A stretch of 64,000 nucleotides of DNA, taken from positions 39,302,797 through 39,366,796 of the forward strand of contig JASXTE010000004.1 of the NCBI GenBank assembly GCA_030280995.1, written 5' to 3'. This document shows positions 1 to 64,000 of this stretch, piece by piece. The notes beneath the pieces are model-generated. The model was not told where the DNA came from and did no database searches. It worked only from the letters and a program-made list of their open reading frames with translations. Position numbers and translations under genes: made by a program. The DNA is from Hemileia vastatrix (Eukaryota; Basidiomycota; Pucciniomycetes; Pucciniales; Zaghouaniaceae). The number at the start of each line of letters is the position of its first letter. The stretch's first letter is position 1.

Positions 1-423
1 TTGGTGATGTTTGTAAATGGTAAAATAAATATTTCAATGCTTGATTAAAAATGTAATGCATCCAACTTACCTTTTCTTAAATCAGTGAACAATTATATTG
101 GTTGCTTTTAATGCAAGAGAACCCATGCTTTCAATGAGTCATTTTTATCTTAAATGTAAGAATGGAAGAAAGAAAATCATGATAATGAGAAATATGATAA
201 AATTGTTACTTAATGAATAATCTTCTTTCTCATTCGTCTACTATAAATAGTTTGACCTTCCCACTTTAGCAGATAGCTATATATTATTCACTTTATTTTT
301 CCCCAAGATAACAGACATGTTAACAAGACTATAAACATAGTATCTTTTTTTACTTTAACTTTGATAGGTATAAGTTTTTAAGACTGATTATTTTTCTTTT
401 ATTTTCTTTTATCACAGTTCATT
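1..423. other. A/T-rich upstream sequence, possible promoter
   Basis: No open frame of substance is visible. A TATAAATA string at 242-249 lies about 175 nt before the ATG at 424, so it could be the core promoter of the following degenerate gene. Nothing else is recognisable. Confidence 0.3.
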
Positions 424-2150
424 ATGGATAATAATTTTGAAGGGATGTCTTTTTACCCAACTGATTTCGATTTTTTTCCACCTCAACATACTAATACTGG
501 AAATACTCCACCACCACCCGCTGCTGATCCACCTCCAGATGCATCTCAATCTGTACCGCCTAATCCTAACCCACCACCTAATCCCAATCCAGGCCAAGAG
601 TCTCATGCAGAACCAAGAAATTTTAATCCCAATCATCCTTCTGCTCCTGAAAGTGCTGATCAGCATGCAGATCAGCTAGGAAGGGATTGGGCTAGTAAAG
701 TATTGAGGGAATTTTTTGGAGACCAATCATCATCTGCTCATCCTAAACAAGGAGCAAGCACAAGTGGAGCTGGTAAGTCAAATTTGTAGTGTATTCTTTT
801 ATTTAAAAATAACCAATTTAATTAACTTATTTTAATTGTTAGTGAATCCCTCAATCATTATGGGTATCAGTGATTACCACAGACTCAATTCAGCAGAGTC
901 TCATGAAGGAGAATGGGGATTAAGGACTGTAAGAGGCTTAGTTAGAAGGAATGATGTTCCCAGGAGCTTGGACAGTCTAAATAGAAATATTTACCACTTT
1001 CTGAAGAATTGTCTTGGGGGACCAACACAAATAGCAAAATATCCTGCAAGCCCAACACCTTTGGAAATTTAAAATTGGAAAGCTTGGAACCAATTCAAAC
1101 TGTCCTAAACCAAGTCCAATCTTCTAACCGTGCTAATTCTGCAGCTGATTGAAAATTTATGATAACCAATTCTATAGCCTTCTTGCGATCCAAAATTCGA
1201 CTACCCAAAGTTTTTCCAGCACCTGAGCCTCAAGGACTAAAAGGAGGAGCACCTATCCCACTTTCTGTCAAAAAAAACTTAGAGTGTGAATTGCAAGAAA
1301 AAGGTTTTCGGAAATTTGCCTTTGATGGGACTTGCCATGATTTTTTGGAATCAACTTGGAATCAACTCATGGGAAGCATAGTATGCCATCACTGTACCAG
1401 GTGGCTCACCACCTTGAATACAATCAACCAGTCAAAGCTTCAGTTCACTCAATGTGTTATTGATAAATGGCTATGTAATAAGGGGAAGGAGATGATAAGG
1501 TTGTTTGGGAAAGAAGAGGAAAGGGTGGAAAGAGAAAAGATGGAAAAGAGGGCAAGGGAAAAAGTAAAACGTTATTGGACCAAGGTAAGTTTTTTTTACT
1601 TTGCTTTTTGTTATTATGAAGCTGATTTAGTTGGAATTCAGATTGCTAGTGCACGCTAAAAGTTAGCAAGAGATCTCTGCAGTGATGTGCCAGGTTTTGT
1701 TGTGCTTTTTCATGATACTAGGTGCATCTCTGATATCGAGGAAGGCCCACCACCAGCCCCAACTGCACCCATCTGAGCTATTCCTGGATGGCAAAATCCT
1801 GAACTCAATGATTTGTTTAAAAAATGGATAAGATGACAAAGGATTTAGCCCATACACCAGCTCAAAGAAAATCAGCATCAAAAACATATTCATGGTCATC
1901 AGAAAGGACAGTTGCACAAGATGGTATATTCAATGTTCGCAAATACCTCCCCAAGAATTGCTATTCAGTAACATTTTTGGCAGGATTATCTGTGAATGAA
2001 CGTGAGTAACTTGGGGTTGGAGCTGATATTGATCTGGTAAAGATTAGGGAATCAATTGATACAGCATCAACATCATCATAACTTAGGTATAACGGTGATC
2101 TTCTGTGAGATATAGCTATCTTATATTGAATTTTATGTATTCTGTTATTT
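424..2150 (+). pseudogene. Degenerate multi-exon gene, uncharacterised family
   Basis: Exon 1 starts at ATG 424. It encodes an acidic N-terminus, then a Pro/Asn-rich low-complexity stretch, and ends at a GTAAGT donor (773). The intron (773-842, 70 nt) ends in TTGTTAG. Exon 2 joins in frame and begins NPSIIMGISDYHRL. A frameshift near 1065 and a TGA near 1150 lead into a long frame at 1159-1584, with a Lys/Glu-rich helix just before another GTAAGT (about 1584). Further pieces follow to about 2090, for example DVPGFVVLFHD and NVRKYLPKNCYSVTFLAGLS; they are separated by a TGA at about 1776 and a frameshift near 1825. Amino-acid usage is protein-like throughout, so this was a real gene of roughly 500 codons, now dead. 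I do not recognise the family. A transposon accessory gene or a rust-expanded gene family is possible. Confidence 0.55.
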
Positions 2151-2707
2151 TTCAAAGAAACTTAGTAAATGTTATGAGGTGTTGAGAGAGATTAAAATTT
2201 TATTTAAGAAAAAAAATAATGTATGAGATATAAAAATGTCTTTTCAACAAATTGATGGTCCATACCTCTTTATGTCACATTTATGTATCCATATTAATTT
2301 CGATCGAAATTAATGTTGACCAATACATAGTGAATACATGCTATGCCACTTACACTTGCAAGGCATAGCTACCATAAAATATGACAGTATCAAAATTAAT
2401 TTTGATAAAAATCAATGAGTATGTTACTCATGAATTTCTGGAGTCAACTGCATACTTTTATGCATGGTGCCTTTCCAAAATTAATTTCGATCAAAATTAA
2501 TTTTGATACTGGCATATTGAATGGTGGCTGTTCCTGGAAAGTGTAAGTGGCATAGTGTGTATTCATTATGTATTGGTCAACATTAATTTTGATCAAATTT
2601 AATATTGACATTTCCATATTGAATCCAAACGAGCAAACAACCTAAAAAATTCTTCATAAAACTGCTCATTAATTTTGATCTAAATTAGGGTTGACCATAT
2701 ACAAATT

Positions 2708-2790
2708 AGGAGGTGTCAGTTCTGGCAAATCCACACTTACAAATCTGCACTTAAATTTGACCAAATCCGCACTTAAATAAGTGCGGATTT
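2708..2790 (+). repeat. Left TIR plus subterminal hairpin
   Basis: The TIR matches the inverted right end over about 32 bp with two mismatches. Just inside it, AAATCCGCACTTA (2763-2775) and its exact complement (2778-2790) form a 13-bp hairpin with a 2-nt centre. Confidence 0.8.
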
Positions 2791-3014
2791 CCAAATCACA
2801 CTAGCCCCAATACTGGTGGATTTCAAAATTAAATAAGTCACTTATTTCACTCAAATCCGCACTTTCTCAACCAAAAGTGCTGATTTCACCATCAAGTCCC
2901 ATTTCACTGATTTGTCAGCATCATCCCATTCATACGCAGCACTCCGCAGCATAACACTTCATAACTCAAAACATCGTACATAACTTACGTCTTCATATCA
3001 TATCATATAAGAGT

Positions 3015-3675
3015 TATGCCTTCCTCACTTTCAAATCGTGATAAATTACATAAAGCAATGACTTTCATGGCTCTTGGACTCTGATTCCGATTCTGGTTCT
3101 GATCTAGAAGAAGATTTTGTCTTTTTATCAAAATGGCCATGAAATGTTACCTTCTTCCCAGAAAGCCTCAAGTACTTCATACCTCCAAGTACACCATCCA
3201 AACACTTCTTAACCTATCTACACCCAGTTTTAGACAGCTGTTCGGGACTTCTCAGGAATGTTTCCTTAAATTGCTTGATCTTATTCAGGATCATCCCATA
3301 TTTCACAATAATTCTCAAAAAGAAAAAGGACATCCTTCAATTCAATTGGCCATCACATTATGTTGTTTCGGTTCAAATGGTAATGGAGCCGCTTTGAAAA
3401 GTTTAGAAAATGTCTTTTATTTAGGGAATGGTTCAGTTAACACTTATACCAAACAATGTATCACTGCCATCAACTCCTTGGAATCTCAACTTCTGACCTG
3501 GCCAACAAAAGAAGAGCAACTTGAATCATCTCAGGTTATGCAAGCAGAGGGCTTCCCAGGATGTATTGGTTTTGTTGATGGTACTACTATTCCTTTGAGC
3601 CAGAAACCTGCTCAAGGTGGAAACAATTACTTTCACATCCTTGTCAAAAATTTTCACCAAAATATTTACAATTAA
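3015..3675 (+). pseudogene. Harbinger/PIF-type DDE transposase, N-terminal half
   Basis: The start is at ATG 3015 (MPSSLSNRDKLHKAM). Two frameshifts, near 3077 and 3137, split an acidic Asp/Ser stretch from the main open frame at 3133-3675. That frame carries a helix-turn-helix region (GSNGNGAALKSLENVFYLG) and the first catalytic block of the DDE_Tnp_4 family, with GCIGFVDGTTIPL holding the first Asp. Homology stops after GGNNYF (about 3635). The second Asp and the Glu are absent, so this fragment cannot catalyse transposition. These transposases cut at the element's own TIRs, which here lie at 2708 and 6164. Assignment by motif is firm; the inactive status is clear from the sequence. Confidence 0.8.
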
Positions 3676-4178
3676 AAAAATTCTATATCTGTTTTAAAAA
3701 ATTTGCAATACTCTCCCCTGCATTTTATTGAAGAAAGGGATGGATATCACCAAAATTTTTCTAAGTCATCAATTTCACATGTCAGATTTGAAAATTTAAC
3801 AATACCCCCCCTGCATTTTATTGAAGTAAGTGGTGGAAGTCATCTAAATTTAATATAATTACATAAATTATTAAATAAATATCTAATATATATCAATTTC
3901 CCTAGTTTAAAGTAATGAAAATCCCTCAAGCCAAAATGCAGATCAAATCTAGAAACAAAAGTTTGGGACTTTCTACAGGTATAGGCTAGAGAAACCCCAT
4001 GAAATAAATAAATGTTATCATGATTACCTTTTATACAACACAAGGTCGTGGGCCCATTACTTTAGTTGAGGAAATTGATACATAAAAAATATTTATTAAA
4101 AATTTATGAAAAAATATAAAATTTTCAACAACAACTCTAATCCCCATACTTTTTGGATCTAGAAAAAGTTTTTTTAAA

Positions 4179-4760
4179 TCAATTAACTTTACCTTCTTTC
4201 ATTACCTTATTGATTCTTTGAATCAACTTATGACTGATTTTAAATGAGCAACCAAAATGTGTTAAATCTTGACAGGATTCCAAACCAGGAGGAGCTTTGG
4301 TCGTTTGATGATTATCCTTAGAAGAATTCCAAATAGTTTCGATGATACCATTTCCCAAACCAAAATCAATGATGCACCGGTGGTCTGGAAAATATAAACC
4401 ATGTCATTTGATTTTAGCTGGAGATGGTATTGGTTGGCCAGTAATTGGTTTGATATATGAGAATATACCAAAAGTAAGAAAATTGGCATCATTCTTATCA
4501 ATATGAATCCTATTGTGGAATCCAGAATGAGTGATAATAACATTAGAGAATAAAAGATATTCGTGGCTGATATCTTCCCATTTGGAGTCACACCAATTCG
4601 GTATTCCAACTTTGGTTGCAAGTTCATGATTTTTTTCAAATGCTTTATTACAGTGCTTTTTGAGTCAAAGAGCAAGAAAAGAGTTAAAGGAAGGTAGAGT
4701 GTCCCATAAGCAAAAATCTTCATCTTTTTGAGCTTTAGTGATATTCGTGAGCAACAAATA
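4179..4760 (-). pseudogene. TET/JBP-like 2OG-Fe(II) dioxygenase relic 1
   Basis: One reverse-strand frame reads through about 190 codons with two TGA codons (4665-4667 and 4404-4406). Motifs fit the basidiomycete TET/JBP-like dioxygenases: HIDKNDANFLTFGIF carries the HxD iron ligands (His codon 4503-4505), the central block RCIIDFGLGNGIIETIW follows, NHQTTKAP carries the probable distal His, and HFGCSFKIS ends the fold. This class oxidises 5-methylcytosine or thymine in DNA using 2-oxoglutarate. The domain lies inside the Harbinger-like element, opposite to the transposase. One of the stops falls where Trp or Arg is expected. The family call is from memory of the motif pattern and needs a profile search. 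Confidence 0.65.
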
Positions 4761-4856
4761 TATGCCTAGATAATAATCATATAAGAGTTTTAGAATCCTT
4801 ATCCTCTAAATATGCAATATAAAAATGTGAAATAAGACAAGTGAAATTTGGAAAAA

Positions 4857-5166
4857 AGGCTCAACTTCAAAGGTCAAAATCTCAGCAACCACTGAACCTA
4901 ATTCAAACCTGTTTGTGGGAAGTGAAAGATATGCTTTAGTAGAATCTTCAGAAAAAGTAAATGTGATTTAAATAAACCTAACCCTAATTTGTTACATAAA
5001 AAAATTAAATAAATATTTAAATTGGGAAAAAAAAGGCTCAACTTTAATGGTCAATATCTCAGCAACCACTAAATCAAATTCAAATCTGTTTGTAGGAAAT
5101 GAAAGGTAGCCTTCAGGAGATACTTCAGTAAAAATAAAATTAGATTTGAATAAACCTAACCCTAAT
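4857..5166 (+). repeat. Tandem duplication inside the Harbinger-like element
   Basis: About 132 bp at 4857-4988 recurs at 5034-5166 with moderate divergence. Shared phrases include AAGGCTCAACTT, ATCTCAGCAACCACT and AATAAACCTAACCCTAATT. The second unit and the sequence after it, to about 5960, reappear at 21425-22265. The rest of the element (5170-6110) shows only A/G-rich non-coding DNA. Confidence 0.7.
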
Positions 5167-6116
5167 TCCGAGTCTGATTTTCAAAATTTTACAAAAACTT
5201 GAAAAGTGGTAATGAAGATGAGATCAAAAGGAGTTTTATAAGTTCACCATTATCCATATAAGAGTCATACATATATTTAAGTATGAAGTTTTCATAAAAG
5301 GAATGAGATATAATATAGGCATGAAAAAAAGGAGATGAAACTTACCTTTATTGAAAAGTAGGAAAAATAGAGTGAGAAAGATTGATGTTGGAATTGTGGG
5401 GAAATTGAATATGGAGTAAGTGAAATGCATAAAGAATGTGAAATGTATGTGTTTCAATGAAATGGAGCCAAAAAAAAGTGAAATAAGGGAAAGGGGGGAT
5501 AATGACAATGCCAAGGAGGGATGAAGAGTAGGGTGATGGAGCTAAAAAAGAAAGTAAAGAGGGAGAGAAAAAAAAGGTTAATTATACCATTGAAATCCAA
5601 AATAACCACTTACAAAAAAAATTTAGATAAAAAAATAAAATAAACAGAAAAGAACAAAAAAATTATAATTAGTAATCAAAAAATCAAAAAAAAGAATAAA
5701 GTGACTTACCTGGAGAGATGAGATGACAAAATGAATGAAACCAAATTGTTTGAGGGATGTTGGAGGAGAATAGGAAAAGGATATGAGGGATGAATGGAAA
5801 AAAAATCACTGACAAAATATGCAATTTCATGTTGAGCTGGTGAAAGAAAACCAATGAGCCATCCAAAAAAAAGATTTTCACCGTAAATTCCAAAAAAAAT
5901 GAATATGCAACAAACCAAAATACCAACCCGAGTGAATGAAGTACACAAAGAGGACATTTGGAGAGTACAAAATGGTATGGGAAAGAAAGGGATGATGTGG
6001 CCAACATGTGGTTTTGAAAAAAAAATCACAAAAAAAGTGCTGATTTGAGGTCAGAACTGACACCCATTTTTGAAATATGTGACTTTTTTGCAAAATTTAA
6101 GTGCTGATTTGGTTTG

Positions 6117-6164
6117 AAATCCGCACTTAAGTTAAGTGCAGATTTGCCAGAACTGACACCCCCT
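6117..6164 (-). repeat. Right TIR plus subterminal hairpin
   Basis: This is the inverted counterpart of the left end. AAATCCGCACTTAA (6117-6130) pairs with 6132-6145 with one G-to-A mismatch, so the hairpin is part of the terminal structure at both ends. Confidence 0.8.
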
Positions 6165-7699
6165 ATTTAATGGTAGTTATATCTGGTGTGTGTAAGTTGT
6201 AAAGCTTGTGTTCAATGTGTATTGGTCAACATTGATTTTGATTGAAATTAATATTAATGTGTAAATGATATATACATGCTCAATATGCATTGTAACATGT
6301 TTACTTAAGAATAGAGGGCCCTACTTTTCATCTTACAGAAAAATGCTTGGTGGAATGTCAAATTCTACTTTAATTAAAATTAATGTTGACATTTTACCAT
6401 GCATAACAGTAAGAAAATGACTGCATAAATTGATGATAATCATGAACCTTAATTTTGATTGAAACTAATGTTGCAAAATTCAGATTGAATAAAATCTATG
6501 CCACTTACACTAGCCAGGCATATTTACTATTTATTATGTATTAGTCGACATTAATTTTTATAGAAATTAATAAGGATATGTAAATATTATATTTACCCTC
6601 AACATGTATAGTAAATTTCAATACTTAAGAATACTTGCTGTCCTTTACATGTAATGCAAAAAAGCATTATATCATTTCAACATTAATTTTGATCAAAATT
6701 AATGTTGGCATGCCATTATGCATTGAAACAACTAACTGACTGACAAAGTTCATGATCAAAATGCTCATTAATTTTGATCAAAATTAATTTCAACCAATAC
6801 ATATTGAATATAAGCTATCTCCATTTACTCAGACCAGATATAACTACCATTCAATATGTATATGGTCAGCCTTAATTTAGATCAAAATTAATGGGCAGTT
6901 TTATGAAGAATCTTTTGGGTAGTTTGCTGGTTTGGATTCAATATGCAAATTTCAATATTAATTTTGATTGAAATCAATGTTGACCAATACATAATGAATA
7001 CACACTATGCCAATTTCACTTTCCAGGCATAGCTACATGCAATATGGAAGTATCAAAAGTAATTTTGATTGAAATTAATGTTGGAAAGGCACCATGCATA
7101 AAAATAAGCAGTTGACTCCAGAAATTCATGATTTTCATGCTCATTAATTTTGATCAAAATTAATTTTTGATACTGGCATATTTAATGGTAGCTATGCCTG
7201 GCAAATGTAAGTGGCATAGCATGTATTCACTATGTATTGGTCAAAATTAATTTCGATCAAAATTAATATGGACATGGACTATGCATAAAATTCCAATAAG
7301 TATAGGTAAGCTAAGTAGTTGGATTAACTGGTTTGATCAAGTACACAATATAAAAATTTATGTTTCAATGCCTTGGTTAATTTCGATAGAAATTAATTTT
7401 AAGCCATTCATGTTGAATTTTATCTATGTCTGTGTAGTCCATGTGACATGGCTTGTATTCAATATGCAGGGGTCTACATTAATTTCGATCAAAATTATGA
7501 GGTTCATTGCCTCATAATTTTTTTGGTTTCTGTCAGGGTTCCATGCATGGTGCCATATGATACTTGTTAATTCCTATCAAAATTAAATTCAACACCAATA
7601 TATTGAATACAATCCATGGCACTTACAGTACTTGGTCATAGCTAAAATTCAATATGCCAGTCTCAAAATTAATTTCGATAGAAATTAATCAGGATCCAT

Positions 7700-8727
7700 G
7701 AGGTTTATCAATAGTGTATGAGTTAAGTTTCAAGTCATATGTTTCATCATTTTCTTGCACCCATTTCTAGGTGATCTCAACAATTTTTTTCAAGTTTTAT
7801 TATATTAATCAAAACTGAGGTAAGTTGTGAAAAACTAGCTAATCCAAATCTCAAATTGAATACTAATGTTTTAATAATTTTGAATGTTGTTTAAGGTATT
7901 TCATTGGGTGATTCATAATAATATTTTATCAACTTAGTAGTCCTATAACGTTTGAAAAGTAACATTATTTGTATAGTTAGGAACAACAATGCAATATCTT
8001 GTGCAGACTAAGATATATTGTAAAATAAAATTATTCAATTTTTTTCCCCCTTAGTTGTATCCAAGTTTATCAATGGTTTGGTCACTGGGCCCACACCCTA
8101 GCCCGACACTCCTCCTGTCACTTAAAAAACAAATTCTTATCTTAAATTCTAATGTTACCAATTTTATATTTATAATTCATTTCTTTTTTGGTGAGGCATA
8201 TCAGTATATTTGTGAATATCTCATTGTCATCTGAAAGTAAATTTAACAAATAGTTTTAAAGCATTATCCTTTTTTTCATATAATATACTAATTAAGTTTA
8301 TTTCCATTGTTTAGGAGTAAATTCTAATTTAAAAAATTTTGTATTTACCAGTGGCAATTCGCATATGGGATATACATTTTTTATTATTTGTTTTTCACAC
8401 TAAAAGTCCCCAAAGAATTCCTAGTGTTTTCTATTAGCTACATCAAATTTCGCTTCAATATAAACAGATTATGATATAGCATGTTACTTAGTTTACCCCA
8501 CTATGAATAATACATGTTAAAAAAAGCTCAAATAATATATAATCCCCCTCTTTATGTTTTATGTCTCTTTCATCCTCACTTTAATTTTAATCTTATTCAA
8601 TTTTTTATCCTAATAAATTATCAACTTCAATTTTCTAGAATAGAGTTTCATATAATTATTCATCATATTATATCATAATTTTTTGATATTGAGTACTTTT
8701 TTTTAATATTCATTAATCAATATGTCT
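7700..8727. other. No recognisable feature
   Basis: A/T-rich DNA without a credible open frame. One short G+C-richer patch (8075-8125) has no identifiable structure. Confidence 0.5.
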
Positions 8728-11147
8728 AGTATTCAAAATCTTACACCTCCACTTTCTATGTGTATCATTTTCCTCTCTCTTAATTTATATATTTCACTTA
8801 TGTTCTATATCTTTTTTTTCAAAAAATTGATTTTCCAGCGCCCGAATGTTTTCCATCCCACTCTCAGATTGATACTTGCTTTGAAGATTTTGAGCTTGCA
8901 CCATGTCTTCCACATGGCATGGCACCTAACCCTCCTGTACTTATCAATGAGAGGCAGGAAATAACGAGAGTTCAGTATCACAATTTACTTGAATTGGCTA
9001 GAGATAAAACAGAAGAACTTGTCAAGATCCTTAACAATAATCCTTCTCCTTCATATTTATCTAACCCTTGTAACGACTTACTCCAATATGTGAAAAGCCT
9101 TGAAAAATGTATGTTCTTCACTTTTTTTGTCTCCTTTTAAATTAGTAGATAAGATTATTAATATTTTTTTTCTTCATATATATTTGTAGCTTACAAGGAG
9201 GGTGTGATTCCTTCTGATGAAGTCATTGTCATTAGGGATGATGATGAGACAGATGAACCATCAGCTTCAACTCATGCTTCAACTTCTAAGGAATATCTTG
9301 AAACACCTGTTATCCGCTCCAAGAAAAAGAAATTATCCCAAGGCTCCTCTTTTGTTCGACGTATTAAACAGGCTTCAGCTAAAGATTTTTCTGATGTATC
9401 AAATAATAAATCTCAAAAAAAAAAGCAAAGGCTTTAGTAATGAGTATATTCTTGTTTCCTTTTTTTTTATTGTTATTCTTTTATCTTTAAAATTATATCA
9501 TATATCTCTTTTATTGCTTACATATTGTACTTTTTATCTTTCTTTTGATATTTTGTACCAGAAACTCACCTACTGTAGATTGTTCCATCCATAAACGCCC
9601 TCTCCCTGATGAAGATGATGAAAAGAGCAATGAAAATAGCAATGATGAGCTGTCAGAATATGATGCTATGCTTGCTCATCAAAACAATCAAACTTTAAAA
9701 TCTTCTTCAAGACATGACAATATGTTTGATAAATATGATGATTCAAACAGCTCATCACCAAATTCCTTCATTTCTAAGAAGCAATACCCACCAACTCCTA
9801 AATTACCTACTTTGACCTCTTTGAAAGCTTCTCTACCAATGAAATCAACTCCAATCAATATATCAAACAAACCTCTAACTTATTCACCCTCAGTTCTAAA
9901 AGACTCTGATTTGCAGGATGAATTCTGTAAAATTCATAAATTTTATAAAGGTAGAATCAGCACAGCAAAGGTCCTTAGGTCGTGGTTGGAAATTGTTACT
10001 CTTCTCGAATTATGCTCTTCTACTTCTTCCCAAGAACCCATGTTAAATATTCCAATGTTTACTTTTCATTGGGAAAAATCTTGTGGAGAAGATTGGCTTT
10101 CAAAACTTACTGAGTTATGTAAGTTACCATAATTTTTAATCTTAAATTTTTTCTTTTACTTATTTTTTTTCCTTTTGTAGCAAATATTTTTTTTAGAGAT
10201 TGATAGCTCACAGCTATGGGTACTCGATAATATTGATTTCAAAAAAATGGAAGATTTATGTGATCCTGATGGTTTAAATACTGAAATTCTTTCCTCAACA
10301 AAGAAAACGGATCACCCTGAATCCAATCTTATCCAAATGCTCATGAGATTAATGATCCCAAGTGATCACTGCTGTTCTTCATAGGTATCTCTTATATCAT
10401 CTTCACTTTATCTGACCGCACATGAATTCAGCCAGCTTCCATCACATCAAAACATTAACTCAGATTGTCCAATTGAACGTTGTCTTCAGCTTCTAGCTCA
10501 CCTTTCAAATCTGAAGAGGCCAATTCCTGATGGCTTAGAAGTTGGTCCCACTGCACTTCAAACCTGTGATATATCAATGTCAACTCTTCTTCAAATCAGC
10601 AACATTATCATTGATATAATTATGTCAATTATTATTCTTAAATCAAAATATTGTGCTACAAAAATATCAAGTGACAAGACTAGAAAAGCTCAACAATTGA
10701 GTCAGAAAAACGAAAATACTCAACTTACTATAATGGAGCAGAAACAAAAGGCTGCGCTAAACAAGATAAATTCTGAATACTCCCACCACCGATATCAATC
10801 TTTCACATTCTATATAATCTATGGTGTCTGTGCTTTATTTCTGAGCTCTCAAGATCATAGATTGGCTTCAGCAGCTGATTTCTTGGAGCTGATATCAGAA
10901 ATTAAGTTCCTTAATTTACATGAAAAAAAATCATTTGATGGAAGAAATAATTTGGAAAAATTTAAATAACTATATTTTAACATTAATAAAAACTTTTATA
11001 GGCAAGTGTGATCCATTTCCTTTAAACTTTGATACCCCAAGTCCTCCAGGAATTTCTAGGGCTATTTCTGCAGAATTTATTAATCACTGGAGCTTCATTC
11101 AGCCAGTATCACCTTTTTTTTCTAAATATAGCCTTTCAATAAATTAA
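8728..11147 (+). pseudogene. Decayed six-exon gene of unknown function
   Basis: The start ATG is at about 8722. Exon 1 is short and ends at 8761. Intron 1 (8762-8838) ends TTTTCCAG. Exon 2 (8839-9108) reads CFEDFELAPCLPHGM and then a helical LARDKTEELVKILNN. Intron 2 (9109-9189) ends TTTGTAG and joins in frame to an acidic/Ser-rich, Lys-rich exon 3 (9190-about 9437). Exon 4 (about 9570-10118) has an acidic KRPLPDEDDEK stretch and a folded-looking segment around HKFYKGRISTAKVLRSWLE. Exon 5 (about 10196-10969) carries a TAG at about 10382. Exon 6 (about 11003-11147) ends SKYSLSIN. The exon 3/4 and 4/5 joins do not splice cleanly in frame, probably through changes in A and T runs. It converges on the TET/JBP-like gene downstream. 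The family is not recognised; it could be cargo of a larger transposon. Confidence 0.5.
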
Positions 11148-11944
11148 TATTCTAACATGTAAATAGATAAATTTCTGTGTATATGATTTATCTTGTATAA
11201 TTAAAGTTATTTTCCTTCAAATACGTCAAACATGTGACCATCTTTGAAATTTATTAAGAAACCTTTGACATGATTTTCTAAATTAATTTTTTAAAAAAAA
11301 TTATTTTGAGTCCAGCAATAACAAAGAATTTAAAATCTACTTATATGATTTCAAAACATGTATTAAATTCTTAAATATTTTATTGTTTATATAAAAATAT
11401 GATAACTGCTCTAGTTTTGTTACTTTACCTCCAATATTGAATAATCTATTAATTTTTACAAATTTTTTCATTGATTGTAACATTTTTAATCAGAAGTAGA
11501 ACAACTTAAATAATTATATATGTTTATTCTTAAAAAAATACAATTTAATCTATTTTTGATTCAAAATTCTTTCATCAACTCTTTATTATTAACTTTTTTA
11601 TTAATAAGCCTGTTTGACCTAAAATACTATACATTTAATTTGGTAGCATTAAAAGCACATTTTTATGGCTAATATATTTCAAATTCTTTATTATAGTTTT
11701 TTTATTTTAGAACCTTTGCTACCGATTTAATAAAAATGACATTTAAAGATTTCACAACTTATATATTTCCTCAAAAGTAAATCAAATTTTCTTATAATAT
11801 TATGAAAAAAAATTATTCTATTTCACAAATAAAAAAATAGATAATACTATAATCATCACAACTGAAAATGTTACAGCTACTCCCAGTATTTATCATGTTT
11901 AATTTTGCATTAAGTTGTGTATATATGATATAAATTTTTAATAT
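11148..11944. other. No recognisable feature
   Basis: A/T-rich intergenic DNA between two convergent broken genes. It presumably holds both 3' ends. No hairpin terminators, ORFs or repeats stand out. Confidence 0.5.
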
Positions 11945-13178
11945 TTAATTATCAAAATTTTTTAGATTTGTCTTAACATTAGATAAATAATACTTTGCTA
12001 ATTTAATTTCTTCCTCTATTAAGTCATCTCTTTTCAAAAAAACTCTCAAAGCACTAATCAAATATTTATACCTATCTTTTTCTTCTTTCATTTCCAAGTA
12101 CTCTGAAATATCAATATCAATAACATTAAGCTTTTCTATAGCATGAAAAATTCTAGTGCTGATTTGAATAGAAGAAGCTATCCTTGTGAAGCCATGAATT
12201 TTGTGAAATCTTGAGGTAAAATTCCTCAGTTGATTGGCAGGCCATAATGTCACTGTTATTCCATTAGTTTCTTCAAAGTTGATTTTACTTCAAATCTCGG
12301 GAAACATAAGTTCTCCACCTGTTTGTCGTGGTTGGGTCTTATCGTACTTCATATGAATGGTATTGTTTTCTGTATCTTTAGTAAAAAATATTCCTAAAGT
12401 ATACTCACTTGCATCCTTATCACGTTGAACCTCATTGGAGAACCCATTACCATTTGCTCCAGATGTCCAAGTTAAATCACTAGAAAACGGTACACCCTCT
12501 TCTTCACTATAAACTTTTGAAAATCCAGGAATACCAAGTTTTGCACAAAGATTAGTTGCCTCGTTGTACTTTACATATGATACTTTTTTAAAAAAATATT
12601 CAAAGTACATTGCAATCCTCTTCATTTGTTTTTTATATTCATCCGTGCATACAATATTATCAGTGTATTCATCTGCAAGTAAAAGCATTCAAAAATTCAG
12701 TATTTAAATTAAAAAAAGTGAAACTTACAAATATATAAAGATTTCTTCCTATCTAAAATAAAGCCACCACCAAAAATTTTCCAAAACCACCAGCTCTTTG
12801 ATGATAACCATTATTTTTAATTTCATGTTTGCAGTAAGAAAGATCCTTAATGCATTGCACCGTAGCTTCTAACATATCTAGTTCTTTGAGCTCATGAATT
12901 TCAAAAGTCTGCACAAGAACATTAGGTATTAAGACACCTTTTGGTTTATAAATACTACAACCAGGAAAAAAATTGTAATAATTATTGCAATCTGTCATTT
13001 TATTTGCATAATATTGTGCATGGAAATGTGGCTTCTTCCCATTTGTATCCATTCCAAGAGCGTTTACAAGTTTCATTCCAGTAGCAATGTCTTTTGCCCA
13101 CCTATTGTTAGAGTTCTTCCCTGGCCATTTTTTTTTCAAATTGTTACTCATTGATGGTTTGATCCTAAGAGAATTCAA
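11945..13178 (-). pseudogene. TET/JBP-like 2OG-Fe(II) dioxygenase relic 2
   Basis: Three reverse-strand blocks form one gene. Block 1 (13178-about 12770) includes PNVLVQTFEIHELKELD and NNGYHQRAGGFGKF. A one-base frameshift near 12775 then leads to an exon end at a GTAAGT-type donor, followed by a short intron ending TTACTTGCAG (about 12676). Block 2 (to 12290) holds the core WTSGANGNGFSNEVQRDKD, where family members have HxD. Here the His codon is CGT, Arg (12422-12424). Block 3 follows a TGA (12290-12292) and reads GITVTLWPAN, then GFTRIASSIQISTRIF. By alignment to relic 1 the distal His is also replaced (RNFT against NHQT). A C-terminal Lys/Glu-rich helical tail follows. The family normally acts on modified bases in DNA; this copy lacks iron ligands as well as being interrupted. 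Confidence 0.65.
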
Positions 13179-13400
13179 TTTTGATTTAAAATAGAAAAAA
13201 ATTAAAAATTAGAAAATAGTTACAGAATTTCAATTATCAGTCAATGATACCTTTAACTTTATCATATCTTCAATATTAGAAATATAAAATTAGTATATCT
13301 ACATATTTGTAAATTCATATACTTTTTCTTTATTTCAAATATTAAGAATGTGTTTCAAAGGTATACTTTATTAAATTATACATATAAAGAGTATAGCTTT

Positions 13401-13743
13401 ATCCTGTATGCATTCAGCAAGTACAAGATCTTGCTCTACACTTAATATTAATAATATAATGAAAGTATAACTCCAATACACTAGTAATATTAAAAAATTT
13501 ACAGAATTATCATATCCACATATATAAAATGAAAAATCTTGCTCTGACCAATATATTGACTTAGAAAGTTATACTTCAATAAATTATTAATTTTTAAATT
13601 GTAGCATTGTCCTGTATGCTTTCAGCAAGTACGAGACTTTGAAACAACTTAAAAATCAATAAATTAAAGGTAAAGTACAATCATTCTAATTATTATTATG
13701 AAAAGCAAAACATTATCCTGTATGCTTTCAGCAAGTACAAGAT
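13401..13743 (+). repeat. Three copies of a 28-nt motif upstream of the TET/JBP-like gene
   Basis: The phrase CCTGTATGCTTTCAGCAAGT recurs, with one mismatch in the first copy, at 13403, 13611 and 13717. Each is followed by ACAAGA or ACGAGA. Spacings are about 208 and 106 bp, suggesting a roughly 105-bp unit with one copy lost or decayed. The copies lie 220-570 bp beyond the first exon of the reverse-strand dioxygenase, where a promoter or 5' leader would be. Confidence 0.7.
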
Positions 13744-13759
13744 GATTTTTAACTTTTCA

Positions 13760-14890
13760 TATTGATAATATAATGGTTGAGATATTATTTAAGAAATTTA
13801 GAAAAATGATAAGCAAAACATGAACTTACGTGTCTAGAAAATCTTCTTCCATTTGTAGCTGATTGATCAAAATTAATTATAAAGTTTATCTTATAATCAC
13901 TTTTTTAAAAAATAAGTAGTTAGATAAATAAATTGAACATTTTTGATAAGGAATAAAGAAAAGTAAGTTGACAAACAAATAAAAAAACTTTAAGTTAACT
14001 GAAAAAGAATTTTTTGATAATGATTTGAAAGGGTACAGTAAAAGATACCTTAAAAATAAATTCTGAATTAGAATCATTAGATTAACTTGTCAAAAGTTTA
14101 ATAAAGAGTAACAAACCAAAATGATATGAAATGCATTAGCAAGAAAAATGTGCTTACTGATAATCGGATAAGGTCAAGAAAATAGTACCAATAAATCAGA
14201 ATGATAAAGCAAAAATATGATTGATAATTTTTGAAAAAAGTAAGTGAGACAGAGAGAGGAACAATAAGCTTGGTGGCAAAAAGATGTGGATATCATGAAT
14301 TTTCACTGATCTCTTGTTCAAAAAAAATGCAGCTCTCCCAGTCATATGATAAACTTCATCTAAATTCCATGAATAATTTTGCCAAGGCACTGTACGCAGA
14401 ATGATCATTTTTTCCTATGCATATACTAATTCCAGCTAGAATTTACTTGGCTGCATGTTGTACAGATGAAGATTTATGGAACGCTGAAATTCACATCTAA
14501 AAAAAATTGACACCACATAATTCTAGCTACCAAGTTTCATGTGGCTAAAAAACATACACTCATCACATTTAAATTTACATTGTGTCAAAATTATTTCATT
14601 TTCGAATTTTTTAAAGGGAACTATAATGTGCACCACCTATTTCTAAAATATGAACCTCCCCACCATATTAAATTGATAGATTTTTAATTGTGCAATTTTT
14701 TTGCCTTGAACTTTTTCCTGATCTTACTTGGCTCGAAATATCAAAACATGACCAATGTTGCTTTCAGCAACATTTGATTTTGTTTCTATGTGTAACAATT
14801 GAAGGCTGTTTCTAACCATCTGTGGAGCATTGTATATCCTATTTGTACACATTTTTATTTATTTATGTATTTTAATTAAAAAAATTACTT
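13760..14890. other. No gene recognised
   Basis: A/T-rich DNA without a supportable ORF. It leads into the hairpin island. Confidence 0.4.
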
Positions 14891-14895
14891 TTATT

Positions 14896-15572
14896 GCAGC
14901 CAGATTTCTGCTGGCTGCTTTTTGGAAGCCTTAATTTATGACCCAAGCCTTTGAAATCGGCTTGGGTCCCTTACAATTCAATTTAGTACTTCCAGTCAGG
15001 TTTCCCCTGGCTGGAAGTGTCGCTTTCAGGCAACCAAAGTCACTAAAAGTGACTTTGGTTGCTTTTTTTTAAATTTTCCACCCTCCCAGCCAATTTACTA
15101 GTCTGGGAGGTGGCCAAAACTGTATGCAACACGCGTTTCTGCTGCAAGAAACATGTGTTGCACACTCGCTTCCATATTTCATGCAGCTGAGTTGAAATCA
15201 GCTGCATGAGATACGGGCAGCACATGCAATGCACATTGCATGCAGCAGAAATGCGTGTTGTATGTGCTGCATGCAGTGCATTGCACAGCCAGTTTTTTTC
15301 TGGCTGTGCAATGCACACAGAGAAACCAAAGTCCCTGTAAGGGACTTTGGTTTCTAAAATGAAAGCAATTTTCCCTACCAGGTGCAATCTGGTGGGGAAG
15401 TGAGAGACAAGTTAGACCGAAGTTTTTTGAAAGCAACTTTGGTCTTGAAAACATTAAAACTCATAAAAAAATGAGAAAGGTAGAAAACAAAACAAAAAAA
15501 ATTAAAACGTGAGTATAAGAAAAAAAATAAATGCTAGTGATACCAAAAACCCAAGCCAATTTCACTTGGCTT
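14896..15572. repeat. Hairpin island: ~13 consecutive short inverted repeats
   Basis: Almost every base from 14896 to 15445 belongs to a hairpin arm or loop. Arm pairs are: 14896-14903/14911-14918; 14940-14949/14959-14968; 14988-15000/15006-15018; 15030-15044/15048-15062 (15 bp perfect); 15078-15089/15103-15113; 15125-15140/15147-15162; 15172-15190/15198-15216; 15217-15237/15250-15270; 15276-15292/15300-15316 (17 bp perfect); 15321-15336/15340-15355 (16 bp perfect); 15371-15381/15389-15399; 15414-15424/15435-15445; and 15553-15559/15566-15572. Loops are mostly 3-12 nt. Several arms share themes (AACCAAAGT, CAGCCAG), but most differ. The island is visibly richer in G+C than its surroundings. 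Confidence 0.9.
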
Positions 15573-18500
15573 AGTTATTTAATAATAATTTTTTTAATAC
15601 ATTAAATTTAAAATTCAAACACCATAAAATATAAGAAATTTTTTTATATGAATATAATAAATTTTATTTACCCCTTTCTAATAATTATATTTATAATTTT
15701 GTTTTTTAAATTTTGACTTTTAAGTTAATTTTTTGGAAATCCAAAATTAAATTTTCAACTAAATTTTTTAGTAAGGTAAAATAAATTATAAATTTGACAT
15801 TTTTTAATTAAATAATGAAAAAATTTTTAAATTTATTTAAAAAATATTTTTGTTAGAGGAATACCAATATTTTAAGGCTAGAAATACTGTGCAAATTGTA
15901 AGTAAAAAAAATTATATTTTTTTATGAGGGTTATTACTATTTTTGTAAATATTTTTCAAAAACATTCATTAAATACTGAATTAAATTACTTTGTAACTCA
16001 AATTTTTTGTAAAATAATTAAAATTGAAATAATAATATTGTTATATTTGATATAAAATTTGAATTGGTAATATTAATGTCTCTTTAAGTAAATTTGAAAA
16101 TCATAAAAAAAGACCATGTTGATAAGTACTTCATTTTTGATATTCAATGGTTATATGTATATCTTATATATATTTCTTGAGTGTTATTTTTATATACACA
16201 CAATAAAATTTGTAATATTAAATGCCATTTAATCATTAATTATTGGTCAACTTAGTTATAACAATTTCATATTTAATACCAGCCACTAGTATTTAGTTTT
16301 TAATTTAAAACTCCAATATAATATGAGAGTATCCTTATTCTGTCTGGATATAATTAACAATAATAAAAGACCATAAATGAGTGGGTAATTATTTATAATA
16401 AATAGTTGAAAAATAACCTATAAGAAATGATATGTTTATCAAAAAGAGTACATTAAAAAGATATAATTTTGAATTTTTTTTGATATAATTTGGGTAATTA
16501 AATGAAAATTTAAATTATCAGACTTCAAAATGGATAAAATCTAAAATTGGTGTTTATATAATAAGACTCATATAAAAAAGTATAAAAAATCTACTATGTA
16601 ACTAAATTATTAAATATTTAGGTATTATTAAAATTATTGAAAAACTTATTTTACAATTATAATGAAATCTAAATGTGAAATTAATGGTGGGATAATAGTA
16701 AGACTATGTGGAAACACTTTAATTTATACATACTTTTAACTATGTTCAGATAAAAAATTGGTAAAATTTTATAATAACATCTAGTTAATAGTGATGCAAT
16801 TTTATTTAGATCAAGAATAAATTTTTCTGAGGAAAAACTATTTAAATTGAGATATGAATATCTCCTTTCAAGAGATAGAATAATAATAAAAATTTAAAAA
16901 AATTATAATAAGTATTCTTAATCACCATTTTTGAAAAGTCTCTAGAAAAAATCATTATAATATATCATTCATTTATTATATCATATGGAGCTTCAACTTG
17001 AAGTAGTGATGGGAAGCTTTGAACTTATGTTCTGAAAAACAAAAAATTTAAAAAATATATAGTTATACTAATGAAAAAGCCAAAAATAAAAATACTATTA
17101 TAAATTAATAAAATAAAACTACATAAATTTTATTCTGTTCTCATGATTCAAGGATACTATGTATGAATTTACACATGTTAAATCTAAACATGCTTTAAGG
17201 CTAGTTTACAGGAAGAGCTATAAAGTTTCCTTTTATTCTAAAAATAACTTAAGCTTTTTACTTCTTATTTTTTTCTTGTTTTCTTTCCAAAGTCGTTAGA
17301 GTTGCTTAATTATTACTGCTATCTTGATTTTAAGATATATAATTTTTTTTGAATACATGATTTATTGTTTAAAAAATCATATTATAAAGTTAAATAATTT
17401 ATTTAATTTTCTAAAGCTTCATTTTCAAAGACACTACTCCATTTTCTATTACTTAAAAAATATATAAATTGTGATAGCAAAATTTTTAGAATTTTCTTTT
17501 TGAGAGGGTTAAAATATATTGTGAAGATTTTCACCTAGAAATTCTTGTACTCTAAAATAAAATAATTTTCTCCCTTAAGTAAGCCTTTTCAAAAATATGA
17601 AAATATAAACAAGAATATTAACTTATCTTATTTTTATTTTCTTTACTAAAATTTTTAGTTCAATCCCTTTTTTTATATGTCATTAGTTTAAAACCTTGTT
17701 TAAATGCTACTATATAATAAATTTTTATTATATATATATATATATATGAAATATTTAGAAGGTCATCATTTTTTATTTACTTGAATAAATGGCTCAATTA
17801 TAATTCCCAACACTTATTAATGTTTCCCAAACTCAATAACAAATTTATCATATGAAATATTAGCTTTTAATATAAGCAGTTTATCTATAGCTGAGATTCA
17901 ACATGAGATTTTCCTTTTTAGATTCAGCTAAAATTAAACAAAAGGATCAATCATGCATATGTGTATAAATGGTAACCATATGTTACTTAGAGGATTGTGA
18001 AATTCACTCATCAGAATGGTTTAAGTATTAAAATAAATTTAGGTCATTGTTTTCTTGTATTTGAAACTAATTAGGAAATTATTCTAAAAATATATTTTAA
18101 TGTTGATCATCTTTAAAAAGTTGGAAATATGAATTTTGAAAATTTTGAGTTTCTTATATGATATACCAAGCTTTCGTTTACATTGATTCAAGTAGAATAG
18201 AATTTTAGTATTATAAACTGAAAGCAATGTACCATTATATGTTCTTAATTGTGTTCTACTTATAGAATGATTACATAACATTAAACATTATTTAAATCAA
18301 AAAGGTTTAAAAGATATTTAGAGTTTTACAAAATTTCAACATATATAAATCATTGATTTGAAAACCAACTATGATGTACACTCACTAGAAATAAGCAATC
18401 CCAATTTTAACATAATTTATCAATCCAAAAATAATGATTCAATTAACATAAAAATATATATTTTTTCAAAACCAAATCTTTAGATTCAAAATATGATGTT

Positions 18501-21389
18501 TTAATGAAAAATTGATACAAAACTTTAATGAAATGAACTCTCTTAAAAGATTCAAAAATCGAATATCAAAACAAGTGATTTCTGCTAAAAAAACTACTAA
18601 CTATTGCAGATAAAACATAAAAATAAGTCATATTTTTAAAAAAAATGATCTAACAATATTTATTTTTGTTAAAAAAATCAAAAACATTGTTAACCTTGTT
18701 TGTTATAATAATGTTAAAATCCACTAAACATTATCTAAAGGTGGCAAAATATGTCAAAAATATGTTGAATTTTGTGAGCCAAAAATCAACAATTTTGTAT
18801 TATTTCCTGTTGTGCTATGACTTTATTCCACCCTTTTTATCTGATTGTTCCAGCATTATTTGCTATGATCACTAGTTTTGAAGTTAAAATCTACAAATGT
18901 TCATTATATTTGATAAATGAAAAATAACTCAAACTTTTATAACTACAAAATAAGATTTTGAAACTCCTTCTTTCAATCAATGATTGAAAAAAATTTCAGT
19001 TTATTTGAGTAATGATTTTAAGAATAACAAAAAATTTGAAATTCACAAGGACTTATTTCCAGGGACTATAATTATTTACTTGTGTAATTCATGAGCTACT
19101 TATCAATGATGTAAAACATCAGAAAAGTAAGTTATAGTTATAAATCTACAAATTATACTGTGTCTGGTATATATATCTTCAATAAATCTTTTAAACTTAT
19201 CTTAATCTACATACCACACAATAGAAAAACATTATATTAAAAAAGGAAAAAATTCTCTGATAATATCATAAAGAATAATAACCTAGGATTGATATTCCAT
19301 AAAAGTGGTTAATAAAATTTTAAGAGAACCTAAATCAGTATTCTTTCATTAATATATATCCTTTTTGTCGTTGTAATTTATTCCAAACCAATTTTTTGAA
19401 AGTTGAATCTATATATCTAATTCCAAAACCACTATTAAGTCCCCTCTTAGACTTTTTAAGCAATTATATGTATATATATATATATATTATTTATCAAAAA
19501 TTGAAATAAAAAAAACATAATTTTATTTACCTTTAATTATTTAAATATAGAGTATTTTCAGAATGCATTGCGGTTACTTGTGAAGGTTAGAAGATTTGAA
19601 GTTGGATTTATGAGTTTTTAGAAGGGAAAATATTGTAAAATTCTTTCATAAATATTTATTTTATAGTTTCAAATGTTGAAATCTACAAACTAATGGGATT
19701 TAAAATTATATTGAGATTTAAAATCTGTTTTCTACTCAAGTAAAGTTAAATAAAATGATGATATCAAATTTGAAATTAAGTTTAAACTTTTGATATGCTC
19801 TATCTTCAATTTTATTGATAGTGCATCAAAAATATAATAATATTTTTTTCCTACATCACTTTTTACATAGAAGATAGTTTTATTATTTTATGCATTAAAG
19901 ATTGCTTATATAAAATTAACATCTATGTCAACTGTTTATGACTATTAATCTATATAATAATTCTTTTTAGAAGAAAAAATAACATCAGTATATACTGACT
20001 TTGAAATTATATAATTTAAACTAGTTTACAGGTAGATAATGAAGGGTGATTTCATTTTTGAATATGAATTATAGAAGTCTTATTTTGTCAATTTTAATTC
20101 TTTTTGAGCTCAAATGTATCCACTGCAACTTATGTAAGAATAAAAATTATTTTTATTGAAATTCACACGAGAAAGTATGCCTATTATTCAAAATCAAACT
20201 TGCTCTAATGGTGTTTTTCAATAATTATTTCCATTCATATCAATAAAAAACATTTCAATTTGCTGATGTTTTAGTTTTTGATATCCTCAAGGTTTATAGC
20301 TCAGGTGTACTATTCACAAAATTACTAAAAATATAATTTTTGAAATACATGATTAACTTGAAAGTGAGGGGTCATTAAATTTTTAAAAATAAATTCTAAA
20401 TTCAGGATGGATAGTATTTTTTCTATTTTCAAAAATGAACAATTTTTTGTTTCAATAAATCCAGAAAAAAAAATTTGTTTTAAGCATATTATATTAGATT
20501 TATTTTGATTTTACATACAATATTTTCAAGATTTGTGTTTAATATTTCCAGTGAAAGTTAATGTTAATGTTAATTTTAAGTAAGCCTGAAGAAATTTAAT
20601 CAATAGGCATATTGGATATGTAAAATAATATTTTGCTCCAATATTGAATCATCCTGGGCTAAAAAATATCTTGAATAAAGTTTTTGTGGGTCAATTTGGA
20701 TTTAAGTAGGATTAAGTGAGGTTTAATAAAGGACAGATAAAAGGCTAAATTCATTACTAGTGACTTTTTTCTCAAAATAGTTATAAAATATGTATCATTC
20801 TGGAATCAAGCTTAAATAAAGTTGACTTCAAACAGAGATAATTTCTAGCAGCACAACACCATATTTACAAAGTTGTACAATATCTCAAATATTACTCATA
20901 ATATAGTAAGGCAAGGAATCTACAAAATTCACATTTGAAACGAGGATTTATATTTTGAATTTGAAATTGAGAAATTGAATATTATTTTCCAATTTAAATA
21001 TCTATTAGTCATTTTACCAAAATTTTTCAGTAATCAGATTGAATTTTGATGGTATTTTATTGTAGATTAATTATTTTGAGGAGCCATTTACTCAAAATTA
21101 CTGGTTTTGGTTCTGATATTCCATGTGAAATTCAATACAAATCTTTTTGAAAGTGAATTGTTGACATATTGGATATGAAAAAGCTTATGTTAGATCAAAG
21201 TGAGCTCAAAGGGAGTTCAACTCATGATCAAATTAGGATTTTTCAAGATCAAACGGTAATCAATGTAGGTTCATCTTGAGCTCAATTTGTGACAAATCTC
21301 TGAATAAATGTAAGTCCAAACAATTTCCTCCATGGTGATGATGTGTGCATAATTCAGGCATAGATTTGTGGCTCAACGGAGTTCAAGCA
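15573..21389. other. Long A/T-rich stretch without recognisable genes
   Basis: Nearly 6 kb with no protein-like frame on either strand and no obvious long repeat. Two short (TA)n runs occur near 17725-17750 and 19470-19490. The sequence looks like decayed intergenic or old transposon DNA. Confidence 0.5.
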
Positions 21390-23016
21390 AGGGGTATTGC
21401 TAGAAGTACCCCCCCAATTTTTCTGTGGTGAAGGTAGCCTTCAGGAGAATCTTCAGTAAGAAGAACATTAGATTCAAATAAACCTAAACCTAATTCTGAG
21501 TCTGATTTTCAAAATTTTACAAAAACTTGAAAAGTGGTAATGGAGATGAGAACAAAAGGAGTTTAATAAGTTCACTGTTATCCAGATAAGATTCATACAT
21601 ATATTTAAGTATGAATTTTTTATAGAAGGAATGAGATATCATATAGACATGAAAAAAAGGAGATGAAACTTACCTTGATTGAAAAGTAGGAAAAATAGAG
21701 TGAGAAAGATTGATGTTGGAATTGTGGGGAAATTGAATATGGAGTAAGTGAAATACATAAAGAATGTGCAATGTATGTGTTTTAATAACATGGAACCTTA
21801 AAAAAGTGAAATAGGGTAAAGGGGGATAATGACCATTCTAAGGAGGGATGAAGAGTAGGGTGATGGAGCTAAAAAAGAAAGTAAAGAGGGAGAGAAAAAA
21901 AAGTTAATTTTACCATAAAATTCAAAAATAACCACTTACAAAAAAATTAGATACAAAAAAGGAAAAAAACAGAAAAAAAAAGAAAAAAACCATAATTAGC
22001 AATCAAAGAATCAAAAAAATGAATTATGTGACTTATATGGAGAGATGAGATGAGAAAATAAATGAAAGCAAATTGATTGAGTGATGTTTGAGGATTGGAA
22101 GATAGGATATGAGGGATGAATGAAGAAAAAGAAACAGTGAAAAATTATTCAATTGCAGAAAATATGAAATTTCATGTTGAGCTGGTGAATGATAAAAAAT
22201 GAGACATTCAGCGTAAATTCAAAATAAAAATGAATATGCAAATAAACAAAAACAACAAACCAAGTGAATAAAGCACACAAGCTGAAAATCTGGAGCATAT
22301 GAAGAAAAAATTAAAAGGGTTGTGTTTCAAAATGTTTCAGGGTGATTGCCATAATGACAGAGCCTATGCTGGTGGAAAGAATGTTTTGTAGTTCAAGGGA
22401 GGGGAGATCTAGTGCAGTTTTGGGATCCTCTTCTTCATAAAGATCATTGAAAAGACATATAAATAAAAGTGTCTTCCAAACCTGAGTCAGAATCTGAGTC
22501 AGCAGTTAAATTTGAAGTGATAGCATTCATAGCTGAGTGAAGTTTATTCCTAGTAAAGAGATGCTTTATTATTTATGGTAGAAGGTTTAGGTGATGAGTG
22601 GGAAGTGTAAATTCACCACCAAATGAGCAGGTGGGGTGTGTAGATAGAAAAAAATGTTATATGTTTGCTACCAAAATTAAGTATGATAGAGTGAAGAGAC
22701 ACATAAGGAGGAGAAAAAACTTTATGTGTTCGCCACCAAAATCAAGTAGAATAGAGTGAAGAGACACATAGAGATGGCATCTAAAATTATATGTCATGTG
22801 ATTTGCTTACAAATCAATCATGGATGTGATGAGTTTGGGTTCAGGAATTAGGAATAGAAATTGGGGTATAAGAGGTGGGATAATGCATTATTGTGCAATC
22901 TTTATCCACTAGCCCCAGGGCTAGTGGATAAGAATCATCCGCAATTAATAATGTCTGATCATGGAAAAAAAAATTCCTGATCCCTAATTGCAGATCTCTG
23001 AACATTGATACCCCCT
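21390..23016 (+). mobile_element. Relative of the Harbinger-associated repeat
   Basis: 21425-22265 is a diverged copy of 5108-5960 (shared phrases include GTAGCCTTCAGGAGA and AAACTTGAAAAGTGGTAATG). The end at about 23000-23016 (GATACCCCCT) resembles the right end of the 2708-6164 element (GACACCCCCT). The left edge may be AGGGGTAT at 21390. I found no matching target duplication. It contains a 14-bp perfect palindrome (22902-22915/22918-22931). No transposase is present, so it is probably a non-autonomous relative. Confidence 0.5.
22656..22780 (+). repeat. 63-bp tandem duplication
   Basis: Two adjacent units share CACCAAAATCAAGTA-like and ATAGAGTGAAGAGACACATA phrases, starting at about 22661 and 22724. 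Non-coding. Confidence 0.65.
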
Positions 23017-23446
23017 AATAAAAAATTGGTGTTCAGCATCCAGAAAATAATCTGAAAATAACAGTATTACTTGAGAAAAAATGTAAGAAAGTGATTAATC
23101 AAAAACAAGAGATAAATTCATGAAAATAATTGATAGAAAGATTGAGAGTATGATGGAGGGAGTAGGATCTAGATTATTAGATATCAGTAGTTTATTAAGA
23201 CAAAAAAATGATGAACAGTTTAATTTTAAATTTTTCATTTCCCTCTCTTTGAATTCTAACCTTATCCCTCCCTAAATATAAACAATCTATCTCAATTTTT
23301 AAAAAAAATTCACCCTTTGATTGTAAATGAGGGCAAAAACTATAAGAATCCCTTTGCTTTAGTCTTTTTCTGAAATGGGTTGATTCTTTATTTTATAAAC
23401 TTTAATTTTCTGTTACTTCCTCAAAAATTTCTCAAATTGATGAGCA

Positions 23447-23716
23447 TTGGCTCTAGTTAATACATGGGGAGTAAATAAGCAATACAAAAGAAAAGATAAT
23501 AACAAAAGTATTATAAGCTTACTACCATGGGCTCATCAAGCTCAATGTCAGAATATACAGTTGGTTCTTCAAATTAAGGAGAGTCAAGCAAAGTATCTAA
23601 AGGAAATTCTTGATTCTTTGTATGAGATTCAGAAAGTCTTGGACCTTGATTATATTTATGATGCCTTAGATAAAATAAAAAGTTTCAAGAATATGAATTT
23701 GAGCAGGAAAATTTGA
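23447..23716 (+). other. Possible decayed coding fragment
   Basis: An 89-codon open frame without an ATG start (opens with TTG) has more varied composition than its surroundings. Its second half could form amphipathic helices (QAKYLKEILDSLYEIQKVL). No domain is recognised, and no partner exons are evident. It may be a fragment of an old gene or chance. Confidence 0.2.
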
Positions 23717-23719
23717 TAA

Positions 23720-24989
23720 AGAAAGGAATAATAAGTAATAGACTTACTGTGGTGTGAAGGAGAAAAATTTGATTTGGAAAAGAACTGGGAGAGAAGAGAT
23801 GTGAAGTAGATTATATGTGTTAGGATAGAAGGAAGAAAATGTGCAGTAGGTTGGGAGGATGTGGGTATTGGTGTTGTGAATTGTGGTTGAGAAAATTTTA
23901 AAAAAGTAGGATGTATTTGACCTCATGTTTGAGAACCCAAGTACTGAATCAGCCATGTTTCATGGTGTGTTTGTGTGGTGTTTTTCAAATGTAACATGCT
24001 AAGAGTGTTTGGTAAGGTTTGAGACCACTCAATATATTTACATAAAAAAATTATATTGTGGCACTTCTTTTACCTGTGAATGTTTCATAAAGAACCTAGA
24101 TTAATTGAAATGATCCCCATCTCACTCTCAATTAAAGATCTCAATGCTTCTAAGTAAATATTTTCTTAATTTTTTTTCATCTCTTTTTTTATGTCTTAAA
24201 AGTATAATTATTTAATTTAATTTAAAAAGTGTTTCTAAAGCCTTATATTTCCTTTTTAAAAAGTTTTACCTGTTTTAGGTTTACTTTTGTTGATTATTTT
24301 TGGTTGTCACTCATTTTTTTGTATATAAAAATTTTATGGTGTGCACAGGAGTCCTTGGCTATATAAGAGCCTTGAATGTTCTCCATTCACAGAATCACTT
24401 ACTTACAAATTTATTTCACATTTAAAATTATTCAATGTATCCTTACAAGAAATTACACAGTGGTTGAATTTTCTAAAAATTATCAAATACAAACTTTTAT
24501 TAGCCTGATATTTGAGGAAATATTAGTAATAGTATTAAATTTGGTGAGATCTTGATTTTTAATTATATTCAAACCCTTAATTACTATTTGGACCACCATG
24601 CACAACCCAAATCTTCTATACAATTGGGTAATACAGCTATTAAAAAGTAGCTATTTTTCTTTTTTGAAATTTTTTTTCAAACTTCACTGTCTTGACCATC
24701 TTTGCTAGAGCTAAAAAAAAAGGTTTTTTTTCACTTATCATTCATTTAAGTCATGATTGATTGAATCAATGGTTCAATCTTCAATTTTTAAGTTCTATCA
24801 CTGACTCATCCAAAAAAAACTCACTTAATGTCACACAAAGGCAAAGGCAAGGGCAATTTTTTTTTTGAAAATCATCCAACCATCTTTTAAGAATTTCCAA
24901 GATGTACTCAAAATGACATTAAAGGAGAGGGCTTGTTAGTTAGTAGTAAGTAAAGTACTCCCCTTCCTTCTTCCCCCCACTTCTATCCT
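23720..24989. other. No recognisable feature
   Basis: A/T-rich DNA up to the first LTR. A pyrimidine-rich stretch (24958-24988) immediately precedes the insertion site of the Gypsy element. Confidence 0.5.
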
Positions 24990-24994
24990 ATGTT

Positions 24995-26130
24995 TGTCAG
25001 CCAGGCTATTCCAGGAGTCCAGTAAATGATATATAAATTATAAAACCTTAAAGAGTGGGTAAGACTTGTATTTAATGAATATAACTTAATATTTTATTGC
25101 ATAATGAAACTATATAAGAATTTTATTATATACAAGTGTTACATTAAATTTATTGGTTATATATGTTTTTATATACAATTAAATTGAGCATAATATAATA
25201 TATTCTACAAATAATGGCGCATTTTTATGTATTTAATAATTATAAATTTATATTTAATTAATTGAAAAACATATATTATAATTATAAGTGTAAAATTGAT
25301 TTATAATATATTTAAATTAATTACTTAAATTTATATATTAAATAATACCTCTCATATGATACTAAACAATAATTAATGACGCTTCTTTTGACCCTTAATT
25401 GTGTTAGAAAAAACAAATAAATTAATTTGGACTAAATTGAGATTAATTGCTTGTTTTGTTGCGTCAAATTATTTTTTGTTTCACTTAAAATATCCTTAAA
25501 TCAGACTGTACCATCTGTTTGGAATTATTTTTCTCATAGTTCCTATGTTCCAATCTTGTTTAGTTATTCACTATTTTTACGAACTGATTTGGGAATTAAT
25601 GGCGGGGAAACTGGATTCTTAATTGGGGTTTTAATTAATTGTTTCATGTTTTTCTCTATCTTGTTATGTTTCATTTACTCTTTTGATATATTTGTTTTAT
25701 TCCATTCTAATCATTGTATTTACAAAGATAGTAGCGCTTCAGAGGACCCATTGCCTATAAAAGGGCCTTGGATAATCCCCTGTAGCCTCATCACTTATTA
25801 CACACTCAACAAATTAAATAACCATTTTATTACGTTTATATTTTTTTTATTAGTAATACAAATCTAATTTAAATTCTATACAACAAATCAAAGGTTGCTT
25901 TAAGTCTAATAGTAATTAAAATTGTTTGCCACGCAGTACCCTTACATTTAATAATATTATTATTAATAAAATCTAAGTTTTTGTCACCTCTCAAAGTTGC
26001 TCACCGTTGTCTCCCTCTCAAATAAATTATATATATATATTTGGTTTATTTCTTTATTTTCCTTTGTCCTCCTCCTTCTCTCCTCCTTTTTCTCCTATTT
26101 TTCTTACCTCTTCTAGACGACTGACCGACA
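24995..26130 (+). repeat. 5' LTR of Gypsy copy 1
   Basis: The LTR drives transcription and supplies R-U5. A TATA box, TATAAAA, lies at 25756-25762 in the context GCCTATAAAAGGGCC. It is bounded by TGTC...GACA. Confidence 0.93.
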
Positions 26131-26819
26131 ACTGGGGACCTTTCCAAACGACGACGACGATCGAGCCTGGCGACGAACGACAAAACGCACGGACCACCTA
26201 GCAAAATGAAACTTTTGCCGCGACTGTGTTTTGAACTTGGGTTCAACATCTTAGGTTTATATAATATTAATTTTTATATTATTTTGAAGTGATTTTTCGA
26301 TCACTATAGTAAGTTCACCTTTGCGCCTCTCACTCTTATTACTATATTTTTATTGCAATAACAGTGATTGTGGCTTAATTGCTGATTCACTGAGTGTAAG
26401 TGTTCAATTTTAAATTTTTTTTTTTTCCTAGTTGACCATTATAGAGTGTTAAATCCTCTTAGTCCTAGAAGAATTGACATTTTTTTAATACAAAATTGAA
26501 TTATTAATTTAATCTTTTTTTTATTAATTATTGTTAATTTTGGTTGACTTAAAAGTACATTGTGCTTAGTCCCAAATATATTGTGATATTTAATATTGGT
26601 AATTAATTGGTTGAATTAACTTGATTGTTATTCCCAATTTAACCTTGCAATCCATTTTTTTTAAAAAAAATTAATTTTTTATAATTATTACTTTATATTG
26701 AAAATTATTTTTTCTATAATTTAATTAATAAAATTTTTTTTTTATTATTTGGAGCAATTATTGACTAACTTTTATTTTTTTTGTAAAATAAAAAGTAAAT
26801 TAAAAGTCTTCCCACTAAT
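26131..26819 (+). promoter_or_regulatory. Leader of Gypsy copy 1 with putative primer-binding site
   Basis: Two bases after the LTR, TGGGGACCTTTCCAAA (26133 onward) is positioned as a minus-strand primer site. The diverged reverse element has TGGGAAACTTTCCAAA at the same 2-nt spacing. The matching tRNA is not identified. The rest of the 0.7-kb leader is A/T-rich without an ORF. Confidence 0.5.
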
Positions 26820-27501
26820 ATGTCCAACAATTTGGCAGAAAAAATGGATAACATGCAAGTGGATGAAATAGAAATTGACTATGATGCTGACACTGTAAGT
26901 TCTTCTAAAGTTGGTCATAAAAAATCTTATGCTAACACAAAGAATTCACATACTGCAGGATGTGGAAATGACAGGAAATGCAAACAAACCAAACCCCCTT
27001 CCCCCAGTACCACAGAAGGAAGTAAAGCCTCTAGTGCCTCAAGAAGGTCTTCCAAAAGGCTTCAAAATAAAAAAGCTTCCTCTGCCACAACAAATCAGCA
27101 ATCTATCCAGTCATATAAAAGAGTTGAAGACAGAAAATATGACGTACAAAGCAAAGGTAGACACATTTTGGGATCAGGTCCAAGAACTCAGGAACCAGAT
27201 TCAGGCCCAGGCCCCTCCTCAGTTGCCTCCCAATCAGCCTCAGTTTCAGGCTCAACCTTCACAGCCACCCAGCTCAACCATCCAAAATCCAAATACTATG
27301 GAAGTAGAGCAATGGAAATGGGATTATCTAATGAGTCACTACCAACAGAATGTGCAAAACCCTCCTCATCATCAGCCTGGCCCATCCAGAACACCCAATT
27401 TCCATCCACCTCCTCATCCCTACCAACAAGGCAGGAGAAAGAAGGCCCAAGCACAATCCCAAACCCAGTCCCAGGGGAAGTTTCCTCCTCTGCCATGGTA
27501 A
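26820..27501 (+). CDS. ORF1: spliced accessory protein overprinting gag N-terminus (copy 1)
   Basis: Exon 1 (26820-26894, 25 codons) encodes an acidic N-terminus ending EIEIDYDADT. An intron with donor GTAAGT, branch TGCTAAC and acceptor ACTGCAG (26895-26958, 64 nt, phase 0) moves the reading into another frame. Exon 2 (26959-27501) encodes DVEMTGNANKPNP, a conserved basic patch (LPKGFKIKKLPLPQQ), a coiled coil (SSHIKELKTENMTYKAKVD), a Gln/Pro-rich linker, a WKWD motif, and a basic tail with GRRKK that ends in PW. The product has 205 residues. The stop overlaps the ATG of the gag-pol frame (ATGGTAA, 27495-27501). The same protein is recognisable in the diverged reverse-strand element. Function is unknown; a nucleic-acid-binding or assembly accessory role is inferred only from composition. 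Confidence 0.65.
26895..26958 (+). other. Intron of ORF1, copy 1
   Basis: GTAAGT donor, TGCTAACA branch and ACTGCAG acceptor; 64 nt. If it is retained, the frame runs on uninterrupted into gag-pol. If it is removed, translation shifts to the ORF1 frame. Confidence 0.7.
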
Positions 27502-30500
27502 GTAATTTGGTTGATAGTCACTTGGGTATGTTTTCTAATAAATCTTCTTCTGCAGGTAATATTATTGAACATGGTGAAAGAACAGTTAAACCTGTTAAAA
27601 GACAGCTTCCTGTAACTAGTAGCCCTATTGATGTAATTAGCAAATTGTCATTTGATGAACCTTTACATTTAACTTCTACATCTTTAATTAATCCTTCTCT
27701 TGCAATTAAAAATGATTCTGTTCCCCCTGAAATCTATACCTTAATTGAAAAAACTTCTGAGGAAATATTGAAAGATACCCTTGATTTTAATATTGTGAAA
27801 GACAAACATGTGAGAGATGTGTTAATCCATGAAAATGATAGATTAAATAATTTACACTTGCAATGTAAAGTGAGTTCTTCTGTACAAGATACAGCTTATT
27901 TAAAAATCAAAGAAACCTTGAATATTGTTCTTAGTCAACAAAAACAAATAAGAAGTGACCATAGAGCTATCTCAGATAGAAATATCAGTCTACATAAGAC
28001 CTTGAGTGAATTGAAACCCCTTATTGAGGAAAATTATTCATTCAAAAATGAAATAAAATCTCTGCAAAATGAGTTTAAGAAGCTAAAAAATGATTTCCAT
28101 GCACTAAGTACCAAACACTCAGCTTCTGAGGACAGAAATGTTCTATCTCTTGCAAAAGTAAATGACCAGATGTCTGAAATTCCAAGAATAAGAAACTATG
28201 TGTCTGGCCTACAGGAAAAGTTCTCAACCTTAAACATCAATAATGAATTAAATTAAATTTCTGTAAATAAGCTGCATAAAAATAAAGGGAAAAAACCTGA
28301 ACAAAGTTCATCCTTTCTTCCTCATATTTCAACCATTAAACAAACTGACAATGAGTCTGTAAAATCTTTTGCTACTAGCAAAAAATCTTGTGATGGTCAT
28401 GAACCAGCTGTTTCTGTAAATAATGAAATTTCTGAACACCTGGCTAAACTTGAGGAATTATTAATAATGAATAATTCAAACCATAAAGTGGACCATCCCA
28501 GTAGTCAGAAAAATTGGCCTAAGTTAGACCAATATCCTACCTTTGATGGTGATTCTTCCTCTGATTGGCAACACTTTATCCAGAGAATTGATAATTTAAA
28601 GAGATCTTATAAACTACCTGATGAGGAGATTGTTTCTAAGCTAATTTCTTTATTTTCCAATGTAGCCTTGATGTAATATGAATCTGTCCTCTTAGATAAC
28701 AATCATTATACATGGAATGATTGGAAATCCTTGATTGAGAATCAGTTTGGTGGTTCAAAATTCAGGTTAGCTCAGCAGAGACTGTATGAGAATACTAGAT
28801 ATGTATCCTCCTCTGTTGAAAAGCCCATTGTTTTTCTGATGAAAATAACTAAAATCCTTAGAGCAATTGATCCAAAGTTGGATTATGATATTTGGAGAGA
28901 TAAAATCTTGTATAAATTACCAAATTCTCTTAGGGATATGATTGTTGCTAGAACTGAGCATGTAAGGGAAAATTCTTCTTTCATTAATATCTGTAATGAA
29001 GTACTACTCAACCATAGATATGAACCAAAGAATTGCCTTAGTAAATCTTATAATGATCAGAATAAACCTTCTATAAAGCTCCCAGAAAAATCTGGTAAAC
29101 CCTCTGCCCCAGTTGCACCTAAAAAATATGCAACAAATACTTGTTATAAATGTAACAAACCGTGGCAGAAGGGTCATGTTTGTGACAAGAAAATTCATCT
29201 TGTTGAACAAAATGAAGACACTGATGAAGTTGAACTTGATGTCAATAATTCTTCCAGTGACTGTGAAAGTAATATCTCCTATGACAATGAATCTGTTAAA
29301 GATGTTTTAATGTTGGAACATGATGTCCATTATTTAAATAATATATCTGAAGATTGTGTATTGAATTTATCTTCAGTAGAAAATGCTGAGATAATTAAAG
29401 ATATTACTAACAATTCTATTCCTATATCCCCTTTAAAGGCACCTGTTATCATTAATGGTAAAAATGTTGATGTAGTTCTTGATTCTGGTGCTGGAGGAAG
29501 TGTAGTATCTGAAAAAGCTTTGGCTTCAGTGGATAAGGAATATTTGAGTAAATTATTGCCTATAACTTCTGAAAAATGGAGAGGGTATGGTTCTACCTTA
29601 TTTCCTATTGGCAAATACAAAACCTCTGTCTTCTTCAAATATAATGGTGGTTTTGTCAGAGCTATTTGTGAGTTTGTTGTCATGAAAAATGATAATTTGA
29701 GCAATTGGTTTATTATGGGAAATGATAGTTTAACCATGTTTGGTGTGAAACTGGACCCAGCAAATAATTGCTTTACCTTAGGAATGAATGGGAAAAGAAA
29801 ATTCAAAATTTCTTCTCCTAGACCTTCTGGGAATTTGTTGAAATCTTGTAACTCACTGACCCAATGTAAAGGTAGAACAACAACTGAAATGGAAGATTTA
29901 TTACATGAAATAAATACTTCTTCTTTTGGTGATCAGTTGACTTGTGAACAAAAAGATTCTATTGTTGCCTCTATTACCTATTTCCCTATGGCTTTTGCTC
30001 ATGGTTCTCATGTCTTGGGAATCGTTCAGGAAGAAATGAAAATTACCTTATCCTGTAATTTGAGTGATATTCCTCCTACCCTTAAGAAAAAACCATATCC
30101 TTCTTCTCCATCAAAAAGAAAAGATATTGAAGATAATATTGAAACATTATTGAAAATGAATATCATTGAGAAAGTGGATGTCACCCCTAAATATTGTGTC
30201 ATCTCCCCAGTCTTGAATTCGTATGAAAAAGATAAAGCTAGATTATGTGGAGATTACAGAGCTTTAAATACTTATACTGTTGATGATATTTATCCTTTAC
30301 CCAGAATTAATTCAATACATGCTACCTTGCAAGGTGCAAAATTTATTAGTTGTCTGGATGGTAATAAAGGTTATCATCAAGTTCCAGTTGAGAAAAATTC
30401 TCAAAATATTTTGCTTATTGCTACTCATATGGGAATATATAAGTATGTTAGGATGCCATTTGGCCCTAAAAATGCTCCTTCAGTTTTCCAGAAAGTCATG

Positions 30501-32987
30501 GATAACACTTTCCATCAAGAAATTATTGAAGGTTGGCTCATGGTTTATATTGATGATATTATTGTTTTTTCTAAAACTTTTGATGAACATATGATTCACT
30601 TGAATAGAGTTTTCCAAAAAATGGATGAAATCAATATGACCTTATCTTTAAAAAAGTGTAAATTTGGTTTTCAATCTTTGAAAGTCCTTGGCCATGTTGT
30701 GTCAGGCTTACAAATTTGTGTAGACCATAATAAAGTTGCTGCCATTCAAAATGTGAAAGCACCAACTTCTGTAAGAGAAATCCAAAGTTTTTTGGGTATG
30801 TGTGGCTATTATAGACAATATATTAAAAATTATCAGGTCATAGCCTTGCCTCTTACAAAACTAACCAGAAAAGATGTTGCTTTTCTCTGGAATAATGACT
30901 GTCAGAAAGCTTTTAATACATTGAAAAGTTGCTTAATGACAGCCCCTATATTGGCTCTTCCAGATTTTAACAAGCCATTTGTACTTTATACAGATGCTAG
31001 CTTTATTGGTCTGGGTGCTGCCCTTCACCAAAAGCAAATTATTAATGATAAATCCTCAGAGGTTGTAATTTGTTATATTTCAAGAACCTTAAGAAATAGT
31101 GAATTGAAATATGGTGCCACTCAATTGGAGTGCTTAGCAGTTGTTTGGGCTCTTGAGAAACTTCATTACTACTTGGATGACCAAAAATTTGAGTTGGTAA
31201 CTGACTGTAGTGCTGTGAAATCTCTCTTAAACCTCAAAACACCTAACAGACATATGTTCAGGTGGCAACTTGCTGTTCAAGAATACAGAGGAAGGATGAC
31301 TATTATCCATAGAGCTGGAAATGTTCACTCTAATGTTGATATGCTCTCCAGATTGCCTCTGCCAAATAATGACTCCAATCCTGCTTATGTACCTGAAGAT
31401 GATACTGTTCATATACATGGTATATTTATAGTTGATATGGAAGAAGAGTTATTACAGTTAATACTGGATTCATATGATAAAGATTCTGACTTAAATAAAT
31501 TAGTTACTATTTTGAATGATCCTTAGAATTCTTCAATTTAAGCATTAATAAAAACTCTTCCTGCAAAGTACCAAAATGCTTTAAATAAAGGAAAGTTTTC
31601 TATTTAAGATGGTTATATATATTATAGAAGGAAGCTTACCAATGTAATTGTTATTCCTCCTTCAATGAAAGAAACTATCCTCAAACTTTGTCATGATGAC
31701 ATATTAGCTGGTCATTTTGATCTTGAAAAAACATTGATTAGAATCAAAAACACTGCATGGTGGGCTAATATGTCTGAAGACACAAAATTATATGTTGAAT
31801 CTTGTGATTCCTGCCAAAAATCTAAAAGGTTAACAGGTAAGAGAGCAGGGTTATTACAACATATTGAAGCACCTAGTGCTCCCTGGCAAATCATTAATAT
31901 GGATTTTGTCACTGGTCTTCCTGTTGCAGGTAAAGACAGCTTTAACTCTTGTTGGGTAATAGTGGATAGATTCACAAAAATGTGCAAATTTATTCCAACC
32001 CACAAAGATGTATCCACCAAAGAATTAGCTTTCTTATGGTGGTCTTACATGTTTAATATTATTGGTTTTCCAAAAGCCATTATCTCTGATAGGGATCCAA
32101 AATTCACTTCTGAGTTTTGGACCTCTTTGATGGATATTTGTGGCTGTGAGTTAAAATTGTCTACAGCTCACCATCCTCAGACTGATGGTCTAGCTGAAAG
32201 AATGATTCAAACTCTGGAAGATATGATTAGAAGGTATTGTGCCTTTGGTTTAGAATATAAAGACAATGACAGATTTACTCATGATTGGGTCACTCTTTTG
32301 CCTGGTCTTGAATTTGCATATAATAGCACTGTTCATTCTGTCACTGAGAAAAAGCCTTTTGAGCTTTGGTTAGGTTATGTCCCAAACACTCCTGCTCAGA
32401 TTCTCAATAATAAATTACCTAAGTTGGAACTACACCCTGGTGTAAAATCTTTTATGCAAATGCAACAGCTATGCAGAAAACATGCTCAGAGTTGTATTGA
32501 TAAAGCATTTGAATATGAAAAGAAAAGATGGGATAAATCCCATAAAGAGTACACATTTAACAAGGGTGATGAAGTGTTGATCTCTACTGTCCATTTCAAT
32601 TTACAAGGTAACCACAAATTAAAAGATCCTTTTGTAGGACCATTTGTTGTTAAAAGAATGGTTGGTGATAATGCAGTAGAAGTTGTATTGTATTCTCCAT
32701 ATGATAGGAAACATCCTGTCTTTCCCATTTCTTTGCTTAAACCTTATACTTCCAACAGTGAATTATTTCCAAAAAGAAGAGGAAGACCTAAGAAGAACCC
32801 TCAGGAAGTCACAGAAACAGCAGAAATTGATAAAATTCTCAATGATAGAATTATCACTTCTGAAAGAGGTACTGAATATTTATTGAGATATAAGAACAAA
32901 TCATCTGAACATGATGCATGGATACCTGGCAAGGAAATTTCAAATCTGCCTGCTCTGTTGAAAAAATACAAAAAGAAAAAATCTTAG
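27495..32987 (+). pseudogene. Gag-Pol of Gypsy copy 1, five nonsense codons
   Basis: One frame, open also upstream to ATG 26820 if unspliced, encodes in order: a coiled-coil-rich gag; a zinc knuckle CYKCNKPWQKGHVC (29142-29183); an aspartic protease DSGAGG (about 29481); reverse transcriptase with YIDD (about 30547); RNase H (LYTDAS); an integrase with an HHCC finger and HHPQTDGLAER; an AT-hook-like RRGRPKK; and a C-terminal chromodomain. Compared with copy 2, stops have replaced sense codons at 28254 (GAG to TAA), 28674 (TGG to TAA), 31524 (AAG to TAG), 31539 (CAA to TAA) and 31605 (GAA to TAA). No frameshift is needed to read it. It cannot make full-length Pol. Confidence 0.92.
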
Positions 32988-33008
32988 CATTTTTTTTATT
33001 GGTTTTTT

Positions 33009-33022
33009 TTAGAGTGAGGGAG
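33009..33022 (+). other. Polypurine tract, copy 1
   Basis: AGAGTGAGGGAG directly before the 3' LTR, preceded by a T run. This is the plus-strand priming site, and the same string occurs at this position in all three internal elements. Confidence 0.8.
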
Positions 33023-34158
33023 TGTCAGCCAGGCTATTCCAGGAGTCCAGTAAATGATATATAAATTATAAAACCTTAAAGAGTGGGTAAGACTTTTATT
33101 TAATGAATATAACTTAATATTTTATTGCATAATGAAATTATATAAGAATTTTATTATATACAAGTGTTACATTAAATTTATTGGTTATATATATTTTTAT
33201 ATACAATTAAATTGAGCATAATATAATATATTCTACAAATAATGGAGCATTTTTATGTATTTAATAATTATAAATTTATATTTAATTAATTGAAAAACAT
33301 ATATTATAATTATAAGTGTAAAATTGATTTATAATATATTTAAATTAATTACTTAAATTTATATATTAAATAATACCTCTCATATGATACTAAACAATAA
33401 TTAATGACGCTTCTTTTGACCCTTAATTGTGTTAGAAAAAACAAATAAATTAATTTGGACTAAATTGAGATTAATTGCTTGTTTTGTTGCGTCAAATTAT
33501 TTTTTGTTTCACTTAAAATATCCTTAAATCAGACTGTACCATCTGTTTGGAATTATTTTTCTCATATTTCCTATGTTCCAATCTTGTTTAGTTATTCACT
33601 ATTTTTACTTACTGATTTGGGAATTAATGGCGGGGAAACTGGATTCTTAATTGGGATTTTAATTAATTGTTTCATGTTTTTCTCTACATTGTTATGTTTC
33701 ATTTACTCTTTTGATATATTTGTTTTATTCCATTCTAATCATTGTATTTACAAAGATAGTAGCGCTTCAGAGGACCCATTGCCTATAAAAGGGCCTTGGA
33801 TAATCCCCTGTAGCCTCATCACTTATTACACACTCAACAAATTAAATAACCATTTTATTATGTTTATATTTTTTTTATTAGTAATACAAATCTAATTTAA
33901 ATTCTATACAACAAATCAAAGGTTTCTTTAAGTCTAATAGTAATTAAAATTGTTTGCCGCGCAGTACCCTTACATTTAATAATATTATTATTAATAAAAT
34001 CTAAGTTTTTGTCACCTCTCAAAGTTGCTCACCGTTGTCTCCCTCTCAAATAAATTATATATATATTTTTGGTTTATTTCTTTATTTTCCTTTGTCCTCC
34101 TCCTTCTCTCCTCCTTTTTCTCCTATTTTTCTTACCTCTTCTAGACGACTGACCGACA
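33023..34158 (+). repeat. 3' LTR of Gypsy copy 1
   Basis: Same length (1136 bp) as the 5' LTR, with about 1% differences by eye (for example TTACTTACTG against TTACGAACTG). TATA box at 33784. Confidence 0.93.
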
Positions 34159-34171
34159 ATGTTACTCCTAC

Positions 34172-35337
34172 TGTCAGCCAGGCTATCTCAGGAGTCCAGT
34201 AATTTATACAATTAATTACTGTAAAGGAATAACTTTATGTAAATGCAAAAAATTATTTAAAATAAAATTTTAAATGTTTTGTGAATAAATAAAATATTAT
34301 ACTTAATTTTATTATTAAATAAATTGTATTACATAAACAAGTATAATATTCTATAATATCATGGCGTGATTTATATGTATAAATAAATTATTTAAAATTA
34401 TATTATAAATGTAAATTTAACTTACACAGTAATTACAATTTTAATAATAACATTTATATAAAACTAAATACAAATTATCATATAATAATATTCATCAATA
34501 TTTGGCGCTTCTGTGACCCTTAATTGTTTCACCAATATTACTAAATTAATTTAATATGATTAAATTTAAATTCTCATGTTAAAAAGTTCCTGTATTAACT
34601 TAATTAGTTGTTCAATTAATTTAATAGTTAATTTACTTGAAATAGTTAAATTACTATTGCTTATACTGAGTTAAGATTATTTAAAAGCATAAAAATAATT
34701 CCTTTTATTTTAATTATACTTTTTCAGCTATTGGTATTCTTTCTTTAGATTTCTTTCTCACAGTTCTCATATTTTTATACTCACGTAGTTAATTGTTATA
34801 ATAATTCTATTCTTTTTTAGAGATTACTGATGGGAAAAATATTTGTTTATTCACGGATTTATTTTTTATGTTTTTAATAAGATTCTTTTAAATTAATTGT
34901 TTCATATTATTTTACCTTTTTGTAGATACTATTGGAACGCTCCAGAATGTCCTCTTGCCTATAAAAAGGCTTTAGAAGTCCCTCTGGTAGATCATCACTT
35001 ACTAGACACTCACTCATCATATTTTAAATATATTTCTTTATTTACTATTTTTATTAGTTCATTACATCTAATTTAAATACTATATAAATAATTATAGGTT
35101 GCTTTAAGATTTATAATACTATTATTTAACTGACGCTCTTTTGAACATTTATAATCATTTATAATATTTGCAATTTAATTAAATACTTACAACTTTGTCA
35201 CATCTCAACTATCTTGTCATCTTACTCTCTTAAATTACACCTATTTTATTTTATTTTACATTACTACCTTATAATTCCCATACTATTTTCTATTATTCCT
35301 TTTATTATCTTCAATCTTCTAGACATCCCGGCTGATA
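34172..35337 (+). repeat. Solo LTR of a sister Gypsy family
   Basis: Starts TGTCAGCCAGGCTATCTC and ends near GGCTGATA. It shares the terminal region, a TATA box (TATAAAAAGG, 34960) and TTCTAGAC near its end with the neighbouring LTR, but is otherwise strongly diverged. The 5-bp duplication CCTAC (34167-34171 and 35338-35342) shows an independent insertion followed by LTR-LTR recombination. It lies 13 bp from the end of copy 1. Confidence 0.85.
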
Positions 35338-35860
35338 CCTACCCCCTTTTGTGTTTTTTCTTGGTCTCAGTAGAATAAATTTTACACTAGATATGTAGTG
35401 CTTCTGTTTTTTATGTGTGTGCCCCTATTTAACTTCATTTCATATTTCATTTTTTTACACTTCTTAAATATCTTGTATTAGAATACCTTCTCTTCCCTTA
35501 TTTTATCTCCCCCAATAATAATAATAATAATAATAATAGTCATAATAAAAAATAGAAATCTACTAAGTGTTTAGAAGATACCTACACTACTTCAAACCAC
35601 TATACATAAAGAACAGTGACTTGAATGAAAAGAAAATAAAAATTAATAAATTAATAAAAATAGGACACTTAAAATATTGTTCAAGTATCTATATTCTAAC
35701 AGATCATCCAGGAAAGCTTGTGGTGGAAGGTAGTTGTTTATTATCCCTTTCTTCTACAAAAAAAATGAATAAAAAATTAAAAATTAAATTAAATTAAATT
35801 AGATCATTTTTATTTTTATTTTAATTTATACATTCATTAATATTAATATTTGTATTTTAA
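35338..35860. other. Non-coding, short (AAT)n microsatellite
   Basis: An (AATA/AAT)n run lies at about 35511-35538. No supportable gene. Confidence 0.5.
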
Positions 35861-36877
35861 TTTATGTTTATATTTGTATTTGTATTTTTATTTTCCTTTA
35901 CAATTTTAATTTTAATTTTAACTTTATTTTTATTTTTATTTTTATTTATATTTTTATTTTTATTTTTATTTTTATTTTTATTTTTATTTTTATTTTTATT
36001 TTTATTTTTATTTTTATTTTTATTTTTATTTTTATTTTTATTTTTATTTTTATTTTTATTTTTATTTTTATTTTTATTTTTATTTTTATTTTTATTTTTA
36101 TTTTTATTTTTATTTTTATTTTTATTTTTATTTTTATTTTTATTCTTATTTTTATTTTTATATTTTTTTTTATTTTTATTTTTATTTTTATTTTTATTTT
36201 TACTTTTATTTTTATTTTTATTTTGGTTTTTGTTTTTTTTATTTTTATTTTTATTATTATTTTTATTTTTATTTTTATTTTTATTTTTATTTTTATTTTT
36301 ATTTTTATTTTTATTTTTATTTTTATTTTTATTTTTATTTTTATTTTTATTTTTTTTATTTATATTTTTATTTTTATTTTTATTTCTATTTCTATTTTTA
36401 GATTTTTTTATTTTAATTTTTATTTCAATTTAAATTTTAATATTATTTTTATTTTTATTTTTTAACTTTATGTAAATTTTTATTTTTATTAAACTTTAAT
36501 TTTTTTTGATTTTTTTTTTGATTTTTATAATGATTTTTTTTGCTCTTATTACATTTTTTATTTTTTAATATTTAATTTTTTTAATTATTAACATTTATTA
36601 TGTATTATATTTATTTTTTTGTTTTATTTTTTTGAATGATTTTTTTTTTTGTATTTTTTTTAAATTTTTTTTAACTTTTTTAAATTTTTATTATTTTATT
36701 TTTATTTTTTATATTTTATTTTTTAAATTTTTATTATTTGAATTTATTTTTAATTTCAAACTCTTTATTATATTTCTTTTTCTTTTGAATTTTTTTTATT
36801 ATTAATGATTAATTTTCTAAATTTAAAAAAAAAAAATTTAATTTTTTAAATTTTATTTATATTATAAATTTATTTTT
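35861..36877 (+). repeat. (TTTTTA)n satellite grading into T-rich low-complexity DNA
   Basis: Roughly 35920-36360 is an almost pure hexamer TTTTTA repeat on the plus strand. The sequence then becomes irregular T-rich DNA almost free of G and C. The 189-codon Phe/Leu alternation it encodes is an artefact. Gypsy copy 2 is inserted at its right edge. Confidence 0.9.
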
Positions 36878-38016
36878 TGTCAGCCAGGCTATTCCAGGAG
36901 TCCAGTAAATGATATATAAATTATAAAACCTTAAAGAGTGGGTAAGACTTGTATTTAATGAATATAACTTAATATTTTATTGCATAATGAAATTATATAA
37001 GAATTTTATTATATACAAATGTTACATTAAATTTATTGGTTATATATATTTTTATATACAATTAAATTGAGCATAATATAATATATTCTACAAATAATGG
37101 CGTATTTTTATGTATTTAATAATTATAAATTTATATTTAATTAATTAAAAAAACATATATTATAATTACAAGTGTAAATTTGATTTATAATATATTTAAA
37201 TTAATTACTTAAATTTATATATTAACTAATACCTCTCATATGATACTAAACAATTATTAAGGACGCTTCTTTTGACCCTTAATTGTGTTAGAAAAAACAA
37301 ATAAATTAATTTGGACTAAATTGAGATTAATTGCTTGTTTTGTTGCATCAAATTATTTTTTGTTTCACTTAAAATGTCCTCTAATCAGAATGTACCATCT
37401 GTTGGGAATTATATTTCTCATAGTTCCTATGTTTCCAATCTTGTTTAGTTATTCACTATTGTCACTTACTGATTTGGGGATTAATGGCGGGGAAATTGGA
37501 TTCTTAATTGGGCTTTTAATTATTTGTTTCATGTTTTTCTCTATATTGTTATGTTTCATTTACTCTTTTGATATGTTTGTTTTATTCCATTCTAATCATT
37601 GTATTTACAAATATAGTAGCGCTTCAGAGGACCCATTGCCTATAAAAGGGCCTTGGATAATCCCCTGTAGCCTTATCACTTATTATACACTCAACAAATT
37701 AAAAACTATTTTACTACGTTTATATTTTTTTTTTATTAGTAATACAATTCTAATTAAAAGTCTATATAACAAATTAAAGGTTGCCTTAAGTCTGATAGTA
37801 ATTATATTGTTTGCCGCGCAGAACCCTTACATTTAATAATATTATTGTTAATAAAATCTAAGTTTTAGTCACCTCTCAAAGTTGCTCACCGTTGTTTCCC
37901 TCTCAAATAAATTAAATATATATATTTTGGTTTATTGCTTTATTTTCCCTTGTCCTCCTCCTTCTCTTCTCCTTTTTCTCCTATTTTTCTTACCTCTTCT
38001 AGACGACTGACTGACA
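36878..38016 (+). repeat. 5' LTR of Gypsy copy 2
   Basis: TGTCAGCC...GACTGACTGACA. TATA box TATAAAAGGG at 37641. Confidence 0.93.
37641..37650 (+). promoter_or_regulatory. TATA box in LTR of copy 2
   Basis: TATAAAAGGG in the context TTGCC-TATAAAAGGGCCTTGG. It is conserved at the equivalent site in every LTR of this group in the window (25756, 33784, 45685) and, as TATAAAAAGG, in the solo LTR (34960). It is probably the Pol II core promoter. Confidence 0.7.
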
Positions 38017-38718
38017 ACTGAGGGCCTTTCCAAACGACAACGACGATCGAGCCTGGCGACGAACGACAAAACGCACGGACCACCTAGCAAAACGAAACTT
38101 TTGCCGCGACTGTGTTTCGAACTTGGGTTCGACATTTTAGGTTTATATAATATTAATTTTTATATTATTTTGAAGTGATTTTTCGATCACTATAGTAAGT
38201 TCACCTTTGCGCCTCTCACTCATATTACTATATTTTTATTGCAATAACAGTGATTGTGGCTTAATTGCTGATTCACTGAGTGTAAGTGTTCAATTTTTTA
38301 AAAAAAATTTTTTTTTTTTTTCCTAGTTGACCATTATAGAGTGTTAAATCCTCTTAGTCCTAGAAGAATTAACATTATTATTAATACAAATTGAATTATT
38401 AATTTAATTTTTTTTTTTATTATTAATTATTGTTAATTTTGGTTGACTTAAAAGTACATTGTGCTTAGTCCCAATATATTGCCATATTTAATATTGGTAA
38501 TTAATTGGTTGAATTAACTTACTTGTTATTCCCAATTTAAACTTGCAATCCATTTTTTTAAAAAATTAATTTTTTAATTATTACCTTATATTGAAAGTTA
38601 TTTTTTCTATAATTTAATTAATTAAAAAAATTTTTTTTTTATCATTTGGAGCAATTATTGACTAACTTTGATTATTTTTTTATAAAGTACAAAGTAAAAT
38701 ATAAATCTTCCCACTAGT
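38017..38718 (+). promoter_or_regulatory. Leader of Gypsy copy 2 with putative primer-binding site
   Basis: TGAGGGCCTTTCCAAACG follows the LTR by 2 nt. It differs from copy 1 at two positions (TGGGGACC against TGAGGGCC). The remaining leader is A/T-rich. Confidence 0.45.
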
Positions 38719-39400
38719 ATGTCCAACAATTTGACAGAAAAAATGGATAACATGCAAGTGGATGAGATAGAAATTGACTATGATGCTGACACTGTAAGTT
38801 CTTCTAAAGTTGGTCATAAAAAATCTTATGCTAACACAAAGAATTCACATACTGCAGGATGTGGAAATGACAGGAAATGCAAACAAACCAAACCCCCTTC
38901 CCCCAGTACCACAGAAGGAAGTAAAGCCTCTAGTGCCTCAAGAAGGTCTTCCAAAAGGCTTCAAAATAAAAAAGCTTCCTCTGCCACAACAAATCAGCAA
39001 CCTATCCAGTCATATAAAAGAGTTGAAGACAGAAAATATGACGTACAAAGCAAAGGTAGACACATTGTGGGATCAGGTCCAAGAACTCAGGAACCAGATT
39101 CAGGCCCAGGCCCCTCCTCAATTGCCTCCCAATCAGCTTCAATTTCAGGCTCAACCTTCACAGCCACCCAGCTCAACCATCCAAAATCCAAATACTATGG
39201 AAGTAGAGCAATGGAAATGGGATTATCTAATGAGTCACTACCAACAGAATGTGCAACACCCTCCTCATCATCAGCCTGGCCCATCCAGAACACCCAATTT
39301 CCATCCAGCTCCTCATCCCTACCAACAAAGCAGGAGAAAGAAGGCCCAAGCACAATCCCAAACCCACTCCCAGGGGAAGTTTCCTCCTCTGCCATGGTAA
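38719..39400 (+). CDS. ORF1: spliced accessory protein overprinting gag N-terminus (copy 2)
   Basis: Same organisation as copy 1: exon 1 38719-38793, intron 38794-38857 (64 nt, identical splice signals), exon 2 38858-39400, giving 205 residues. Only a few substitutions separate the two copies (for example TFWDQ against TLWDQ). The acidic N-terminus, KIKKLP patch, coiled coil, WKWD motif, basic GPSRTPN...RRKK region and final PW are all intact. The stop overlaps ATG 39394 of the gag-pol frame. Because this copy is young and ORF1 is unbroken while gag-pol has a stop, this is the best source for studying the product. Confidence 0.65.
38794..38857 (+). other. Intron of ORF1, copy 2
   Basis: GTAAGT...TGCTAACA...ACTGCAG, 64 nt, phase 0. 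Same signals as in copy 1. Confidence 0.7.
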
Positions 39401-42400
39401 GTAATTTGGTTGATAGTCACTTGGGTATGTTTTCAAATAAATCTTCTTCTGCAGGTAATATTATTGAACATGGTGAAAGAACAGTTAAACCTGTTAAAAG
39501 ATAGCTTCCTGTAACTAGTAGCCCTATTGATGTAATTAGCAAATTGTCATTTGATGAACCTTTACATTTAACTTCTACATCTTTAATTAATCCTTCTCTT
39601 GCAATTAAAAATGATTCTGTTCCCCCTGAAATCTATACCTTAATTGAAAAAACTTCTGAGGAAATATTGAAAGATACCCTTGATTTTAATATTGTGAAAG
39701 ACAAACATGTGAGAGATGTGTTAATCCATGAAAATGATAGATTAAATAATTTACACTTGCAATGTAAAGTGAGTTCTTCTGTACAAGATACAGCTTATTT
39801 AAAAATCAAAGAAACCTTGAATATTGTTCTTAGTCAACAAAAACAAATAAGAAGTGACCATAGAGCTATCTCAGATAGAAATATCAGTCTACATAAGACC
39901 TTGAGTGAATTGAAACCCCTTATTGAGGAAAATTATTCATTCAAAAATGAAATAAAATCTCTGCAAAATGAGTTTAAGAAGCTAAAAAATGATTTCCATG
40001 CACTAAGTACCAAGCACTCAGTTTCTGAGGACAGAAATGTTCTATCTCTTGCAAAAGTAAATGACCAAATGTCTGAAATTCCAAGAATAAGAAACTATGT
40101 GTCTGACCTACAGGAAAAGTTCTCAACCTTAACCATCAATAATGAATTAAATGAGATTTCTGCAAATAAGCTGCATAAAAATAAAGGGAAAAAACCTGAA
40201 CAAAGTTCATCCTTTCTTCCTCATATTTCAACCATTAAACAAACTGACAATGAGTCTGTAAAATCTTTTGCTACTAGCAAAAAATCTTGTGATGGTCATG
40301 CACCAGCTGTTTCTGTAAATAATGAAATTTCTGAACACCTGGCTAAACTTCAGGAATTATTAATAATGAATAATTCAAACCAAAAAGTGGACCATCCCAG
40401 TAGTCAGAAAAATTGGCCTAAGTTAGACCAATATCCTACCTTTGATGGTGATTCTTCCTCTGATTGGCAACACTTTATCCAGAGAATTGATAATTTAAAG
40501 AGATCTTATAAACTACCTGATGAGGAGATTGTTTCTAAGCTAATTTATTTATTTTCCAATGTAGCCTTGATGTGGTATGAATCTGTCCTCTTAGATAACA
40601 ATCATTATACATGGAATGATTGGAAATCCTTGATTGAGAATCAGTTTGGTGGTTCAAAATTCAGGTTAGCTCAGCAGAGACTGTATGAGAATACTAGATA
40701 TGTATCCTCCTCTGTTGAAAAGCCCATTGTTTTTCTGATGAAAATAACTAAAATCCTTAGAGCAATTGATCCAAAGATGGATTATGATATTTGGAGAGAT
40801 AAAATCTTGTATAAATTACCAAATTCTCTTAGGGATTTGATTGTTGCTAGAACTGAGCATGTAAGGGAAAATTCTTCTTTCATTAATATCTGTAATGAAG
40901 TACTACTCAACCATAGATATGAACCAAAGAATTACCTTAGCAAATCTTATAATGATCAGAATAAACCTTCTATAAAGCTCCCAGAAAAATCTGGTAAACC
41001 CTCTGCCCCAGTTGCACCTAAAAAATATGCAACAAATACTTGTTATAAATGTAACAAACCGTGGCAGAAGGGTCATGTTTGTGACAAGAAAATTCATCTT
41101 GTTGAACAAAATGAAGACACTGATGAAGTTGAACTTGATGTCAATAATTCTTCCAGTGACTGTGAAAGTAATATCTCCTATGACAATGAATCTGTTAAAG
41201 ATGTTTTAATGTTGGAACATGATGTCCATTATTTAAATAATATATCTGAAGATTGTGTATTGAATTTATCTTCAGTAGAAAATGCTGAGATAATTAAAGA
41301 TATTACTAACAATTCTATTCCTATATCCCCTTTAAAGGCACCTGTTATCATTAATGGTAAAAATGTTGATGTAGTTCTTGATTCTGGTGCTGGAGGAAGT
41401 GTAGTATCTGAAAAAGCTTTGGCTTCAGTGGATAAGGAATATTTGAGTAAATTATTGCCTATAACTTCTGAAAAATGGAGAGGGTATGGTTCTACCTTAT
41501 TCCCTATTGGCAAATACAAAACCTCTGTATTCTTCAAATATAATGGTGGTTTTGTCAGAGCTATTTGTGAGTTTGTTGTCATGAAAAATGATAATTTGAG
41601 CAATTGGTTTATTATGGGAAATGATATTTTAACCATGTTTGGTGTGAAACTGGACCCAGCAAATAATTGCTTTACCTTAGGAATGAATGGGAAAAGAAAA
41701 TTCAAAATTTCTTCTCCTAAACCTTCTGGGCATTTGTTGAAATCTTGTAACTCACTGACCCAATGTAAAGGTAGAACAACAACTGAAATGGATGATTTAT
41801 TACATGAAATAAATACCGCTTCTTTTGGTGATCATTTGACTAATGAACAAAAGGATTCTATTGTTGCCTCTATTACCTCCTTCCCTATGGCTTTTGCTCA
41901 TGGTTCTCATGTCTTGGGAATTGTTCAGGAAGAGATGAAAATTACCTTATCCTGTAATTTGAGTGATATTCCTCCTTCCCTTAAGAAAAAACCATATCCT
42001 GCTTCTCCATCAAAAAGAAAAGATATTGTAGATAATATTGAAACATTATTGAAAATGAATATCATTGAGAAAGTTAATGTCACCCCCAAATATTGTGTCA
42101 TCTCCCCAGTCTTGATTTCATATGAAAAAGATAAAGCTAGATTATGTGGAGATTACAGAGCTTTAAATACTTATACTGTTGATGATATTTATCCTTTACC
42201 CAGAATTAATTCAATACATGCTACCTTGCAAGGTGCAAAATTTATTAGTTGTCTGGATGGTAATAAAGGTTATCATCAAGTTCCAGTTGAGAAAAATTCT
42301 CAAAATATTTTGCTTATTGCTACTCATATGGGAATATATAAGTATGTTAGGATGCCATTTGGCCCTAAAAATGCTCCTTCAGTTTTCCAGAAAGTCATGG

Positions 42401-44886
42401 ATAACACTTTCCATCAAGAAATTATTGAAGGTTGGCTCATGGTTTATATTGATGATATTATTGTTTTTTCTAAAACTTTTGATGAACATATGATTCACTT
42501 GAATAGAGTTTTCCAAAAAATGGATGAAATCAATATGACCTTATCTTTAAAAAAGTGTAAATTTGGTTTTCAATCTTTGAAAGTCCTTGGCCATGTTGTG
42601 TCAGGCTTACAAATTTGTGTAGACCATAATAAAGTTGCTGCCATTCAAAATGTTAAAGCACCAACTTCTGTAAGAGAAATCCAAAGTTTTTTGGGTATGT
42701 GTGGCTATTATAGACAATATATTATAAATTATCAGGTCATAGCCTTGCCTCTTACAAAACTAACCAGAAAAGATGTTGCTTTTCTCTGGAATGATGACTG
42801 TCAGAAAGCTTTTAATACATTGAAAAATTGCTTAATGACAGCCCCTATATTGGCTCTCCCAGATTTTAACAAGCCATTTGTACTTTATACAGATGCTAGC
42901 TTTATTGGTCTGGGTGCTGCCCTTCACCAAAAGCAAATTATTAATGATAAATCCTCAGAGGTTGTAATTTGTTATATTTCAAGAACCTTAAGAAATAGTG
43001 AATTGAAATATGGTGCCACTCAATTGGAGTGCTTAGCAGTTGTTTGGGCTCTTGAGAAACTTCATTACTACTTGGATGACCAAAAATTTGAGTTGGTAAC
43101 TGACTGTAGTGCTGTGAAATCTCTATTAAACCTCAAAACACCTAACAGACATATGTTCAGGTGGCAACTTGCTGTTCAGGAATACAGAGGAAGGATGAAT
43201 ATTATCCACAGAGCTGGAAATGTTCACTCTAATGTTGATATGCTCTCCAGATTGCCTCTGCCAAATAATGACTCCAATCCTGCTTATGTACCTGAGGATG
43301 ACACTGTTCATATACATGGTATATTTATAGTTGATATGGAAGAAGAGTTATTACAGTTAATACTGGATTCATATGATAAAAATTCTGACTTAAATAAATT
43401 AGTTACTATTTTGAATGATCCTAAGAATGCTTCAATTCAAGCATTAATAAAAACTCTTCCTGCAAAATACCAAAATGCTTTAAATGAAGGAAAGTTTTCT
43501 ATTGAAGATGGTTATATTTATTATAGAAGGAAGCTTACCAATGTAATTGTTATTCCTCCTTCAATGAAAGAAACTATCCTCAAACTTTGTCATGATGACA
43601 TATTAGCTGGTCATTTTGATCTTGAAAAAACATTGATTAGAATCAAAAACACTGCATGGTGGGCTAATATGTCTGAAGACACAAAATTATATGTTGAATC
43701 TTGTGATTCCTGCCAAAAATCTAAAAGGTTAAGAGGTAAGAGAGCAGGGTTATTACAAAATATTGAAGCACCTAGTGCTCCCTGGCAAATCATTAATATG
43801 GATTTTGTCACTGGTCTTCCTGTTGCAGGTAAAGACAGCTTTAACTCTTGTTGGGTAATAGTTGATAGATTCACAAAAATGTGCAAATTTATTCCAACCC
43901 ACAAAGATGTATCCACCAAAGAATTAGCTTTCTTATGGTGGTCTTACATGTTTAATATTATTGGTTTTCCAAAAGCCATTATCTCTGATAGGGATCCAAA
44001 ATTCACTTCTGAGTTTTGGACCTCTTTGATGGATATTTGTGGCTGTGAGTTAAAATTGTCTACAGCTCACCATCCTCAGACTGATGGTCTAGCTGAAAGA
44101 ATGATTCAAACTCTGGAAGATATGATTAGAAGGTATTGTGCCTTTGGTTTAGAATATAAAGACAATGACAGATTTACTCATGATTGGGTCACTCTTTTGC
44201 CTGGTATTGAATTTGCATATAATAGCACTGTTCATTCTGTCACTGAGAAAAAGCCTTTTGAGCTTTGGTTAGGTTATGTCCCAAACACTCCTGCTCAGAT
44301 TCTCAATAATAAATTACCTAAGTTGGAACTACACCCTGGTGTAAAATCTTTTATGCAAATGCAACAGCTATGCAGAAAACATGCTCAGAGTTGTATTGAT
44401 AAAGCATTTGAATATGAAAAGAAAAGATGGGATAAATCCCATAAAGAATACACATTTAACAAGGGTGATGAAGTGTTGATCTCTACTGTCCATTTCAATT
44501 TACAAGGTAACCACAAATTAAAAGATCCTTTTGTAGGACCATTTGTTGTTAAAAGAATGGTTGGTGATAATGCAGTAGAAGTTGTATTGTATTCTCCATA
44601 TGATAGGAAACATCCTGTCTTTCCCATTTCTTTGCTTAAACCTTATACTTCCAACAGTGACTTATTTCCAAAAAGAAGAGGAAGACCTAAGAAGAACCCT
44701 CAGGAAGTCACAGAAACAGCAGAAATTGATAAAATTCTCAATGATAGAATTATCACTTCTGAAAGAGGTACTGAATATTTATTGAGATATAAGAACAAAT
44801 CATCTGAACATGATGCATGGATACCTGGCAAAGAAATTTCAAATCTGCCTGCTCTGTTGAAAAAATACAAAAAGAAAAAATCTTAG
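39394..44886 (+). CDS. Gag-Pol polyprotein of Gypsy copy 2 (one premature TAG)
   Basis: The frame starts at ATG 39394 (CCATGG context) or, unspliced, at 38719. A TAG at 39502-39504 replaces the CAG of copy 1, and from 39544 there are 1780 uninterrupted codons. Residue positions from 39544: coiled-coil gag about 1-200; capsid-like about 300-450; zinc knuckle about 500-514; protease DSGAGG about 613; RT about 830-1000 with YIDD about 968; RNase H LYTDAS about 1114; integrase HHCC about 1348-1393; catalytic region MDFVTG about 1419, SDRDP about 1481 and AER about 1516; AT-hook-like RRGRPKK about 1710; chromodomain about 1727-1780. This is the order of a Ty3/Gypsy chromovirus. It copies RNA into DNA and integrates it. 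The chromodomain is known in this group to bind histone marks and steer integration. Confidence 0.93.
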
Positions 44887-44907
44887 CATTTTTTTTATTG
44901 TTTTTTT

Positions 44908-44921
44908 TTAGAGTGAGGGAG
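44908..44921 (+). other. Polypurine tract, copy 2
   Basis: TAGAGTGAGGGAG directly before the 3' LTR, as in copy 1. Confidence 0.8.
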
Positions 44922-46060
44922 TGTCAGCCAGGCTATTCCAGGAGTCCAGTAAATGATATATAAATTATAAAACCTTAAAGAGTGGGTAAGACTTGTATTT
45001 AATGAATATAACTTAATATTTTATTGCATAATGAAATTATATAAGAATTTTATTATATACAAATGTTACATTAAATTTATTGGTTATATATATTTTTATA
45101 TACAATTAAATTGAGCATAATATAATATATTCTACAAATAATGGCGTATTTTTATGTATTTAATAATTATAAATTTATATTTAATTAATTAAAAAAACAT
45201 ATATTATAATTACAAGTGTAAATTTGATTTATAATATATTTAAATTAATTACTTAAATTTATATATTAACTAATACCTCTCATATGATACTAAACAATTA
45301 TTAAGGACGCTTCTTTTGACCCTTAATTGTGTTAGAAAAAACAAATAAATTAATTTGGACTAAATTGAGATTAATTGCTTGTTTTGTTGCATCAAATTAT
45401 TTTTTGTTTCACTTAAAATGTCCTCTAATCAGAATGTACCATCTGTTGGGAATTATATTTCTCATAGTTCCTATGTTTCCAATCTTGTTTAGTTATTCAC
45501 TATTGTCACTTACTGATTTGGGGATTAATGGCGGGGAAATTGGATTCTTAATTGGGCTTTTAATTATTTGTTTCATGTTTTTCTCTATATTGTTATGTTT
45601 CATTTACTCTTTTGATATGTTTGTTTTATTCCATTCTAATCATTGTATTTACAAATATAGTAGCGCTTCAGAGGACCCATTGCCTATAAAAGGGCCTTGG
45701 ATAATCCCCTGTAGCCTTATCACTTATTATACACTCAACAAATTAAAAACTATTTTACTACGTTTATATTTTTTTTTTATTAGTAATACAATTCTAATTA
45801 AAAGTCTATATAACAAATTAAAGGTTGCCTTAAGTCTGATAGTAATTATATTGTTTGCCGCGCAGAACCCTTACATTTAATAATATTATTGTTAATAAAA
45901 TCTAAGTTTTAGTCACCTCTCAAAGTTGCTCACCGTTGTTTCCCTCTCAAATAAATTAAATATATATATTTTGGTTTATTGCTTTATTTTCCCTTGTCCT
46001 CCTCCTTCTCTTCTCCTTTTTCTCCTATTTTTCTTACCTCTTCTAGACGGCTGACCGACA
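44922..46060 (+). repeat. 3' LTR of Gypsy copy 2
   Basis: 1139 bp. Differs from the 5' LTR by eye only at GACGGCTGACC against GACGACTGACT near the end. Confidence 0.93.
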
Positions 46061-48228
46061 TTTTTTCAATTTGTTTACTGAATCTTTTTTCATTTTTTTA
46101 AATTTTCTTTATTTTTTCTTATTTCATTTTTTATTTTTTTATAATTTTTTTATTTATTTTTCTTCTTTTGTATTTTTTTTAATTTTCATTTTAATTTTTA
46201 AGTTTTAACTCTATTTTTTGTATTTATTTTTATTTTTTAATTTTATTTTTAAATTTTTAAATTTTTAATTTTTTTTTAATTTTTTAAATTTTTGAAAATA
46301 TTTAATTTTTGAATTTAGAATTGTTTTGAAGTTTATTTATTTATTTATTAGTTTTTTTTTAATTTTTTTAATTTTTGACTTTTTATATTTTTTTTTAATT
46401 TTATCTTATTTTTATTTTATTTTTAATTTTATTTTAACATTTTTTTTTACCCTTTTCTTATTAATTTTTTCTTATTTTAAATTTTTTTTCAAATTTTTTT
46501 AAATGATTACTTATATTTTATTTTTTTTCTTCTTTTAATTTTTAATTTTTTAAAAAAATTTTGGGGTTTTATTTATATTTTTTAATATTTAATATTTTTT
46601 TATTTTTTATTTTTTATTATTTTATTTTTTTAATTTTTTTTGTTAATTTTTTCTTACTTTGAATTTAATTTTTTTCGGTTTTATATATTTTAATTTTTTC
46701 TTATTTATTTATTTATTTTTTATTTTTTAAATTTTTTTTATTTTTTCAAAATTTGTAAATTTTTTATTATTTGAATTTTGTTTTTTTGTTTTTTCTTATT
46801 TTTTATTTTAGTTTTTTTTTTAATTATTTTTTTTTAAATTTGTTTGAGGTTTTTTTTTCTTATTTATTTTTTAATATTTGTATTTTTATTTTTATTTTTC
46901 ATTTTTTTCTTATTTTACATTTTTTTTATTCTTTTTTTTTAATTTTTTTATTAATTTTTTAATTTAATTTTATTTTTGTTAAATTTTTCTTATTTTATTT
47001 TATTTTATTTTTGTTTAATATTTCTCATTTTATTTTATTTTACTTTAATTTTATTTTTTTATATTATTATTTTTTTTGTTAAATGTTTTTTATTTTAATG
47101 TTTCTCATTTTTTTAATTTTTCAATTTTTGTTAAAGGTTTTTTTATTTTTTTATATTATTATATTTATATATTTTAATGTTTCTTATTTTTATTTTATTT
47201 TATTTCATTTTTTATAATTCTTTCTTATTTTATTTTTATTTCTTTATTTTTTTATTTTAATGTTTCTAATTTTTTTTATTTTTTATATTGTCAAATGTTA
47301 CTTATTTTATTTTTAGTTTTAATTTTTAATTTTTTTATATTTTTTTCTTATTTATTGATTTATTTTTCAACTTTTTTTTAAGGTTTTATTATTTCTTATT
47401 TTAAATTTATTTTTTTTCAATTTTTTTTGAAGTTTTATTATTTCTTATTTTTATTTTTATTTTTTTTCAAATTTATTTTATTTTAATGTTTCTTATTTTA
47501 TATTTTGTATTTTTTTTTCAAATTTTTTTGAGGTTTTATTTTTTCTTATCATTAATATATATTTTTCAGGTAATTTTTAAAATTTTAATTTAATTTAATT
47601 TTTTTGTTTTTTTTCAATTTTTTCTTATTTTAATTTCTTTTTTTCAAATCTTTTTCGAGGTTTTTTTTTTCTTATTTTAAATTTTAAATTTTATTATCTT
47701 TTATTTTTATTTATATTTATTTTATTTTTAAATTTTTTTTCTTATTTTTTATTTTTTCAAATTTTTTCAAGTTTTATTTTTTATTTTTTTTATTTTTGTT
47801 AACTTTTTCAAATTTTTTTGAGGTTTTATTTTTTCTTATTTTATATTTTAAATTTTTTTTTTTTCAAATTTTTCAAGTTTTATTTTTTCAAGTTTAATTT
47901 TTATTAATTTTTTCAATATTTTTTGAGGTTTTATTTTTTCTTATTTTAAATTTTAAAATTTTTTTTTTTTAAATTCTTTCAAGTTTTATATTTTCTTATT
48001 TCATTTTTTTTTCAAATTAAATTTTTTTTGTGGTTTTATTTTTTCTTATTTTCAAATTTTTATTCTCAAATATTTTATAGGTTTTATTTTTTCTTCTTTT
48101 AAATTTTTATTTTTTTAAAAAAAAAATTGTTTTAAATTTCTCTTAATTTTTTTTCTTATTTTATTTTTAATTTTTAATTTTTTTTTCAAATTCTATTGTG
48201 GTTTTAATTTTCTTATTTTGATTATTTT
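46061..48228 (+). repeat. T-rich low-complexity tract between two Gypsy elements
   Basis: More than 2 kb in which the plus strand is mostly T with A and very little G or C. Words such as TTTTCTTATTTT and TTTTTGAGGTTTTATT recur irregularly. No gene. It is the continuation of 35861-36877, separated by copy 2. Confidence 0.85.
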
Positions 48229-49031
48229 TGTCAAGGTTTCTTTCAAGTATAGAAGGTTTTATAGGGAGGCCCAATGGCGGTAACAAAGGTTTTTAAGGGA
48301 TTCAAACTCAGGTACGTATCTTCCTATCCTAAAGATTATTTATTCAATAATAAGAGGTAAAGAGTTGGATTATTAGTATAATTAACGTATTAGAATTATG
48401 TTCAATGTAAAAACTAAAGCAATAATAGATAGTTATAAAGGGATTTGTAAATAGTTGTAATAAAGTAAGTACGTAATGAATGAATAAAAAACAACCAAAA
48501 GAGAGGCCTTATATAGGCAAAGGAGGGACAAAGCATGGCAATGAAATTCTAAAAACAGTAGTATGAAAGAGAGAGAAAAAGAATATTCAAGAAGGAGTAT
48601 TTCAAATAATAAAGTTGTTCTAAAAAGAAGGCGTCAAAAAGATGTATTTACAGAGTATGTCAGAAATACATCAATTTATTTAATATTTACTGTAGAAGTC
48701 AATTCTAAATAAGAAATTTGAATTTTTTGTATATATATTTTTTTATTTGAATATTTAAATTTTATTTCAATTTAAAATCTATTTTTTAATATAAATCTTT
48801 ATTTCTTCCAACCTGTCAAATGAGCACGGTGTTAGAGAATAAAAATATAAGGGACAATTTTATATTTAATTTTAATTATTCATTTAATTCTATCATTCTG
48901 TAATTAGTTAATTTATTATAAGTAATTTTAATGTAACTAATTTATAATTAAATAATTAAAATAATAAGGTGTGGCTTCATCCAGTAAATAATTATTTATT
49001 TCACTGGGTAAGTCTAGCAGCCTGGAAGACA
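48229..49031 (-). repeat. 3' LTR, type A
   Basis: On the reverse strand it starts TGTCTTCCAGGCTGCTAG directly after AGAGTGAGGGAG and ends CCTTGACA, 803 bp. A TATATAAGG string on the reverse strand lies near 48520. Confidence 0.85.
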
Positions 49032-49059
49032 CTCCCTCACTCTAAAAAAACAATAAAAG

Positions 49060-52000
49060 AAATGCTATGATTTTTTCTTTTTATATTTCTTTAGCAGAGT
49101 AGGAAGTCTAGATATCTCCTTCCAAGGTATCCAAGAATCATATTAAGAAGATTTATTCTTGAATCTCAATAAGTTTTCTGTACCTTTTTCAGAAGTAACT
49201 ATTTGTCATTTAGAATCTTATCAATTTCTGCTGTCTCAGTGATTTCATTAGGGGACTTCTTTGGTCTTCCCCTCCTTTTGGGAAATAAATCACTATTGGA
49301 TTTGTAAGGTTTCAAAAGAGATATTAGAAAAAAAGGTTGTTTTCTGTCATATGGAGAATACAAAATAATTTCAACTGCATTATCACCAACCATTCTTCTT
49401 ACAACAAATGGGCCCACAAATGGGTCTTTCAATTTGTTATTACCTTGTAAATTGAAGTGGACTATTGAAATCAATACTTCATCACCCTTTTTAAAAGTGC
49501 ATTCTTTATGGGATTTGTCCTATCTCTTCTTCTCATATTCAAAGGATTTTTGAATACATTTTTAAGCATGACTTCTGAAAAGTTGTTGCATTTGAAGAAA
49601 AGTTTTTACACCAGGATGTAAATCCAATTTAGGTATTTTATTATTGAGAATTTAGGCAGGAGTATTTGGAACATATTCAAGCCAGAGCTCAAAAGGCTTT
49701 CTTTGAGTAACAGAATGAACAGTGCTATTATAAGTGAATTCCAACCCAGGCAATAAGGTAACCCAATAATGAGTGAATCTGTCATTGTCTTTATACTCAA
49801 GACCAAAGGCACAGTACCTTCTTATCATGTCCTCTAGAGTCTGAATCTTTCTTTCAGCTAATCCATCAGTCTGAGGGTGATGGGCAGTAGATACTTTCAG
49901 ATCACAACCACAAACATCCATCAGAGACATCCAAAATTCAGAAGTAAATTTAGGGTCTCTGTCAGAGATTATGGCTTTAGTAAAACCACCAGTATTAAAC
50001 ATATGAGACCACCATAAGAAAGCTAATTCCTTAGTGGAAACATCCTTGTGAGTAGGGATAAATTTACACATTTTTGTGAATCTGTCCACAATAACCCAAC
50101 AAGAGTTATAACTGTCTTTTCCAGCAATGGGTAATCCTGTTACAAAATCCATGTTTATTATCTGCCATGGTGCATCAGGAGGTTCAATATGTTGCATTAA
50201 TCCAGCTCTCTTATTAGTCAATCTTTTTGATTTTTGGCAAGAATCACATGATTCAACATATAATTTGGTGTCTTCAGACATACTAACCCACCAAGCAGTG
50301 TTTTTAATTCTGATAATTGTTTTTTCAAGATCAAAATGTCCAGCTAATATGTCATCATGACAAATTTTCAAGATGATTTCTTTCATAGAAGGAGGAATAA
50401 CAATGACATTACTCAACTTTCTTCTATAATATAGATATCCTTCATCAATTGAAAATTTACCTTTCTCCAAAGCTTTCTGGTACTTTGTTGGAAGGGTTTT
50501 AATTAATGCTTGTATTGAAGCATTTTTGGATCATTTTATATGGTGCATAACTTTTTTAAGTAAGTGTCCTTATCATACGAATCCAGAATAAGCTGTAATA
50601 GCTCTTCCTCCATATAAACCACATATATCCCATGAATATGAATAATTTCATCCTCAGGATCTTAAGCAGGATTAGAGTCATCATTTGGTAAAGGTAACCT
50701 TGATAACATATCCACATGTGAGTGAACAATACCAGCCCTATGAATAATTGTCATTCTCCCTCTGTATTCCTGAACAGCTAACTTCCATCTGAAAATATAT
50801 CTGTTAGGTTTTTTCAAGTTTAAAAGGGATTTAACTGCACTTCAGTCAGTAACAAGTTCAAATTTCTGGTCATCTAGGTAATAATGTAGATTTTCTAGAG
50901 CCCACACTACGGCTAAACATTCAAGCTGGGTGGCACCATATTTCAATTCACTATTTCTCAAGGTTCTTGAAATATAACAAATTACTACTTCTGATACTTT
51001 ATCATTCATCACTTGTTTTTGATGGAGGGCAGCACCAAGACCAATAAAACTGGCATCAGTGTACAAAACAAATGGTTGATTAAATTCAGGTAAAGCAAGA
51101 ATTGGTGCTGACATCAAACAGTGTTTCATAGTGTCAAAAGCTCTCTGTCTTTCACTATTCCAGACAAAGGCAACATCCTTTCTAATCAGTTGGGTAAGGG
51201 GTAAAGCTATGACTTGGTAATTTTTAATATACTGTCTATAGTATCCACACATTCCCAAAAAACTCTGGAGTTATCTAACCATGGTAGGAGCCTTCACCTG
51301 TTGTATGGCTGCCACTTTATTTTGGTCAACACATATCTGTAACCCTGAAACAACATGACCCAGCACTTTTAAGGAATGAAAACCAAATTTACATTTCTTC
51401 AAAGCAAGTTTCATATTTATTTCATCAATTTTGTGGAACACTTTACACAGGTGGTTGAGATGGTCCTCAAATGTTTTTGAGAATATAATGATATCATCAA
51501 TATAAACCATCAGCAATCCTTCAATTATCTCTAGATGGAATGTGTTATCCATAACTTTTTGAAAAACTGAAGGGGCATTTTTAGGGCCAAATGGCATCCT
51601 AACATACTTATAAATACCCATATGAGTAGCAATTATCAGAAAGATCTGGGAATTCTTATCAACATGTACCTGGTGATATCCCTTGATACCATCCAAGCAG
51701 CTTATATATTTAGCACCTTGTAAGGTAGCATGTACAGAGCTAATTCTAGGTAAAGGGTAGATATCATCAACAGTATAAGTATTCAATGCTCTGTAATCAC
51801 CACATAGCCTGGATTTATCTTTCTCATAAGAAATTAGGACAGGTGAGATAACACAATATTTAGGTGTTTCAATTACCTTTTCAATAATATTCATTTTCAA
51901 AGGGGTAGAGATATTATCCTCAATATCTTTTCTCTTTGTGGGAGAAGCAGGGTAAGGCTTCTTCTTAAAAATAGGTGGTATGCCAGTTAATGGAAAGGAA

Positions 52001-54484
52001 AATGAAAGTTTCATTTCTTCCTTAACTAATCCTAGTTCATGTGACCCATGAGAAAAGGCCATAGGAAAAAATTTTATCAATTTAATGATGGAATCTTTAT
52101 CCTCACCAGAAAGTTGTTCTCCAAAAAAATTATTGTCAATTTCAGACATAAGAGCATGCATTTCCTTTGTAGACCTTCCTTTATATTGAATCACAGAATT
52201 ACATGTGTTCAAATTTGGTTTTAAAATTTTTTTGGGGGAGGAAATCTTAAATTTTCTCTTCCCATTCATCCCCATTGTGAAGCATTGGTTTAAAGGATCT
52301 AATTTTATGCCATATTTGGCTAAAATGTCATTTCCTATGATAGACCAAATGCTTAAATTATCATTTTTCATGACAACAAAATCACAAATAGCTCTTACAA
52401 AACCATGGTTATATTTAAAAAATACTGTGGCTTTTTATTTACCAATGGGGGACAAAACAGAGCCATAACCTCTCCAATTTTCAGGAATGATAGGCAGAAG
52501 TTTTGATTTATAGTCTTGATCCACTGAAGCAAGTGCTTTTTCAGATACTACACTTCCTCCAGCTCCAGAATCCAGAACAACTTCAATGCTGGTTCCATTG
52601 ATCAAGACTGGTGCTTTGAGAGGGGCAATAACAATTGAGCTATTCTCAATGTTCCTTATGATCTCAGCATCCTCAACTGTAGATAAATTATTATTATCAA
52701 TATCAATAGTATTTAAATAATGAATATCTTCTTCCAGCATCAAGATTTCATGTTGAGATTCATATGAAATATTTCTGGCACAATCACTTGAGGTATCATC
52801 CAGTGCTATTGTGTCATCAGCATGCTCCTCAGTTTGTTCAACAAGATTTATCCTCTTGTCACAAACATGGCCTTTCTGCCAAGGCTTGTTGCACTTGAAG
52901 CAAGTGTTTGTTGCATACTTTTTTGGTACAACAGGGGAAGAAGTTTTACCAACCTTTTCCAGAGGTTTCTGTTGGTAAGTGAAGGATTTCTCCAAAGGGG
53001 TCCTAGGAATGAATCTTCTGGCATCATACTTGTTGTTTAGAAGGATCTCATTGCAAGTATTAATGAAAGAAGAAGGTTCTCTAGAGAACTCAGTCCTAGC
53101 CACTATCAAGTCTCTTAAAGACTTTGGCAATTTATAAAGGATCCTGTTCTTCCATAACTCAAACTCCATATTTGGGTCCATTTCCCTCAAGATTTTTACA
53201 AGTTTCATTAAGAACTCAATAGGTTTATCAGTAGAAGAGCTATATCTACTTTCTTCATACTTCCTTTGTTGAGCCATTCTTAAATTGGAGCCACCAAATT
53301 GTGCTTTAATCAAATTTTTCCAATCTTCCTATGAGTAGTCATTCCTATCCAGGAGAACAGATTCATACCACATTAGGGCTAAATTGGTAAACAAAAAAAT
53401 TAACTTAGACACAATTTCCTCATCTGGGAGTTTGTAAGAATTTTTTAAGTTATCAATTCTGCAAATGAATTGCTGCCAATCAGAGGAAGAATCACCATCA
53501 AATATTGGGTACTGGTCAAGTTTTGGCCAATTCTTTTGATTTGAAGGAGCCTCCTTAGTATTAGCTTGTTTCTGAGTTAGAAGCAGCTGTAACTTTTCCA
53601 ATTGTGCAGTAATCTCATTTTTTAATACTTCTGTTGAAGATCCTGGTGCATCATCAATTTTTAATGGAAACTCGGTGGTATCAACACGCATTTCTGAATC
53701 TAATTTTACTTTTGATGAACTAGAAACAGGTAAACTTGGAGCATCCTGTACCATATGTTCCTTCAAAGAAGTTTCAGAATATCTTTGATCATTAAACAAT
53801 GAATTCAATTTTTCTTCAATGGTTGTTAGTCTGGTTTTCACTCTTGGAAGACTAGATAAACTCTCATTGATTGTTGCAAAAGATAACTAGGTTTTATTTT
53901 GAAAAGATGAATAATGATCACTCAATCTTTTCAGTTTCATTTTATCTACCTCTAGCTCCAGGCAACAGGTAGATACAGTATCTTGAAGTTTAGACAAATC
54001 ATTTTTGATATTTTGCCATAAAGCAACTTTCTTTTCATGGGTTGCTTTGTAATGAAACAAATCATCAGAAACTCTCTGTAACTCACTCCTCAATGCTTGA
54101 TAACCCTGTTCAGTTAACAAAATATTATATTTCTGAGTAAATTGCATGTTGTTCATTATATGATTTTTTAGCAATAATATCCCTCAAATATTCATCATTA
54201 ATGTTAGCTACATCTGGAGTGTTTCTCAATAAGGAAACAGAGTAACTTTCCAGATTCTCATAAAACTCAGGCTCAAGTTTTTCATCAATAATAGCCATAT
54301 CAGTATTTATCATTGAAGTAGCAATTAGAACTAAAGGATTAGATACATTTGAAATTTAAGCAATTTTTCTACTGTTCTTAGCCTCTACAGGTCTCACAGT
54401 CTCATCTCCTCTTCCAGAATTACCTGAAGGAACTGAATCAGTTAGAAGAAATGGTACTTGAGATTCAATAGAGGGGCTTACCAT
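49060..54484 (-). pseudogene. Gag-Pol of the reverse Gypsy element, multiply broken
   Basis: Fragments in order along the reverse strand: gag coiled-coil pieces (54313-53887); capsid-like with SDWQQF (53841-53329 and 53313 onward); zinc knuckle CFKCNKPWQKGHVC (about 52865-52905); protease DSGAGG (about 52570); reverse transcriptase with YIDD (52371-51271); RNase H LYTDAS (51258-50842); integrase with HHCC and HHPQTDGLAER (50470-49652); then RRGRPKK (about 49265) and a decayed chromodomain. At least eight stops or frameshifts interrupt it. The start codon aligned with copies 1 and 2 is at 54484 (CCATGG). Similarity to copies 1 and 2 is strong in RT and integrase and weak in gag, so it is a sister family. 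Confidence 0.9.
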
Positions 54485-55096
54485 GGCTTGGACAAGACTT
54501 GGATGTGGTTGTTCTTTCTCCTTCTTCCTCCTTGATAGGAATGAGGAGGTGTTGTATTGAGCTGATTTGTTCTTGAAGGACCTGCCTGAGGTGCTTGTTG
54601 CTGTTGCTGTTGGTACAGATAATCCCACTGGGTGTTCAGCCGATCCCACTTCCACTTTGAGACTTCGACCTTTTCTTGTTGCTGGGGGGCCAGTTGTGGA
54701 AGGGCTTTTGGAGGAGGAGGTTTCTTCTTCTCTTGAAGAAAAGACTCTATGTTTCTTACCTTGTCTTCTAGACAGTCTATTCTTGACCTCAGCTTGAGGT
54801 TTTCTGTCCTCAACTCCTTGATGCGAGTAGAGATTTTTTACCTGCTGGTTTATAGGCATCTTTTTTATCTTTAAGCCTTTGGGAAGCTCTTCTGGAGGTT
54901 TATTGAAGGATTTTTTTCCTGGGCATTCGTCTCTGCCAGAATCTCCACTTCCTCCATTTCCACATCCTGATTGGTTCAATGATTTATTAATTTGAGCTAA
55001 TTGTGTATTTAAAGGAGAACTCACAGAAGTAGCCTCATCATAATCAATCAGATCCAGTTCATCTTCACGTTCAGCAGAAAACCCTTGGTAAGTCAT
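54478..55096 (-). pseudogene. ORF1 of the reverse Gypsy element
   Basis: Exon 1 (55096-55025, 24 codons) encodes an acidic stretch ending DLIDYDEATS. The intron (55024-54967, 58 nt, phase 0) has a GTGAGT donor and TCAG acceptor. Exon 2 (54966-54478) is 489 nt, exactly in frame from DVEM to the final KPW stop. It carries KELRTENLKLRSRID (coiled coil), VEVSKWKWDRL, GPSRTN, GGRRRK and PW, matching ORF1 of copies 1 and 2. The LPKGLKIKKMP patch is displaced into another frame by two compensating indels, so the present copy is broken there. The stop overlaps ATG 54484 as ATGGTAA. Confidence 0.6.
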
Positions 55097-55952
55097 TGTT
55101 TTAAATCTAACCTGAAGTGAGGGAAAGAAACAATAAGATGAATCAGTTTTATTTTTTGCCTTATAAAAGAAAAATAAATAAATAAAAAGAATATAAAACT
55201 CTTCAGTATAAAAATCAACTGAAAATAATAATCAATTATTTATTACTTCAAAATAATATTATAACCAGGATTTTCAAGAAATCAAATCAAGAAATAAAAA
55301 TAATTCCTAATTTAACAAATAAATTTATGATGATTATCAGGATTTATATCAACTGAAAGATATTTAATTACCAGGACTCAATGTCAACTGAAATAATTTA
55401 GTATAGTTTTATTTTTTATTAATTAAAAATTTTTATTGTCAGGACAATTTGTCAACTGGAACAAAAAAAATATCTTAATTTATCAGGACAAAGTCAACTG
55501 TAAATTACAATTAATTTTTTTTTAAAAAAAAAAAAAATTTATTACTTCTAGGACTAAGAACACAATTGCTCTATCTTTGTCAACTAGGAAAATAAATAAA
55601 ATAATAATAATAATTTCAGTTTACCAGACACCTCCCCCTGTAAAATGAGCAAATTAATGCCACTTACAGAGTGCTGAGTAAAAGGAAATATGTAGAGTAT
55701 GAAGAGTGCAAAGTGACCCACGAATAGTAATCAATAATTACCACAAAATATATAACTATTAGTTAGTATATAAGCCTAAGTTTTTAAGCGCGGTTAGATT
55801 CCCATTCGCAGCAAAAAATAAGTCATGCGATGTATGACGTTCTTCATTTTTGCTGTCCACTCGCCCTTATAGGTACCTCAATGGTGATGGTCCCATGGTC
55901 TCCAGTCCTCAAGATAACAATGCACCGTCAACGATTTGGAAAGTTTCCCAAC
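55097..55952 (-). promoter_or_regulatory. Leader and putative primer-binding site of the reverse Gypsy element
   Basis: Two bases inside the type B LTR the reverse strand reads TGGGAAACTTTCCAAA, matching the site in copies 1 and 2. The rest, to the ORF1 start, is A/T-rich and repeats CAACTGA/GTCAACT-like phrases. No gene. Confidence 0.5.
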
Positions 55953-56727
55953 TTTCAAGGTCTCTTTCAAGTCTAGAAGGTTTTATACGGAGGTCCAATG
56001 GCGGTAACAACAATTTTTAAGGGATTTAAACTCAGGTACATATTTTCCTATCTTAAAGATGTTTTACTCAATAATAAGAGGTAAATTTTTAATTATTATT
56101 ATAAATAATGAGTTAGAACTACGTAATTGTAAGTACTAAAAACAATAATAAATAGTAATTGTTTTAATAATGTAAGTAAGTAATGAATTCCTGAAAAGTA
56201 CAAAAAGAGAGGGCCTTTTATAGGCAAAGATGTGAGAAATAAAGACACAGAATTAACACCACCTAATACAAGGTTGTGAGAAAAAAGAAACTAAATAAAG
56301 AGTGTATGTGAAATAATAAAAGGTATACTAAATAGTGCGTAAATAAAAGGTATCATTTTATTTTAAATAAAAATTAGAATCCCTTATTATGTCACATTTA
56401 GTACAAAAAACATTTGATTTAAAATGGAGATTCAACAAAATCTAAATAAAGGTATTTGAAAAGATTTATTCTTTTTATATTTTTTAATACTATTTTTATT
56501 CCCTCTCATCTGTATTATTGAGCGCGGTGTTAGGGAGTAAAGATGTGTGTGACAATTACTTATTTTTATTAATTATTTACATTACTTATTTTACTTAGCT
56601 ATTTAGTTGTAAGTAATACATAAGTAGTTAGTAAATAATTAATTATTAATAAGGAGTAAAAGGTGTGGCTTCATCTCAGTAAGATAATTAATTATTTTAC
56701 TGGGTAAGTCTAGTAGCCTGGCTGACA
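55953..56727 (-). repeat. 5' LTR, type B
   Basis: The reverse strand starts TGTCAGCCAGGCTACTAG and runs to CCTTGAAA before the primer site, 775 bp. It resembles type A strongly in R-U5 (for example GGTTTTATA.GGAGG.CCAATGGCGG) but diverges through U3. Confidence 0.8.
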
Positions 56728-57188
56728 ATGAGAGAGAGAGAAAAAGAATATTCCAGAAGGATTATTTCAAATAATAAAGTTATTCTAAAAAGAAGGTGTC
56801 AAAAAGATGTATTTACAGAGTATGTCAGAAATACATCAATTTATTTAATATTTACTGTAGAAGTCAATTCTAAATAAGAATTTTGAATTGTTTTGTATAT
56901 TTTTATTTTTATTTGAATATTAAAATTTTATTTTAATTTAAAATCTATTTTTAATATAAATCTTTATTTTTTCCAACCTGTCAAATGAGCACGGTGTTAG
57001 AGAAAAAAAATATAAGGGACAATTTTATATTCAATTTTAATTATTCATTTAATTTTATCATTCTGTAATTAGTTAATTTATTATAAGTAATTTTAATGTA
57101 ACTAATTTATAATTAAAATAATAACGTGTGGCTTCATCCAGTAAATAATTAATTATTTCACTGGGTAAGTCTAGCAGCCTGGCCAACA
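56728..57188 (-). repeat. Truncated type A LTR (U3 part)
   Basis: About 455 bp closely matching the U3 part of the 48229-49031 LTR, from TGTTGGCCAGGCTGCTAG (57188) to a GAGAGAGA junction (about 56733). There it meets the start of the type B LTR. The remainder of this LTR is missing. Confidence 0.8.
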
Positions 57189-58210
57189 ATTTTTTTTTTC
57201 AAATTTTTATTTGTATTTTTACTTTATTTTTAATTTTTTTAATTTTTTTTAATTTTTTTTTTCAAATTTTTTATTTTTTTATTTTTTCAATTTATTTTTT
57301 CTTATTTTTTTTCAAATTTTTTTTGAGGTTTTATTATTTCATATTTTGTTTTTGTTTTTTTGATTTTTTTTTTTCTTATTTTATTAATAATTTTTTGTCA
57401 AATTTTTTTAAGATGTTTTTTTATTTTTTGAACTTTACTTTTTTCTTATTTCAAAATTTTTTTTATTTATTTTCATTTTTTTTTTTTATTTTTTTTTTTT
57501 CAACTTTTTTTCTTATTTTAATTTTTTTAATTTTTAATTTTTAATTTTTTTTTTTCAATTTTTATATTTCAATTTTTTTTTTTTTTTTTGAAGTTTTATT
57601 ATTAGTTTTTTTTTCAAATTTTTAAAAAAAAAAATTCTTTTAGAATTTAATTTTTTTTTTTTTTTCAAATTTTTTTTTTTTTGAAGTATTATTTTTTTTT
57701 CCTGTATTAAAATATTTTTTTATTTTTTTTTCAAAAATTTTTTTTTGGAAATTTATTTTTTCTTATTTTATTATTAATTTTTATTCAAATTTTTTTTAGA
57801 GGTTTTTTTCTTTTTTCTTTTTTTTTTTTTTTGAAGTTTTTTTTTTTTCTTATTTTAATTTTATTTTTTTTTTTTTGAAGTTTTTTTTTTATTTTTTTCT
57901 TATTTCAAATTTTTATTTATTTATTTATTTATTTATTTTATTTAATTTTTTTTTTGTTTTTTTTTTTATTTTTTCAAAAAAAAAAATTTTTTTTGCTTTT
58001 TGTTTTTTTTTTCAATTTTTTTTTTTTTTTTTTTTTTTTGGAAGTTTTATTCTATTTTTTTTATTTTTTTTCTTATTTCAATTTTTTTTTTCTTATTTTT
58101 ATTAAAAAAAAATTATTTTTTTTTATTTTTTATTTTCAAATTTTTCTTTTTCAAATTTTACCTTTTTTTTATTTTTTATTTTTAATTTTTTTTAATTTTT
58201 ATTATACATA
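57189..58210 (+). repeat. T-rich low-complexity tract, third segment
   Basis: Continuation of the 46061-48228 tract on the far side of the reverse Gypsy element. Long T runs, Phe-only reading frames, no gene. A (TA)n run follows at about 58226-58240. Confidence 0.85.
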
Positions 58211-58529
58211 AATATTCATATAAATATTATATATATATATATATTTATTTGTTAAGATTGATATCATCAAAGTTATAAATCTACCATACACACAAATAAA
58301 CATGCACATGCGCACATAACCATGTATTTGTTATGTGCTTAGGCACCTTATGCACATAGTCATTTGTGTTATAGTCTGTAGTCATAGTGTCCCCTGTTCT
58401 CCGGTTCTTTCCGGAGTTCTACAGACTGACACCGTGCTACAGGTTATGGGCTGTACTCCCGGGCACTAAAATGTTACCCATAAAAACTCCACAACGTTAG
58501 TGACACTAGGAAAATTAGTAGCTGATAGA
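58211..58529. other. Junction between T-rich tract and Copia element
   Basis: Mixed-composition DNA with a small hairpin (CTCCGG/CCGGAG near 58400). This could be part of the Copia 5' LTR and leader, but I cannot define LTR ends or a primer site. Confidence 0.3.
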
Positions 58530-58739
58530 CCCCCAGCGCATGTCTGAAAAAGATGTACCTTCAACCAGTGCTGGTAAAACAAAACTCACCTGTTCAATCT
58601 CTAACAGGGAGCTAAAAAGCCTCAAAATCACATCTACCACCCCTACCAATACTGCCCCTTGCGTAACTTGCTCTTCCAACACCCCTGCCCCTACACTTAC
58701 TCCCATTTTGGGCTCTCCAACAAACTCTCCCCTTGAAAA

Positions 58740-58990
58740 CCCTCTCACAACATCCCCCTCTTTCCTCTCGCACCCCTTTCCTCACCCCTAGCAAACCCTC
58801 CCCTTCCTCCCCTCGCGCCTCCTCTCCCTTCCCCTCCCAACCCCGCAAACCCTCCCCTTCCTCCCCTTGCACTTCCTCTCCTTTCCCCTCCTTTCCCCTT
58901 GTCCCTCCTTCTCCTCTACTCGCGCCTCCTCCCCTTAACCCCTTTCCTTCCCTAGCGCCTCCACCCCTCCCTTTTTTTCCCCCCCTAGTC
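58740..58990 (+). repeat. C/T-only tract inside Copia gag
   Basis: About 250 bp almost entirely of C and T, built from degenerate CCTCCCCTTCC-type units. It encodes Pro/Ser/Leu low complexity in plus frames. The Gly/Glu-rich reverse reading is an artefact. Confidence 0.8.
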
Positions 58991-59614
58991 CAAACTGCAA
59001 TCAGACAGACTTGGAAACTAATCACAAGCCGTCAGATTCTATCACATCACCAATAGAAGGCCTCACTCAAACAATTGAGAGCCTATCTATTAATCCAAAA
59101 CCCCCCCTCTCTCCTACATCTGCCAAAAACAAATATATTGCCAATACTACAATGCCAGCTGGGAGATCAGTCTCACCCTTTAGACAGACAGATCTCCCCA
59201 GTAATTCACGCCCCTTGCCACCCCACATGTTGCCACCACCTCATTATTCTCCTGTTAGCATGATTGAAAGACAACACACTTTATGTAATGTCATTGAATT
59301 CACTAAGTCAATCCCCAATCTTGATGCAAATGGATGTAACTACTCTGACTGGCATAGCAATGTACTAGCTCTTATTTAAGATTTTGTTGGCACCAGGGCC
59401 TACGCTCTAAATGATAGTGATGGACCTGATGAGTTTGAAGACAGAGTCACCCACCTAATCCTTGTTCACTCCATCTCTCCAAGTCTATGACATGAAATAT
59501 CAACTGATTGGAAGGCACACCAAACTTATCTTCATATCAGCAAAAAAATTACCAGATCTAATCACACCTCCGCCATGACTGCAATTTTCAACTTCCTAAA
59601 TCTAAAACAAACTC

Positions 59615-60644
59615 TGTTCACATTATAGACAATCCTATAGTACTAGCTATAGGCCTTGACCAAGGGAGTTGGAGAAAAACCAGAGAGAAAATCCCCTGTC
59701 CCTTTAGAAAAATAGAGTGAGATTTACTTGCTAAAGTAAGTTGGTTCCTGTTTTGCTAAAGCCCCTTTTCAACACACTTGACTGCTTGATGAGCCAAGAA
59801 AGTAGTCACCAGACAGACTACCAGACCAAATAACTGAAATGTAGATCAATGTCCACACCAGAGACAGCAAAGATACTTGATGTAGGCTGCAAATCCACAC
59901 CAGAGACAGCAATAATACTTGCTATAGCTTGCAAGACTATAACAGAGAAAACAGTTGCCAAAGTTAAGTTAAATGAAGAACTCGCTTGCAACAAACACAG
60001 CCAAATTGTGGCCAGAAAACAGTGAAAACTGAGTGAGGAACAAGGATATCACATCCGGATGGTTGTATGATAATTAAGGTTGCCCCAAACTGTCTTATTC
60101 ACTATGTACACCCAGACCACTATCTAAGAGCCCATGCACACCCACAAATCTGGCGCCTGTACCCGCCAAATTGAATAAAAAACCCTCCAGAAGTGCTCCC
60201 CAACCTTCTAAAACAGAGGCGGGCGGGCCACCCGACGTTGGAGGTGCCACCTGAAGCGGCCCGGCCTCCCTGAAGCCAGAAAACCAATAAAAATAACTAA
60301 TCTACTTAGAAAAATTAGCTACAACTACTAAAACCTTTAAAACACGGAATTTCACTATAACAACATTGAGACATGAAATATAGAGAAAAATTAGCTCTAT
60401 CCAATGGTACTAAGCACTTAACCCTAAGACTTAAGGTTAGCCCGTAAAACACGAAAAACAAAATTAAACAGCTATCTTTTATAAATGAAAAATGAGAAAA
60501 TGACCCCTTAAAACTTAGAATATGAAAAATGTCTTCAAGACATAAAATATAGAGAAAAACCGGGGCTATCCAATGATAGTACCCACATACCCGCAGACCC
60601 AATATCCACGGAATAAAACCAGAAAAATACCCAATTCCTTAACA
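59615..60644 (+). mobile_element. Inserted segment in Copia gag, possible solo LTR
   Basis: Gag similarity breaks off and resumes around a segment of about 1.03 kb that begins TGTTCACATTATAG and ends CCTTAACA (TGTT...AACA, typical LTR termini). It has no coding frame, includes a G+C-rich patch (60140-60260) and a diverged internal duplication (ATATAGAGAAAAA...CTATCCAATG at about 60380 and 60550). I could not find a 5-bp target duplication, so the exact borders and the LTR label are tentative. Confidence 0.4.
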
Positions 60645-61210
60645 GATGTCAATTAAGACATGCACAAACAGCGCCAAATCACACAACAAAGGCCCCTGCC
60701 AATGTTGGAAGACCACAACATCACACAGTGAATATTTGACTGCATTTAACAAATATTTTGAAGCAATCAAACGGCAAGGAATTGTTTTTGATCAAAAAGT
60801 CTTTAAAGCTCTCATATCACATGCATTACTACCATCAACCCTGAAAGACCTTTATGTTGATTTATGTGTTGCTCTGGACAATTGCACAGACTCAAAGTTG
60901 GTCACTTATGAAGATTTCTGCCAACTTATGCCAAGTTTAGTCCAAAATAGGGTTGATTGTGAAGGCATTTCATCTACACCTACTGCATCCTTATCTGTTG
61001 AACCTTCCCTCCATGCTGCAACTCAACCTCAGAGACAAACAGATTCTTACAGGCCTCCTGGTGCACATTAAAATTGTCATGAATGCCAGTCCACTGCTCA
61101 TGTTGTGGCACATTGTCCTTACAACCCTCATTCTGTAAATTTCTCTGCTAAACTATACATTATGCATGAATGTGCTACTGCTTATGCTTCTGATCCTAAT
61201 GCAAGGAACA

Positions 61211-64000
61211 AAAAAAGTCTATATTCCATACAAACATCCTCAAAGTGGTCCCATTTGTGCTAGAGATGTTCAAATTGAAGCTAATGAAATCACTATCTTT
61301 GAACAAAACATTGAGGCTCTATACGAAATGGTTGAACAAATTGATCTGAAAAGTGCTGAATGGTCTCCGGAGGCGATTGCTGATGACTATGCTATTTTGG
61401 AAAGTGGAGCAACTCATCATGTCACTGTCAATGTGAGCCTTCTCAGCAATTTCAAACTTCTTAAAAAGCAGATTCCAGTCAAAGTGGCCACTAACAGTCC
61501 TTCTTCCTTCATCACTGGAATAGGAGATTTGAAAATTAAAGGGGATGGTAAAATAGTCACTATTACCAGTGTCTTCTATTGTCCAGATGTTAGGACAATT
61601 CTAATTTCTTTATTTGATTTAGTGAACTGTGGCTTCTGTTTTGGTTTGTGTTCTGAAATTAAAAATTTGGGGATTTATCTGAAAGAGGAATTAATTATGA
61701 CTTTCCGGGTAGAGAATACCAGAAGAAGATGGGTCTTGGATGTAATTAGTGTTATTACTTACAATCCAAATGATGTTCCTTCTTATTGCTATTCCTTGCA
61801 CCCTTGGTTACTTTGCACTGTCAAGAAGAATCACCATATCAACCGTCCACCTGCAGCCAAAGGTTCCCTGATGGATTGGCACAGAAGACTAGGACATTTC
61901 AGCATTGAAACCATAAGAAAAATAATCAATGCTGGTATGTGCACTGGATTACCATTATCTATGCCTGCAGGTAAGATTGACTGTGAAGATTGTTTAATTT
62001 CAAAGAGCACTAGGAAACCATCAGCCACTTGTGAATCAAAGCCAGAATCCTTAATGAGTTTAATTGTTGGAGATCTTGTTGGTCCCATGGATCCCACTAT
62101 TCACAGTGCAAGATGGGCAGCAATGTTCAGAGAAAGCTCAACTTCATATGGTGAGGTATTTTTACTGAATGCCAAATCTGAGGCAACTTCTTGTTTTGTT
62201 TCTTTCTATAAAAAATTAGAAAATGTAACTGGGAAGAAGCTTCAGGCTTTACACACTGATGGAGGTGAGATGCACAGCAATAAAATGGCTCAGATCTTGG
62301 CCAAAATTGGTACTACTCATGAAGTTACATGCCCCCATCACCAAGAGCAGAATGGAACAGCTGAAAGGTTTAACAGAACAGTTGGTGACATTGCCAGAGA
62401 ACTACCTGAATCATTCTGGGGTTTGGCATACAAGTGGGAGGCTCATTTTCACAATCAGATCCCTAATGTTAAAACAGGTGACAAAACCCCCATTCAACTA
62501 CTATACAATGCCACCCCAAACTATTCCAACTTTTGCATTTTTGGTGAAAAAGCATTTGTCCATATTCACAAGTAGACACACTGAAAACTAGATCAACATG
62601 CTTTGATTTGTAAGTGTGTAGGTTATTCCTTAAACAATGCTGGTTGGCTGTTCTGGCATGAGGATTCAAACACCTTTTTCAAATCCGCAATAGCTATTTT
62701 CCCTGGTGATTGCCTTCCCAATCATGATGCAGCTTTCCAAGCCCCAAAGACAACACCATCAAAGGGTTCTCTTCAGTCTATCCTCAACAATCTGAAATTA
62801 GGTGATTTCAAAGATGAAGAAGCACTTCTGTCACAAGAAAAAGCTGTTACAGAGATTGTTAAAAAAGGTTTGTCACACTCTGATGTTATCCCTAGAACTC
62901 ATCTACAAGCCATGCTATCTCCTGACCATCAAAAATGGGAACTGGCATGCAGAAGAGAGCTAGCTAACATGAAGAAGATGGATGTTTGGTATGAAGAAAA
63001 AGTCCCACCAGGCAGTAAAATCACCAATGCAAAATGGGTATTCACCATTAAAAATCCTTCTTCAGAATCACCAACATACAAGGCACAATATGTAGCAAAA
63101 GGTTTCCTTCAACAATATGGTATTGACTTTACTGAAACTTTTGCTCCCACGGCAAATTTTGCCTCACAGTGTGTTCTCCTGACTCTTGTAGCTTATCACA
63201 AATGGCCAGTAAAGTCTTTTGATGTCACAGCAGCATATCTTCACAGCCCAATTGATGAAGCTATATGGGTACATTCTCCTGAAGGTTTTCAACTGAAGGA
63301 TAAAGACAATGCTCTCTGCCTGAAGAAAGCTCTATATGGCACCAAAAAAGCAGCAAGATGTTGGTGGTTACACATTGCTGACAAACTTGACTCTTTAGGA
63401 TATAAAGCAAGTCAATAAAACAAAAGTTTCTATGTCTTAAGGACAAAAGGTTGTTTGGGTGTGGTTTGGATACATGTTGATGATGGAATTGTGGCTGGTA
63501 GTAGTGAGGAGGTGTTGAAGGAGCTGGAGGATGGTTTAGATGGATCTTTAAATGTAAAATGGAATGAAAAGGTGAATGGCATTGTGGGTGTAGGTATTGA
63601 AGAGGTCCCTGAAGGTTTTAATCTCAACAATTTTCAGCTTATTAACAAAATTTTAAGAGAACACAATCCTTCAGGACTAGTCACAAGATCCCCATTACCT
63701 CAGCAACTAAAAATCAGGACAGCAACAGATGATGAGGACGCAATTGACACTACCAAGTATCTTTCTATTCTAGGTGCTCTCAGCTATGTAGCTGTGGCAA
63801 CTAGGCCTGATCTTTCTTTCCAAGTGAATTTTCTTGCTAGATTCTCTTCAAAACCAACAGCTACCCATTGGACGGCTCTCAATCACCTGTTACGCTATGT
63901 ACAATACACTGCTAAACTTTCATTTCACATTCATCCTGACAGAGACAGCCCCCTTGAATTGCTCTCTTACACTGATGCTACATGGAACAATGAGGAGTTT
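61211..64000 (+). pseudogene. Copia pol: protease, integrase, RT, RNase H (partial)
   Basis: A single frame from about 61166 to the window end has only three stops (TAG 62573, TGA 62582, TAA 63416). The protease motif reads LESGATHH where the family has an Asp (Glu codon 61400-61402). The GAG-pre-integrase finger DWHRRLGHFS...CEDC is followed by the integrase core with HTDGGEM and QNGTAERFNR. RT begins near 62930, with WVFTIK, KARYVAKGF-like KAQYVAKGF, SFDVTAAYLHS and the catalytic HVDDGIVAGS (about 63473). RNase H (YTDATWNN) is cut by the window end. Few lesions mean moderately recent inactivation. Confidence 0.88.

Follow-up and report, generated by a model that had tools for sequence, protein, structure and literature searches.

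An LTR retrotransposon in the 64,000-nt stretch of DNA analysed here (the window) carries two introns, and removal of the first leads from the gag frame into an overprinted protein, ORF1. Both introns are spliced, in both element families of the window, and the record of this is integrated copies in the genome. The ORF1 frame of exon 2 is under strong purifying selection, and the gag frame over the same exon drifts like the unused third frame, yet is kept open. DNA alone thus reveals an LTR retrotransposon spliced into a selected, overprinted protein, with thousands of candidate copies as the record (1390 and 4051 at first look). We consider it likely that a single start codon is used and that splicing chooses the product: intron-retaining RNA would give Gag-Pol with a spacer, and spliced RNA would give ORF1.

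Copy A of the window is bounded by a 5-bp target duplication (ATGTT, 24990-24994 and again 34159-34163) and has the following parts.

24995..26130, forward strand: 5' LTR, TG..CA, 98.8% identical to 33023-34158
26820..26894, forward strand: exon 1, 25 codons common to ORF1 and Gag-Pol
26895..26958, forward strand: intron 1, 64 nt, GTAAGT..TGCTAACA..CTGCAG, gag frame open across it
26959..27497, forward strand: exon 2, with selection on the ORF1 frame and a drifting but open gag frame
27498..27555, forward strand: intron 2, 58 nt, GTAAGT..TTCTAAT..CTGCAG
27556..28256, forward strand: gag frame 3' of intron 2, under protein-level selection, copy A stop at 28254-28256
33023..34158, forward strand: 3' LTR, partner of 24995..26130

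The original prediction of a 64-nt intron (26895-26958) behind a 25-codon exon proved correct: after its removal the frame is open for 180 further codons and ends at a PW stop. The unspliced frame, as also predicted, runs into gag with no break through intron 1 and exon 2. Only one intron had been foreseen, however, and the second (27498-27555, 58 nt) had been missed; both must be retained for Gag-Pol to be reached from the shared start. Intron 2 covers the ORF1 stop (TAA, 27499-27501), and ORF1 of A-type copies terminates without intron 2 removal. The sequence 3' of intron 2 is GTAAT, and because the next exon begins with GTAA, the PW stop is formed again after splicing. This exon begins with GTAA in 65 of 66 copies (28 of them found with a pattern containing GTAA); L101 has no GTAA at this place. 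The lengths of the introns are 1 mod 3 in both families (64/58 in A, 58/58 in the reverse, or R, family), as had been noticed for the first introns (64 and 58).

Copy B repeats this arrangement identically over 38719-39400, as predicted, and a stop at 39502-39504 closes its frame upstream of the Gag-Pol open frame.

38719..38793, forward strand: exon 1, from sequence
38794..38857, forward strand: intron 1, from sequence
38858..39396, forward strand: exon 2, ORF1 open to the PW stop
39397..39454, forward strand: intron 2, from sequence only
39505..44886, forward strand: Gag-Pol open frame with RT, RNase H, integrase and chromodomain

The family belongs to the Ty3/Gypsy chromoviruses. Pol of copy B has its Pfam domains in Gypsy order, namely RVT_1 (877-1031), RT_RNaseH (1120-1227), Integrase_H2C2 (1350-1407) and rve (1424-1524; 29.1 bits, under its cut-off of 32.6), and a chromodomain (PF00385, residues 1740-1791, 31.3 bits against a cut-off of 25.1) is located at the C-terminus of the integrase. 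By eye, we could not find the canonical CX2CX4HX4C zinc knuckle in Gag; CYKCNKPWQKGHVC is present, with a different spacing. A zinc knuckle is not required, and fission yeast elements are without one (PMC10085805).

In the 748 Mb genome that contains the window, 17 places lack exactly intron 1 (26895-26958) and 28 lack exactly intron 2 (27498-27555); in the R family, 25 and nine places, respectively, lack exactly that family's own introns 1 and 2, and the reversed-pattern controls gave no matches. Splicing and arrangement are thus shared by both families, as had been claimed, and these retrocopies, in place of RNA-seq, show the opposite of an absence of splicing. Among 65 aligned copies, 37 of which had been chosen by these junctions, 46 gaps of at least 20 nt were found over 26820-28400: 17 coincide with intron 1 (26895-26958), 28 coincide with intron 2, and only one is found elsewhere (this count omits L063, which is 5'-truncated near 27140). 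The losses are scattered on the tree: intron 1 requires 11 or more changes and intron 2 requires 14 or more, in a tree where 32 of the 62 inner branches have support below 80% and L063 is counted as keeping intron 1. Six of the 12 spliced copies examined have, like copy A, paired TG..CA LTRs and identical 5-bp flanks, and therefore spliced RNA was reverse-transcribed and then integrated. Since new copies also arise from spliced RNA, a strict separation of coding RNA from genomic RNA is not apparent.

The copy of the R family in the window is on the reverse strand.

55025..55096, reverse strand: exon 1, 24 codons
54967..55024, reverse strand: intron 1, 58 nt, GTGAGT..CAG, phase 0
54482..54966, reverse strand: exon 2, two frameshifts interrupt the ORF1 frame
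54424..54481, reverse strand: intron 2, 58 nt, GTAAGC..TTCTAAC..TTCAG

Its first intron is present as predicted (54967-55024, 58 nt, phase 0). The spliced frame had been expected to run to the same PW stop, which is not the case in this copy (four stops within 43 codons past the splice, and the two frameshifts), and so copy R was rejected as proof of an open ORF1; its KIKK motif, assigned earlier to the alternative frame, lies in the gag frame. The expectation holds for two of the ten R relatives fetched: ORF1 is intact to PW in L087 and L094, L091 and L095 have stops, and in the remaining six ORF1 could not be read with a search pattern that demanded an exactly matching acceptor context. Three of the ten (L087, L088 and L094) have no stop in the gag frame; L100, from another set of ten fetched copies, has two. 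Over a stretch that takes in exon 1 and downstream gag, the A and R proteins align in the ORF1 frame with a score of 234 (maximum 68 in shuffles) and in the gag frame with a score of 146 (maximum 77 in 200 shuffles).

That the spliced frame is the better conserved one, as originally proposed, is borne out by selection. In all eight diverged A-like copies, w over exon 2 is 0.13-0.31 in the ORF1 frame, whereas it is 0.96-2.68 in the gag frame and 0.97-2.94 in the third frame. In 11 cross-family pairs, w is 0.08-0.29 for ORF1 in ten (one pair is saturated), 0.92-2.43 for gag and 0.81-3.03 for the third frame; these tests are not independent, because the R-type copies were picked beforehand by the readability of ORF1 to PW (four of ten in one set, two of ten in another) and the A-like copies share branches. 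Exon 1 has w of 0-0.10 in seven of nine diverged copies (0.93 in the truncated L063 and 1.26 in L066), and gag 3' of intron 2 has 0.25-0.38 in seven of nine and 0.59 and 0.60 in two. Differences that are silent in ORF1 and change gag outnumber the reverse in eight of 12 copies tested (p 0.008 or less), the remaining four having few differences (L046, L058, winB) or being 5'-truncated (L063). L043.2, a near-twin of L043.1, was used in one selection test and omitted from the A-like w and the silent/changing tests. If the gag frame alone coded, ORF1 would be a by-product and the introns leftovers or cryptic sites; synonymous shuffles that preserve the gag-frame protein do leave the ORF1 frame open by chance in 6–7% of cases. 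However, ORF1 w is 0.08-0.31, the opposite of a value near 1, against about 1 or more for gag, and these values together with the silent/changing counts rule out a chance by-product, which we hold to be extremely improbable.

The gag frame over exon 2 has no stop in A, L087 and L094, against about seven expected, while neither the third frame nor six control stretches of pol showed depletion of stops at p 0.05. The earlier statement that this region is coding in two frames is therefore to be limited to openness: the gag frame stays open, and its amino acids change at about the rate seen in the unused frame. This makes the region a clear natural example of asymmetric overprinting, in which one frame is selected as protein and the other mainly for the absence of stops.

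We infer that Gag-Pol is translated from intron-retaining RNA. On RNA with both introns, translation would start at ATG 26820, run on across the two introns and the exon between them, and enter Gag-Pol; the gag-frame residues over exon 2, some 180 of them, would be a low-complexity spacer on which the sole strong constraint is to lack stops. Removal of intron 1 would shift the frame past codon 25 and yield ORF1 (205 residues). In some RNAs intron 2 is likewise removed; the stop then forms again, and Gag-Pol is thrown out of frame. Improbable is a restart of the kind known from stop-restart retroelements, with ORF1 made from spliced RNA and Gag-Pol begun anew at ATG 27495, an ATG that overlaps the stop of ORF1 (GCC ATG GTAAG); the upstream gag frame would then be irrelevant. 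In its favor, GCCATGGTAAG in copies A and R has a good start context by eye and overlaps the stop, M occurs at this site in nine of ten R relatives of the first fetched set, and the gag frame is seen to be selected as protein only downstream. However, the lack of stops in the upstream gag frame (0 against 7 expected) is not needed by a restart, intron 2 removal would destroy the restart frame, and five of the ten copies of one set have lost the ATG (CTG or TTG in L097, L098, L100 and L101, leucine in the translation of L099), which rules out stop-restart as a general mechanism. A still less probable possibility is that these are host-type introns that are always removed, with ribosomal frameshifting leading from ORF1 to Gag-Pol and unspliced RNA serving only for packaging. 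Such frameshifting (-1, between Gag and Pol) is used by most Tf1/sushi elements outside fission yeasts (PMC10085805). However, this model gives no reason why the gag frame should be open all the way across both introns and exon 2, or why both introns should keep 1 mod 3 lengths, and by eye no shared slippery site was noticed near the end of ORF1.

The choice of product by splicing, which we prefer, leaves several roles for ORF1, which may, as originally proposed, be a regulated accessory protein. It contains a leucine-zipper-like coiled coil (hydrophobic residues at 11 of 13 a/d positions), Q/P-rich stretches and, by eye, basic NLS-like motifs (RRKK and KIKK). AlphaFold gave for exon 2 alone a mean pLDDT of 61.4 with one fairly confident helix (42-84; ten-residue block means of 66-88). 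One protein search with exon 2 yielded 18 candidates, of which none reached E 1e-3, and seven weak Pfam matches were all under their cut-offs, so that any function is a guess by analogy; a protein search with gag 27495-28256 gave 840 candidates and no match. There is a nearly even chance that, with the same two-product splicing, ORF1 acts in copy-number or assembly control (Ty1 p22 being the comparison), as a Gag co-factor or as a silencing suppressor. A 205-residue coiled-coil, Q/P-rich protein of no known family fits many roles, and nothing specific speaks against these; a genomic RNA that keeps its introns, coupled with a protein that only spliced RNA makes, most resembles export regulators. 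Lentiviral Rev is made only from spliced RNA, as ORF1 would be. In influenza NS1/NEP and M1/M2, a few shared codons are likewise followed by a switch, through splicing, to an overlapping reading frame; however, this is a different replicon and both frames encode functional proteins, while here one frame of the overlap looks like a spacer. By analogy with Rev and CERV, ORF1 may tentatively be seen as an early regulator that aids the nuclear exit of unspliced genomic RNA. Somewhat unlikely is the full combination, a regulator of this type overprinted almost entirely on a disposable Gag spacer, with intron 2 over the ORF1 stop as a second gate that shuts off Gag-Pol. If true, "complex retrovirus" regulation would have arisen independently in a probably fungal retrotransposon. 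How a retrotransposon saves intron-bearing genomic RNA despite normal splicing, a question that Rev and CERV answer elsewhere, becomes testable here, and annotation that masks elements would overlook ORF1.

The original prediction knew of no chromovirus of this kind, and we found no such arrangement described for a fungal chromovirus in the open-licence literature, as far as the available parts go; Ty3/Gypsy elements nevertheless offer a precedent, the nearest being CERV of the Caenorhabditis elegans element Cer1, a spliced product partly frame-shifted relative to gag. CERV (PMC10309623) likewise comes from a spliced mRNA that shares exons of the gag frame, has one exon overlapping gag in another frame, leucine-zipper-like and basic NLS-like motifs, and no homologues reported beyond its own group. 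Here, too, the spliced RNA shares the gag start and a coding exon lies outside the gag frame; in ORF1 this exon is under selection. However, CERV is encoded by five exons, of which three at the start are in the gag frame and the final one lies downstream of pol, and its function has been shown (PMC10309623); ORF1 has two coding exons, is nearly all overprinted in the other frame within the end of gag, has a putative role by analogy, and belongs to an element that carries a chromodomain and lies in a 748 Mb genome. In barley BARE1 (intron of 104 nt) and Arabidopsis EVADE (intron in the protease region), an intron also lies within one Gag-Pol frame, and splicing shifts the frame and ends Gag-Pol (PMC3735527, PMC12786077). 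Their spliced RNA gives Gag, whereas here it gives a non-Gag protein that shares only its first 25 codons with the gag frame, with gag selection lying downstream. Amplification in barley gave no DNA copies derived from spliced BARE RNA (PMC3735527), unlike the dozens of integrated spliced copies found here.

Copies A and B of a Ty3/Gypsy chromovirus lie on the forward strand, and copy R, a diverged reverse-strand element, heads a second family; all comparisons are based on one genome (747.6 Mb, 791 contigs) and on copies of mixed decay. With 26820-27560 as the DNA query, 1390 first-look candidates were found in this genome, and all 40 of those scored cover 741 of 741 bases at 99-100% identity, while a query from copy R gave 4051 candidates (40 scored). 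Copy A is flanked on both sides by ATGTT; the LTR pair of copy B is 98.0% identical, and its Pol contains RT, RNase H and integrase with a chromodomain. The Gag-Pol frames of both forward copies (26820-32987 and 38719-44886) are interrupted despite an open ORF1, the frame reached by splicing: the open frames of copy A include ones ending at 28256 and 31526, and the frame of copy B has a stop at 39502-39504. The features of copy A are as follows.

24995-26130, forward: 5' LTR, TG..CA, 98.8% identical to the 3' LTR
26895-26958, forward: intron 1, GTAAGT donor and CAG acceptor
27498-27555, forward: intron 2, GTAAGT donor and CAG acceptor
33023-34158, forward: 3' LTR, TG..CA

If the introns of a retrotransposon are spliced, intron-less copies are expected in the genome. 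A 29-base pattern over the spliced exon 1-exon 2 join, with up to three mismatches allowed, matched 17 genomic places (11 exactly; control, 0), so the original prediction of an intron at 26895-26958 holds, but it overlooked intron 2, for which 30 bases over the spliced exon 2-exon 3 join matched 28 places (19 exactly; control, 0). In the R family, 25 places lack intron 1 (one exact) and nine lack intron 2 (five exact), again with controls of 0. Independent events are fewer than places, because some matches are near neighbours (e.g., L038 and L044, 8.2 kb apart) or belong to the same subfamily. In an alignment of 65 A-type copies, without duplicates and without the 5'-truncated L063, 28 kept both introns, nine had lost only intron 1, 20 only intron 2, and eight both; these are not frequencies, since junction patterns supplied the intron-less copies and the rest were those that best matched copy A. 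Of the 46 gaps of at least 20 nt over 26820-28400, 45 were intron 1 or intron 2. On a tree built without the introns (strong support for nine of 62 inner branches, under 80% for 32), intron 1 changes state at least 11 times and intron 2 at least 14 times, with the truncated L063 scored as keeping intron 1.

End sequences were fetched for 12 spliced copies. Six of them (L030-L034 and L036) carry two LTRs between identical 5-bp flanks, in L037 and L039 both LTR ends are present but the flanks differ, and at most one end was recovered for L029, L040, L041 and L042. Spliced copies occur in same-orientation pairs 8.2 and 7.9 kb apart (L038/L044 on contig C579; L043 on C338), and upstream of the 5' LTR of L037 (C579) lies an apparent inner end of another copy, as if tandem elements shared an LTR. 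L102 and L106 (C756 and C348; by pattern also C757 and C768) form a subfamily without intron 1 whose start region is altered in the same way and whose ORF1 stops after GRRR, and from these shared changes copies without the intron may have been propagated further in trans.

Over exon 2 (26959-27497), it is the spliced frame that codes for protein, with the gag frame drifting, as judged from the low dN/dS-type ratio (w) of ORF1 and a gag-frame w close to that of the unused third frame. In all eight diverged A-like copies, the Nei-Gojobori w was 0.13-0.31 for ORF1, 0.96-2.68 for the gag frame and 0.97-2.94 for the third frame. In 11 cross-family pairs drawn from A, L087, L094, L097, L100 and L101, it was 0.08-0.29 for ORF1 in ten pairs, one being saturated, and 0.92-2.43 and 0.81-3.03 for the gag and third frames. 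R-type copies were picked for an ORF1 readable to the PW stop; six of the ten from the fetch that gave L097-L101 were left out for ORF1 stops or truncation, or as a twin, and L098 entered the stop test only. Copy R itself, predicted to keep the spliced frame open to PW, proved to be broken. Copy A was also compared with 13 others, each exon 2 difference being classed by its effect on both frames. Differences silent in ORF1 but altering gag exceeded those silent in gag but altering ORF1 (expected 0.234:0.269, with transitions weighted threefold per change) at p <= 0.008 in eight of 12 tested copies, which are not independent because they share branches; L063 (truncated), L046, L058 and winB (copy B) were not significant. 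Directly downstream of intron 2 the gag frame behaves as protein, with w of 0.25-0.38 in seven of nine copies and 0.59 and 0.60 in L062 and L063.

The gag frame is nevertheless kept open over exon 2. It has no stops in A, L087 and L094 against about seven expected, an outcome reached in 0 of 5000 synonymous shuffles of ORF1 for each (1 and 3 of 20000 in further runs for A; 1 of 5000 for L087). L097, L098 and L101, of the R subfamily, also have none (P <= 0.0016), and L100 has two (P = 0.0068). In the third frame (11-13 stops, with 8-10 expected) and in six pol stretches there was no shortage at p 0.05. Decayed copies do carry exon 2 stops, in ORF1 in 11 and in gag in nine of 70 aligned A-type rows, duplicates included. 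The gag frame also runs open through both introns, which is weak alone (22-33% each by chance), and reciprocal shuffles keeping the gag protein left ORF1 open in 6-7%, a weak test. A frame that is open yet drifting looks like a translated spacer, from which we infer that unspliced RNA would be read from the ATG at 26820 through into Gag-Pol. The residues S, T, P, G and Q make up 52% of this spacer.

The ORF1 stop sits on intron 2 (TGG TAA, the stop being part of the GTAAGT donor), and the next exon begins with GTAA in 65 of 66 A-like copies, 28 of them found by a GTAA-containing pattern, so that the PW stop re-forms once the intron is removed. L097, L098 and L100 lack the unspliced stop (donors GTACGT and GCAAGC) and have it only after splicing; L101 is the opposite case, with GTTAT after intron 2 and a stop only when unspliced. 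Intron 2 is 58 nt long in A and these four copies. Its removal puts downstream gag out of frame, and Gag-Pol from the shared start thus needs both introns retained.

The predicted ORF1 protein of copy A has 205 residues, a pI of 7.0, KIKK and RRKK basic patches (by eye) and a heptad register with hydrophobic residues at 11 of 13 a/d positions; it is about 50% identical between A and the R family. AlphaFold, run on exon 2 with no alignment, placed a fairly confident helix at 42-84 and a less certain one at 113-133. Exon 2 had no homologue in a protein search (E 1e-3) and no Pfam family above cut-off. The nearest known system is Cer1, a Ty3/Gypsy element whose spliced RNA encodes the protein CERV; CERV has one exon in a non-gag frame as well as zipper and NLS motifs, and unspliced RNA depends on it for export (PMC10309623). 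At best by analogy, ORF1 might work like CERV or Rev. In BARE1 and EVADE, splicing yields Gag alone (PMC3735527, PMC12786077).

Elsewhere in the window, a long TTTATA-type simple repeat lies between copies A and B (35669-36465), and the long "ORFs" in several of its frames appear to be artefacts of its composition. Two open frames at 61139-63418 on the forward strand hold Copia-type Pol fragments (Pol_BBD, gag_pre-integrs and RVT_2), and 5103-5767 and 21431-22094 are direct repeats of 83-93% identity, 16.3 kb apart.
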